Part shown: positions 1 through 42,564 of the stretch, piece after piece | How the letters are laid out: each line of letters starts with the position of its first letter | Numbering within the stretch: the stretch's first letter is position 1 | IMG/VR virus record: IMGVR_UViG_3300031624_000299 | Coordinates: 1 to 42,564 of that record | DNA: 42,564 nucleotides | From: a virus | Reading direction: 5' to 3' (one strand) | Program-made: the position numbers and the translations under genes | The notes under the pieces: model-generated | What the model saw: only the letters and a program-made list of their open reading frames with translations | The model's database searches: none | What the model was told of the DNA's origin: nothing

Positions 1-321
1 CAAGACCTGCTGATCTTCCGAGGCGAGAGTGACTGCATCATGCCTGGCGTCCTTCTGGACTCCCTGGGCGGCGAGCTTCTGCGGAGTGGGTCCACCCGAG
101 GAAGCATCGGGCCGCAGGGGGAACAGACGTATGATGTCTGGCACCGCCGATTCATCCCAGATAGCCCGGAGGCATTCCAGCTCCTTGTTCAACTGGGTCA
201 GCGTAAATCGGCATTGAGGGCACCCTTCCAGATGGCGCTCCAGATAGAGCTTGTCCGGAACGTCGTCCTCGAGCAGATATCTCTCCCACTGTTCGCTTGT
301 GGGGCATTGCCATTTCTGCAT
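1..321 (-). CDS. Putative zinc-finger anti-sigma-like protein, partial (continues past left edge)
   Basis: I translated this frame directly; it opens at an ATG at 319-321 and stays open to the window edge, giving at least 107 residues with no stop. Residues 34-41 read HLEGCPQC, the H-x3-C-x2-C signature of zf-HC2 anti-sigma zinc fingers, and an earlier Cys at residue 6 may join the site. Family knowledge: such domains sit at the N-terminus of anti-sigma factors and bind a partner sigma factor, often with a membrane segment or effector further on, which would lie outside this window. The gene starts 98 bp after a helical, possibly sigma-like gene on the same strand, which fits a sigma/anti-sigma pair. 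An AGGA motif lies 11 nt before the ATG. The C-terminal fate is unknown. Confidence 0.6.
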   Translation of the reverse strand, partial: MQKWQCPTSEQWERYLLEDDVPDKLYLERHLEGCPQCRFTLTQLNKELECLRAIWDESAVPDIIRLFPLRPDASSGGPTPQKLAAQGVQKDARHDAVTLASEDQQVL

Positions 322-419
322 ACTAGTGTCTTTCCTGCTTCACCAAAAACACGCGTAATTGTGTCCTCTAACCTTTCATTCTATATTAGTTGCAGGGAGC
401 CGTACCTGCAGATTTCAAT

Positions 420-1448
420 TTACAGATATTGTTTCCTCATCTCCTCAATGAAATCCTTTCGTACCGACTCAGCCAGGTACTCGAATCTAGTCCGCAATGT
501 CCGCCTATAGCCCTCAAGGGATAAATCCAGTCTATGCGCACGAAGATACTCATAGTAGCTTTGCGCCGGACCGCCATCCACGCAGTCAGCTACTAAGTCG
601 GATAGAGCCAGTCTAAATACTTGGACCACATCGGGGTGCAGTCTCTCGGCGGCCTGATATCGACCGAGCTTGACTTCCACATTCTGGAGCACTTGTTCGG
701 TCGCCCGGTCAATAGCTACAGACAGAAAAGGGTCACTGTGATTGCAGGGAGCTTCGTCCACAAATTGTAGGGCCTTGATCTCGCGGGTGGTTTCACGCAG
801 GGCGGAAAACAGCAGATCAACTCTAACGGCATTCTGGCATCCGAATGCTTTGACCACGGCCGACAGGATGGCAACCATCAAGTCAGCAAAACTAAGGTGG
901 TTCTGCTCTTGGCTACTTATGATCCTGATGATCTCGTCATGATTCACAGGGGGGGAATCGGCCTGAAGGTCGGGAGCATCCGTCAAGGAGACCCATTCCG
1001 GGTTGTCGATAGGGAAAGCAACCATGCGCTCATCCCGGCGTATAACTCGATGAAGACTCCTCCAAAGCCTGGCGCTCAAAGCGTCGTTCTCACCCCAACG
1101 ATGGAATAACTCTTGTGACGCGGCTTTCACGATCACGTTTCGGAACCGTAAGAACAAAGTAACATCATCAGAGTTCAGTACATCCTCAAGTGCCTTTGCA
1201 AGCGGTGCATCAGAACCTTTCTCGGTAAACAGGCCTGCGACAATGGATGTTGCCAAGTGTTCGACACAGGTCTCCTGCTGGCTAGCGGCCGCATACAGTC
1301 TGCCCCAGAGCTTATCCAGGACCATAGATGCTGCCAGCTTAACCAGTCGGCTAACCTGCATAACACTGGAGGTCCCCAGGCAATAGTGGCGGAGATACTC
1401 GGCGACCTCTGCAACGAGATCATCATCAGAGACAGCATTGTAGCTCAT
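420..1448 (-). CDS. Helical protein of unknown function, possibly sigma-factor-like
   Basis: 342 aa. The start is an ATG with AGGAGG ten bases upstream. No catalytic motif is visible and the protein looks nearly all alpha-helical. Two parts suggest, weakly, a diverged sigma-70-type protein. Residues about 96-140 are rich in aromatic and basic residues (DVTLFLRFRNVIVKAA and following), like a region 2 helix. The last 70 residues contain a possible helix-turn-helix around SYYEYLRAHRLDLSLEGYRR, like region 4. The next gene encodes a zf-HC2-like protein, which is the usual partner of an ECF-type sigma factor. That context is the main reason for the suggestion. It could equally be a regulatory or adaptor subunit of the SIR2-HerA locus upstream. 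It lies downstream of HerA in the same direction. Confidence 0.6.
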   Translation of the reverse strand: MSYNAVSDDDLVAEVAEYLRHYCLGTSSVMQVSRLVKLAASMVLDKLWGRLYAAASQQETCVEHLATSIVAGLFTEKGSDAPLAKALEDVLNSDDVTLFLRFRNVIVKAASQELFHRWGENDALSARLWRSLHRVIRRDERMVAFPIDNPEWVSLTDAPDLQADSPPVNHDEIIRIISSQEQNHLSFADLMVAILSAVVKAFGCQNAVRVDLLFSALRETTREIKALQFVDEAPCNHSDPFLSVAIDRATEQVLQNVEVKLGRYQAAERLHPDVVQVFRLALSDLVADCVDGGPAQSYYEYLRAHRLDLSLEGYRRTLRTRFEYLAESVRKDFIEEMRKQYL

Positions 1449-1617
1449 TGTCGCCGTGCCTCCTCATCATGTCTGTCAGCTTAGCCCCAAAAGCGCTCTC
1501 GAAAGCAGTGTCAGCACCTTTGAACCAGTACGCAATGGGATTGATGCATAGGAGTGCGCCAACGCCACTGGAATTACCGCATCCTTGTACAGGTTCGTCC
1601 GGATACGGGTCAGTCAT
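1426..1617 (-). CDS. Possible small ORF (63 aa) between HerA and the sigma-like gene
   Basis: An ATG at 1615-1617 opens 63 codons that fill most of the 215-bp gap after HerA and overlap the start of the next gene by 23 bp. The protein starts MTDPYPDEPVQGCGNSSG and carries a short hydrophobic stretch (GVGALLCINPIAYWF). It ends with LQCCL. No good Shine-Dalgarno sequence precedes the ATG, and I recognise no family. Filling the gap and overlapping its neighbour argue for a real small gene; the missing ribosome site argues against. Confidence 0.3.
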   Translation of the reverse strand: MTDPYPDEPVQGCGNSSGVGALLCINPIAYWFKGADTAFESAFGAKLTDMMRRHGDNELQCCL

Positions 1618-1663
1618 GCGCTGATCCGGTTGGTGATCGTGAATGCGGGACGAAAGCTCCTGC

Positions 1664-3880
1664 TCATTCCGCCTCACGTCCATTCTCGGGTGCACCTTGA
1701 GGCTGATCGGCGGGAGCTGGGCAGCCGGGTTGCTTACCCTCCCATCTTTCACATACGGCCTCAAAATCAGGTTGCTTCTCCTCTTGGGTCCAGCTTCGAT
1801 AGAACTTCGGGTTCTTGCTTTTTGGAACAGGGCTGGCTTCTCGCATTTCCACCAACGCTGGGGCCTGAACACACTCTCCCAATACCAGGGCGCTTCGAGG
1901 GGCGAGAGCTGGAAGTTGATCGAGAAGCTGGCCGTAGATACCGGGCACGATTTCCCGGAAATAGCGCAAATCTTCAGGATTCTGCAGACGATGAACAATG
2001 AAGCTATTGCATTGCGAGAGAACCGTTTTTGATAATTCGCTTGGACGTTGGGAAGCTACAACCAATCCCAATCCATACTTTCTGCCTTCTCGGGCGATGC
2101 GCTCAAAGACGAGCTTTGAGATGGAATCCTCCTCCGTCCTTCTTCCCTCGCGGATATAGTTCTGTGCCTCCTCAAGGACGAGAACAACTGGGTACTCCCC
2201 GCGGCCAACACCACTAACCGGATCGCTCAATCGCTGCAAGAATTCATGGATTAAACGACCAATAAGCGCAGTCACATTTTCGAGGACTTCAGAGGCGAGG
2301 AGGCTCAAATCTATGATGACAACATTGGATCGAGTAGAACCGCCTCGCTGCCTGTCGTAGAAAGGCAGTTGACCATCCGGACATGCATCAGTGCCGGTTA
2401 GTCCTGCTTCCCTCAAGCATCCTGCTCCCAGAATGTCCCGCATGAAGGTGGCGAGAGAGTGCATAACCGATGGCCACTCAGAACAAGTGGGTCCGAACAT
2501 GAATTCGAACCGGGAGTCTTCCAGTAACCGGTAAACACGCATTAGCATCGTGGAGCAATTATCCCGAGCCCGTGAAGAGCTTGCTTCGTCACGAGTCATG
2601 GCATGCTCAAGGTGCTTATATCGCAACTCATGCTTACTGAAGTATTTTGGGCAATCAGCAGAGCAGGATATTGAGCGAAAAGAAGACTGAGGAGTAGTTA
2701 CCAGGGTAGCCAATAACGAATTGAGGATGGTGTCTACGGCCTGTCTGACATCCATCACCAATGGATCGTAGTCCTTATCGTTCTTCCGCCCGGCAGTTTG
2801 CTTTACATCTTGAAATACCTTCTTGATGGAATCAGCGGTCAGGTCTGGAAAGTTGTTGATTAGATTCGCCAACGCCTCTTTGCTTTCCTCTGATTCCAGT
2901 GACCTGACGACTCCCTCGCAGATAACGCCCACTGACTGTCTATCTTGCCACTGCCCATTAGCAGCGGCCGACATTAGCCTGTGACATTCCAACAGCAAGT
3001 GTTCTCGTAAGGATACCCAGCTCGGGCCCTGGCTATCCTCTCGGGCAGAAGATAACGCGTTGAGCAAAACAGGTCTTTGAACACCGGGAGATGCCCTAAA
3101 CAAACGGACGAAATCTTCAGAATCCATGAACCAGTAAGGGATTGCGAGCTTCGCTCTTTCTGCTGGGTCAGTCGGTATATAGAGTACCTTGAAGGCAGCC
3201 TGAGCGTCTACCCACGGACCGTTGTCTTTTTGCTTTTGGAAGGCCGAACGATATTCTCCGTTCGTGTCAAGAATGATAAACCGCGTTTGCCTGACATATG
3301 CGTGTTGGATAATCGACTGAATGATGGTGGCAATGGTGCAAGACTTGCCGGAGCCGGTGCTTCCGATGATAGCGGCGTGTTTTCCGAAGAATGCGTCTGG
3401 ATCGATTTTGATGTTGTAGTCCTGGAAGACCGCGGATCGGCCAATTGGAATGGAGAACCCTGGTTCATCTGATGACACTCCATCCTGCTCGGAAGACTTG
3501 CCGAATATTGCATCGAGGTCCTTTTTTGTTGTGACAAGAACTGGCGAATCAAGAACCGGGAACAAACTGATACCCTGCCGGAATCTACCCTCGTCAATAG
3601 TGCCGATCATCGTTGCTTTCATCAACCTTCGCGAGGATGGCAATGTCACCACGGTCTTGTCGGCCTTCAACTCGCTTTCCTCTGTCAATAAAACACGTGT
3701 GACCATCGCGACGATGCGGCGGGCTCCGACAGGGATTATGATATACGAGTTAATTCGCCCGATCTCGAGCGTCCCTTCATAGGTGGATCGAGTCAGGGCC
3801 TTTAGATCACGGTTGAGTTCAACCGTCACCTGAGCTGTGTCAACCGCAACGACCCGGCCTATTTCATGGTCACTCGCCAT
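1664..3880 (-). CDS. herA: HerA-type hexameric ATPase of a SIR2-HerA defence pair
   Basis: 738 aa from the ATG at 3880 (MASDHEIG). A start 21 bp further upstream is open but overlaps SIR2 more. Residues about 5-70 form a beta-rich HAS-barrel-like N-terminus. Walker A is GSTGSGKS at 173-180, Walker B is VVLVLEEAQ at about 565-573, and a conserved ASQRP follows at 609-613, all typical of the HerA/FtsK-like family. The gap between Walker A and B is long and includes a Cys-containing insert near 400-415. HerA proteins form hexameric rings that pump or wrap DNA. In defence loci they pair with nuclease or SIR2 effectors. It overlaps the SIR2 stop by 11 bp, implying coupled translation and 1:1 assembly. 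Confidence 0.9.
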   Translation of the reverse strand: MASDHEIGRVVAVDTAQVTVELNRDLKALTRSTYEGTLEIGRINSYIIIPVGARRIVAMVTRVLLTEESELKADKTVVTLPSSRRLMKATMIGTIDEGRFRQGISLFPVLDSPVLVTTKKDLDAIFGKSSEQDGVSSDEPGFSIPIGRSAVFQDYNIKIDPDAFFGKHAAIIGSTGSGKSCTIATIIQSIIQHAYVRQTRFIILDTNGEYRSAFQKQKDNGPWVDAQAAFKVLYIPTDPAERAKLAIPYWFMDSEDFVRLFRASPGVQRPVLLNALSSAREDSQGPSWVSLREHLLLECHRLMSAAANGQWQDRQSVGVICEGVVRSLESEESKEALANLINNFPDLTADSIKKVFQDVKQTAGRKNDKDYDPLVMDVRQAVDTILNSLLATLVTTPQSSFRSISCSADCPKYFSKHELRYKHLEHAMTRDEASSSRARDNCSTMLMRVYRLLEDSRFEFMFGPTCSEWPSVMHSLATFMRDILGAGCLREAGLTGTDACPDGQLPFYDRQRGGSTRSNVVIIDLSLLASEVLENVTALIGRLIHEFLQRLSDPVSGVGRGEYPVVLVLEEAQNYIREGRRTEEDSISKLVFERIAREGRKYGLGLVVASQRPSELSKTVLSQCNSFIVHRLQNPEDLRYFREIVPGIYGQLLDQLPALAPRSALVLGECVQAPALVEMREASPVPKSKNPKFYRSWTQEEKQPDFEAVCERWEGKQPGCPAPADQPQGAPENGREAE

Positions 3881-5285
3881 TGCTCTCTTCCTCCGCATCA
3901 TCTGTCTTTCGTTGAGAAAGCAGGGAAAGGGATTTGAAGGTTTTCATTACTTTGGCGTCGATTTCCTCCTCTCTGAGGTCTGGCAACAGCTTCATGACGA
4001 AATTCTCGAATGTTCCCAAGCCCCGGCCCTTCACAATCCAAACTCGTTCATCTTCGAGTCTTTCTAATTCCGACACGAAATCGCTGTTGGGATCGGGGTC
4101 TACAACAACGAGAGTAAAGCTCGGGATGGCAAGCGCCTGTCGGATCAATGCGTTGACGTGATCATCGCCAAAGCCATACCCGATTACAATAAGTGCTGAC
4201 TGCGGCTGTGCAATCGCGTTTCCCAGTCTACGAAATAGCTCAGAATATGGCATGTCCAGCGCCTGCCCGTACTTCATCGGCGATGGATAGATCAGGACAT
4301 CGTCTGATTGGCAGTCTTGGTTATAGAATGTCGCATAAAGGCCAAAAGGATTCTCCCAATTCGGTTCGCAGCGATGCCATGTGATGGAACCATGAAGTTT
4401 GTACAGATGGAGTGCCCGATCAAGTCGGTGAACCCGCCCTTCTGTAGTCTGCGCCGGAAAATAGAAGTCTATGTCGTAAGACTCCGGTCTGAAAACACGA
4501 CGAAGCGTGCCGACAAACCCATCGACAAGAACAGCTCCTTCGGCATCTCCGGCTTGTTCAATGAGCGTGTCATAGTTGAGTGTAAAAAGGTTCACCCGTC
4601 GCAGGTTGAGTGGTCGGGTGAGGACCTTCTTGATGAATTTCCTATGATGCCGAAGAGGCTCAGTCAAGCCAGACTTGGGCAGGTTGAGGAGGATTGTTAG
4701 AGAGCTGGTTATCTCCTTGATCAGACGGGCCAAATCGCTCTTGACGATTGATAGCTCGGTGCCACCTGTCAATTGCAGCGTTTCAGTCGCATCAAGCATT
4801 CCGGCATGCCATGTATGTAACTGACTGAGACAGGCTTCAAGGTTCAAATCAATGCCGGGAACGTCCTTTTCCTCGGTCGACTGGAAGAGCATAGAACGGG
4901 TGTTAAACGAGAAGTCGCCGTGTGAAAGAACTGAGGTGATCTTGTAAAAAAGTATAATCCAGCCAGGAACTGTCGTGTCCTTCTGTTCCTCGCTTGCCTT
5001 GTCGAGAAGCGCTTTCTCAAGGGGCTTCGGTATATTGGCAAGAGATACACCACCGACAGGTAGGGACGCACCGGCCCCGAGCAGGAAGGAGACATTGTCG
5101 GTTTTGATTATTGTGCCGAACCGGACGCGCATTTCCTTGAGGAACTCATTGAGCGCTTTCTGAGCCTTTTCTTCGTTTTCAGTGTTCTCAGGATCAGCGC
5201 TCAAGATGCCATGCACGTGCCGTTCTATGACATCTTCCTTGCCAATGCATATCTGATAATCAGACAAGTGGAAGGTCTCGCTCAT
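3870..5285 (-). CDS. SIR2-family effector of a SIR2-HerA defence pair
   Basis: 471 aa from ATG 5285, preceded by AGGAGG eight bases upstream and overlapping the previous stop as ATGA. SIR2_2-type motifs are visible: FLLGAGAS at 67-74 (NAD phosphate loop), TLNYD at 235-239 with the catalytic-type Asn237, and KLHGSITW at 296-303 with His298. A Rossmann-like C-terminal strand set follows (ALIVIGYGFGDDHVN). Defence SIR2 proteins usually hydrolyse NAD+ when phage infection is sensed, causing abortive infection, though nuclease activity has also been reported for HerA-linked forms. The following HerA gene overlaps by 11 bp. The first 50 residues are helical and not part of the sirtuin fold, possibly a HerA-docking segment (inference). 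Confidence 0.88.
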   Translation of the reverse strand: MSETFHLSDYQICIGKEDVIERHVHGILSADPENTENEEKAQKALNEFLKEMRVRFGTIIKTDNVSFLLGAGASLPVGGVSLANIPKPLEKALLDKASEEQKDTTVPGWIILFYKITSVLSHGDFSFNTRSMLFQSTEEKDVPGIDLNLEACLSQLHTWHAGMLDATETLQLTGGTELSIVKSDLARLIKEITSSLTILLNLPKSGLTEPLRHHRKFIKKVLTRPLNLRRVNLFTLNYDTLIEQAGDAEGAVLVDGFVGTLRRVFRPESYDIDFYFPAQTTEGRVHRLDRALHLYKLHGSITWHRCEPNWENPFGLYATFYNQDCQSDDVLIYPSPMKYGQALDMPYSELFRRLGNAIAQPQSALIVIGYGFGDDHVNALIRQALAIPSFTLVVVDPDPNSDFVSELERLEDERVWIVKGRGLGTFENFVMKLLPDLREEEIDAKVMKTFKSLSLLSQRKTDDAEEESNGE

Positions 5286-5563
5286 CTCCCTTCCCTCCTT
5301 CCTCTCGTTATAAGCTCCCACAGCAGGTCCAGATCGTCGTTGAGAAGTTGGAGGGATACGCTTGCCCCTCCGGCAAAGGGCTCAACAAAGACCTTGGGGC
5401 AAAGTAAATTCAAAGGAAGAACTTCCGCGACGTAGCCCGCCAAGCGCCTCTTCGCTCCAAGATAACGAAGCGGTGAGAGGATTGATGCCTCCCGGCAGGA
5501 AAACGGCTTCTTCGCTAAAGCACTTTCTATGGACCTTGTGCCTTTTCCTTCACCACTCTGCAT
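5282..5563 (-). pseudogene. Truncated Dam-like (D12 class) adenine methylase, N-terminal fragment
   Basis: 93 codons from ATG 5563 to a TGA that overlaps the SIR2 start. Residues about 28-78 match the start of D12-class adenine methylases: SPLRYLGAKRRLAGYVAEV is the usual SPLRYPGGKxRL motif, and FVEPFAGGASVSLQLLNDD is the AdoMet-binding FxGG motif. After LLNDD the frame runs into 15 unrelated residues and stops. The target-recognition region and the catalytic DPPY motif are absent, so it cannot methylate. Full members are near 270-330 aa, so roughly 200 or more residues are gone, most simply by an internal deletion. The reading frame and the start/stop overlap with SIR2 survive, so it may now serve as a translational leader for SIR2. 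Confidence 0.75.
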
Positions 5564-5567
5564 CTTA

Positions 5568-5711
5568 CTAAAGCTCCCCCTTGAATGCCTTGTCCAATAT
5601 AGATGGGAGCATGGCGCCGAGTTCGACTTCGGCTTCATGTTGCGTGGTGAGCATCTGGCGGATTTCCGCCCGAAATCGGTGGAACCCATCCTTGCTTGTT
5701 GATAGAGACAC
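5568..5711 (-). pseudogene. Orphan C-terminus of HsdS specificity subunit (47 codons)
   Basis: This frame is not an obvious long ORF but its end, LGAMLPSILDKAFKGEL, is the characteristic C-terminus of HsdS. It opens at a GTG (5709-5711) with AAGGAG seven bases upstream, so it may still be translated as a 47-aa peptide. The body is a helix (FHRFRAEIRQMLTTQHEAEVEL) like the conserved HsdS spacer. It lies 22 bp after the HsdM-S fusion and 4 bp before the Dam fragment. The simplest reading is that the second half of an S gene was deleted, leaving its tail. An alternative is a functional split piece that completes the HsdS helical bundle. Confidence 0.65.
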
Positions 5712-5733
5712 TCACCATCTCCTTTTGCCGCGT

Positions 5734-7857
5734 CTACTCGAACACATAGTTGGCGATGGCTGCGGTGGCATGATCTGCGAACCTGGCTGCATCGCGAATG
5801 GCATCCACCGCAGACCGTGTGACCCGAAGTAAGGCCACTGCCTCCTTCTGAATGCTCAATGAAGGCACGGGAACAGACTCCGCCAGAAAGAGATCCTCCT
5901 TGAGCCTCTTGCGATTAGTTGTACCCCGGCTCGATCTTGTACATGCCTCCAATAACTGCTCAGAGCTTAGAAGAAGCGCGAGGAATTCTGGCTCAACAAC
6001 AGACGCATCAATGTCAAACAAGGGGAAGTCCTGTGTCACCAAACCGCCGTCAAGTTCAGGAGGCACGATCCCGAAGGCTCCGTTTCGAGCGTCAATACGG
6101 CTCATGATCAGCTGGCCAGCGGCGGCGATAAACTGAGGACGGGTCCGAATATCACGCCCGGGCAATACCTGCCGAAGGACAATGCCTTTCCCGTAAAGCT
6201 TCACCGTGATCTGCTTGTAGTCCAAATCAGCGACCACAGTGACTTCGTTTTTGGCTCTACGAAGAAAGGAGCCAAGGCGGGTTCGAGTCGACCGACCGTT
6301 TAGCAAAGGCTCCAGTTCCTTGGCCTTGTCAACAAGTTCGCTCAGTGAAGCATTAGCTCTATCCAACGGATGTTTTATCGCGGCCACGATTGCCGTTGGA
6401 CCAGCGAACTCGTTCTCGCTACGGTGTGGATTCCTGAAGTCAAGGGAGTACTGGCGTGCGGCAACATCATTCTTTTGCACATACCACGCTGCCTCTGTTT
6501 CACCTCGGTCCTTCCACCACTCTAAAGCTGGCACCAATTCCTCAAGCCTGAGGGCGTAAGTTCTGGTATAGCACGGATTACGCATAAGGCGTCGCTCGGG
6601 AGGAACCTCGTGCTGGTAGAACCATATACCTGTGGTAGGCTGAGAGCGGTCGAAGAACAGCAGATTGGTCTGGATGTCAGAATATGGCTCAAAGACCCCT
6701 TTGGGCAACCGCACAATGGTGTGCAGGTTGAAATCGTCGACGAGTTCCTGGCGAATACGCTGGGTAATACCATCATCCCCCAAGACGCTTTCTGGCACAA
6801 CCACGGCCGCGCGACCAGACCTCGGCCCGCGCTTTAGCTTGCGCATGATGAGTTGGAGGAAGAGCAGCGCGGTCTCGGTGGTCTGCCTGTCCTCCGGAAA
6901 GTTGTTCAGGATTCCACGCTCCTCCTCACCACCGAACGGTGGATTGGTGAGAATCACATCAACTCGGTCACGGTCTCCAATCTCATTTAGCGGGAAGCGC
7001 AGGCTGTTCTCGGGGTCGATCTGTGGGGCTTCAAGACCGTGCAGGAGCAGGTTCATTTGGCAGAGCAGGTACGGCAGGGGCTTTGCTTCACCGCCGAAGA
7101 TGGACCGTTCCTGAAGAACCTTTCGGTCCTCAACGGTCTTAACCTGCTTGCTCAGGTGGTTGAACGCCTCAACGAGGAAGCCGCCTGTCCCGCAGGCCGG
7201 GTCAAGAATGGTCTCTCCCAGGCGCGGATTCACGGCCTCGACCATGAACCGGACGACGGGGCGGGGCGTATAGAACTCGCCGGAGTCTCCAGCCGCGTCG
7301 CGCATCTCGCGTAGCATGGATTCGTAGAGGTGGCCTAGGGTGAACAGTTCGTCCTGGGCATCGAAGTGAATGGAGTTCACCGAGTTTATCACGTCTCGCA
7401 ACAGGTAGCCGGACTGCATGCGGTTCGTCAGACGGCTGAATACGCTGGCGATCACGCGCTTCCGGCTCGTGGGTCCGTTGTGCAGGCCGCTCAGGTAAGC
7501 GAAGAGCCCCGGTCCCTTGGAGCCATCCGGGCGGGTGGCCTCCTCTTGATTGATGAAAGCGATCAATTCGGGGCCTGTGATTCCATTCTCCTGCGCCGCC
7601 CAGTCGCGCCATCGGTACGCCGGCTCGATAGTCGGGCGGTACTTCACGCGGCGCATCTTGGCGCGCGATTCCTCAATCTGCTCCAAGTCGTCGAGGAACT
7701 TGAGGAACATGATCCACGTCACCAGCGGAAGGCGGTCCAAGTCGCCCGAAAGACCCTTGTCCTTCCGCATGACCTTGCGGCAGGACTTAATGACGTTGCC
7801 GAGCCGTTCGGCTGTCGTCTTGGGTTGTTCCTTCTTCTCTGTGCGTTTCTTGGCCAT
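5734..7857 (-). CDS. hsdM: Type I modification methylase fused to a half specificity subunit (HsdM-S)
   Basis: 707 aa. Residues 15-165 are the helical HsdM N-terminus. AdoMet motif I is DPACGTGG at 219-226 and the adenine-methylase motif IV is NPPFGG at 305-310, so it should make N6-methyladenine. HsdM normally ends near residue 500. Here another 200 residues follow, with an HsdS-like target-recognition plus conserved helix region (about 515-707, ending in a SIQKEAVALLRVTRSAVDAI helix). Only one recognition domain is present, whereas HsdS has two. Such half-S fusions can dimerise to read a palindromic bipartite site. It is 9 bp after hsdR. Family assignment is firm; the quaternary arrangement is inference. 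Confidence 0.92.
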   Translation of the reverse strand: MAKKRTEKKEQPKTTAERLGNVIKSCRKVMRKDKGLSGDLDRLPLVTWIMFLKFLDDLEQIEESRAKMRRVKYRPTIEPAYRWRDWAAQENGITGPELIAFINQEEATRPDGSKGPGLFAYLSGLHNGPTSRKRVIASVFSRLTNRMQSGYLLRDVINSVNSIHFDAQDELFTLGHLYESMLREMRDAAGDSGEFYTPRPVVRFMVEAVNPRLGETILDPACGTGGFLVEAFNHLSKQVKTVEDRKVLQERSIFGGEAKPLPYLLCQMNLLLHGLEAPQIDPENSLRFPLNEIGDRDRVDVILTNPPFGGEEERGILNNFPEDRQTTETALLFLQLIMRKLKRGPRSGRAAVVVPESVLGDDGITQRIRQELVDDFNLHTIVRLPKGVFEPYSDIQTNLLFFDRSQPTTGIWFYQHEVPPERRLMRNPCYTRTYALRLEELVPALEWWKDRGETEAAWYVQKNDVAARQYSLDFRNPHRSENEFAGPTAIVAAIKHPLDRANASLSELVDKAKELEPLLNGRSTRTRLGSFLRRAKNEVTVVADLDYKQITVKLYGKGIVLRQVLPGRDIRTRPQFIAAAGQLIMSRIDARNGAFGIVPPELDGGLVTQDFPLFDIDASVVEPEFLALLLSSEQLLEACTRSSRGTTNRKRLKEDLFLAESVPVPSLSIQKEAVALLRVTRSAVDAIRDAARFADHATAAIANYVFE

Positions 7858-7866
7858 CTGCTTTCC

Positions 7867-10257
7867 TTACGCCGCGTATAAAAGGGTCTGCAACTTCCGT
7901 ATGGCAGCCACCAGTTTCTCTTCGCCGCTGAAATACCTAGCAATCTGCATCGCGTTGCCGTGTTCACTGAGCGGCGGCACTTCAAGCACGTCGGGGATGA
8001 TAAACTGCGCCGTCCCATGCTCGACGTACTTGTCCAACAGCTCGTCCAGAATCTGCCTGGCCTCGGGGCCGTACTGGTCGAAGAAGTCCTTCTTCTCCGA
8101 CCGGAGCCGTTGCGCCCGCTCGCGCCGAGTCCGTAGCGGTGCATTGAACGCAATGTGACAGAGCAGGTCAAGCGGGTCCGCATCGGGTTGATTCGCCACG
8201 GTGGCCAGTTCGTCAAAATCTATACCCTGATCGGCGAGTTTATCGATGATGTCCATTCGATGATCAGGGTTCGCCCACTTATTGCGAAGCTCGGCAGCAT
8301 TCGTATAGAGAGTCCGGATCTTCTCCGCTGTGTAATCAGTAAAACGAACGACCCTGAGTTGATTGCCGTCCGCGTCGAGTTCATAGACCAAGTGGGCCGC
8401 GATCTCGACCTGACCGCCGTCAAAGTAGAACTTGCGCCGCTCGGTGATCGTATCATCGTCGGGTGGCAATGGATCGATGATCACCTCGTCGCCAGGCTCA
8501 GGCTCTTCCTCGGGCGCAATGACGGTTTCATCATCGGTCGGCTGGCCATCTTCATTGATATGCTGTTCCGTCTCGATAGATGGGTCACCGTCGAAGTCCG
8601 GATCAGCGAACATGCGAGTGGCCGATCCGGTATAGTCCAAGATGCTGAAGAAAAACTTGCCGTAATCGTCACGGACTCGCGTGCCACGTCCGATGATTTG
8701 CTTGAAGTCGGTCATCGAGTTGATAACCCGCATCAGAACGACATTCTGCACTGTCGGAGCATCTATGCCCGTAGTGAGCATCTGCGACGTGGTCAGGATG
8801 ACGGGGGTGCATCGTTCGACGTCCTGGAAGTTGCTCAGGTGGCCTCGGCCAATCCCACCTTCATCCGACGTGACACGGCATACGTAGTCCGGGTGTTGAC
8901 GGGCGAGGTCGGCGTTGAGGTTGTTCAGTGTACGGCGCATCTCGTCGGCGTGTTCCTGATCGACACAGAAGACAATAGTTTTGTCGAAGCGTCCTGTCTT
9001 ATTCAGAAATTCGGTCAAGTGCTTCGCGACAGCTTCAGTTCTAGCCTTCAAAGAAACAATTCGTTCGAAATCATTCGTGCGGTATTCTTCGTCGGGGATT
9101 TCCCTCCCGTAACGGTCGAGTTCCCCTTGGCTAGGCCGCCAACCCGCCGCATCCCAGGTGGTGATTACACGGTGAACGCGATACGGGGCGAGGAAGCCAT
9201 CGTCGATGCCCTGACGCAGGCTGTATTGGTAAATGGGGTCGCCGAAGTAGCGATACGTGTCGGCGTTGTCCTGGCGGCGCGGCGTGGCCGTCATGCCGAT
9301 CTGGAACGCATCTCGGAAGTACTCCAGGATTTCACGCCAGTTGCTGTCATCCTTGGCGCTGCCCCTGTGGCACTCATCTACAATGATCAGATCAAAGAAG
9401 TCAGACGCATACTCGCGATACAGGCCGGGTCTTCGCTCGTCGCGAGCGATGGCCTGATAGATGGCGAAGTACATCTCACGGCCTTTATTGGCTACGCCTC
9501 CCTCGATCTTCCATCGTGCGTCACCGAAAGGAGTGAAGATTTTGGCCATAGGATCGTCAACGAGCACGTTGCGATCAGCCAGATAGAGAATCCTCGGACG
9601 TCGGTAATCACCGGTGCGATTCCAGCGCGATGACCATAGTTTCCAGCAGATCTGAAAGGCCACGATGGTCTTGCCGGTACCCGTGGCCATCGTAAGTAAA
9701 ATGCGTCTTCTGCCCAGGAGCACTGCTTGAACGGCGCGGTTGATGGCGATTTCTTGATAGTAGCGCGGCGATTTCCCGCTCAGATGGTAGGCAGGAGCAA
9801 GTAAGCGCTCGGCCAACTGTGGACCAAGAGCCTCTGAATTGATCAGGCGTGTCCACAGCTCATCTGGTGTCGGGAAGCTTTCTATCTCACGTTCAAGGCC
9901 CGTCGTATAGTCGAATTCAACAATTCCCTGTCCGTTTGTAGCATAAGCAAACTTCAGCCCGAGGATTTCTGCATAATCCTTCGCTTGCTGAAGACCTTGG
10001 CCGGGAGTGACATATGACGGCTTGGCCTCCACCACAGCTATGGGCATATCAGGACGGTAACGCAGAATGTAATCGGCGCGCTTGCCAGGCCTTCTCCGCC
10101 CCTGACGGCCAGACACAATAATACGACCATCGGTGAAGGTGACTTGCTCGCAAATACGATGCGGCTCGTCATCCCACCTAACAGCTTGGAGCTTAGGGAC
10201 TACATAGCGGCGACAGGTATCGGCTTCGTTCAAGGCCATAGCTACACTTGTCTCCAA
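7867..10257 (-). CDS. hsdR: Type I restriction endonuclease subunit R (HsdR)
   Basis: 796 aa from a TTG at 10257 with AAGGA eight bases upstream; an in-frame ATG at 10239, just past the regulator's stop, is the alternative start. The PD-(D/E)XK nuclease is at residues 60-80 (AD at 61-62, VVEAK at 75-79). The SF2 translocase follows: ATGTGKT at 191-197, DECH at 294-297, MTATPRR at 322-328, then a RecA2 domain containing IGRGTRVRDDYGKFF. The C-terminus has an acidic linker and a helical domain for binding the methylase. It lacks nothing expected of the EcoEI-like HsdR family. It is coupled to the XRE regulator upstream and to hsdM downstream. It cleaves unmodified DNA at a distance after ATP-driven translocation. 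Confidence 0.95.
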   Translation of the reverse strand: METSVAMALNEADTCRRYVVPKLQAVRWDDEPHRICEQVTFTDGRIIVSGRQGRRRPGKRADYILRYRPDMPIAVVEAKPSYVTPGQGLQQAKDYAEILGLKFAYATNGQGIVEFDYTTGLEREIESFPTPDELWTRLINSEALGPQLAERLLAPAYHLSGKSPRYYQEIAINRAVQAVLLGRRRILLTMATGTGKTIVAFQICWKLWSSRWNRTGDYRRPRILYLADRNVLVDDPMAKIFTPFGDARWKIEGGVANKGREMYFAIYQAIARDERRPGLYREYASDFFDLIIVDECHRGSAKDDSNWREILEYFRDAFQIGMTATPRRQDNADTYRYFGDPIYQYSLRQGIDDGFLAPYRVHRVITTWDAAGWRPSQGELDRYGREIPDEEYRTNDFERIVSLKARTEAVAKHLTEFLNKTGRFDKTIVFCVDQEHADEMRRTLNNLNADLARQHPDYVCRVTSDEGGIGRGHLSNFQDVERCTPVILTTSQMLTTGIDAPTVQNVVLMRVINSMTDFKQIIGRGTRVRDDYGKFFFSILDYTGSATRMFADPDFDGDPSIETEQHINEDGQPTDDETVIAPEEEPEPGDEVIIDPLPPDDDTITERRKFYFDGGQVEIAAHLVYELDADGNQLRVVRFTDYTAEKIRTLYTNAAELRNKWANPDHRMDIIDKLADQGIDFDELATVANQPDADPLDLLCHIAFNAPLRTRRERAQRLRSEKKDFFDQYGPEARQILDELLDKYVEHGTAQFIIPDVLEVPPLSEHGNAMQIARYFSGEEKLVAAIRKLQTLLYAA

Positions 10258-10484
10258 TCTTGAAGTCCTTGAGGCAACTTCAGGCTGCCTTGTTTGATCC
10301 TCTTGGCGCAGAAAGCATCAAGCTGAGCTCTTGCCAGCTTAGACGGCTTGGCTTGGCCGTTCTCCCATCGATTTACGGTGGCGAAGCTGACGCCCAGTTC
10401 ACGCGCTAAGTCTTCCTGGCTGAGGCCGAGTTGATTACGAACCTCTTTCACCAGTGTAGGATAATCTCTTTCTTCAGGTGCCAT
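10242..10484 (-). CDS. XRE-family helix-turn-helix regulator of the R-M operon
   Basis: 80 aa, with GAGGA eight bases before the ATG. Residues about 10-65 form an HTH_3 domain; the motif LSQEDLARELGVSFATVNRWE is a textbook XRE helix-turn-helix. It resembles plasmid- and R-M-linked regulators whose short C-terminal tail ends in a basic helix. It is the first gene of the defence operon and overlaps hsdR, so it is likely co-transcribed with it. A palindrome overlapping its own candidate -10 box suggests autorepression, the usual way to delay restriction until methylation is established. That regulatory role is inferred. Confidence 0.88.
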   Translation of the reverse strand: MAPEERDYPTLVKEVRNQLGLSQEDLARELGVSFATVNRWENGQAKPSKLARAQLDAFCAKRIKQGSLKLPQGLQDWRQV

Positions 10485-10539
10485 CGACTCATCCTCTGCT
10501 CAATGGGCACGTCGCACCAAAACTTTTTATCATTATTGC

Positions 10540-10555
10540 AAACGTTATAACATTT
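10540..10555. promoter_or_regulatory. Palindromic candidate operator
   Basis: AAACGTTATAACATTT has a perfect 8-bp core (GTTATAAC) with matching AAA/TTT flanks, 14 of 16 positions symmetric. It covers the -10 box of the promoter in front of the XRE gene. Binding by a dimeric XRE repressor here would block RNA polymerase. The link to this particular regulator is inferred from position. Confidence 0.45.
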
Positions 10556-10570
10556 GGAAACCAAAATCAA
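10544..10570 (-). promoter_or_regulatory. Candidate sigma-70 promoter for the XRE/R-M operon
   Basis: Read on the minus strand, TTGATT (10570-10565) and TATAAC (10549-10544) are separated by 15 bases. The -10 box is preceded by TG and one base (10552-10550), the extended -10 form that tolerates poor spacing. The ATG of the regulator begins 60 bp downstream. The sequence is markedly AT-rich compared with its surroundings. Confidence 0.5.
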
Positions 10571-10604
10571 GAAAAAACTCATCGGTGTGTGAAACGCGGC
10601 CAAC

Positions 10605-10619
10605 CGGCTGTGTCAGCCG
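10605..10619 (-). terminator. Weak stem-loop after the phage late operon
   Basis: CGGCTG and CAGCCG form a 6-bp perfect stem with a 3-base loop, about 70 bp past the stop of the last phage gene. On the minus strand a run of six T lies only about 28 bases further on (10572-10577), so it is not a classical intrinsic terminator. It sits within the 205-bp gap between the two blocks, which otherwise holds the R-M promoter and nothing else I recognise. Confidence 0.25.
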
Positions 10620-10689
10620 TACTTATTCTGAGTGTGGCTCCGCCCCGGGGAGGGACCTGATCTATCTTGATGGCAACGAGATATCGAGA

Positions 10690-12003
10690 TCAGCTCCGCT
10701 TCCAATCGGTGCCGGTGTGTTTCTCCCACTTACCGCCGCCCGCGAGATCGGTGTTGAACCACTCGTCACCGAGGGACGGGTTGGGAATGGCCGTGTCCCG
10801 TTCGGCCTCGGTGCCGACCCCGCGATGGATAGCTTCACGCGCGGTGAGCCCCTGCCCGAGCCGGTCCGATCCTATTATGTCCCGCCAACCGAGAATCGGG
10901 GAGCGGAGTCGGGATACGAAGGTCCGGTAGTAATCGGCGTCCTTGGCAGCCCGGTAAAGGAGGAAAGAGCCGTCGGCGTCGATGATAAGGCAGGGCGTGT
11001 AGCAGCGCTCGAGGAACGGCCCCTGGCCTGCCTGAAACACGGGATTAAAGGCGGCCTTGGTCCAGTGGATACGGTCCCAGGACCAGGAGTAACCGATCCC
11101 CGCGTTTCCGGCCTCGCCGCCGGAATAAAGCATCCACCAGCGGCCGTCGGCCAGGCGCTCCACGTGGCAGGAAGAGACATAGCCGTTCGCCCCCTCCCAA
11201 TCCTGAGAATCGATCAGACCGGAGAGGATCGGCGCGTTTCCATACAGTCGCCAGTCCAACCCGTCGTTCGAATAGCCCAGACCGAGACTGTCGTTGCCGC
11301 CGGTCGAGGCGATGAAGAGCATGGCGTAGCGCCAAGTGAAAGGCTTGCCGGGTGCGGAGGACGGCTCCGGGTTGTACCAGAGGAACGAGGGCCCGTAGTG
11401 GCCTCGGTTCCAGACCGGTTCGCTCCCCTCGGTGACAAGGTCGCCCGTGCAGACGACGTCTTCGGTGAACGCGGACGCGTCGACCTGGGGATCGCAGACC
11501 GCGGTGCGCAGACCGGCCATGGCATAGGGCTGGTTTGGAACGTTCGGGTCCCAGTATAGAATCCGCAGACGATCCGAAGTTTCCAGGGCGCAGACGACAT
11601 GGTAGCCGCCCGCCGCGATGCCCGTGACCTCTTTTTCGTTGTCCCAGTTGATCCCGTCATCGGAGAACGCGCAGCTCATGCCGTCGCCGTCTCCATAGTA
11701 GGCGATGAAATCCCGGAGGGCGGTTCCGTCGTGAAAACCGCCGGGAGCGCGAAGGACGCGGACGTAATAGGCTCTGTCAGCAGCCACGGGCAGCACCTGA
11801 GGATAGTGATGGTCGAAGATGACCGGCGGCAGACCATCGGGCGCTTCCGCGCCGGATGGCACGAGCAAAAGCCCGAGATCGACGGCCCGGACCAGATCCT
11901 CGGTCATCGCGGGAATCGTGGTCGTTTTCCCCGGTCCGAGCGTACCCGGCAGGCTGGGGAGTTCCAGAATGGTGTCGGTGTTGCTTTGAATGGTGATATT
12001 CAT
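10690..12003 (-). CDS. Tail-fibre-like protein with five-bladed beta-propeller glycosidase fold
   Basis: 437 aa, ATG overlapping the previous stop (ATGA) with GAGAGGA before it. Residues 1-55 form a small beta module (LGPGKTTTIPAMTEDLV ... LGLLLVPSG). Residues about 70-385 carry repeated blades of the type CAFSDDGINW, GLGYSNDGLDW and GIGYSWSWDRIHW, the pattern of GH43/GH32/GH130-like five-bladed propellers. The C-terminus has GDEWFNTD and WEKHTGTDW, a short motif common at the ends of phage fibres. It is the last gene of the late operon, where adsorption proteins usually lie. A role in binding or trimming a surface glycan is likely. I cannot assign catalytic residues with confidence, so it may be a lectin-like binder. 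Confidence 0.7.
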   Translation of the reverse strand: MNITIQSNTDTILELPSLPGTLGPGKTTTIPAMTEDLVRAVDLGLLLVPSGAEAPDGLPPVIFDHHYPQVLPVAADRAYYVRVLRAPGGFHDGTALRDFIAYYGDGDGMSCAFSDDGINWDNEKEVTGIAAGGYHVVCALETSDRLRILYWDPNVPNQPYAMAGLRTAVCDPQVDASAFTEDVVCTGDLVTEGSEPVWNRGHYGPSFLWYNPEPSSAPGKPFTWRYAMLFIASTGGNDSLGLGYSNDGLDWRLYGNAPILSGLIDSQDWEGANGYVSSCHVERLADGRWWMLYSGGEAGNAGIGYSWSWDRIHWTKAAFNPVFQAGQGPFLERCYTPCLIIDADGSFLLYRAAKDADYYRTFVSRLRSPILGWRDIIGSDRLGQGLTAREAIHRGVGTEAERDTAIPNPSLGDEWFNTDLAGGGKWEKHTGTDWKRS

Positions 12004-12278
12004 GATTCAATCCTCTCTTCGTGATTCACCCCGGCGACGATCATCTTCTCGTTGATGCGCAGTGCTTCGGCTTCTTCTTTGTGAATGCGCGCCATGACCT
12101 TCGAAAAGGCTTCCGCCTCGTTCAGCGGCAAACCGAGCTTCTCCTCGATCCGCTTCAGCCTGGCGTCCAGATTATCGAGCATGCGCAGGGTGTGATCCCG
12201 TAGCATGCCCTCGCGTTTTTCCTGCGGAGAGGGAATGAACTCGGTCAATCCGCCTTGCTGTCGAACTATCATCGCCAT
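12000..12278 (-). CDS. Small coiled-coil protein of the fibre module
   Basis: 92 aa, mostly charged helix (residues 25-80, including LDARLKRIEEKLGLPL). No family is recognised. Two adjacent ATGs are possible; the second (12272) has better spacing from GGAGGG. It sits between the large DUF4815-type protein and the propeller protein, overlapping the latter by 4 bp. The position suggests a fibre chaperone or short trimeric linker, but nothing in the sequence proves it. Confidence 0.6.
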   Translation of the reverse strand: MAMIVRQQGGLTEFIPSPQEKREGMLRDHTLRMLDNLDARLKRIEEKLGLPLNEAEAFSKVMARIHKEEAEALRINEKMIVAGVNHEERIES

Positions 12279-12285
12279 CCCTCCA

Positions 12286-15200
12286 TCAACTCAGCGTCGC
12301 GCCGAGGGTGTGAATGCGCGGATAGACCAGGTTGTTGCCGGTCATCTCCGCCTTGTAACGCACCTTGGTGCCGCTTGGATCGGCGAAGGTCCGGGTGAGC
12401 GTGTACTCGGTCCATTCCTGGTCGATCTCGCGCGTCGTTTCGATGGACATGGGTTCCCAGGTCGCTCCGGCGTTATTGGAGGCGAACCAATTGATGGTGG
12501 TTCCGCTGGGGATGTTCATCTGGGTATAAAGTTTGGTGGAGGAAACGCCCTGGGTGAGCTCGTTCTCGCGATTGAGGTATGCACCCGTCGTGTTGTTGAG
12601 ATATCCGATGAGGTTTACATCCTTGTAGATCAACGCCGGAGAGTCGTTGACGGCGTTGCTGGAGAAAAGAGCCCGCACCAGTACTTGACTTGCCAGGTTG
12701 GGGAGCCGCTCCTCCTCCGCGGGCACGATGGCGTCCCAGATGACACCGCCGTCGGTGGAGTACTCCCAAGCGATGCCGGTACCTTCAGGGCTGGAGGAAT
12801 ACTCGTCAAGGTTCAGATCGCTGAACTGCACGCCGGTAATGGGTTGGAAGCGAACCTCACCGGCCGACTGGAAGTCGTAACCGTAGATTTTCATGGTGAG
12901 ATCGGAACCGTTGAGCGGTGTCCAGGTCTCGGCGTTGGAGCTTTCCAGCAGCACGCCGGCGACATAGGTCTGCTGGGTGATCACACCGTTCTGCCCGAGT
13001 TGGCCCAGGGTTGCGACGCGCATGCGGTAGTTGCTGCTGTTGGTAAGCAGCACGACGGCATAGCTGGTTCCGGCCTGAGCGTAGAAGGGATTGGCGAAGA
13101 CGACCTTGGTTTCGGCGTTCAGATTCACGTCGCCTGGGGCCAGGACCTTTTCCGCGAAAATCGTGCCGTTGGGCAGACCTGTCGTGACGCCACGGATCTG
13201 GACCGTGACCGGGATGGATGGGTCCTTGGCGGTGAAATACAATCCCACACTGGAGGTCACCTTGTCCTGGGTGAAGCTGAAGGTTTGGGCCAGAGGATCG
13301 CTACGCACGGTGACGATTTGAGTGCGCCAGACCACCTGCACCACAGGCACGCGGATGATGCGCTCCTCGACGATGCGCTCAATGCGGGTGATGACCATAG
13401 GGTCGTTGATCTGCAGGCTGGCCCGGGCCGAGTATAGGCCGTCGTTCATTTCCACGATGCGGTTTCCGTTGCGCACGTTCTCGGGGATGACGAAGGACGC
13501 GGTCACGCGGCCCGCCGTATCCGCATGGACACCCGAAGCCACCACCTGGCCGTCACAGCGGATGGTCACGTTGTTCGCGTTGGACTGGAAATTGGACCCG
13601 ACCACGGCGATTCCGGTCTGGCCGCGCCTGCCGATGTTCGGCGTGATCTCCACCGATGCGTCCGGTTTCTCGAACACGGCATAGGGATTGATGTTCTTGA
13701 CCTCGGACCAGTCAGTCTGCTCGATGAGCACACGTTCCGTGGCCGGGAGCAGCGCGAGACTGCCCTTGAACAATGCGTTGCTGGCGGAGGGGTTTACCGC
13801 GAGCACGGTGGCTGCAGCGGCCCTGGCCGGTGCGGCAAAGCGGCGGACCCGGTCGATGCGGGCACTCCACTCGCTGTGATAGATGTCGGACTGGGCGTCG
13901 TTCGAGAAGTCATCGGAATAGACGCCCTTCTTGGTCTGGGCGTCCCGGTTCTGGAGATCGTTGTTCATCTGGAACTGGGCGTCGTTATACTTGAGGTCCT
14001 CGATGTCCTTGATGATCTCGTGGATCTGGTCCATGGTGATACGGGTCAGCCCGAAGTTGAGCACCGTCATCGCCACCGAGTCGGGCGGGCAGTCAACGCT
14101 GCACAGTCCGAGCGTGCCTTCCGGGACGATGGGCAATTTCGGCCGGTCCGCCGGAGCGCCTTCCAACCGTTTGATCTCGCCGGTAGTGGCGTAGATGATG
14201 TCTTTGCGGCCCAAGTAATAGTCGTAATCGACGCTACAGTTCGAGCTGTCCACCGGGTCGTCACCGAGCCCGGTCCGACCGAAGTTGATGAGGCTCAGGC
14301 CTGCAGGGAGGATTTGCGCCGCCGACATAGTCAAACCGCTGGTGTTGGTAGCGGGTGGGTTGCCGCCGATGACCTCGTCAACGCCATCATCCATGTAGGA
14401 TGTCACGCCCGCGCCGACCTGTTTGAGCCTCTGGAAGTCGGCGCGGTCGGTGTTCTGTGTGCCGCGGTAAATGCGGTATCCGGTTGCCCCGCTGACTGGC
14501 AACCATGACAGGCGATTGATTTCCCCGGCTAAGGTATTGCGGGATACAACCTGGGCAGCGTCGTAGTGAGTCTCGCCGGTGGCGCTTTGAGCGCTGACCA
14601 GGTAGAAGTACTCATCCGCAGCCGGATGGCCCGATTGTCCGAACCACCCGCCATCCACGTAGTCCGTTCCCTTGATCATCTGCTTGGTGTAGGTCCAACG
14701 GACGGTATAGGTAGTGCCGATGGCGGGCTCATTGCCCGATCCGAGCCAGTCTACGTAGTTTCCGGATTGCTGCCAATCCACGCCCTCTTGGAACACAGTC
14801 GCTCCCTGGCTCACCTCAAGGATGTCCACGACCGGGTTGGGCACCAGCAGGTCCTCGCCACCACCCACCGAACCGCGGGTGATGTTCGAAACGATCTCGA
14901 CGATAGCCTCGACCTGGGTAGTTTCCTTGAGGGGCGTGCTGTTGAGCGCATAGCGTCGAGTGCCGATGTTGTAGGTCTTCTGCTCACCGCGCACCGATTT
15001 GGTGGCGACCGACTTAGGAACCATGGTTGTCGTCGGCAGGTCCTTCTGCAGCCGGAAACCTTGGATGTATGCGCGCCCGGCGTTGGTGATCACCTCAACG
15101 TTGTCCCCGTCGTTATCGCCGATGAAACTGTCGAGCCCCTTGACCAGGTAGCTGCCGGCCTGGTCGAAGGTACGCTCGGCCAGGTTCTGAAGCAGCGAGT

Positions 15201-15834
15201 TCAAGCCCTCCGCCGCGGCGAAGGCGAGCTGGTCCTCCGTGATGGAGGAGACCGTGATGCGGCTGCCGGGCAGCGTTCCCAGGAGGTCCCGCAGAAAGAG
15301 GTTGGATTTCTCCTGGACCGTGGCGGTCACATCGCCGGTCTTGCGGTCGAACTTGTAGACCGGGACGACCTTCCGCTCGGTCACGTTGTTGGGCAGCGTC
15401 TCGCCGCTGGTGTCGTGGTCCTTGAGCGCCAGGACCCATTTCTCCCGCTCGGCGGTGGGCTCGCCCGTGGCCGGATTGATGAGCGCGGCGTCCTGGTTGT
15501 AGCCGTAGTTGTATTTGAGCAGCTCGACGTAAACGTAGTCCGCGCCGGAGGTCTTGGCTGGATCGTAGGTCAACACCGCGCCGGGGACCTGCTCGATGTA
15601 TCCTCCGACATAGACGAAGCCCTCGGCTACGGTCAGCACGTTGTCGTTGACCGTGACTCCGAGCCCGCTGATCACCGCGCCCTCTTTGAAGAGCATGTCG
15701 GCGATTTTCTTCCGCTCGTGGTTGATGATGTCCTGCTGCTCGTTCAACTCCGAGTCGAGCAGGTCGCGGTCCTGATGGTAACGGACGCGCTTGTAGTTTT
15801 TTGCCGGATCGAATGTTTCGCGCGAGATGGACAT
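12286..15834 (-). CDS. Large DUF4815-type tail/baseplate fibre protein
   Basis: 1182 aa with AGGAG before the ATG. The N-terminus (MSISRETFDPAKNYKRV, then a HQDRDLLDSELNEQQ helix and KEGAVISGLGV) is the DUF4815 signature found in large phage and contractile-system tail proteins. Around 400-490 there is a fibronectin-III-like or carbohydrate-binding style segment (YFYLVSAQSATGETHYD ... GYRIYRGT). Residues about 715-795 look like an IPT/TIG immunoglobulin domain (GIAVVGSNFQSNANNVTI). The C-terminal third is more beta sandwich, including WEYSTDGGVIWDAI and INWFASNNAGATWEPM. It likely bridges the baseplate to the receptor-binding fibres. It is the longest structural gene after the methylase fusion. 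Confidence 0.8.
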   Translation of the reverse strand: MSISRETFDPAKNYKRVRYHQDRDLLDSELNEQQDIINHERKKIADMLFKEGAVISGLGVTVNDNVLTVAEGFVYVGGYIEQVPGAVLTYDPAKTSGADYVYVELLKYNYGYNQDAALINPATGEPTAEREKWVLALKDHDTSGETLPNNVTERKVVPVYKFDRKTGDVTATVQEKSNLFLRDLLGTLPGSRITVSSITEDQLAFAAAEGLNSLLQNLAERTFDQAGSYLVKGLDSFIGDNDGDNVEVITNAGRAYIQGFRLQKDLPTTTMVPKSVATKSVRGEQKTYNIGTRRYALNSTPLKETTQVEAIVEIVSNITRGSVGGGEDLLVPNPVVDILEVSQGATVFQEGVDWQQSGNYVDWLGSGNEPAIGTTYTVRWTYTKQMIKGTDYVDGGWFGQSGHPAADEYFYLVSAQSATGETHYDAAQVVSRNTLAGEINRLSWLPVSGATGYRIYRGTQNTDRADFQRLKQVGAGVTSYMDDGVDEVIGGNPPATNTSGLTMSAAQILPAGLSLINFGRTGLGDDPVDSSNCSVDYDYYLGRKDIIYATTGEIKRLEGAPADRPKLPIVPEGTLGLCSVDCPPDSVAMTVLNFGLTRITMDQIHEIIKDIEDLKYNDAQFQMNNDLQNRDAQTKKGVYSDDFSNDAQSDIYHSEWSARIDRVRRFAAPARAAAATVLAVNPSASNALFKGSLALLPATERVLIEQTDWSEVKNINPYAVFEKPDASVEITPNIGRRGQTGIAVVGSNFQSNANNVTIRCDGQVVASGVHADTAGRVTASFVIPENVRNGNRIVEMNDGLYSARASLQINDPMVITRIERIVEERIIRVPVVQVVWRTQIVTVRSDPLAQTFSFTQDKVTSSVGLYFTAKDPSIPVTVQIRGVTTGLPNGTIFAEKVLAPGDVNLNAETKVVFANPFYAQAGTSYAVVLLTNSSNYRMRVATLGQLGQNGVITQQTYVAGVLLESSNAETWTPLNGSDLTMKIYGYDFQSAGEVRFQPITGVQFSDLNLDEYSSSPEGTGIAWEYSTDGGVIWDAIVPAEEERLPNLASQVLVRALFSSNAVNDSPALIYKDVNLIGYLNNTTGAYLNRENELTQGVSSTKLYTQMNIPSGTTINWFASNNAGATWEPMSIETTREIDQEWTEYTLTRTFADPSGTKVRYKAEMTGNNLVYPRIHTLGATLS

Positions 15835-15845
15835 GGTCGCTCCTC

Positions 15846-16379
15846 CTATATCTTGATGACCCCGACGAGTTCCACCCGCGTATCAGAGGTCTTGTTGAAG
15901 TCGGGGATGTTTTTCACTTCGTACAGGTATCCAGGCGTCAGCACCTCGCCGGTCGGATTGGTGTCCGGGTGGTAGATGCCGTTGGCCGCGTAATCGGACT
16001 GGAGACCGTCGATGTACGCCACATCACCGCCGAAGAAACCGTATTCCCGGATGGTGATGCCGTTGGCCTCGCTTTCCTCGAAACGGAAGAAGACGCCGAT
16101 GGTCTGGGTTTCCTCGGCGGTCTCGATGTAGTGAATGCCGTTGACGATGAGCGTCCCTTCCGGGTCCTCCTTGAGAAAGGTGCGCTTGTAGTGCTTCTTT
16201 CTGGCCCTTTCATTCTTGAGCGCGGTCTGGTCGATCTCCGGTGCCGGCGGGTTTAACGGGTCGGTGAACGTGGCGTCGCCATCACCGATGGCGCAGTGAG
16301 TGATGCCCTCGATGGGATCGCCCATGAGCAACCTCGCGGTGAGGATACGTCCGGTTTTGACTATCAGGCCCAATGACAT
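15846..16379 (-). CDS. Baseplate/tail-collar-like fibre attachment protein
   Basis: 177 aa with AAGGAGG seven bases before the ATG. The N-terminus (GRILTARLLMGDPIEGITHCAIGDGD) resembles the first domain of gpH/gp37-type tail fibres and their baseplate adaptors, where a conserved IGDGD-type turn follows the first helix. The middle holds FFRFEESEANGITIREYGFFGGD, also typical of such adaptors. It is directly upstream of the DUF4815 protein and after the variable mid-operon genes, which fits a link between baseplate and fibre. Exact family is uncertain. Confidence 0.65.
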   Translation of the reverse strand: MSLGLIVKTGRILTARLLMGDPIEGITHCAIGDGDATFTDPLNPPAPEIDQTALKNERARKKHYKRTFLKEDPEGTLIVNGIHYIETAEETQTIGVFFRFEESEANGITIREYGFFGGDVAYIDGLQSDYAANGIYHPDTNPTGEVLTPGYLYEVKNIPDFNKTSDTRVELVGVIKI

Positions 16380-16392
16380 GTGAATTCCTCCT

Positions 16393-16854
16393 TCAGGTCT
16401 GGATCACGTGGCTCTCGTTGATCAGCACGGCAAAGATGGTCTGTCCGATGTCATAGCTACTCATCAGTTGTCGAAGAACCCGTTGCCCGGTATCCTCATG
16501 TTGTTCCAGTGCGGCGGAAACCGACTGTCGTGTGTCACGGTTGGCCACAATTGGTCGAATCAGCAGTAGGGAGATGTCCGTCTCAGTCTGCGAGAGGCGC
16601 ACAATCCACATGCGGGTATCGAATTCCAACAGCAAGGGATGCACGATCCTGGCTTGTGAGTCGGCCTCGACGGCAAACGGTATCCATACTCGCATGGCAG
16701 CGTCGGCGTAATGTCTCACCGTGCGTATCGAACTTGTCGCTCCGACAGCCTCGAATACAGCCGCCGGAAAAACCGGCCCCTGGGCGCGGTTCATTGGAAC
16801 CGCAAGTCCCGAGTGCGTTTGGAGGGTGAAACGACTACCGCTATGAGTGGCCAC
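16393..16854 (-). CDS. Hypothetical phage protein in the fibre module
   Basis: 153 aa from a GTG at 16854 preceded by GGAAGG; stops close the frame upstream, which fixes the start. Beta-rich N-terminus and a helical second half (QSVSAALEQHEDTGQRVLRQLMSS). No family is recognised. Base composition is near 50% GC by eye, lower than the core tail genes, as for its two upstream neighbours, which suggests the three arrived together as an exchangeable adsorption cassette. Confidence 0.6.
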   Translation of the reverse strand: MATHSGSRFTLQTHSGLAVPMNRAQGPVFPAAVFEAVGATSSIRTVRHYADAAMRVWIPFAVEADSQARIVHPLLLEFDTRMWIVRLSQTETDISLLLIRPIVANRDTRQSVSAALEQHEDTGQRVLRQLMSSYDIGQTIFAVLINESHVIQT

Positions 16855-16972
16855 GTCGCAACCTTCCGCGTATTCGATATGCTATGCCGATCATTCGAGA
16901 TGTCCGGAATTGCGGCACAGCCCGTGCCGCCTTCTTGGTGATCCTCTTCTGGTTTCCTTTTCTGATTGCCAT
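16841..16972 (-). CDS. Small basic protein (43 aa)
   Basis: This short frame fills the gap between two larger genes. It has AAGGAG seven bases before the ATG, inside the last codons of the preceding gene, and it overlaps the next start by 14 bp. The peptide starts MAIRKGNQKRITKKAARAV and is very rich in Arg and Lys (about one third), ending GRLRRGHS. Perfect packing between neighbours and a strong ribosome site support expression. Function is unknown; a nucleic-acid- or capsid-binding role would be a guess. Confidence 0.55.
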   Translation of the reverse strand: MAIRKGNQKRITKKAARAVPQFRTSRMIGIAYRIRGRLRRGHS

Positions 16973-16976
16973 GTTC

Positions 16977-17963
16977 TTACTCCTTCACCGCACACCAACC
17001 AACTCCGGAGATGTTGAATATCCGGTACGTCGTTCCGTCCATGTCGAGCACGTCCTCGGAATCGACGGCCCCGTTGCCGACGGCATAGATTTCGATCAAC
17101 TCACCGCGTAGCTCCTTGTATGTGCTCGAGGTGAGGGCAGCGAGCCACGGGAACATGGTAACCAGGCCGTAACGCATGTCCGGGTCGCACGCGGTGTGAA
17201 GATTGCCGTGCGCCGCTGCGCACGACCCTGTTTGCCCGGACGTGCTGGACCAGCCGTCGAACTTGTTCAGGGCATAGAAGCTTCCCGGTGATTGATACCG
17301 GCCGATGATAACCGGCTGTGGGTCTTGGCCGATCTTCGCGCCAGCTGAGTAAGCATTTGCGACGGTGGCCAGTGTCACCGTGTTGGGAGTCGACACATAA
17401 TCAACCGCCGTCACCTGAACGCGCTCGATGTTGGCATCATCCTTGATAAGGTAGTAGCTATTGATATTGAATAAGGTGGCGTCGTTGACCTGCACGACAA
17501 CGTCGTCTCCAGGAGTGACTGCTGCCTGGGTTATCGCCACCGCTCCCGACCAGAACCTCTTGATCAATCCGCTGTAATGGCCGTAGTAAGTGGCCACCAC
17601 TTTAGTCACGATGAAGACGTGGTCGAGGTCGGCAAAAATCCAGTACAGGAACTGCGAGGCGTCCACTGTCTTGATGTAAGCGTAGCTGCTGTGATACGCT
17701 TCTTTCACACCCACATGGGCGACGGCGTTCCAATAGAGACTCCCTCGAACAGCGATGCGGTCGGTGTTCGTGTCATCGATGAATTGTAGGTAGATGTCTT
17801 CAGCACTGGATTCTCCGTATGACTTCAGAACGTAAAAAGGCTCCGTCTCGGCGGACCCATCATCGTGAAGAGCCCATCCAACGGTATCAACAAGGAAGGT
17901 CATGAGTTTGACCAGCAGGTCTGCTGTATTGTCAGCCATCCCAGAAGTGCTGTGATAAGGCAT
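16977..17963 (-). CDS. Hypothetical tail/fibre structural protein
   Basis: 328 aa, AGGAG before the ATG. The first half has aromatic-rich strands (SQFLYWIFADLDHVFIVTKVVATYYGHYSG). Residues 150-215 contain a repeat type common in phage virion proteins: a strand (VVVQVNDATLFNINSYYLI), then an ERVQVTAVD strand, then TVTLATVANAYSAGAKIG. The protein resembles uncharacterised products that adorn phage baseplates. It is next to a protein with a related motif (17973-18566). Its GC is lower than that of the capsid genes. No enzymatic motif is seen. Confidence 0.65.
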   Translation of the reverse strand: MPYHSTSGMADNTADLLVKLMTFLVDTVGWALHDDGSAETEPFYVLKSYGESSAEDIYLQFIDDTNTDRIAVRGSLYWNAVAHVGVKEAYHSSYAYIKTVDASQFLYWIFADLDHVFIVTKVVATYYGHYSGLIKRFWSGAVAITQAAVTPGDDVVVQVNDATLFNINSYYLIKDDANIERVQVTAVDYVSTPNTVTLATVANAYSAGAKIGQDPQPVIIGRYQSPGSFYALNKFDGWSSTSGQTGSCAAAHGNLHTACDPDMRYGLVTMFPWLAALTSSTYKELRGELIEIYAVGNGAVDSEDVLDMDGTTYRIFNISGVGWCAVKE

Positions 17964-17972
17964 TGTCTTCTC

Positions 17973-18566
17973 CTATAGGACCGGGTTCTCGGTACCCATG
18001 ATGCTCAGCTTCAGGTCAGTCTTGTTTTGAACGGCGGTTCCTGCCGGCACTGTACATCTTCTCCAGAATGAGATGGTGACATCGTGGTTCTTGTCGCCCA
18101 GGTTGAGAGGACCGCCCGGCGATGCCATATCCAGTTCCGCCTGTGTGAGGGCCAGTGCGTACCATGCGGATTCATCGCTACCCGCATTATCCACCGGTTC
18201 GATCACAAGCCCGGTGTAGTCGTATCCCGAGTAGACCGGCGATCCATCTGCACGCGCGGCGGGAGTAGTTCCTCCATAGCCGCGTTCGATGCCAAGCGTC
18301 GTGGTTCCGCCGCCGCTGAGAACGCGCATTTGCTCGTTGTCGATGATGACGATTTCGCCGTCAGTGAAGCGCGGTTCGGCCAACTGCAGCGAGGTCTCAC
18401 CTGACGCCAACGGTGAAGCGAGAACGGTCTGTTCGTTCGCGAGGAAGAGTTCCTTGTCCTTCGACTCCCCGTCGGTTCCGTTGTAGGTGTCGTCGTCCGG
18501 GTTCGAGAGGTCGCCTTCGGATATCTGCTGCGTCAAAGCGCTGTCTTCAAACAAGTGGATCGCCAT
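17973..18566 (-). CDS. Hypothetical tail/fibre structural protein with phage surface motif
   Basis: 197 aa with AGGAGG five bases before the ATG. Residues 50-112 follow a pattern frequent in phage virion proteins: SGETSLQLAEPRF, DGEIVIIDNEQMRVL, then GIERGYGGTTPAARADGSPV. The second half, FWRRCTVPAGTAVQNKTDLKL, is beta-rich. It likely forms a beta-sandwich appended to the baseplate. Exact role is not assignable. Confidence 0.65.
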   Translation of the reverse strand: MAIHLFEDSALTQQISEGDLSNPDDDTYNGTDGESKDKELFLANEQTVLASPLASGETSLQLAEPRFTDGEIVIIDNEQMRVLSGGGTTTLGIERGYGGTTPAARADGSPVYSGYDYTGLVIEPVDNAGSDESAWYALALTQAELDMASPGGPLNLGDKNHDVTISFWRRCTVPAGTAVQNKTDLKLSIMGTENPVL

Positions 18567-18575
18567 TTATTCCTC

Positions 18576-20147
18576 CTATGGCACGGGCCACTGGGTGACC
18601 GTGTATTGATTGGCCGCCGCTTCGAAACCGGCCTGCGCTTCCGCATGGTCGTCTTTCTGCCGGAAAAGCCACCGCAGTGACGGCTTGGAGATGCGGAAAC
18701 CGGCGGCGTTGAGCGGCATGAGTCCCAACCGCATGGGCCGGGTCCGGTCTACGGACAGCCGCAGTCCCGTGTAGTTGAGCCTGCGGTTGTTGAGCAGCAG
18801 TGTTTCCACGCGATGGCGTCTGGGAATTCCGGTATCCACGGTCAGTTCAAACGAGGCTCGCGCTTCGGTGACGTACGCATCAGTGAGTTCGGTGATGTTG
18901 AGCGGTCTGCTGTTGAGAGCGAAACCGGCCCTTCGTGCTCGCCAATGGTCCACGACATTCCAGGCCCCGCTAACTTCCGACCACTCCGCATCGGCGTAGG
19001 CTATGATGATGAGATGCCGATTGATAGCCGCGCCGGAAATCTTGTCCATGCCATTGACGTGTGAATGACCTACCCTGAGCCACCGGTCAGGCCGGGAACG
19101 ATGGCTGTAACAATGGGTGCGCCTGTCGCCAGTGATTTCTGAAGCCGGTTGATCGGCCTCCGACAGCAGGTCCTTCTGCCTGAATATGACCCTGCAGGCG
19201 GTCGCGGAGCGGTTGAGACGGGAACGGTTCAGGTCTTGGCCGGCGAGTCTGATGAAGGCGTCGACCGGTGGTTCCGACGGTTTGGTGTCGATCTCGCAAC
19301 AGAACGCGGCCCGGCGTTCGCTCACCCAAAGATTGGGCAGCCGCTCATCGTTGAGGCTTCCAACGTTCAACCGGAATCGCGGTGTGCGGCCGTGCCATCG
19401 GGAAATACATACCGCGGCATGTTCCACGTCCTGCATCAACGTGGTGCCATCAGTAATCCGCCACCAGCCCCAGGTCTTGTTTTTGCGTGTCAGGTGATAA
19501 TCGGTGTTCAGCGCGTTGTGGCTGACCACGAAGGTCTCGTGCAGGTGCCCGAGGCAGACCCTCTCGACCACTTCCTTGATGACTGTTTGGAAATCCGATT
19601 CCATGGACAGGAGCGAGTAGAGCCATTGGAGAAAGAAGGACTTGGTTCCTGCGGGATGGTGAAAGACCAGCCCGGGACGGATTCCCTGGATGATGTTGTC
19701 GCTATCGATGCGATAAACGCCCAAGCTGTAGATCAATCCGGGCAGCTTGGCCCGCCCCACAATAGACCTGCGGTTGAGGCGCAGCGCCTTGCGGAAGGTC
19801 TCGTCGATCCGCCCCTGCCACCCCAGGTCGGTAAGCGAGCGCCCGATGGCCGGGATGGTCGCCTTGCGCCGGTAGATTTCGACGGCCTCGCGAATCAGCC
19901 GCCGTTGCCTCGCGGCGTCGGAAAGCGGATCGAAACGGTGCCCCACGATCTCGCCGAGGAGAGGAAGAAATCGATCTTCGCACCGGTCGATATCGAAAAT
20001 TTCGGGGAACCGGTCGGCCAGAAGCTTGAGTTCGTCCAGACTCGCGGCCGGAACTCTGAGTAATGTCTCCAGGTCCCCGGTCTCGTCACGCTCCCGATAG
20101 AGGGGCGGAAGAAGATCGATGAGTTTCTTCTCGAAATAGGACGGCAT
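18576..20147 (-). CDS. Tail protein I-like baseplate protein
   Basis: 523 aa. The ATG shares one base with the gpJ-like stop (TGATG) and has AGGAGAG upstream. Residues 1-135 match the P2 gpI-like/phage tail domain: YFEKKLIDLLPPLYRERDE, then FPEIFDIDRCEDRFLPLLGE and YRRKATIPAIGRSLTDLG. This is the usual partner of gpJ at the baseplate edge. The rest has several repeats of RxRxRLNxxxLNxxRLP type strands (GFALNSRPLNITEL, ETLLLNNRRLNYTGL, GLMPLNAAGF), unlike the 180-aa P2 protein, so it is a gpI domain extended by a repeat-containing arm that may hold the fibres. Confidence 0.8.
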   Translation of the reverse strand: MPSYFEKKLIDLLPPLYRERDETGDLETLLRVPAASLDELKLLADRFPEIFDIDRCEDRFLPLLGEIVGHRFDPLSDAARQRRLIREAVEIYRRKATIPAIGRSLTDLGWQGRIDETFRKALRLNRRSIVGRAKLPGLIYSLGVYRIDSDNIIQGIRPGLVFHHPAGTKSFFLQWLYSLLSMESDFQTVIKEVVERVCLGHLHETFVVSHNALNTDYHLTRKNKTWGWWRITDGTTLMQDVEHAAVCISRWHGRTPRFRLNVGSLNDERLPNLWVSERRAAFCCEIDTKPSEPPVDAFIRLAGQDLNRSRLNRSATACRVIFRQKDLLSEADQPASEITGDRRTHCYSHRSRPDRWLRVGHSHVNGMDKISGAAINRHLIIIAYADAEWSEVSGAWNVVDHWRARRAGFALNSRPLNITELTDAYVTEARASFELTVDTGIPRRHRVETLLLNNRRLNYTGLRLSVDRTRPMRLGLMPLNAAGFRISKPSLRWLFRQKDDHAEAQAGFEAAANQYTVTQWPVP

Positions 20148-21556
20148 CAGGATGCTCTCCTGATGTCGAGGTTCACCTGGCCGAGGACGGCGATCTCACC
20201 GGGCCTGATATCGATGTCCTGCTGCGGGGTGTACATCTGCACGTGGCTTACGCCCCGCACGCCGTCAAGCGCGGCCACCAGGTCTGAGAACCGCACCGGA
20301 ACACCGAATGCCATCCGCTCGAAGGCGAAAAGGTCATCAAGAGCCTGCTCGGTTCGGCTTCGGATAAGGTCGAGATCTTCACCCACATAGGCGTAAACCT
20401 CGGCATCCACATCCACGGAGCGATAGACCGGATCGAAGAGATTGATTTCGATGGTGATGACCTTGCGCGATTCGAGAAAGGCGGAAAGGTCCTGCTTGAG
20501 AAGCGCCGAGGGCGGGCCGCCTCCGTCGGGGGCGACCGCCAGGCTGACCTGGTAATAGCGGATGTTCTTGCAGTCATTGACGTCGAGAACCTGGGCCTTG
20601 GCCACGCCGGGAAATCCTTCGGCCAGCGCCTGGTAGTCGTCCTTGGTGACGGCTTTCCACAGGGACCGGACTTCGGCCGGAGCCTGCTTGCGGGCGTGTT
20701 CCAGAGATTCTCTGTCCGCGCCGCCAGTCGCCGGGACCGGGTTGGTGACGGTCAAGGAGACCTGTTCGCCGCCCTGGTAGACAGGGCTTAGCAGCTCCGA
20801 GACCAGGTCCGATCCGAGGTTCCCCCCGGCACCCAGGGTTTCGAGGTATGCGACGGTGATTTCGGCACCGGCCGGAGGCACACCTCCGCGCAAGCCGTCG
20901 CCGAAGAAGATGCGGACATGGTCGAGGCCGTCGGTGTCGGTCTGGAAATGATGAGCGTCGCTGTCGCTCTCCTGGAAATGAAGAACCTCCGTCCATTGCT
21001 CGTCCTGGATGGTGATCTTGATGGTTCCATGGGCCACCGCCGTTCCCGATAGGAGAAACGACTGGTTCGGTTCGCCCGTGGCCGTGAAGGTCTCGGTCCT
21101 GCTTTCGCCCTGGCGCGCGCCTGTCTCGACGCTTATCTGTCCCCTTGGGATCGTCGCGTCCGCCGCCGTTTCGAATACGATGTCGCCTTCTTCCAAGCGG
21201 GCTTTGCACGCCGTTCCTTTCGGAATGATCAGATCCGTGTCGAGGGGCGCGGCCAGGGTGAAACGCAGGGAGGTTGAAGCGGCCACCGGGCCGTCGAGCC
21301 GGTAGCTAACCAGCTTGCAGAGGCTGATGACGTTCTGTCGTTGACGGGCGGTGGGCAGGAAAGCCTCGGCCGCCTGGGCGTCGAGGTAGTAGGCGAGCAT
21401 ATCGCCCACCCCGCAGAAGAGCTCCAGCAGGACCACACCGAGATCGGATGCATTGAAATCCGTCCAGCGGTCGGTCAACTGCGGCACCCGCGCCAGCAGC
21501 TCCTGACGCAGGGACTCGTAATCCTTGTTGGTATAGTCGATGCTTGCTCTGCCCAT
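20147..21556 (-). CDS. Baseplate J-like wedge protein
   Basis: 469 aa. The N-terminus DYTNKDYESLRQELLARVPQ with FNASDLGVVLLELFCGVGDMLAYYLDAQA is the well-known gpJ/gp6-like pattern. The C-terminal half has RVFFGDG-like and ETLGAGGN-type motifs (VRIFFGDGLRGGVPP, YLETLGAGGNLGSD), then a SVDVDAEVYAYVG strand set. In contractile tails this protein dimerises around the hub and forms the wedges that trigger sheath contraction. It follows the gp25-like gene after a 64-bp gap with no visible gene and precedes gpI, the classic W-J-I order. Confidence 0.9.
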   Translation of the reverse strand: MGRASIDYTNKDYESLRQELLARVPQLTDRWTDFNASDLGVVLLELFCGVGDMLAYYLDAQAAEAFLPTARQRQNVISLCKLVSYRLDGPVAASTSLRFTLAAPLDTDLIIPKGTACKARLEEGDIVFETAADATIPRGQISVETGARQGESRTETFTATGEPNQSFLLSGTAVAHGTIKITIQDEQWTEVLHFQESDSDAHHFQTDTDGLDHVRIFFGDGLRGGVPPAGAEITVAYLETLGAGGNLGSDLVSELLSPVYQGGEQVSLTVTNPVPATGGADRESLEHARKQAPAEVRSLWKAVTKDDYQALAEGFPGVAKAQVLDVNDCKNIRYYQVSLAVAPDGGGPPSALLKQDLSAFLESRKVITIEINLFDPVYRSVDVDAEVYAYVGEDLDLIRSRTEQALDDLFAFERMAFGVPVRFSDLVAALDGVRGVSHVQMYTPQQDIDIRPGEIAVLGQVNLDIRRAS

Positions 21557-21620
21557 CTCCGGTCATCCGTCGGTTTTCGGTAACAGGGGCCGTCCCCGTA
21601 CAGCCGGGTGGACCCGCTTG

Positions 21621-22076
21621 TTACTTACCGACGGAGGCGCGGAACTGTCGGGGCCGGGATATCTGGCGAGGCTCGCGGTAGAAGGGGTAGACCAGGTTTC
21701 CTTCCACTTGGCTCTGAATGACCCGGTACGAGATACGAACCGGCAGGAGATTGCGGTCGATGTTCTGCGGCGAGTCGTCGAAGGAGACGCCGGTGATGAC
21801 GACCCGTTTTTCCCACCGCTTGACCGCGTCGATCACGTAATGGCGGATCAGCCCTTTCAACACCTCGTCGTTGGCTTCGAACACCAGGTCTTTGAGGCGG
21901 GAGCCGAATTCCGGACGCATGAACCGTTCGCCCGGGCGCGTGCCGAGAATCTGGATGATGCTTTCGTGAATGTGTTCGTGTTCCCTGGATGTGGCCGAGG
22001 AGATCTGGGCTCCGCCCGAGCGTCGCTGGAAACGAAAAGGGAACTTCAGACCTCTGCCGAGAAAGTCCAGACTCAT
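21621..22076 (-). CDS. gp25-like baseplate wedge protein (GpW/gp25 family)
   Basis: 151 aa from ATG 22076, which shares a base with the previous stop and has GAGGAG eight bases upstream; an ATG 9 bp earlier is less well placed. The diagnostic motif is HIHESIIQILGTRPGERFMRPEFGSRLKDLVFE, of which ILGTRPGERFMRPEFGS is the gp25 core. It initiates sheath polymerisation on the baseplate. It lies just before gpJ, as in most contractile-tailed phages. The C-terminus carries a short Arg-rich tail. Confidence 0.92.
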   Translation of the reverse strand: MSLDFLGRGLKFPFRFQRRSGGAQISSATSREHEHIHESIIQILGTRPGERFMRPEFGSRLKDLVFEANDEVLKGLIRHYVIDAVKRWEKRVVITGVSFDDSPQNIDRNLLPVRISYRVIQSQVEGNLVYPFYREPRQISRPRQFRASVGK

Positions 22077-23014
22077 CAGTCGCACTCCTCGCAGATGATC
22101 GTGGACTGATCGTCTTGGCCATCGTCCCCGCCGGCATCGATGCCATCCGGAAAGCGGATGACAAGGTCGAGACCGTTCTCCATGGACAGATGGATCGTTC
22201 CGTCCGCCTCGATGATTCCCTTATGACCGCTCTCCTGCGTCGAGAACCCCTTAGCTCCGCCGGGAACCAGACGCACCGTCACCTTCTCTCCGATACCTTC
22301 GATGCGGATGATGCTCAGGACATCCACGGTGCCTACCGGGTTACCGATCAAGGCCGTCCGATCCCCGTGGGAGACATCCAGGCGGTAACCATCCGGAAGC
22401 TCGACCCGATAGCGGTCTTCCGACTTTTGCACTGGATCGATATCCAGCGGCAATCCTTCAATGCCGACAGCCTCGTGGGTGACTCGGATTGCTTCCGGCT
22501 TCAAGGTTAGTTCCCGGCCGTCAGGCAGGGTTACAATTCCGCCTTTGGCGGGCTCCAGTTCAGTGACTGCACCGTCGGTGCCGATTGCGGTGAGAACCCC
22601 CGCCGGACTGACACGGACCATTACACCATCGGCAAGGGTGAAAAGCCTCCCGCCGTCCGGGAGTTCGCGCACCGAAGTGCCGGCGGGCATGGCCAGGAAG
22701 GGGTGGTAATCCGGCGGTTGCGGTTGATCCACGTTCTGCATGTAATGCTGGGCGCTCTCCGCATGGGCTTCCAAAACCGTTTGCGCCTCGGCTCGCAAGG
22801 CTTCGGATGCCTGGTGGCTCTGCAGAAGGATGTCCTTGATCTCAACCAGGCTGTCTTTGATTTGGAGAAGATACGGGATTCCCTCGTCGCCGTCTGGGCA
22901 CACCCCGAGACCTGACGCGAGGATGCGCACCAGCGCCATGAGTTCGTAATGGGACGGTGACGAACTGGTCTGTTCAATAACCGGTCCGTCATCTCCACCG
23001 TATCCGCCACCCAT
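22076..23014 (-). CDS. Beta-repeat protein of unknown function in the spike/baseplate cluster
   Basis: 312 aa with AAGGAG nine bases before the ATG. Residues 20-95 are helical (YLLQIKDSLVEIKDILLQSHQ, then a heptad helix). Residues 105-310 hold six or so short beta repeats built on a LPDG/DG turn: RELPDGGRLFTLADGVMVRV, VTLPDGRELTLKPEAI, VELPDGYRLDVSHGD, IEADGTIHLSMENGL. This looks like a stacked beta-prism or solenoid fibre with a trimerising helix. The last residues hold a CEECD motif. Between the PAAR tip set and gp25, it may be a central fibre or a spike collar. I recognise no named family. Confidence 0.65.
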   Translation of the reverse strand: MGGGYGGDDGPVIEQTSSSPSHYELMALVRILASGLGVCPDGDEGIPYLLQIKDSLVEIKDILLQSHQASEALRAEAQTVLEAHAESAQHYMQNVDQPQPPDYHPFLAMPAGTSVRELPDGGRLFTLADGVMVRVSPAGVLTAIGTDGAVTELEPAKGGIVTLPDGRELTLKPEAIRVTHEAVGIEGLPLDIDPVQKSEDRYRVELPDGYRLDVSHGDRTALIGNPVGTVDVLSIIRIEGIGEKVTVRLVPGGAKGFSTQESGHKGIIEADGTIHLSMENGLDLVIRFPDGIDAGGDDGQDDQSTIICEECD

Positions 23015-23033
23015 CTGCTAAAACTCCTTCCGC

Positions 23034-23333
23034 TCAATCAAATCCGTATCCGCCACCACCCTGGTCGACAACCTCTACCTGGACATAACGCACGCTGTCG
23101 CGATTATCTGAGTCGTACACCATGATCACTGTCGAACCTGCTTGCCATCCAAGGTTCACCTTCCCATCTCCGTCCACCCAGGCAATACTCGAATCCACGC
23201 TTTCAAACTCCGGATCGCCGGTTGGATCACCGCGAATGGAGAGCGGGATCGTCACACCCCACGAATTGACGGAGACCTTGATGTGCTTTGGAAAAACATC
23301 CCAATAACGCACTTGCAGTTCCTGGCAGACCAT
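23034..23333 (-). CDS. Small Ig-like beta protein next to PAAR
   Basis: 99 aa. Alternating strands (KVSVNSWGVTIPLSIRG, SIAWVDGDGKVNLGWQAGS, SVRYVQVEVVDQ) look like a bacterial Ig-like (BIG2-type) domain, with a Gly-rich end GGGGYGFD. No signal peptide. Position directly after the PAAR tip protein suggests it decorates the spike or binds the host surface on contact. Family is not certain. Confidence 0.6.
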   Translation of the reverse strand: MVCQELQVRYWDVFPKHIKVSVNSWGVTIPLSIRGDPTGDPEFESVDSSIAWVDGDGKVNLGWQAGSTVIMVYDSDNRDSVRYVQVEVVDQGGGGYGFD

Positions 23334-23342
23334 TCATGCACC

Positions 23343-23609
23343 TCAGTTGGTGTTCGTATCCAGGCTGCCGGTTACAATCACCGCGCCACAGGCAGCGACG
23401 TCACCGAGACGGGCATTGGGCATGACTTCAGTGATAGTGTTAAGACTTCCGGTAATGATAGGTGTTACGCCGTGCCCCGGTATCGGGCAGACATGCAGAT
23501 CACCCATGCGCGCTACCGGCCTGCCGTTGACAATGGTCCGTATCGCACCTGTGATGATCATCCCGCCATGCGAGGATACATCTCCCATTCTTGCTTGAGG
23601 TCTTGCCAT
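23343..23609 (-). CDS. PAAR-repeat spike-tip protein
   Basis: 88 aa from ATG 23609, 2 bp after the previous stop; longer frames upstream overlap the membrane protein gene. Three PAAR-type repeats are visible (RMGDVSSHGG, RMGDLHVCPIPGHG, RLGDVAACGA) each followed by ITGS/VTGS strands. His14, Cys41, His46 and Cys74 can bind the zinc or iron at the cone tip. PAAR proteins sharpen the OB-fold spike of contractile tails and type VI secretion systems. The spike gene is three genes upstream. Confidence 0.92.
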   Translation of the reverse strand: MARPQARMGDVSSHGGMIITGAIRTIVNGRPVARMGDLHVCPIPGHGVTPIITGSLNTITEVMPNARLGDVAACGAVIVTGSLDTNTN

Positions 23610-23611
23610 AG

Positions 23612-23983
23612 TCACATCCCTGCAAAAAGATGAACGAGGAAACCCACGATGCCGCCAAACACGCTTCCGAGCGCAAGGACCAGGCCGACCACTTTCCACA
23701 TGGTCTCGATGCCCAGCTTGTTGTTCAGGCCAGCGTATAGATTCTTGATGTCATCAGAATTGCGGCGCAATTCCTCGCGGAGACTCCGGGCCAGGAGTTC
23801 GACGTTTTCCTTGTCGGATTTCTTTTCGATCTCGCGCTCGATCTTCTCGAGTCGCGCCTGGATTTCCCGGCGGTGATCCTCAAGGATGCTGCGAAATTCT
23901 GCTCGCCATGACTCAAAGGTTCGGGCGAGGAGGTGCTCGTTTTGATCCCGTTCGATGGGAAGATCTCGATTTTGCTCATCCAT
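23612..23983 (-). CDS. Coiled-coil protein with a C-terminal membrane segment (holin-like)
   Basis: 123 aa. Residues 20-85 are a strongly charged coiled coil (REIQARLEKIEREIEKK). Residues 95-121 are hydrophobic (MWKVVGLVLALGSVFGGIVG and following). This architecture resembles XhlA/hemolysin-type accessory holin proteins and single-pass phage membrane proteins. It overlaps the glycosyltransferase stop by 8 bp. It may assist lysis, or anchor something at the membrane; one segment only, so not a classical three-pass holin. Confidence 0.65.
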   Translation of the reverse strand: MDEQNRDLPIERDQNEHLLARTFESWRAEFRSILEDHRREIQARLEKIEREIEKKSDKENVELLARSLREELRRNSDDIKNLYAGLNNKLGIETMWKVVGLVLALGSVFGGIVGFLVHLFAGM

Positions 23984-24758
23984 CGGGGTGTCTCCTCTTC
24001 AACGAGAACTTTCCACGAATTTGCAGATCGACCTCGAACTGATCAGCCAGGCCGCGCCTTTCCAGTGCTTCCGAGATGGCTCGTTTGGCGTAGCGCATCT
24101 GTTCTACGCGACGGCTGTTGGACAGGCTCTCTTGGTGGTCGCGATACCGATAGAGCGGCTTCCTGATATGCCTGACCTCGGTGACTTCCGAGAGTCGCAA
24201 GCATAAATCGTAATCCATGGCCATCTCGAATAACGGGTTGATGCCGCCCGCCTGGTCGAACACCGACCGCCGCATTAGCCGAAAATGGAATGTCATGAGA
24301 TCGAGAAGCAGTCGCTCCTTAGAGTATGGAATGCGACAGCGCCGCCCGTATCCCTTGGCTTTTCCATCCTCATCGATCACGACGTAGTCGGTATAGACAA
24401 GGCCCACTTCCGGATGGGCTGCGAGCACTGCGGATGTCTCCTCGAGAACGGTAGGCGCCAGCAAGTCATCACTGTCAACCCAGCCCAGATAAGGGGCGGA
24501 GGATTCGGCGATAGCCGATATCAGGGAGCTCACACGTCCTTTGTGTTCAGCCTCGATCAGTCTAATCCGGTTGTCCTTCTTGGCATAGCCGCGCGCGATA
24601 TCCAATGAGGAGTCGGTCGAGCCGTCGTCCCAGATGACGAGTTCGAAATCTGGGAGGGTTTGAGCCAGTAGGCTTTCGATGGCCTCGGCAAGGAACCGCT
24701 CGCGGTTGTAGACGGTCATTACCAGGGATACCTTGGGTTGAGCAACAGTCTCCGTCAT
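23976..24758 (-). CDS. Family 2 glycosyltransferase within the tail operon
   Basis: 260 aa from ATG 24758, which overlaps the spike-gene stop as ATGA; longer upstream frames are only read-through of the opposite neighbour. The GT-A fold is complete: KVSLVMTVYNRE at 9-20, the nucleotide-binding FELVIWDDGSTDSS around 38-51, the metal-binding WVDSDD at 93-98, and AMDYDLCLRLSE with a downstream YRYRDHQESLS. No signal peptide or membrane segment, so it is cytoplasmic. It should transfer a sugar from a nucleotide-sugar to an acceptor such as a virion protein or cell envelope precursor. Its position between spike and PAAR genes is unusual. Other phage glycosyltransferases modify DNA or O-antigen, so the target is open. 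Confidence 0.88.
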   Translation of the reverse strand: MTETVAQPKVSLVMTVYNRERFLAEAIESLLAQTLPDFELVIWDDGSTDSSLDIARGYAKKDNRIRLIEAEHKGRVSSLISAIAESSAPYLGWVDSDDLLAPTVLEETSAVLAAHPEVGLVYTDYVVIDEDGKAKGYGRRCRIPYSKERLLLDLMTFHFRLMRRSVFDQAGGINPLFEMAMDYDLCLRLSEVTEVRHIRKPLYRYRDHQESLSNSRRVEQMRYAKRAISEALERRGLADQFEVDLQIRGKFSLKRRHPDG

Positions 24759-25804
24759 GTGTTGATCAGCACCTTGTTGGAGGATCGGACGATAATATTT
24801 CCCATGGCCCCATCCATAAGAATTGCGCTTCCCGACTTGTCCGTGGCCTGGATGCGTTCCTGACCGGCGGCGGCATTCATCACGACAAACTGTCCCGCCT
24901 TGTCGGTGAAGCGTATCATCTCGGCCCCGGCAGTCGAATCGATGAGGATTTCCTGGGTACCGCAAAGCCCCCAGACGAACACCTTTTCCCGCCCCTTGGT
25001 GGTGTCGATCAAAATCTTCTGCCAGCGGGCGCGGGTCTTGTCGCAGGATTGGATGTGGATTTTCTCCCTGTCCTTCCAGGCCTCCCAGCGCATGAACTGA
25101 CGACACAGGTCGGTGATCTCGATCCTGGCGTGTTGGTCCATGATGTCGGACCCAATGTCCAGCTGGTCGCCTCGTTCGGCGTCCTTGGTTCCGCGACGAA
25201 GGGCATTGCCGGTTTGAACATCCCGCTTCACTGGGCAATCCATGTGAAGGATCTGTCCGGATCGGTCAATGATCTTGAGGAATTCCTCTCCATCGCGGTC
25301 GTCGAGCACGATGGTATGGCCGGTCTCGGTCTTCAGCAGTACCTTACGGCGTGGACAGTAGTACGGCGGATGTCCATGGTATTTCCTATGCTCCAGGTTG
25401 TCGCGCCGATCGGGCTTATGCTCGACCTTGTCCTGGCAGTCATGACAGGTCGGATCGGAACAGAGGCGCTTCGATTCCTCCGGCTGTTCTCCGGGGTTGC
25501 TCTTGGCCAGCCACACTCCCGACCATATCGGGTATTGAACGTTACCGCCCTCGAATTCAGCCCACACCGATGCGCCTTCCTCGGGAATGAGATACATACC
25601 AATGTCCTCGTTGCCGCCGTAAGGGAAACACGGCCACGCCCAATCGGACAAGTTCTCTTTGCCCTTACCGAGTACGGCCGGGATTTCCAAACGGCAGCGA
25701 CCGAGCCGTTCTGGGTCGTTGTTGTCTCGAATGAAAGCCCGATACTTACCGTACCAGCGGTTCTTGTAGCGCTCCTCGTGTTGTCGGTCCTGGGTTTCGA
25801 TCAA
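24755..25804 (-). CDS. OB-fold baseplate spike protein (gpV/gp5/VgrG-like)
   Basis: 349 aa from a TTG at 25804 with GGAGG seven bases upstream. The N-terminal KYRAFIRDNNDPERLGRCRLEIP ... WPCFPYGGNEDIGMYLIPEEGASVWAEFEGG is the gp5 OB-fold signature. Residues 115-150 hold an unusual Cys cluster (Cys115, 120, 123, 150) likely to bind zinc. From 160 on, repeated strands ILIDSTAGAEMIRFTDKAG, FVVMNAAAGQERIQATDKSG, ILMDGAMGNI form the trimeric beta-helix needle. It sits below the gpD-like hub and above PAAR, puncturing the outer membrane on contraction. Confidence 0.92.
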   Translation of the reverse strand: MIETQDRQHEERYKNRWYGKYRAFIRDNNDPERLGRCRLEIPAVLGKGKENLSDWAWPCFPYGGNEDIGMYLIPEEGASVWAEFEGGNVQYPIWSGVWLAKSNPGEQPEESKRLCSDPTCHDCQDKVEHKPDRRDNLEHRKYHGHPPYYCPRRKVLLKTETGHTIVLDDRDGEEFLKIIDRSGQILHMDCPVKRDVQTGNALRRGTKDAERGDQLDIGSDIMDQHARIEITDLCRQFMRWEAWKDREKIHIQSCDKTRARWQKILIDTTKGREKVFVWGLCGTQEILIDSTAGAEMIRFTDKAGQFVVMNAAAGQERIQATDKSGSAILMDGAMGNIIVRSSNKVLINT

Positions 25805-25819
25805 GAAGGGGCCTCCAGA

Positions 25820-26143
25820 CTACCAGGGTAGGATGCCACGCAGGACCTCACGGACGATTCGAGTTGCAAGACTGTCCGGCTTCTTCTTTTCATCAGCCTT
25901 GGCCACGGCGTACTGAAGTGCATCCTTGGCCGCCGCCGGTAGTGTCGCCTCCTGCGCTGCAACGCCTTCCTTGACTTCCTTTGCACCGAACCGCTCGATC
26001 ACTCCAATCACCGTGTCAAGGGCAGCGGCCCTGGCCCGACCCCAAGCGGTCAGCTTGATGATCGTAATCAAAGTCACGAACAGGGTCGCGATGAGTTCCT
26101 TGTGATCGAGGATGAATGTCAAAATCTGTTCAAGCTGTTGCAT
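25820..26143 (-). CDS. Small membrane protein, holin candidate
   Basis: 107 aa from the ATG at 26143, which has AAGGAG six bases upstream and overlaps the M15 gene by 14 bp; an earlier ATG would overlap it by 50 bp. One hydrophobic segment at 18-36 (ATLFVTLITIIKLTAWG region), then helices ending in KKKPDSLATRIVREVLRG. Together with the adjacent M15 peptidase this looks like a lysis pair in which the membrane protein lets the peptidase reach the wall. The single segment makes the holin call tentative. Confidence 0.6.
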   Translation of the reverse strand: MQQLEQILTFILDHKELIATLFVTLITIIKLTAWGRARAAALDTVIGVIERFGAKEVKEGVAAQEATLPAAAKDALQYAVAKADEKKKPDSLATRIVREVLRGILPW

Positions 26144-26561
26144 GATCGTCTCCTTCTGTTTGCTTGAGTGCTTTAGCAAGTGTCACGTATTTGCCCGCAA
26201 GGTGTCCCCATCGGGCGCGGACCTCACGGACATCGACATGGATGAATCCTTGTTCTGGGTAGACCCCGATTCCACCGTTCCGGAAGGCGTGGACCTGTGT
26301 GGCGAGTTCGCACATACTGGCCACGGAGAGACCTTTAATGACGATATCTGCGGCGTTGCCCAATAGATGCTGACTTCGTGTAGCGCCACCTACCGCCTGG
26401 TTGTGTTCGGGGCACCGGTATCCGCTAGTGATCCGAACCGGGGCAGCGGCGAGATCACGGAGTTCTTGAAGCGCAGCTACAAGGAGCGGATTGACCTCGG
26501 CCCTGCCACAGCACCTACAGGCGAACTCGCTTTTGGAGAAGTTCTTGCTCAAGTCTCCCAT
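26130..26561 (-). CDS. Peptidase M15 family endolysin (D-Ala-D-Ala/L,D-peptidase type)
   Basis: 143 aa. Zinc ligands are clear: SQHLLGNAAD at 63-72 (His65, Asp72) and GFIHVD at 105-110 (His108), with the RITSGYRCPEHN motif before them. This is the Peptidase_M15_3 family, which cuts cross-linked peptides in peptidoglycan. A CRCC motif at 15-18 is common in these proteins. No signal peptide, so it needs a holin or virion mounting. It lies between the hub and the spike genes, so it could instead be a virion-associated peptidase for entry. Confidence 0.9.
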   Translation of the reverse strand: MGDLSKNFSKSEFACRCCGRAEVNPLLVAALQELRDLAAAPVRITSGYRCPEHNQAVGGATRSQHLLGNAADIVIKGLSVASMCELATQVHAFRNGGIGVYPEQGFIHVDVREVRARWGHLAGKYVTLAKALKQTEGDDHATA

Positions 26562-26574
26562 GTTTAGTTGCTCC

Positions 26575-27840
26575 TCAGAGTCTTTGCCCGCTGTCCGCGT
26601 CGATGGTCACCATCTGCGGCGGCTCGTCCTTCGGAGTGGGCGGCGCTTCCTGTTCGTTCTGTTTGCCTCTTGCCTCCTCCGATTTGTCGCCGGCCCCTTT
26701 GCCAAGGGCGTTCTTTTTGAGTTTTAGTTCGCAGTGATATCCGCCTTCGCCGATGACGTGGCGGACCGAATCGCAGTAGTAGACGCCCGAGAACTTGCGG
26801 CCCACGCCATTGACTTCAAGGTTCTGCTTCGCGCGCAGGCTCGGGATGCCGATGGTCAACGCGTCGGCTTCCACCTGACGGAGTTCGGCTTCGCGGAACT
26901 TCCCCTCGGAGAGGTCCTGGGCCGGTTCCTGCCTGGGCTCTTCGTGGAAACCTTCCGAGCGTTCGTAGGAAGGGACCACTTGTCCGGATTCCTGCTCCTT
27001 GTAAGCGCCCTCGCCGGTGTTGCCGTCCACCAGGTAGGTCCGCTTTCCGAGGGAGGTCCGCTCAGGGGTGGACTCGTTGTTGGCCTTGTGCTCGACCGGC
27101 TCCTTCTTGCGTGGGTCCACGCCCACGGCCTTGGTCTCGACGCCCGCTCCTTTGGCCCCCTGGGATTGGGTCGAGGGACGGAAGGAACGCAGCACGCCCT
27201 TGCGGTCCGTGAAGTACTCCAGGATCGCGGCGGGCTTCTCGTCCAGGTCGCGGGGATGGAAATGCAGCTCGTCGTCCTGGATATAGAAGACGTACCCGGT
27301 GACGCCGTCGCCGTCCTTGTCGCGCGCCTTTCCGGCCAGTTCCTTGAGAAACTGTGCGTCGGAAACATTGCTCTGGGTTACGCGCAGATGACGGGCTTTC
27401 GTGGCCGTGACCTCCGGAGTGAGGCCGTTGGCCGAGGCGATTTCCTCGGCGATCTCAGAGTAGAGGATGCCGGGCGCGGGTTTCTGCCAGACCTTCTGAT
27501 TCTCCTTGCCGGCCAGCTTGAAGCCCTTGTCGTAAGCCTTGATGCGGATCGTCGGATCGCCGTCCTCCGGGAAGTCGTAGTCGATGTCCTTGATGACGGC
27601 TTTTTTCCGCGGCGAGAGGTTGCCGACGTACCCAAAGCGGGCGACGATCTCGTTGCCCTCTTGGAACAGGGGATCGTCGACGAACTGGAGGTTCCGGTTG
27701 GTGACAGCCAGCTCCAGGACGTCGAGTTCCTCTTCGTTGTCCTCGAAGACGAACGAAGTGATCTCCTGCGTGACATCCGCCGAGAGGGTCTGCCCCTCGA
27801 TCTGGATCAGAAAGGTCGGTTTGAAGGTATCAATATCCAT
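26575..27840 (-). CDS. gpD-like baseplate hub protein (late control D family)
   Basis: 421 aa with GGAG eight bases before the ATG. The N-terminal half is the gpD/VgrG ring fold (QEITSFVFEDNEEELDVLELAV, VVGNLSPRKKAVIKDID region, and PTIRIKAYDKGFKLAG). The RDKDGDGVTGYVFYIQDDELHFHPRD segment is a typical gpD element. The C-terminus is a hydrophilic, Pro/Glu/Lys-rich tail, probably flexible. It forms the hexagonal-to-trimeric adapter connecting tube and spike. A 95-bp gap before it holds only a 13-bp palindrome (27861-27873) and its ribosome site. Confidence 0.9.
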   Translation of the reverse strand: MDIDTFKPTFLIQIEGQTLSADVTQEITSFVFEDNEEELDVLELAVTNRNLQFVDDPLFQEGNEIVARFGYVGNLSPRKKAVIKDIDYDFPEDGDPTIRIKAYDKGFKLAGKENQKVWQKPAPGILYSEIAEEIASANGLTPEVTATKARHLRVTQSNVSDAQFLKELAGKARDKDGDGVTGYVFYIQDDELHFHPRDLDEKPAAILEYFTDRKGVLRSFRPSTQSQGAKGAGVETKAVGVDPRKKEPVEHKANNESTPERTSLGKRTYLVDGNTGEGAYKEQESGQVVPSYERSEGFHEEPRQEPAQDLSEGKFREAELRQVEADALTIGIPSLRAKQNLEVNGVGRKFSGVYYCDSVRHVIGEGGYHCELKLKKNALGKGAGDKSEEARGKQNEQEAPPTPKDEPPQMVTIDADSGQRL

Positions 27841-27935
27841 GCGCCGGTCTCCAATGGGCCCGCCATTATGGCGAACTTCAACGGATACTTACCGGCGCGC
27901 AGTGCGAGGTGTCGGGATGGAGTAGCCCGGGGGAT

Positions 27936-28226
27936 TCAGTCCAGAAGCCGCATGCTGACGTGTTCCGTCGAGGGGATACGCAGGATGGCCCCCGGCGTCA
28001 GTTCCGGGGGGAAGAAGATGTCATTGTAATCGCAGATGATCCACCATAGATCGGCGCGTCCCAGATAACGGTGGGCGAGCAGATCGACCCGATCCCCCTC
28101 GACCACTGTGTGAAACCGGTCGTCGGGCCGGGGCTTGGTGTCGATGCTCGGGCGCACACCCAGAAAGTCGCCGTCGCCGGAAGTGTAGAGTATGGACGCC
28201 GCGTATCTGGATCGCCGACCGATCAT
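27936..28226 (-). CDS. LysM-like / gpX-type tail protein
   Basis: 96 aa, GGAGGTG before the ATG, overlapping the previous stop by 4 bp. The core VEGDRVDLLAHRYLGRADLWWIICDYND is the gpX/LysM pattern (DRVDLIAYRYLGDPRLWWVIADxN). It probably stabilises the hub and may touch peptidoglycan. Almost always found between the tube-initiator protein and gpD, as here. Confidence 0.85.
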   Translation of the reverse strand: MIGRRSRYAASILYTSGDGDFLGVRPSIDTKPRPDDRFHTVVEGDRVDLLAHRYLGRADLWWIICDYNDIFFPPELTPGAILRIPSTEHVSMRLLD

Positions 28227-28693
28227 CCGCGCACCTCCGTGTAGTTCACCGACTCGTCGATGTACTCCTCGAGCATCACTTCGACCTCGGCCTGTTGAGG
28301 TAGCAAGCTATCACGGTCGAACAAGTTAAAGAAACGGGCCTTTACCTGGCGGACCACGCAAAGCACACCCGGATACAGATCGCCGAACATGAAAAGCACA
28401 CGGTGTGGTGCGTTCTCGAGCATGGTCCCGGTATGCTCGGGGTAGAGCAGCGAGCGCAGCCAATCCACCGACTCCTTAACCGGACCTTTGAAGAATAGCA
28501 GTTTGAAGCCGATCTTGCGCGGCTCGCCGGCCACGTACTGGTAGCGTGGATGGCTCATTCCTGGTATTTTGATAGCGGCGTAAGCCGTACTCTTGTCGTC
28601 CAGGATGTCGTTGGGATTGTACTGGAAATCCAAGTAATCGCCGGTTTCCACATCCACAAGGTACGCTGTTATCTCTTTCTGGTTCCAAGCCAT
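28223..28693 (-). CDS. CIS-tube/gp53-like tail initiator protein
   Basis: 156 aa. The segment YLDFQYNPNDILDDKSTAYAAIKIPGMSHPRYQYVAGEPRKIGFKLLFF fits the N-terminal domain of contractile-injection tube-initiator proteins (FQFNPxxI ... P ... YxGGEPRTLSF). It forms the tube start above the hub. The GAGG ribosome site is 10 bases before the ATG. It follows the tape measure gene and precedes gpX, the standard order. Confidence 0.8.
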   Translation of the reverse strand: MAWNQKEITAYLVDVETGDYLDFQYNPNDILDDKSTAYAAIKIPGMSHPRYQYVAGEPRKIGFKLLFFKGPVKESVDWLRSLLYPEHTGTMLENAPHRVLFMFGDLYPGVLCVVRQVKARFFNLFDRDSLLPQQAEVEVMLEEYIDESVNYTEVRG

Positions 28694-28701
28694 TCATGCC
28701 C

Positions 28702-31662
28702 TCACAGCGTTTCGTAGTTCTTGATCTTACGTTCACGAATATCCCGGTACACCGACTGAGCGATCTGTCGGCCGTCTAAGAGCGTGGTAACGGAGACATC
28801 GATGGGCCGGTCCGCCAGCGCATCGAGTTTTCCAAGCAGGGAGTCAATCACCGCTCGGAGGTTCTCTCCGGTCGATGCGGCAGGCGCGCCGAAACCGTCC
28901 GGAATGAGCGAGCCCCTTGTCTCCCCGAGCAGGCGCGCCTGCTCGGGAGCAGGATGAGCACGAGCCGCCGTTTCGACCACCGTCGGCTTAGGCGTTCCAA
29001 TGGACTCTGAAACGGCCGGAATACTACCTGCAAGGACGGGTGTAAGCGCCAGTGTTCCGGCTTGCACCAGCGGCGCTGCGGCTTGGCCCAACATATCATC
29101 TGCAAAACTGAACGCCTGCTGCAGTGCGCGGGCGGGTACCTGGGCGGCCTTGGCAATCCCTCCACTCAGAGCCTCGAGAATGGCCATGCCGCTTCGGGTA
29201 AGACTAGATAACGGTCCTTCTTTGGCATCGGAGAACGGCAGTAATTCACGCAGTTGACCGAGGGCTTTCCCCAGCATGTCGACGGGATAAGTGACCGCCG
29301 ACCAGATGCCTTCACCAAGCGCGATCAATAAGCGTTTCCCCGCCTCGAAGAAAGTCGTATCACCCGAAAGGAAACCTCGCACCGCTCCGAAAATATCCCG
29401 CAGGGTTTGCACCAGCGGCAAGTCCATGAATGCGGCAACCAGCGACGATGCGATGGAGGTGAGAAACCGTCCGATAGATGAAAACAGCCCCTGGATAAAA
29501 TTCCAGACACCAACTATCACGTCTCGGGCCCACAAGAACGGCGTTGCCAGGAAATCGAACACGGCACTACCGATAGACTTCAACCCGTCAAGCACGGAGA
29601 TATTGCCGGTCAGCACTTGCCAGACAGCATAAACTACACGTCCCACCATGCGAAGCGCCTGGACCAGGAGCCGGATCGGCAGGAAGAACTTGTAGATGAA
29701 CTTTCCCGCCTCGATGAAGGCAGTGGCGATGGTTCTACCCAGCCAGACGACCGCACGAACCACCCATGCGACAATGGTGACGACGACCACCAGGTTATAG
29801 ATCATGTACTTCAGAATATAGGCGCCCACCTTGGCGATGACGCCAAGCACCGTGCCGAGGGTCTCTCCGAGGCTTCGATAGGAAGAGGCATCGGCGGATG
29901 TCGCTGCTAGGCCGAAAAGCTCCAGGACGGAGAAGATCGCCTTGTATAATGCACCGTATGCCTGCATGAGCGCCCGGACCGCCGGTTCGAGAATCGCTCT
30001 GATCTTTCCGAAAGCGTTGGAGAAGGCCTGCCACAATCCGGTCAGAAACTGTTGCACCCGGTAGTAAATGCGGAACACCGTGACGACCAATCCCATCAGC
30101 CCTGCTTGTTCGAGTCTCTGCGCCAAGTCGGCTGACATCGTTCCTGTTCCGCCGGAGAGGGAGGTAATCAGTGCCTTTATCCCCTGGAATACGAGTTTCA
30201 CTTTTTCCCACGCTCCGAGGATGGTATCCCGGATGCCGGCGAAGTTGGTCTCCCATGCCCGCTTGAGGAGGTAGACTGCGAGCACCACTGCACCGATGAT
30301 AGCCACCACCGGCAGGAAATAGGTAACGAACGCCGAACCGACACCGGCTACGACCGCGCCAATAGCAGCGAGACCCGCCTTGATAACAGGAAGCATCAGG
30401 CCGATGGTTCCGGCAGCAGCGATCACTCCCCCGACGACTACCAGCACTGCGCCCAAAGCCATGGACAGTGTCAGGAGGACCCTGGTCAATCCCGGCGTGG
30501 AACGCGCGAGTTTCTGGAAAAACAGAACGGCTTTGGATATTCCTTGTATTATCGGTGTGACCACCGGCAGTAGCGTGCGGCCGAGGATTTCGGCGAGGTT
30601 GCGGACCTGCTGGCGCAGAACCTGGAACTGGCTACCGATATCGATGTTCATTGCCCGCGCCATTTCTTCAGTGACAGCGGTGCCGGTCTTCATGGCCTGC
30701 GCAACTGACCGGATGTTACTTTCCAATGCCTCTGTCCCCTGAGATATCTGCAGCAGGAACTTCACTGCTTCGTCGGAGCCGAAGGCCTTCTTGATCTCCA
30801 CCTGGGCGGCGGCCTGGGACAGGTCGGGAAACTGTCCTTTGATCTCTTCAAGAATCGAGATGATCCCTTTCAGCCGTCCCGTGGAATCGACGAATGACAG
30901 TCCGAGTTTATCGCCGGCTTCGGCGGCCTTCATGATGAATGCTCTGTATAGGGTTCCAGCTTCCGAACCGGGCATGGTGGTTTGGAGCTGCCCGAGTATG
31001 GCGAGTTGTTCCTGCAACGGGACATTGGACGAGGCGGCCACCGCGCCAATGTTCTTGATGGCGTCGGCCATCTGTGCACCGGTGGTCTTGAAGGAGGCCA
31101 CGGTTTGCGCCATGGCTCCAGAGAAGGCCTTGGCCCACTCCATGTCGGTCATGTCCGCCATGATCGGCTTGAAAATGCCGTACCCCGTAGTGAAGGTGCC
31201 GACCATCTCCTGGATACTCGCCTTAGTGGCTTTGGCGGTGATTGCGGCCATGGCGGAGAAGGTGCCCACGGCTTCGTCGCTCAAGCTCGACAACGCCGAC
31301 TTGACGTCATAGGCCGCGCTAATGAATTCCGCCTTGCTGTACCCGGCCCAGGAGTTGGTGAAATCCTCGGCCGCGTCTTCCAAGGCGCGAAGGTCCTTGA
31401 TTCCGAGCGACGCCATCTCGCCCAGGGCTTTCTGGGTCGCCGCTGTGGAGGCGACGAGACCGACCGGCATGGCCATGAGCGCCAGGCCCGCGCCGATCAT
31501 CATGGTGCCTTTCTGGATGCGGTCGAGGTTGCGCGTCATGCGCTCGCTGGAAGCGGCGACCGTGGCGTCCAGCGACTGCATGGACGTCTGGACCCTGGCC
31601 GCGTTCTGCGAGAACGCGTCCTTCATCGAGACGATGACGCCGAGTCCGAGATCTCCGTTCAT
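28702..31662 (-). CDS. Phage tail tape measure protein
   Basis: 986 aa, starting with an ATG that overlaps the frameshifted chaperone stop (ATGA). The N-terminus is helical with repeats typical of the TP901-type core (LGLSFVDSTGRLKGIISILEE, QFPDLSQAAAQVEIKKAFGSDEA). Several hydrophobic stretches follow (residues 50-75, 395-475, 625-660), as in tape measures that insert in the host membrane. With about 1.5 angstroms per residue, this predicts a tail of around 150 nm (estimate). Downstream are tube-initiator, gpX and hub genes. Confidence 0.92.
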   Translation of the reverse strand: MNGDLGLGVIVSMKDAFSQNAARVQTSMQSLDATVAASSERMTRNLDRIQKGTMMIGAGLALMAMPVGLVASTAATQKALGEMASLGIKDLRALEDAAEDFTNSWAGYSKAEFISAAYDVKSALSSLSDEAVGTFSAMAAITAKATKASIQEMVGTFTTGYGIFKPIMADMTDMEWAKAFSGAMAQTVASFKTTGAQMADAIKNIGAVAASSNVPLQEQLAILGQLQTTMPGSEAGTLYRAFIMKAAEAGDKLGLSFVDSTGRLKGIISILEEIKGQFPDLSQAAAQVEIKKAFGSDEAVKFLLQISQGTEALESNIRSVAQAMKTGTAVTEEMARAMNIDIGSQFQVLRQQVRNLAEILGRTLLPVVTPIIQGISKAVLFFQKLARSTPGLTRVLLTLSMALGAVLVVVGGVIAAAGTIGLMLPVIKAGLAAIGAVVAGVGSAFVTYFLPVVAIIGAVVLAVYLLKRAWETNFAGIRDTILGAWEKVKLVFQGIKALITSLSGGTGTMSADLAQRLEQAGLMGLVVTVFRIYYRVQQFLTGLWQAFSNAFGKIRAILEPAVRALMQAYGALYKAIFSVLELFGLAATSADASSYRSLGETLGTVLGVIAKVGAYILKYMIYNLVVVVTIVAWVVRAVVWLGRTIATAFIEAGKFIYKFFLPIRLLVQALRMVGRVVYAVWQVLTGNISVLDGLKSIGSAVFDFLATPFLWARDVIVGVWNFIQGLFSSIGRFLTSIASSLVAAFMDLPLVQTLRDIFGAVRGFLSGDTTFFEAGKRLLIALGEGIWSAVTYPVDMLGKALGQLRELLPFSDAKEGPLSSLTRSGMAILEALSGGIAKAAQVPARALQQAFSFADDMLGQAAAPLVQAGTLALTPVLAGSIPAVSESIGTPKPTVVETAARAHPAPEQARLLGETRGSLIPDGFGAPAASTGENLRAVIDSLLGKLDALADRPIDVSVTTLLDGRQIAQSVYRDIRERKIKNYETL

Positions 31663-32485
31663 TTCCGGTTGCGCTCCATTTCTTCACGCTCAAAAGCAAG
31701 CTGCCGCTCCAGTGCCTCCACGAATTCGCGGCGGACCGAGAGCGGCAGCGCGCGTGTTTCCGAATAACTCCAATGGAGCCCGCCGTAGGCGAGAAAGAAG
31801 GCGTCCCTTACAAGCGAACTCCGGGGAACAAAAAACCCGGTTCCGCCTCCAGCCGGGTGCGGATGCGTGTTCCGCAGGACTCGCAGTCGACCTCCAGCGT
31901 GGTGTCGACCCCCGCGTCGACCCGGAGCATTTCCTGCCGCAGGGCGCTGCGGTCGCGGAGTGACATATCGTTCATCAGCTTCTTGCTCGGGGGCGCTCCA
32001 TCGATACTGATAATGCGGATGAGCATGGCCGAAGAGATGGAAGGCTCTTTGAGAGCGGCCAACCGTTTTTCCTTATGGCCGTCCAGGTAGCCGAATTGCA
32101 CATTGCGGCCCGAACCGGGCAGCGTGAAGTAGAACTCCCGGTCCTCGCTGTAAGGAGTCGTTTCAAGTTCCTCGATGTCGATGGTCACCAGATTCGTCGC
32201 GCGGCAGGCCGGATTCGCACAGGTGAGTTCCAGTTCCACTTCGTCACCGAGGGAAATCTGCCGCAGCTTGACCAGGATGAAGAGGCGGTCGCCTGAGAGC
32301 AGGTCGAGCACGTCCTTCACCGCCGGTTCATCGTTGTCGCCCAGGCGCACGATGCAGTTCCTGAGCACTTGATTGACCGCGTCGCCGGTGCGGATGAGCC
32401 GCCGATTGGTGAGCAATTCCTCCTCGGCTCCGGTCATCTCCCGCAGCTCGACCTCGACGCCGCTGGGCAGTTCAAAAACGTGCAT
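31659..32485 (-). CDS. Tail assembly chaperone, long form by -1 frameshift (gpGT-like)
   Basis: Reading the short chaperone to codon 219 (TTG) and slipping back one base at 31829-31835 continues into 56 more residues and a TGA at 31661-31659. The extension includes FFLAYGGLHWSYSETRALP and ends EEMERNRK. That frame has no ATG before its last few codons, so it is best reached by frameshifting. The LHW motif and helix match a small protein family that follows such chaperones in other contractile systems. The total is about 275 aa. Its stop overlaps the tape measure start, so translation would be coupled. Confidence 0.75.
31808..32485 (-). CDS. Tail assembly chaperone, short form (gpG-like, baseplate/T4 gp26-like family)
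   Basis: 225 aa, AAGGAG before the ATG. The first 80 residues (VFELPSGVEVELREMTGAEEELL, then VKDVLDLLSGDRLFILVKLRQ) match tail assembly proteins placed between tube and tape measure. Two CxxC-type pairs, Cys89/Cys94 and Cys201/Cys204, should form a zinc ribbon. The ORF ends at TAA 31808-31810, seventeen bases past the slippery heptamer. Family knowledge: chaperones of this position bind the tape measure and the tube subunit and are not in the virion. Confidence 0.8.
   Translation of the reverse strand: MHVFELPSGVEVELREMTGAEEELLTNRRLIRTGDAVNQVLRNCIVRLGDNDEPAVKDVLDLLSGDRLFILVKLRQISLGDEVELELTCANPACRATNLVTIDIEELETTPYSEDREFYFTLPGSGRNVQFGYLDGHKEKRLAALKEPSISSAMLIRIISIDGAPPSKKLMNDMSLRDRSALRQEMLRVDAGVDTTLEVDCESCGTRIRTRLEAEPGFLFPGVRL
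31829..31835 (-). other. Slippery heptamer T TTT TTG (-1 programmed frameshift site)
   Basis: On the minus strand the sequence GGT TTT TTG has the X XXY YYZ heptamer exactly in the zero frame. A -1 slip leads straight into the open frame ending at 31659. Position just before the tape measure gene is where tailed phages conserve this event. Confidence 0.7.
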
Positions 32486-32501
32486 GGTTCATCTCCTTGG
32501 A

Positions 32502-32963
32502 TCAGGTCCAGTACTGGTAGCTGATGGTGAGTTTTTCGATGGTGTTGTCCGTGTTCGCGCCCTCGAGCTCGTCGTATTCCAGGACCTTGATCCACGCGCC
32601 GTGCAGGGTCCAACGCCGGGTTTCGTTTCCGGTACGGTCGTAACGGACGATGTCGATGTCGCGCATGTAGTCGTTGGGAAGCCCCCCGACCACGGCGTTG
32701 ACGTCCACCTGCTTCTTGATCCACTCCCGGGCGGCCTCGTCGGAGCCGTCCTGGAGAATCCCCTTTTCCAGGTTGATGTCTTCGAACTTGACTCGTCCGG
32801 CCACTTTCTGGTCGAACATCGAACCGGCCGGAGCGAAAGCGACTTCTTCGAACTCGGTTTTAGGCTCCTGGCCCTTCTTGAAAAGCGCCACATCGAAGCC
32901 GTTGACCTCGACGGCGAATTGCCAGTTTTGATACAAGCTCTTGGGCATGTTGCCGCTGCGCAT
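32502..32963 (-). CDS. Tail tube protein (gp19-like)
   Basis: 153 aa with AAGGAGGT five bases before the ATG. The core (WQFAVEVNGFDVALFKKGQEPKTEFEEVAFAPAG) matches the gp19/Hcp-type tube fold, a beta barrel that stacks as hexamers. It contains KFEDINLEKG, a motif of tube proteins whose subunits interlock. It follows the sheath gene by 11 bp, the universal sheath-tube order. Confidence 0.9.
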   Translation of the reverse strand: MRSGNMPKSLYQNWQFAVEVNGFDVALFKKGQEPKTEFEEVAFAPAGSMFDQKVAGRVKFEDINLEKGILQDGSDEAAREWIKKQVDVNAVVGGLPNDYMRDIDIVRYDRTGNETRRWTLHGAWIKVLEYDELEGANTDNTIEKLTISYQYWT

Positions 32964-32974
32964 GGTTTACCTCC

Positions 32975-34831
32975 TTACCCCGTCGTGAAGATTTCTTTAA
33001 AGTCGGCCCCCGTAGCGGTGAGCACGAAGTTGAGCTCGATGAATTCCGCCGTCTTGGTGGGTTTGACGAAGATGCGCGCCACGAGCTCGTTACGGTCGAT
33101 CACGGCCGGGGTGTTGGTCTCCTCGTCGCATTGCACGGCGAAGTCGTAGAATCCGCCCTTGTCCTTGATGTCCTGTAGGAACGGATTGATCAACCGGACC
33201 AGCGACCGCCAGGTTTGCGGGTTGTTGGGTTCGAAGACCACGAAGCGGGAAGACTCGGCGATGGCCTCCTCGATATACATCATCAGCCGTCGGGCATTGA
33301 CGCGGTCCAAGGCCGAAGGCTGGCTCTGCAGCGTCTTCTGGCCCCAGATATTGATTCCGGAGTCGGGGAAGGAGGCAATCACGTTGACGCCCTCCGGATA
33401 GAGAACGTCCCGTTCGCCTCGGCTGGTCTTGTATCCCAGGGACAGCGCATTGAAGATGCGTCCGCGGTCGATGCCCGCAGGGGCGTACCATACGTAGCTC
33501 TTCTGATCGCTGCGGGCGAAGCAGCCGGCGATGGCCCCGCACGGCGGAATCAGCTTCCGCTTGCCCGTGACCGGGTCGTTGATCTCGATCCAGGGGTAGT
33601 AGAGCGCCGCATAGGATGAGTTGAACGCCGCATGGTTGTACATACCTTGCCCCTTGCGGAAATCCACCGCCTCGAGCGGCTCCAGCATGAGCGGTGTTTC
33701 GGCGAGGAGCATCAGGTCCTTGCGGTTCTCCGCGTAGGCGACGCCGGCATGAATCACCTCCGCCGTGGTCACGCCTGGCACTATGATCATGTTGAGCGCG
33801 TCGATCTCGTCGAAAGCGTAGTAGCCGGTATGCTGCGACGGGTCCCCGGTGTAGTCGGCGTCGTCAAGGCCCGTAAGCCCGTCGTCGCCTCCGGAAAGAG
33901 CGCTCAAGCCGGTGGTCGGACGATCCTCCGCGACGCCTGAAGACACGCCGAGGTCTTCGACGGTGATGAAATCGGAACGCTCGTTGACGGCCAGCTCGAC
34001 ATGGTTCGGAGCAGCCTCGTCCATGGACAGATCTTTGAAGACCTCCACGACATCATCTTTGTAGCGGACCACGAGGTTGAACGATCCCGCAGGATCGAGC
34101 GATCCGTCTTCGATCTGGACGCTGATGCGGTCTCCCCAGACGCCTTCATTCGCCGCAGATACGCGTAGGGTGTCCTGGGCGTCCTGGCCGCCTGCAAGGT
34201 TCGCCGCCGCGGCCGGTTGTACGACACCGGTATCCTCGGAAGCTGTCTGGACCAGGGCGTCGGCCTCCGCTTTCGCGGCGATAGCGGCTGCGACCTGATC
34301 CGCCGTTGCGGACGGGTCGCCGGCGCTGTCTGTCGAGAGGTTCACCGTGATCGCCTGGCCGGTGACATCCACTGAAAGAGGCGTATCGGTCCCGGAAGCG
34401 ATGAGTTCGACGGTGATGCCGTTTCCGGCGGCACCGGCCTGCCGTGCCGCCCAGGCAATGCGGTCGGTCCCCTCGGTGCCGGTCTCGAGCGCCGCTGCGG
34501 CCGCACGCCGGTCCTTCAGCGTCGCCGAGGCCTTCACGGCGGTCAGACTGTCTTTGTCCGTCGGATCGGAAAGGTGGGCGATACGGTTCACATAGAGCAC
34601 CGAACCGCCGTTGTCGAAAAAGGCTCGTGCGGCGTAGGCCAGGTAGCCGGCCTGCAGGTAGGAGCCGAATTTGTTGATGAACTGTTCCCAGCTGGTGACC
34701 AGCACCGGTTTGTTGATCGGACCGCGCTCGGCCACGCCCACCATGCCGCAAGAAGAAGTGGAGATCTGTTTCACATAAAAACTGAAATCGATTTCCCTCG
34801 TGTAAACGCCGGGTGAAAGATACGTCGCCAT
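32975..34831 (-). CDS. Contractile tail sheath protein with inserted surface domain
   Basis: 618 aa with GGAGGT five bases before the ATG. MATYLSPGVYTREIDFS is the standard sheath start. The C-terminal domain has RLMMYIEEAIAESSRFVVFEPN and FINPFLQDIKDKG-like motifs. Residues about 113-215 are an inserted domain with GNGITVELIASG, PLSVDVTGQAITVNLST and DQVAAAIAAKAEADALV, a repeat type found in several phage surface proteins. It should lie on the outside of the sheath. Core domains assemble into a stretched helix that contracts to drive the tube. Confidence 0.93.
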   Translation of the reverse strand: MATYLSPGVYTREIDFSFYVKQISTSSCGMVGVAERGPINKPVLVTSWEQFINKFGSYLQAGYLAYAARAFFDNGGSVLYVNRIAHLSDPTDKDSLTAVKASATLKDRRAAAAALETGTEGTDRIAWAARQAGAAGNGITVELIASGTDTPLSVDVTGQAITVNLSTDSAGDPSATADQVAAAIAAKAEADALVQTASEDTGVVQPAAAANLAGGQDAQDTLRVSAANEGVWGDRISVQIEDGSLDPAGSFNLVVRYKDDVVEVFKDLSMDEAAPNHVELAVNERSDFITVEDLGVSSGVAEDRPTTGLSALSGGDDGLTGLDDADYTGDPSQHTGYYAFDEIDALNMIIVPGVTTAEVIHAGVAYAENRKDLMLLAETPLMLEPLEAVDFRKGQGMYNHAAFNSSYAALYYPWIEINDPVTGKRKLIPPCGAIAGCFARSDQKSYVWYAPAGIDRGRIFNALSLGYKTSRGERDVLYPEGVNVIASFPDSGINIWGQKTLQSQPSALDRVNARRLMMYIEEAIAESSRFVVFEPNNPQTWRSLVRLINPFLQDIKDKGGFYDFAVQCDEETNTPAVIDRNELVARIFVKPTKTAEFIELNFVLTATGADFKEIFTTG

Positions 34832-34834
34832 GGT

Positions 34835-35107
34835 CTACCTCCGCTTGCGCCGTTTGGACTTGGGTTTTCCGCCGTTTTCCTGTTCCGGCGGGTCATCGAG
34901 CGGCTTCTCGGAACGGGGGACCGTTTCCGGCGGCGCCGATCCTCCGGAAAGCGAGACGAGACCTCGTTTCGCCGCGGCTTCGATTTCTGGCGAAAGGTCG
35001 TCGTCGCTGATGCTTCTGATTTCACGGGGATTGAGGTGCAGGCCCCGACCGTCGCCCGCGAGGTGCAACGTCAAAGGCTGAAAGAGCATATTTTTGATTT
35101 CGATCAC
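34835..35107 (-). CDS. Small pre-sheath protein (DUF2635-like position)
   Basis: 90 aa, 3 bp before the sheath gene. Residues 1-50 form a small beta module (MLFQPLTLHLAGDGRGLHLNPREIRSI then AAKRGLVSLS). The second half is Pro-rich and very basic at the end (KPKSKRRKRR). In Mu-like phages a small protein of unknown function occupies this place (DUF2635). The same module type appears at the N-terminus of two other proteins here. Confidence 0.6.
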   Translation of the reverse strand: MIEIKNMLFQPLTLHLAGDGRGLHLNPREIRSISDDDLSPEIEAAAKRGLVSLSGGSAPPETVPRSEKPLDDPPEQENGGKPKSKRRKRR

Positions 35108-35124
35108 GACAGTGCCTCCTTATT

Positions 35125-35673
35125 TCATGGTGTGTAGAGCCGGTCCTCCTCCACGCCGTCCCGGAACTCGAATTTCCTGTCCTTGACCAGCGGGCCCGTC
35201 AGCACGACGCCGTCGTAGACGGGGCAGTCCTCGATTCGACATCGGCCGCTGCTCTGGCGGAGGTCCGACAGGTTCACGCGGCGCAACCCCCCGAGCGGGG
35301 TGATCTCGGTGAGATTGATCGTTCCGCGGTCTTCCACTGTCAGAACCGGGTGGCGCTGGTAGAATCGGGCGACGTTTTCCTGCAGGTCGAGCAACTCGCC
35401 TTCATGTGCGGCGGTGACGATGACGTCGAAATCCAGGTGATAGAGGCGCGGATGGCGGCATTCTTCGTAGCTCAGGTTCGGAACATCCTTTTCCACCATG
35501 CGCGCCTGGGTGCGGCGGTCGCCGTTCTCGACCAGCGTGGGTCCCTGGAGGATGAGGCTGGGAACCTTGGGCACTTCGAACACGTCGTCCGCGGCGACAA
35601 GCACCGCGTCTGGGTCGATCTCCGCCTTGACCAGGCGGATGAAGCTTTCAACAACGATTCGAACGGTTTCCAA
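35125..35673 (-). CDS. Tail terminator / tail-completion protein
   Basis: 182 aa from a TTG at 35673 with GGAGGT eight bases upstream. A helix (IVVESFIRLVKAEI) is followed by strands including LYHLDFDVIVTAAHEGELLDLQENVARFYQRHPVLTV, the pattern of phage tail terminators that cap the tube. The C-terminal half is beta-rich. Position between gp10-like and sheath proteins fits. A 109-bp gap upstream has no recognisable gene. Confidence 0.65.
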   Translation of the reverse strand: METVRIVVESFIRLVKAEIDPDAVLVAADDVFEVPKVPSLILQGPTLVENGDRRTQARMVEKDVPNLSYEECRHPRLYHLDFDVIVTAAHEGELLDLQENVARFYQRHPVLTVEDRGTINLTEITPLGGLRRVNLSDLRQSSGRCRIEDCPVYDGVVLTGPLVKDRKFEFRDGVEEDRLYTP

Positions 35674-35782
35674 GGTCCGGCACCTCCGGTTTCAAAGGCC
35701 GCCCGCCGCAATACCCGCGGAACGGACAGTTATATTTCCGCTGAATATCTACCGGAGCGGCTCGGGAAGTGTCGGACGGGGA

Positions 35783-36268
35783 TCAGAGCACCGTGCGGAT
35801 GGCCTGCCGGTAATTCTCGATGATCTGCTCGCGATGCTTTTCCATGGTGGGATGAAGGAAGGGACGGGGCGGGATAACGATGACCGCTCCGTTCGGGTGC
35901 TGAATGGTGGCTCCGTACTCCATCACGGCACCGATATTCACCAGATCGTCGCCGTCCTTGTTGACGGTGCCTCTGAGCAGCCCGACAAAAGCCCGATCAG
36001 CCAGGATGCGTTGGGTGATGGAATTGACCAAAAAGCCGGTATCGATCAGGGCTTTGCTGGAGCCCTTGCGCTTGATGGTGCTTTCGGCGAGCTTGGCGAA
36101 CGGCTTTCCGCCGGGAGCCTGGCTGCGGATGCCGCGCTTGATCTCCCGGACCAGGAGCAGCGCATTCTTGATCGTCGCCTGACGCAGGGCGAGGGCGAGA
36201 CGGGGGCCGGGGTTTGCGGCCAGCTTCGCCTTGGCCTTGTCCCAGTCTCCGAAACGTTTAACTCCCAT
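35783..36268 (-). CDS. Tail completion / virion morphogenesis protein (HK97 gp10 / Mu gpG-like)
   Basis: 161 aa. Helical first half with Arg-rich patches, then SQAPGGKPFAKLAESTIKRKGSSKALIDTGFLVNSIT, which is the gpG/HK97-gp10 core (KALIDTGxLxxSI). It ends with EYGATIQHPNGAVIVIPPRPFLHPTME, also typical (IPARPFL). It joins head and tail. It overlaps the preceding gene by 11 bp. Confidence 0.88.
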   Translation of the reverse strand: MGVKRFGDWDKAKAKLAANPGPRLALALRQATIKNALLLVREIKRGIRSQAPGGKPFAKLAESTIKRKGSSKALIDTGFLVNSITQRILADRAFVGLLRGTVNKDGDDLVNIGAVMEYGATIQHPNGAVIVIPPRPFLHPTMEKHREQIIENYRQAIRTVL

Positions 36269-36620
36269 GCAGCCGGACCAGTTTGAGCACCTTGTGGGTG
36301 ATTACGCCGAAAAGGCGTTCTTCTTCCACGGTTTGAACACGGAATGCGTCTGCGCCTGTCCGCACGCGATCCTCCGGTTGAACATCCTGGACCGGCAGAA
36401 CACACGCCACGGCGTCGATCTTGTTGTTCAGGTCCTCCGGGGGAGTCTCGACGAACTCGAGCGGAAAGGTGCCGACCTCCTCAAAAGCGGCGTCGTCGGA
36501 GCCATAGAGTCGCTCGCCGGGAACGGTACGCAGAAGCATCGCCCCTTGTCCGGACGCCAGGATAAGTTCTTTCACATCATCGGCGGCGCGAATCTTTTCC
36601 GGGTTGCTCAAGAGAGTCAC
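36258..36620 (-). CDS. Head-tail connector / head closure-like protein
   Basis: 120 aa from a GTG that overlaps the previous stop (GTGA). Mostly beta strands: GAMLLRTVPGERLYGSDD, FPLEFVETPPEDLNNK, FRVQTVEEERLFGVITHKVLKLV. This resembles neck or head-closure proteins, and the position between the adaptor and gp10-like proteins agrees. The family is weakly supported by sequence alone. Confidence 0.6.
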   Translation of the reverse strand: MTLLSNPEKIRAADDVKELILASGQGAMLLRTVPGERLYGSDDAAFEEVGTFPLEFVETPPEDLNNKIDAVACVLPVQDVQPEDRVRTGADAFRVQTVEEERLFGVITHKVLKLVRLHGS

Positions 36621-37069
36621 AGATCGCTTCCTTGCTCGTAGATCACCGGGTTGAGACCACCGGGCGTGATGATGTAGTCCTCAGGCGACGCAGCGGCTCC
36701 CGGTTTGATATCGCTCAGTCGCTGCTTGTAGACGGCCTTCAGGTCCTCTTCGAGTTTGGCCCAATGTTCGGGCTGCTTGGTTTTATCGACCCGTTTGTCG
36801 CCGCTGGAAAACGAGAACGCGTTCGCCGTGGTCGCACGCATGACCTGGCACGCATGAATCTGGCCGAGCAGCAGAAGTAGTTCGGCCGTTTCCCCTTCGG
36901 GCTCCGGAACGATCTCGCCGTTTACGACCGAAAGGGATATCTCCAGATCACGGGCCAGTCGGTGGACACCCTTGAGGATGCAGCGCTGCAGTACCTCGTC
37001 GGTGAACAGCTCACCGTCAGGGTCCGATAGGTCGGTTCTCAGGGTTGCAACGAAGTCAGTCAGCGCCAC
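36617..37069 (-). CDS. Head-tail adaptor / connector-like protein
   Basis: 150 aa from a GTG at 37069 with GAGGTG four bases upstream. A mostly helical protein (LQRCILKGVHRLARDLEIS, AELLLLLGQIHACQVMRATTANAFSFSSGDKRVDKT) like the gp6/SPP1 gp15 adaptors that bind the portal ring. It is followed by the closure-like protein, the order seen in many phages. Overlaps its upstream neighbour by 14 bp. Confidence 0.7.
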   Translation of the reverse strand: MALTDFVATLRTDLSDPDGELFTDEVLQRCILKGVHRLARDLEISLSVVNGEIVPEPEGETAELLLLLGQIHACQVMRATTANAFSFSSGDKRVDKTKQPEHWAKLEEDLKAVYKQRLSDIKPGAAASPEDYIITPGGLNPVIYEQGSDL

Positions 37070-37427
37070 CGTCCACCTCGGCCAGCCGCTTCTTCAACGC
37101 ATCGATGACGGTGCGCCGTTTTTCGTTGGCAAGGTGGGCCTTGAGCAGGTCCGTATCGCTTTCAGCGCCGATCCGGGAGATCGCTTCGGTAGCCGTCACC
37201 TTGGATAAGTCGCTCTCGTCGGGTTCCTCGGGGGGATGTTCCGGCTTTCCAGATGGTTGCAAAGCCTTCGTTCCCTCTTGGTCGATACGGGTGAGGTGCC
37301 CCGCGGACAAGGCCTGCTCCATGTGGGCGGTCAGGTATTCGACCTCCAACACCTCGCCAGGCTCAAGACGCAATCGCGCATCGGCTATGATGAGGACGCC
37401 TGGACGGATGTTTTTCACCTTCTTCAT
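37056..37427 (-). CDS. Small head-proximal protein of unknown function
   Basis: 123 aa with the near-perfect ribosome site GGAGGTGA. Residues 1-50 are a small beta module (VLIIADARLRLEPGEVLEVEY ... LSAGHLTRID). After a Pro/Glu linker (PSGKPEHPPEEPDESD) is a helical end (ATEAISRIGAESDTDLLKAHLANEKRR) like SAP- or Rho-N-type DNA-binding helices seen in head proteins. Between capsid and adaptor genes. Name not certain. Confidence 0.55.
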   Translation of the reverse strand: MKKVKNIRPGVLIIADARLRLEPGEVLEVEYLTAHMEQALSAGHLTRIDQEGTKALQPSGKPEHPPEEPDESDLSKVTATEAISRIGAESDTDLLKAHLANEKRRTVIDALKKRLAEVDGGAD

Positions 37428-37442
37428 TTTGAATCACCTCCA

Positions 37443-38306
37443 TCAGCCGAGAATCTTGATCTTGGCCACGACGTCCGGGCGGGTTACGCCCTGTCCCATT
37501 TCCGACCAGACCAGCCAGCCTGTTTTGAACCGGGTCTTCTGTTCGATGGCTTCTGTCTTGAGGTTTTCCCTCACCGGCATCTTGCCCACCTCCTCGTCGG
37601 GAATGAGCAACACTTCGTCGAGGGACTGGGCCGCGGTGAGCAGAATGCCTCCGGTGCCGTAGTTCTTGATCACGCCCTTTGCGCGCAGCTCGGCCTTGGT
37701 CTGAGGATCGAGGTTCCAGCCACGCAGATCGTTGAATCGCCGACCGCGCATGACGATGTATTTCACGGACAGCTCGAGGTCCTCGATGATCGAAACGGCC
37801 TCGTTCAGGGCTTCCTCGGTCAGCGTGTTGCCGGTGACCTCGACGGTGTTTCCGGCCGGGACGGAAGCGGAGAGCACGGTGATGGTCCGCTTGTCGATCT
37901 CCTTGCGGATTTCGTCGGCCGCCGAGGTTTGAATATCCATCAGCGTGCCGATATTGCCGTTCTTGAGCACCGACACGTCGACCATCGGCGCGGAATGTAT
38001 GCGGTGGGTGGGAAACTCCACCTCATCCTTTCCCAGTTCCTGTTCCTGGGCTTCGCCCTCGTTGCTGATCCAGTACGCCTTGACCTTCGGCTTCTTCTGG
38101 TAGAGCGGACGCTCGCCCTTGGGAAGCGTATGGCGGGTCAGCAGCAGCGAGGAGATCTCCTTGCGCTTGATCTCCTGCTCGATGGGCGCGGCGATGGCCG
38201 CGGCCAGGGCGCGCATCCCATCCGGGGATTCCAGCGCCTCGGACATCAGGCGCGCCATCGTTTCCATGTATTCCTGGCTGTGCACGTTCACTTGGGTCGT
38301 CTCCAT
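37443..38306 (-). CDS. Major capsid protein (HK97 fold)
   Basis: 287 aa with GAGGAGG before the ATG. The E-loop-type stretch (LPKGERPLYQKKPKVKAYWIS), the spine helix (ADEIRKEIDKRTITVLSAS) and the P-domain (KYIVMRGRRFNDLRGW) support a capsid subunit. Position after decoration and protease/scaffold genes and before connector genes is decisive. The short N-terminal helix of about 40 residues could be the delta domain removed by the prohead protease (inference). Confidence 0.85.
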   Translation of the reverse strand: METTQVNVHSQEYMETMARLMSEALESPDGMRALAAAIAAPIEQEIKRKEISSLLLTRHTLPKGERPLYQKKPKVKAYWISNEGEAQEQELGKDEVEFPTHRIHSAPMVDVSVLKNGNIGTLMDIQTSAADEIRKEIDKRTITVLSASVPAGNTVEVTGNTLTEEALNEAVSIIEDLELSVKYIVMRGRRFNDLRGWNLDPQTKAELRAKGVIKNYGTGGILLTAAQSLDEVLLIPDEEVGKMPVRENLKTEAIEQKTRFKTGWLVWSEMGQGVTRPDVVAKIKILG

Positions 38307-38325
38307 AATAGATTTCCTCCTCTAA

Positions 38326-38688
38326 TCAGATGAGCAGCCGGAACTTGATCGTTCCGCCGGAGGCGGAGATGGCCTGCGCGATCACTTCCTCGCCAGCCTG
38401 GACGCCCGCCGTGAGTTTGCCGTTCGCCGAGACCTTCAGGTCGTCGCCGGGATTGACGGTTCCCTCGAAAACGTCGGTCTCGTAGACGCCGCCCATGCAG
38501 TAAATGCCAGGCATCTCGCCGTTGTTGTAGTCCTTGATCAGAATGCCGAACGACTTGGCCGTCGGATCGGTGTTCACAGCGAACAGGTCATCGCCGGCGA
38601 TCTTCGCCACCTGGCCGAGTTGACCGTCGCCCTGCATGTGGCCGTCGCCGTATGCGAGGCCGCGATGATTGGGATTGATGAAAGGCAT
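38326..38688 (-). CDS. Capsid decoration protein
   Basis: 120 aa. Beta-rich with FGILIKDYNNGEMPGIYCMGGVYETDVFEGTVNPGDDLKVSANGKLTAG, the pattern of head decoration/stabilisation proteins of the DUF2190-like type. It lies 19 bp before the major capsid gene and 15 bp after the protease-scaffold frame, the usual place. Strong AGGAGG-like site before the ATG. Confidence 0.8.
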   Translation of the reverse strand: MPFINPNHRGLAYGDGHMQGDGQLGQVAKIAGDDLFAVNTDPTAKSFGILIKDYNNGEMPGIYCMGGVYETDVFEGTVNPGDDLKVSANGKLTAGVQAGEEVIAQAISASGGTIKFRLLI

Positions 38689-38703
38689 GTTCTTTCCTCC
38701 TTA

Positions 38704-41700
38704 TCAGTTGGTTGCGACGGGCTCGCCTGCGGCAGACGCCACCCGGTGCCGATAGGCGGCCATGAAGCCGCTCTTGAGCTTGTCTTCGAGGCTGGTCTTC
38801 TGGTCATCCACATCCTTCGGGCGGACACCGGCGTCGCTTCGCATGGGGGCGTCCTTCTTCTGGGACTCGGCCTTTGTTTTCGCCTTAGCGTGGTCCTCGC
38901 CGTCTTCCTCTTTCTGCTTTTCAGCCTTCTCGGCGTTTGACCGGATCATGCGATCCATGGCGGTCTCCGTGGCCGCGAAGGCCTCGTCCGAGAGTCCGGC
39001 GAGCCGTTCGATTTCCTTCTCCCGCTCCTCGTCCTCGCCGAAGGAGATGTTCTGCTCCTCCATCCTGCGGATGAGCTTCTGGGCTCGTTTGCGGTTGGCC
39101 GCTGCTTTGCGCTCGGCCTCCATCTCTTCGAGCTTTTTCTGCAAGGCGAGCACCTGCTGCTTGAGTTCCTGGTTCTCCTTCTCAAGCTCCTTGACGCGCG
39201 CCTTGTCGTCGACAGCACCGCCGCCGCCTTCGTCTTTCTTCTGGGCAGCGGCTTCGGCCGCCTCGTTTTTCGCTTTTTGCTTTTCGTCCATCGGTGGACC
39301 TCCTTCTTCAACGGTTTGGGTTTGTTCTACTTGCTCGGAGGCGACCTGGGTGATGCGGGCGTTATCATCGGCACCCTTGCGGTCGAGGAGGCCAAGGCCG
39401 GTGAACGTCACGCCGTGCAGAATCTCGTAAACCGGCTTCCCTTGGAAATCACTGCCTTTGTATTTGCGCAAGTGAATGCAGTAGTCATCCTTCGACTGCA
39501 CCCGCTTGCCGCAGATCGAGCATTCCCCTTCCTCGTAGTCGCACTCCATCGAGACCTGGTTGACAATCCCCTTCTTGATCAGCTTGTAGGCCAGTTGTGC
39601 ATGAAGACTGTCTGACACGAAGAGTTCACCCACACATTCGACCCGTCCGCTGTTTTCGTCTTCGATGAAGTTCGCTGAGACCACTCCGCCGACGATGTCG
39701 GTGAATTCCTGGGAGTGTTTGAGATCGATCTTCTTGTTGACAGCGGTTGTATAGCGGGCTGCCAGTTCCTCCGCCGTGAAGTGATCACCATTCTTGTTGG
39801 TGCCGACGCGGCAAAGGATGAACGTGAATTGTGGATCGCCCTCGTTCCTGACGAAGTCCATCGCCTCGGCGCTGAGAGCCATGGGTATAGTAGCGTCAAT
39901 CTCAACAGGGATGGACGTGTGACAGGACGCATGTGAATAGGCGGCCGCCGAACGAGGGGCGCTCCGGGCCTTGGATGAAACGAAAAGCAGTTCCCTGGCG
40001 TGCTTGCCCTCGCGCCCGATGTCTTTGGCGATATTGTAGTCGACCTCCATGCCGCGAACTCGGACCAGGCCGTAGTGCTCGGCAAATATCTCTTTGATCT
40101 CATCCTCCCGCGGATAAGCCCGGTCGCGGTACGACAACAGCACGGTGGCGTACTTGCCGCGGGCATCGGCTGCCAGAGTCTCGAGCAGGGACCGTATCGA
40201 TTCCTTGGTATAGCGTGTTCGCGAAGGGAAATTCCTGCGCGGATTCGATTGGATGGTTTTGTCCGCCCACTTGGTCATCAGGCCTTCGATGAAATGCAGG
40301 GAATCCTCGTAGTCGTTGCTCCCGAACTCGGTTACGTAGGGCGGATCGAGATACAGGACATCCGATCCATACCTCCGGACAACCTCGGCCGCATCCAGAT
40401 TGAAGGCCTTACACTCCTTCCCGTTGTCGAACACGAGGTTGTTGAGTTGACCGATAGACCGCCTGAAGGATTCGATGAATTTCGACAGTGGCGGATTGGA
40501 CAGCTGGGACTGTTCCAGGCTGGCCGCTGTCTCCAGGTCTGCTTTACGGTTCATCTTGGAGCGGGAAAACTGACCGAAGGCGCTCTTTGACTTCACGGTA
40601 ATTCCGAGCGCAGCCAACGCCAGGTCCTTCTTGTGTCCCGGCAGCTTCTGGATGTTCGCCCACACCTGGTCCAGCCAGCGGAGCACCGGCTTGGTGTAGT
40701 AATAGCCGTAAAAATGATCTACGATGAACGTCCCGGCGTCCGGGTTCGGAGCGAGCAGCCTCTCGACGTCCTCGTCGCTCAAGGTCTCGCTGGAGTTCTC
40801 GATAACAGCCCGTGCCAGGTGATAGGGAAAGCGCAGCAGGTCGTTGGCGATGACCTTCAGCCCCTTACGCTTGAAGTGGTAGGCCACGTTCGCGCCGCCG
40901 GAAAAGGCGTCAAGAAGGCTATCCGCTTCATTGGGCACATGACGCTCGATCCAGCCGAGCATCAGGTACTTGCTGCCCATGAAACCGGTGACTCGGACAG
41001 GGTCCGCCTTGCCCCCCTGACAGGTGAGCAGATCGACGGAATCCCCCAATGGAGCGTCGGCCAACGCACGAAGGTTGGCATCCACCCGCAGGGCCGCATC
41101 AGCCGCCTTTTTAGCCTCGTTCTTCTCGATCCATTCCTTGGCCTTTTCCACGGTCCAGCCGTCGGAGTTCTTATCTGTCTTGCGAACGAACCGGTAGGAC
41201 TGGAGCACCATGGAACGCGGATTGCCGCCGTCGGGCACGAACTCCTTTTTCAACCGCCCGATGATGATAGCCACGCCCTCGACGCCCTCAAGCGTCTTAC
41301 GTCGGAAGCTGTCCGGCTCGAACCGCTCCGGGTCCAGGACCCGGTAGCGGATTTCACTCTCCGTTTCCTCCCAGATCGCCTGCGCGGTCATGGTTTCGGT
41401 GGATGCGACGGCGTCCGCCTTGGTGGACCGTCCCGCCGAACGGGAGCAGATGAACAACCGTTCCTTGGCGTGGGAGGCGTCGCCGTGACGCGATGTGATG
41501 GCGTAGTGATGGTCGTGGGAACGCATGCTCGATTCACGGTCAAGGGCGGTGATGATCCTGCGCATCTCCGTCTCGGTCGGGAAAGCGTGATCCCGGTAGG
41601 AAATCAGCCATTGCGGGATGTGCTTCGCGTTGCCGAGGAAGGTCTCGAAGAACTCCGCCGCGTTGGCCCGGGTCACGGTCTTGTGATCCGTCTCGTAATG

Positions 41701-42564
41701 CTTGGTCTTGGAGTCCTCGACGAGGGTGAGTCCCTCCCAATAGGTCATCAGTCCTTCCACGAAGTGATAGGCCTTTTCGTAATTCGTGGTCGAGAACTCC
41801 GTGGCGTAGGGCGGATCGAAATAGGCGAGATCGACCTTGGCCTCGGGCAGGAAGTCATTGATGTCTTTGCGGAAGGCCTTGCACTCCTTGCCGTTGTCGA
41901 ATACGAGGGCGTTGATGCGGGCCACGTTCTTGCGGAAACGGGTTTTGAACTCCTCGGGGCTGTCCTCCCGTTTTCCGTAACGGGTGGAGGAAGAGAAGTG
42001 ACCGAAGCCGCCTTTGCCAGACATACAGGTCTTGCCCAGAGTGAATAGGGCAATGTCTTTCTTGAAGCCCGAGAGCCGGTCAACATTGGCCCGGATCGTA
42101 TCGATCAGTCCGTGGACGCCCTTGGCGAAAAAGATGCCCTTGAAGTTGTCGCGGACGAAGCTCCCGGCCTTGGGATTGTCGACCAGCAGCGCCTCCACGT
42201 CCTCGTCGCTGAGCCGGATGCTGTCGTTTTCGATAATGGCCCGGGCGGCGTGATAACAGTAGTGAAGACGGTCGTTGGCCAGGACCCGCAGGCCCTTGGT
42301 CTTGAACATGTAGGCCACAACCGCCGACCCTGAAAAGGCGTCGGCCACGTATGACACTCCCTCCGGGGTGTGCTTCCAAATCCAATCGACCAGCTTCTGC
42401 TTCGAGCCGATGTAGTTGGTGATGTATTTCGGCCGTTTCTCCGGAGGCTCTTCCTCCGAGACATCGCCCGCCAGGGCTTCGAGCGCCTCAAAGTCCAGGT
42501 CAAGCGCGGCGTCTGTTTCCAGCAGGAAAGCCAGCCGGTCACGGTCGGTTGCGAATAGCTCCAT
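38704..42564 (-). CDS. Fusion polyprotein: two adenine methylases, prohead protease and scaffold
   Basis: 1286 aa; the ATG lies on the last three bases of the window, so it may be longer. Residues 45-375 are a D12-type adenine methylase (GSKQKL at 53-58, DAFSGSA at 75-81, FDPPY at 249-253). Residues 395-480 are a small domain seen in phage head genes (EIRYRVLDPERFE). Residues 525-865 are a second methylase (DAFSGGA at 552-558, LDPPY at 739-743). Residues 895-1060 are an XkdF/T4 gp21-like prohead protease, with candidate His950 and Ser1005 (NQVSMEC) and a Cys1015/1018/1029-His1031 zinc motif. Residues 1090-1286 are a charged coiled-coil scaffold. I see no stop or Shine-Dalgarno site at the domain borders. 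Confidence 0.85.
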   Translation of the reverse strand: MELFATDRDRLAFLLETDAALDLDFEALEALAGDVSEEEPPEKRPKYITNYIGSKQKLVDWIWKHTPEGVSYVADAFSGSAVVAYMFKTKGLRVLANDRLHYCYHAARAIIENDSIRLSDEDVEALLVDNPKAGSFVRDNFKGIFFAKGVHGLIDTIRANVDRLSGFKKDIALFTLGKTCMSGKGGFGHFSSSTRYGKREDSPEEFKTRFRKNVARINALVFDNGKECKAFRKDINDFLPEAKVDLAYFDPPYATEFSTTNYEKAYHFVEGLMTYWEGLTLVEDSKTKHYETDHKTVTRANAAEFFETFLGNAKHIPQWLISYRDHAFPTETEMRRIITALDRESSMRSHDHHYAITSRHGDASHAKERLFICSRSAGRSTKADAVASTETMTAQAIWEETESEIRYRVLDPERFEPDSFRRKTLEGVEGVAIIIGRLKKEFVPDGGNPRSMVLQSYRFVRKTDKNSDGWTVEKAKEWIEKNEAKKAADAALRVDANLRALADAPLGDSVDLLTCQGGKADPVRVTGFMGSKYLMLGWIERHVPNEADSLLDAFSGGANVAYHFKRKGLKVIANDLLRFPYHLARAVIENSSETLSDEDVERLLAPNPDAGTFIVDHFYGYYYTKPVLRWLDQVWANIQKLPGHKKDLALAALGITVKSKSAFGQFSRSKMNRKADLETAASLEQSQLSNPPLSKFIESFRRSIGQLNNLVFDNGKECKAFNLDAAEVVRRYGSDVLYLDPPYVTEFGSNDYEDSLHFIEGLMTKWADKTIQSNPRRNFPSRTRYTKESIRSLLETLAADARGKYATVLLSYRDRAYPREDEIKEIFAEHYGLVRVRGMEVDYNIAKDIGREGKHARELLFVSSKARSAPRSAAAYSHASCHTSIPVEIDATIPMALSAEAMDFVRNEGDPQFTFILCRVGTNKNGDHFTAEELAARYTTAVNKKIDLKHSQEFTDIVGGVVSANFIEDENSGRVECVGELFVSDSLHAQLAYKLIKKGIVNQVSMECDYEEGECSICGKRVQSKDDYCIHLRKYKGSDFQGKPVYEILHGVTFTGLGLLDRKGADDNARITQVASEQVEQTQTVEEGGPPMDEKQKAKNEAAEAAAQKKDEGGGGAVDDKARVKELEKENQELKQQVLALQKKLEEMEAERKAAANRKRAQKLIRRMEEQNISFGEDEEREKEIERLAGLSDEAFAATETAMDRMIRSNAEKAEKQKEEDGEDHAKAKTKAESQKKDAPMRSDAGVRPKDVDDQKTSLEDKLKSGFMAAYRHRVASAAGEPVATN

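Follow-up and report, generated by a model that had tools for sequence, protein, structure and literature searches.

Five-bladed beta-propellers are known as receptor-binding proteins of Staphylococcus phages. Gp45 of phi11 (PMC4901313) and the receptor-binding protein (RBP) of 80alpha (PMC7048315) are both described as such, with a fold akin to carbohydrate enzymes and a sugar-sized cavity, modelled for GlcNAc in the case of Gp45; the phi11 paper further mentions PRD1 P2 and phiKZ gp131C. In the DepoScope survey, propellers made up 119 of the 984 depolymerase-fold hits (12.1%; PMC11326577). Since five-bladed propeller receptor-binding proteins exist, a phage propeller fibre is of a known kind, and the expectation in the original prediction for the present locus, that such a fibre would be a less-described adsorption device, holds in part. 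Among enzymes of the same structural group, an invariant Asp/Asp/Glu triad is reported for GH43 (PMC7809346) and an invariant catalytic aspartate, Asp142 in BT3780, for GH130 (PMC4599007).

The gene analysed here lies in a stretch of viral DNA of 42,564 nucleotides, referred to hereafter as the window. It is the last gene of a tail module with the following features:

10690..12003, minus strand: propeller fibre gene, 437 aa, ATG start with the SD-like sequence AGAGAGGA upstream; conserved in 15 loci
11830..12003, minus strand: N-terminal module of the fibre protein, aa 1-58; conservation limited to the close prophage family (alignment A1)
10894..11820, minus strand: five-bladed beta-propeller, approximately aa 62-370, from AlphaFold2 and fold matches
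10750..10770, minus strand: GDEWFNT motif in the C-terminal tail, aa 412-418, read from the sequence
12000..12278, minus strand: 92-aa gene with an ATGA overlap with the fibre gene; possible connector
12286..15834, minus strand: DUF4815 protein, 1182 aa (PF16075, E 1.9e-106), approximately 80-94% identical in relatives
15846..16379, minus strand: baseplate wedge/tail fibre network component, BW3TFN (PF25691, E 2e-08)
16393..38306, minus strand: tail and head module, syntenic in two chromosomes, including the next five genes
18576-20147, minus strand: tail protein I
20147-21556, minus strand: baseplate J
28702-31662, minus strand: tape measure
32975-34831, minus strand: sheath
37443-38306, minus strand: major head protein

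The protein resembles Gp45 and the 80alpha RBP in being a five-bladed propeller in a tail-module protein. Unlike Gp45, described as a trimer of approximately 636 residues with a long helical stem and tower domains (PMC4901313), the window fibre has 437 aa, a short N-terminal module and scant room for a tower.

The fibre ORF is uninterrupted and its ATG overlaps the stop codon of the 92-aa gene (ATGA coupling). Its dN/dS of 0.114-0.151 against five relatives is similar to that of neighbouring genes and indicates that the gene is maintained; it is a genuine gene under purifying selection. Relatives were found at 15 loci in genome contigs with best-segment identities of 71-94%, and a close relative (E < 1e-170) was present in 5 of the 389 genomes of a class-wide sample. 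Protein identity across hosts was 77-84%, conservation being roughly that of the neighbours; because many of the loci are MAG contigs, the host spread of the family is uncertain. As a single sequence the protein gave no Pfam, PHROG or NCBIfam match above cut-off. In tblastn it had no match at E 0.01 in 50,697 phage records, and phages and plasmids together yielded weak matches only, one to an unannotated sequence (E 0.6) and one to a GH130 protein (E 0.2). Two scans of viral contigs with the fibre family as query yielded no relative. Some copies are incomplete: L011 and L014 have frame breaks, L009 is truncated by a contig end, and L013, L015 and L016 are partial copies without DUF4815 upstream. 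The L013 copy, which was included in A1, lacks the first 39 residues, the L016 copy comprises aa 114-253 only, and that of L015 is fused to the start of another frame, presumably serine-recombinase-like; L011, L014, L015 and L016 were excluded from the alignment.

The DUF4815 and 92-aa genes preceded the fibre gene in 12 of the 15 loci, the other three being the partial copies, and the module runs from BW3TFN through DUF4815 and the 92-aa gene to the fibre gene as the last one. Two chromosomes, one of them the complete genome of Desulfosarcina alkanivorans, carry the head-tail genes of positions 10690-42564 in the same order, with identities of 83-84% for the fibre gene, 86% for the sheath and 93-94% for the major head protein. 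The block shared by these chromosomes stops at the fibre gene, except for one weak HTH match, in agreement with the placement of the gene at the end of the late operon in the original prediction. The tail gene block also includes a family 2 glycosyltransferase gene (23976-25238), kept in the two prophages at 58-59% identity, and near the major head gene lies a gene for a protein of 1286 aa that includes a D12-type adenine methyltransferase domain (38704-42564).

Beyond the fibre gene the window carries defence cargo (1664-10257) not shared with the two related prophages: type I restriction and methylation genes (7867-10257 and 5734-7857) and a SIR2 and HerA pair (3870-5321 and 1664-3901). The same spot in other loci held an HmaA/DrmD-like helicase with a DarT-HD protein (L002, 7908-12749), BrxC (L008, 11167-11970), an HmaA/DrmD-like helicase (L012, 10806-13311) or a type I R subunit (L005, 11076-13310). 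The site resembles a hotspot at which prophages carry large defence systems. In several relatives, amidoligase and gamma-glutamyl cyclotransferase genes separate the fibre gene from the defence cargo (L004 7528-8523, L014 9825-10382 and equivalents). This pair, absent from the window, is possibly a peptide or wall modification cassette.

AlphaFold2 run on the full-length protein with A1 (12 similar sequences) gave a model of low confidence (pLDDT 32). The model of aa 50-388, built on the 30-row alignment A7, had a mean pLDDT of 79.0 and a pTM of 0.83, with 262 of 339 residues at 70 or above; its strands form five blades, of which the fifth is probably closed by the N-terminal strand aa 63-66. 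Foldseek and VIA-align placed the model with GH43/GH130 propellers. The top solved match was the GH43 protein 4qqs (Z 24.7, rmsd 2.9, 263 residues aligned), and Z was at least 8 in 842 of the 983 aligned chains. Among the fold matches listed were GH43, GH130 and GH159 enzymes, a GalNAc deacetylase and similar propellers; absence from these matches, as for propeller lyases, does not exclude a family. By hhalign, aa 12-384 aligned in register with GH130 proteins (E 4.4e-08, probability 93). The A7 profile matched solved GH130 enzymes at E 8e-28, which is evidence for the group and not for the fibre protein alone because A7 includes generic propellers; profile A4, built from the close outside kin with the window protein omitted, still matched at 7e-06. 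With GH43, hhalign gave no good global alignment (probability 9), so that the comparison with this family rests on strand starts and the fold match, and local PDB profile matches were left out of the residue mapping because they were offset by whole blades. Neither the window protein nor the 12 sequences of A1 matched any Pfam model at E 10. The gathering score of the GH43 model PF04616 was not reached, nor, for the window protein, that of the GH32 model PF00251. It is near certain that the middle of the fibre protein folds as a five-bladed propeller, one belonging to the GH43/GH130 structural group, as had been called from the sequence alone. Its propeller fold, blade order and repeat motif are shared with GH130 proteins (7fip, 9fj8, BT3780) and GH43 (4qqs).

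The flanking modules had been described beforehand as a phage-type N-terminus and a WFNT-type C-terminus. The former description found no support, as aa 1-58 had no match at E 10 in the 50,697 phage records and no PHROG; a weak similarity (E 0.03) linked the module to the prophage counterpart of the 123-aa gene at 37056-37427, and its role is presumed to be that of an anchor. As for the latter, GDEWFNT is literally present, whereas the tail around it matched one phage record only at E 10 and has no usable relative that would define a WFNT-type module.

For comparison of the pocket with GH43, 14 reference loci were fetched and one partial sequence (L120) was dropped; all 13 remaining proteins had D/D/E where the inner strands of blades 1, 3 and 4 begin, in agreement with the published triad (PMC7809346). 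Sequence alignment of the window clade revealed no conserved Asp or Glu at any of the five inner-strand starts. At the position of the GH130 aspartate, the blade-2 start of the window protein reads GGYHVVC, and acids are missing over a span reaching from six columns ahead of it to five beyond. As no inner-strand start has a conserved Asp or Glu, the GH43 triad and the GH130 aspartate are absent in the alignment, and in this the window protein is unlike the GH130 and GH43 enzymes that share its fold. Of the checks proposed in the original prediction, structure prediction upheld the propeller, while an ordinary glycosidase was rejected on the missing acids. The inner strands carry instead:

11764..11769, minus strand: Tyr79-Tyr80, blade 1, at the position of the GH43 Asp general base
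11599..11601, minus strand: His135, blade 2, close to where GH130 has its catalytic Asp; the register is uncertain by one column (His at 134-135 in the clade)
11395..11406, minus strand: Arg200-Tyr203 (RGHY), blade 3, at the position of the second GH43 Asp
10993..11007, minus strand: Arg333-Cys-Tyr-Thr-Pro337, blade 5, from the alignment

The clade pattern is Arg200-Gly-x-Tyr203-Gly in blade 3 and Arg333-x-Tyr-Thr-Pro in blade 5, with position 200 being Asn in L078 and His in L031. A78, Y79, Y80, G201, Y203, G204, R333, Y335, T336 and P337 were invariant wherever covered in the window protein, L002, L003 and five outside relatives. Strand starts were richer in invariant columns, with 10 of 40 compared with 24 of 273 (p 0.005, for windows chosen after the alignment had been seen). 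The acids flanking the strand starts in the window protein are D76 and E332, which vary in the family, E195, which is unconserved, and E270, which is Asp in relatives. D152 showed no variation in the sequences that cover it, and position 270 holds either Asp or Glu; E332, E270 and D152 may be close to the same face and could act.

The Tyr/Arg/His signature at the strand starts is common to secreted Phycisphaerae proteins. A profile search of the class to which the genome of L008, a Phycisphaerae MAG, belongs identified propellers in 46 of 298 genomes (E up to 0.1). The nearest cellular kin beyond the family itself were secreted proteins with PEP-CTERM-like ends; more distant propellers reached the Pfam cut-offs of GH130, GH32 or GH43. 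Two of the secreted proteins (L042 and L043; 34% and 30% identity over approximately 280 aa) have the same signature and differ in possessing a signal-like start and a PEP-CTERM-like end in place of the phage N- and C-terminal modules. Scanning viral contigs by motif detected 31 stretches, the closest viral kin being L078 (E 1e-43) on a 160-kb contig; a different scan had yielded L071, on a 156-kb contig. These two propellers, from large uncultured viruses, belong to the same clade as the window protein and differ from it in their N-terminal anchors, at approximately 32% identity. In L078, the gene two places beyond the propeller gene encodes a collagen-like tail fibre that matches PHROG tail fibre families and whose start is 61% identical to aa 1-125 of the propeller protein; the intervening protein was 48% identical to aa 1-120; the L071 propeller gene precedes an adjoining collagen-like tail fibre gene. 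The N-terminal module of the window family is a third kind, without match to those of L078 or L071. In a tree rooted by midpoint only, the three virus groups formed one clade (96/91), nested with secreted PEP-CTERM-type proteins (clade support 100/98). That propellers on different anchors adjoin fibres points to a portable adsorption head and agrees with the receptor-binding setting anticipated for the gene. Tandem propeller blades also make up most of an open frame of at least 3985 aa on one 55.7-kb viral contig (L097 1120-13074 and L091 1-5088), with 23 motif matches in L097 and 7 in L091, forming a giant propeller chain.

In the reading we favour, with a probability of roughly 0.55, the protein acts for the contractile-tail prophage as its terminal adsorption protein, a fibre head that binds glycan in a pocket which has been remodelled and is probably non-hydrolytic. 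That it takes part in adsorption as a component of the virion is quite likely, and a non-hydrolytic pocket only slightly less so. The head would descend from the GH43/GH130 group, and the 58-aa N-terminal module together with the 92-aa protein would probably fix the fibre to the baseplate or fibre network. Having lost its catalytic acids, the central pocket would be lined by the conserved Tyr, Arg and His and would bind a surface glycan without hydrolysing it, the conserved arginines making an acidic or phosphorylated glycan the probable ligand. Receptor-binding tips usually vary. The strong conservation of this fibre suggests a general surface polymer rather than a strain-specific receptor, and its similarity to that of the neighbours fits a general co-receptor and an enzyme equally well.

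The same Tyr, Arg and His residues might alternatively act in an active depolymerase working by beta-elimination, Tyr/His providing base and acid and Arg neutralising the uronate as in propeller lyases. The Tyr/His/Arg-lined propeller face of PL24, PL25 and PL42 is a possible analogy, and for PL42 FoRham1 a role has been proposed for His85, His105, Arg166 and Tyr202, located on the front face of its propeller (PMC10951650). However, PL42 has seven blades and the window protein five, and a His-His-Asp triad, described as conserved across PL24, PL25 and PL42 (PMC10951650), contrasts with a single conserved His here. Failing on blade number and triad, a lyase is kept as a bold and improbable alternative. 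Slightly less probable still is a wider scenario in which one propeller lineage exchanged its glycosidase acids for a Tyr/Arg/His centre, was taken by several phages from secreted matrix-type bacterial proteins and now serves as a lyase-like catalytic or uronate-specific adsorption head on unrelated anchors; if true, this would be the first five-bladed propeller lyase as far as known, or else a phage depolymerase of a new class. About as doubtful is a reading in which the protein is a glycoside hydrolase or phosphorylase from the same structural group with its acids on loops instead of strand starts. Fold and distant homology to GH130/GH43, the constancy of D152 and of an acid at position 270, and BT3780, which works though without an obvious classical acid in the account of PMC4599007, speak for such an enzyme, but the GH43 constant residues and the GH130 aspartate are absent by alignment and no Pfam GH model matched at E 10.

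A lysogenic-conversion or host-surface protein at the operon end, outside the virion, would fit the secreted, PEP-CTERM-type nature of the nearest cellular relatives and the cargo downstream in the window and its relatives. We consider it unlikely: a signal peptide is not apparent on reading the sequence, the gene is coupled by ATGA to one that accompanies DUF4815 at 12 of the 15 loci, and the N-terminal anchor of the L078 propeller is also found on a collagen-like tail fibre. A purely structural part of the baseplate or fibre network, with the propeller as scaffold only, would account for conservation equal to that of structural neighbours across hosts; against it, conservation is concentrated at inner-strand starts, unexpected for a mere scaffold. 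This is the most improbable of the readings considered.

To our knowledge of the openly accessible literature, the lineage, the acid-less Tyr/Arg/His signature common to phage and secreted bacterial proteins and the place in this prophage family are new. The fibre would extend propeller-type adsorption proteins to prophages with contractile tails in sulfate reducers and other environmental bacteria, in a lineage far from the staphylococcal phages from which solved propeller heads come. The acid-less pocket common to phage and secreted bacterial proteins leads to the testable prediction that they share a glycan ligand.

Follow-up and report, generated by a model that had tools for sequence, protein, structure and literature searches.

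The lambda gpC/gpNu3 and herpesvirus UL26/UL26.5 pairs each combine a protease-scaffold protein with a nested scaffold. The herpes protease/scaffold possesses release and maturation sites, and proteases of the prohead kind are often made as pro-enzymes. Ordinary phage Dam-type enzymes methylate progeny DNA, and methylases of the type II class act at short fixed sites. To our knowledge, few phages carry enzymes in the head, and the entry and release of such cargo are often unclear. DarB of phage P1 is a packaged methylase (PMC5512222), the P1 prohead protease processes DarA (PMC12810830), and some polyvalent proteins carry assemblin-like peptidases at their C termini, as described by Iyer et al. 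(PMC5512222). Two methylases in one chain, each for one strand of an asymmetric site, are found in the type IIS systems AlwI (PMC4081073) and MhoVII (PMC12898733).

The stretch of DNA analyzed here (the window, 42564 bases) is an entire IMG/VR record, classed as linear. One reading frame on its minus strand extends from ATG to stop over 1286 codons with no internal stops. The frame encodes, in order, a D12 adenine methylase (M1), a small linker domain, a second methylase (M2), a prohead protease, and a coiled-coil scaffold. Taken as a whole, it is probably the prohead-protease/scaffold gene of a contractile-tailed (pro)phage lineage, with Dam-type methylase domains fused at its 5′ end. That it encodes a polyprotein with a nested scaffold we consider very likely. 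The features of the locus are the following.

38704..42564, minus strand: whole polyprotein frame, M1-linker-M2-protease-scaffold, 1286 aa
41410..42432, minus strand: methylase M1, D12 class, aa 45-385, DPPY at aa 250-253 (Pfam PF02086; type II methylase models)
41377..41391, minus strand: candidate cleavage site MTAQA, aa 392-396, between M1 and linker (motif recurrence)
41020..41409, minus strand: linker domain (LNK), aa 386-515, of no known family and missing from some relatives (folded in the model at moderate confidence)
39970..41013, minus strand: methylase M2, D12 class, aa 518-865, DPPY at aa 740-743 (Pfam D12; type II methylase models)
39862..39876, minus strand: candidate cleavage site LSAEA, aa 897-901, between M2 and protease (motif recurrence; low-pLDDT segment)
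39310..39897, minus strand: predicted prohead protease, aa 890-1085, with His950, Ser1005, and a zinc-finger-like insert (alignment; fold match to T4 gp21, Z 11.5)
39298..39305, minus strand: internal Shine-Dalgarno sequence AAGGAGGT, 6 bases before the scaffold ATG (sequence; conserved in 48/55 representatives)
38707..39291, minus strand: predicted scaffold, aa 1092-1286, which doubles as a nested gene starting with the ATG at 39291-39289 (helical model with a separate C-terminal helix; internal start)
38830..38844, minus strand: candidate cleavage site MRSDA, aa 1241-1245, ahead of the separate helix that ends the scaffold (44/55 representatives; low-pLDDT segment)
38326..38688, minus strand: cement/decoration-like protein, directly downstream (weak Pfam and PHROG matches; conserved neighbour)
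37443..38306, minus strand: major capsid protein (phrog_2522, E 5e-88; conserved neighbour)

The sequence-only reading of this DNA had joined two methylases, protease, and scaffold in one polypeptide with intact catalytic motifs, and both points stand: the 1286-aa frame is free of stops, relatives share the fusion, and DPPY (residues 250 and 740) and the protease residues His950 and Ser1005 are all present. The ATG of the polyprotein lies at the extreme end of the record. The same MELFATD start recurs in relatives, where an in-frame stop lies four codons ahead of it and a weak CCGGAG precedes it, so the 5′ end of the gene is complete. Circular closure of the record, which would place the frame at 1-321 (minus strand) in phase with the ATG at 42564, was ruled out on two grounds: that end encodes a zf-HC2 anti-sigma-like ORF beside defence genes, and relatives begin at MELFATD after a stop.

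Relatives were collected by scanning viral contigs with the polyprotein (80 loci), by searching with a protease profile (52 loci in bacterial genomes and 80 viral loci), and by searching with methylase profiles (80 and 78 loci). In total, 261 intact fused ORFs were found, overlapping loci included, with two methylases and protease in 139 and one methylase and protease in 122. Representatives at 85% identity (n = 55) were drawn from the viral contigs and bacterial genomes, and 49 of them hold one or two methylases in the same ORF; the fusion, which the sequence-only reading had suggested seeking in related phages, is thus widely shared. Isolates with the gene include Desulfosarcina alkanivorans PL12, D. 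widdelii PP31, Ectothiorhodospira shaposhnikovii DSM 243, and Sulfidibacter corallicola M133. Among 389 sampled genomes of the class to which the Desulfosarcina genomes belong, 8 gave a match. Among annotated phage records, the matches were confined to methylase or protease pieces at 25-35%, none of them a full-length relative, and no plasmid record covered 80% of the query, the best being Dam-type methylases at about 30%.

That the join is a sequencing or assembly error, with separate genes whose stops or frames had been lost, we regard as scarcely credible. Frame breaks do occur in a few relatives (L068, L081, L183, L323, and L113), and 16 methylase ORFs, from about six contigs, end within the locus without a protease. 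However, the broken copies examined mostly continue the fusion in another frame or past one stop: the rest of the fusion follows the frame break or stop in L068, L323, L183, and L113, and the methylase ORF of L055 runs on into unrelated sequence. Against an error stand the 261 intact ORFs and the closed Desulfosarcina chromosomes NZ_AP021874 and NZ_AP021875, which hold the fusion without an internal stop; across ten relative-holding genomes, including the closed D. alkanivorans and D. widdelii chromosomes, internal stops were found in 0 copies. Nor do the representatives have a conserved separate start ahead of M2 or the protease. The relatives, closed genomes among them, already refute a missed stop or frameshift, and the transitions at residues 380-400, 500-525, and 865-895, where such errors had been considered, are true domain borders.

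The family is present in a public collection. In a PHROGs search, phrog_27806 (“DNA methyltransferase”) covers residues 519-1277 with 1340 bits, and the methylase-protease-scaffold join is therefore not private to this record. The earlier statement that no standard arrangement of this kind was known is kept in one part: a literature search found nothing specific on a methylase-prohead protease fusion or such a nested scaffold, and no published description came to light. This phage is not alone in having the fusion, however, and its relatives are already clustered by PHROGs.

The identity of the protease is indicated by its residues, predicted fold, and gene place. In an alignment of 17 sequences, the columns of His950 and Ser1005, the predicted catalytic pair, are invariant, as is a CxxC...CxH zinc-finger-like insert within the protease. 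AlphaFold2 modeling with family alignments gave pLDDT >90 for most of the protease core. With VIA-align, the top match to this model was T4 gp21 (Z 11.5, 125 residues, 2.3 Å), followed by herpesvirus assemblins (Z about 7-10.5); the top Foldseek matches were also assemblins, with weak E-values (best E 0.0034). The model thus predicts a fold of the T4-gp21/herpes-assemblin type. The HK97 family protease model (NCBIfam TIGR01543) gave no match to the window protein and scored a single-methylase relative (L098) at 18.9 bits, below the cut-off of 59, which does not place the protein in the HK97 family. A PDB search with the protease-scaffold profile returned only zinc-finger and coiled-coil matches, seemingly by chance. 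In L083, the fusion follows the genes for terminase, portal, and a MuF-like minor head protein and precedes those for cement and major capsid protein, the usual place of a prohead protease, and the location between portal and major capsid protein recurs in L127 and in the neighbourhoods of other loci of the series. S. corallicola carries a fused copy (L132), and a second locus with its genes in the same order encodes a 416-aa homologue that lacks methylases (L127). This marks the methylases as an N-terminal module that can be detached and is not needed for assembly.

The C-terminal part is predicted to be the scaffold, the AlphaFold2 model having long helices that a disordered joint divides from a separate helix at the C terminus. 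The window sequence where protease and scaffold meet is GAAGAAGGAGGTCCACCGATGGACGAA, in which the near-perfect Shine-Dalgarno AAGGAGGT is followed six bases on by an in-frame ATG. Anti-Shine-Dalgarno pairing of -8.5 kcal/mol or lower occurs at the protease-scaffold joint in 48/55 representatives, in which the scaffold thereby has an in-frame start and a ribosome-binding site of its own. The same threshold is reached in 4/49 cases before the protease, 3/32 before M2, 4/44 in the full-length start region, and 1.2% of 2237 other in-frame starts. The pairing sequence varies in codon register, encoding EGG in the window and KED in L048, and precedes ATG, GTG, or TTG, so it is the RNA signal that is conserved and not the peptide. 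A start of this strength would make scaffold in excess over the long chain, and with no conserved protease start there would be no evident source of protease lacking methylases except cutting of the chain. The internal start had been overlooked in the sequence-only reading.

Candidate sites for such cutting recur at the domain joints. A motif like [LM]R[ST]DA|GV lies close to the scaffold end in 44/55 representatives, and similar Ala-ended words occur at the methylase-protease joint (LSTEA, LSADA, and MSSEA) and at the M1-M2 joint (MQTQA, MRSQA, and MEAEA). In its strict form, [LM]x[STA][DEQ]A, the motif was found in 32/49 methylase-protease linkers versus 1.4 expected and in 16/32 M1-M2 linkers versus 2.3 expected, where the control was each linker shuffled for 1000 rounds (maxima of 6 and 8, respectively). 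The window polyprotein has five strict copies, whereas the other virion proteins that were checked rarely contain the motif; two of the copies, LETDA at residue 15 and LAADA inside M2, lie outside the linkers, and we do not count them among the proposed sites. A possible further cut site, the capsid-protein sequence LMSEA|LES, also resembles the motif but lies in a stretch conserved among capsid proteins. The candidate sites in the protease linker and the scaffold tail fall in low-confidence segments of the model that are presumably disordered. This recurring motif, too, had gone unremarked. By analogy with the herpes release and maturation sites, the recurrent linker motifs are likely self-cleavage sites, which is the least secure step of our account; the sequences compared are related, and the conservation could have another cause. 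We judge cutting at the proposed sites to be somewhat better than an even prospect.

The motifs of the methylase domains are intact. Pfam D12 methylase PF02086 scored 153.7 bits (cut-off 22) over several matched stretches, and the DPPY, FxGxK-like, and motif I sequences of the D12 class are present. DPPY is kept in all M1 (30), M2 (32), and single (13) domains of the representatives, and the remaining methylase motifs are nearly invariant across all three. The best Foldseek match of the methylase model was E. coli Dam, which is quoted because the VIA-align matches were mostly generic methylase folds. PDB sequence searches with M1 and with the M1-M2 profile gave no match, and family searches with the linker domain gave none that was convincing. 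The dN/dS values of M1 and M2 (0.04-0.15, window versus seven relatives) are about as low as that of the protease and indicate that the fusion is under selection. In the methylase-domain tree, the M2 sequences group in a separate clade together with one single-methylase ORF (L174), and the other single methylases group among M1 domains (100/100 split). With the root of the tree not fixed, these groupings suggest that the tandem is old and that most single-methylase forms could have lost M2. Each copy of the tandem probably acts on one strand of an asymmetric site, or else on a site of its own. A link to the host type I system, raised in the sequence-only reading, is unsupported, as the models matched by the D12 (Dam-type) methylases are of type II and the type I genes at 5.7-10.3 kb include an HsdM of their own.

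This conservation also bears on whether catalysis matters at all. The methylase domains might instead serve assembly, as DNA-binding or bulky N-terminal propeptides that regulate the protease or prohead, with catalysis incidental. Such a role would fit their place ahead of a protease whose kind is often synthesized as a pro-enzyme, with a candidate site in between. The nearly unchanged motifs, the dN/dS shared with the protease, and the methylase-less L127 at the same gene place all speak against it, and we consider it improbable.

From the anatomy of the gene we infer the product amounts, packaging, cleavage, ejection, and anti-restriction role described here. One gene would give two products: few full-length methylase-methylase-protease-scaffold chains from a weak start and many copies of scaffold alone from the strong internal start. 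Through their common scaffold tail, long chains and free scaffold would co-assemble, enclosing the methylases in the growing prohead. The scaffold tail, the lack of a conserved separate protease start, and the recurrent motif at the linkers are indirect backing for entry into the prohead, which we hold to be quite likely, and for self-cleavage. In the prohead, the protease would become active and cut at LxxEA-type sites. These cuts would free both methylases and the protease itself and would sever the scaffold from its C-terminal helix so that the scaffold is cleared. The methylases, at about 38 kDa, contain few such sites themselves and would be too big to exit, leaving them trapped in the head, to be most likely ejected with the DNA and to methylate it in the new host. 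Delivery with the DNA is, on its own, a possibility that we rate below even. The full proposal, in which the scaffold tail is the packaging signal, the prohead protease is the releasing enzyme, and head maturation itself loads the capsid with methylases that are free, active, and expelled along with the genome to modify it in the next cell, is put forward tentatively, as a little short of an even chance.

Alternatively, the methylases may act in the producing cell only, with the fusion coupling their synthesis to late expression and the prohead; phage DNA would be methylated shortly before or during packaging, with no delivery to the next host. The gene does sit in a late operon, and methylation of progeny DNA is the known rule for ordinary phage Dam-type enzymes. 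For this purpose, however, a separate late gene would suffice, whereas nearly all relatives keep the fusion to a prohead-entering protein and the protease is without a start of its own. We therefore view action confined to the producing cell as unlikely, although clearly less so than a purely structural role.

In the arrangement proposed above, loading in the prohead and release there, the cargo is joined to two proteins expected inside the prohead. With its nested scaffold, a protease that has no separate start, and recurrent candidate cut sites, the layout of the gene opens both steps to direct test, and L127, in the same genome as a fused copy, offers a natural control. If the enzymes are loaded during assembly, as they probably are, this would be an unusual way to bring protective enzymes into the next host and, if true, a delivery route independent of Dar-like accessory genes.

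Like lambda gpC/gpNu3 and herpesvirus UL26/UL26.5, the window gene combines a prohead protease with a C-terminal scaffold that is also made from an in-frame nested start, with a predicted assemblin-type protease fold and Ala-ended candidate sites near the scaffold C terminus. Unlike either pair, its family has one or two methylases ahead of the protease, and the protease contains a zinc-finger-like insert. Like the polyvalent phage proteins and P1 DarB, it is a large phage protein with a DNA adenine methylase that is expected in the head; unlike DarB, its methylases lie within the phage’s own protease/scaffold gene, adjoining the capsid gene, and not in an accessory protein. Pfam finds no SWI2/SNF2 helicase domain in the window protein, which sets it apart from a DarB-type methylase-helicase. 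Two methylases share one chain as in AlwI and MhoVII, but here they are fused to protease and scaffold, and no restriction partner was seen in the gene neighbourhood. PHROG 27806, a 798-position profile, represents the same protein family and covers the M2-protease-scaffold part as well as the methylase-less L127; it is named only for a methyltransferase, with protease, scaffold, and nested start not noted, and the tandem form is longer. The public name can thus be corrected: its members are also prohead protease/scaffold proteins, and L127 has no methylase at all. With relatives already grouped in PHROG 27806, what is new is a protease/scaffold gene with fused methylases and a plausible new delivery route.

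Three features of the window concern the fusion or its candidate cleavage motif, [LM]x[STA][DEQ]A:

41020-41409 (-), linker domain between the first (M1) and second (M2) methylase
39454-39525 (-), zinc-finger-like CxxC...CxH insert inside the protease, residues about 1014-1034 of the fusion
37443-38306 (-), capsid protein

A family search with the linker domain returned no recognisable family, and domain mapping showed that some of the relatives lack it. The insert of the protease was invariant in the alignment and was also present when the methylase-less homologue of Sulfidibacter corallicola was aligned. Near the N-terminus of the capsid protein, the sequence LMSEA|LES at residue 20 resembles the candidate cleavage motif.

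Beyond the tail genes, the window carries defence genes and reaches the left end of the record:

1664-10257 (-), HerA-SIR2 pair and type I restriction system
1-321 (-), zf-HC2 anti-sigma-like ORF

In the type I system, HsdM is apparently fused to a specificity domain. Because the anti-sigma-like ORF runs off the left end, the flanking DNA on that side probably belongs to the host.

Two loci of relatives contain other fused or possibly recombinant genes:

L098 (Desulfofustis glycolicus), 210-4796, gene for a MuF-like minor head protein, lying upstream of the fusion (phrog_6577, labelled "unknown function")
L055, 5749-7668, M1-type methylase with an LRAEA motif

The MuF-like product comprises 1529 aa and is therefore itself a large fusion; by eye, SAP-like repeats and a kinase-like stretch were discerned in its sequence. 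The L055 methylase runs on into an unrelated C-terminus without a protease, making this ORF either another fusion or a recombinant. A tandem-methylase and a single-methylase version occupy two places (L083 and L104) on the Desulfosarcina alkanivorans chromosome (NZ_AP021874.1).
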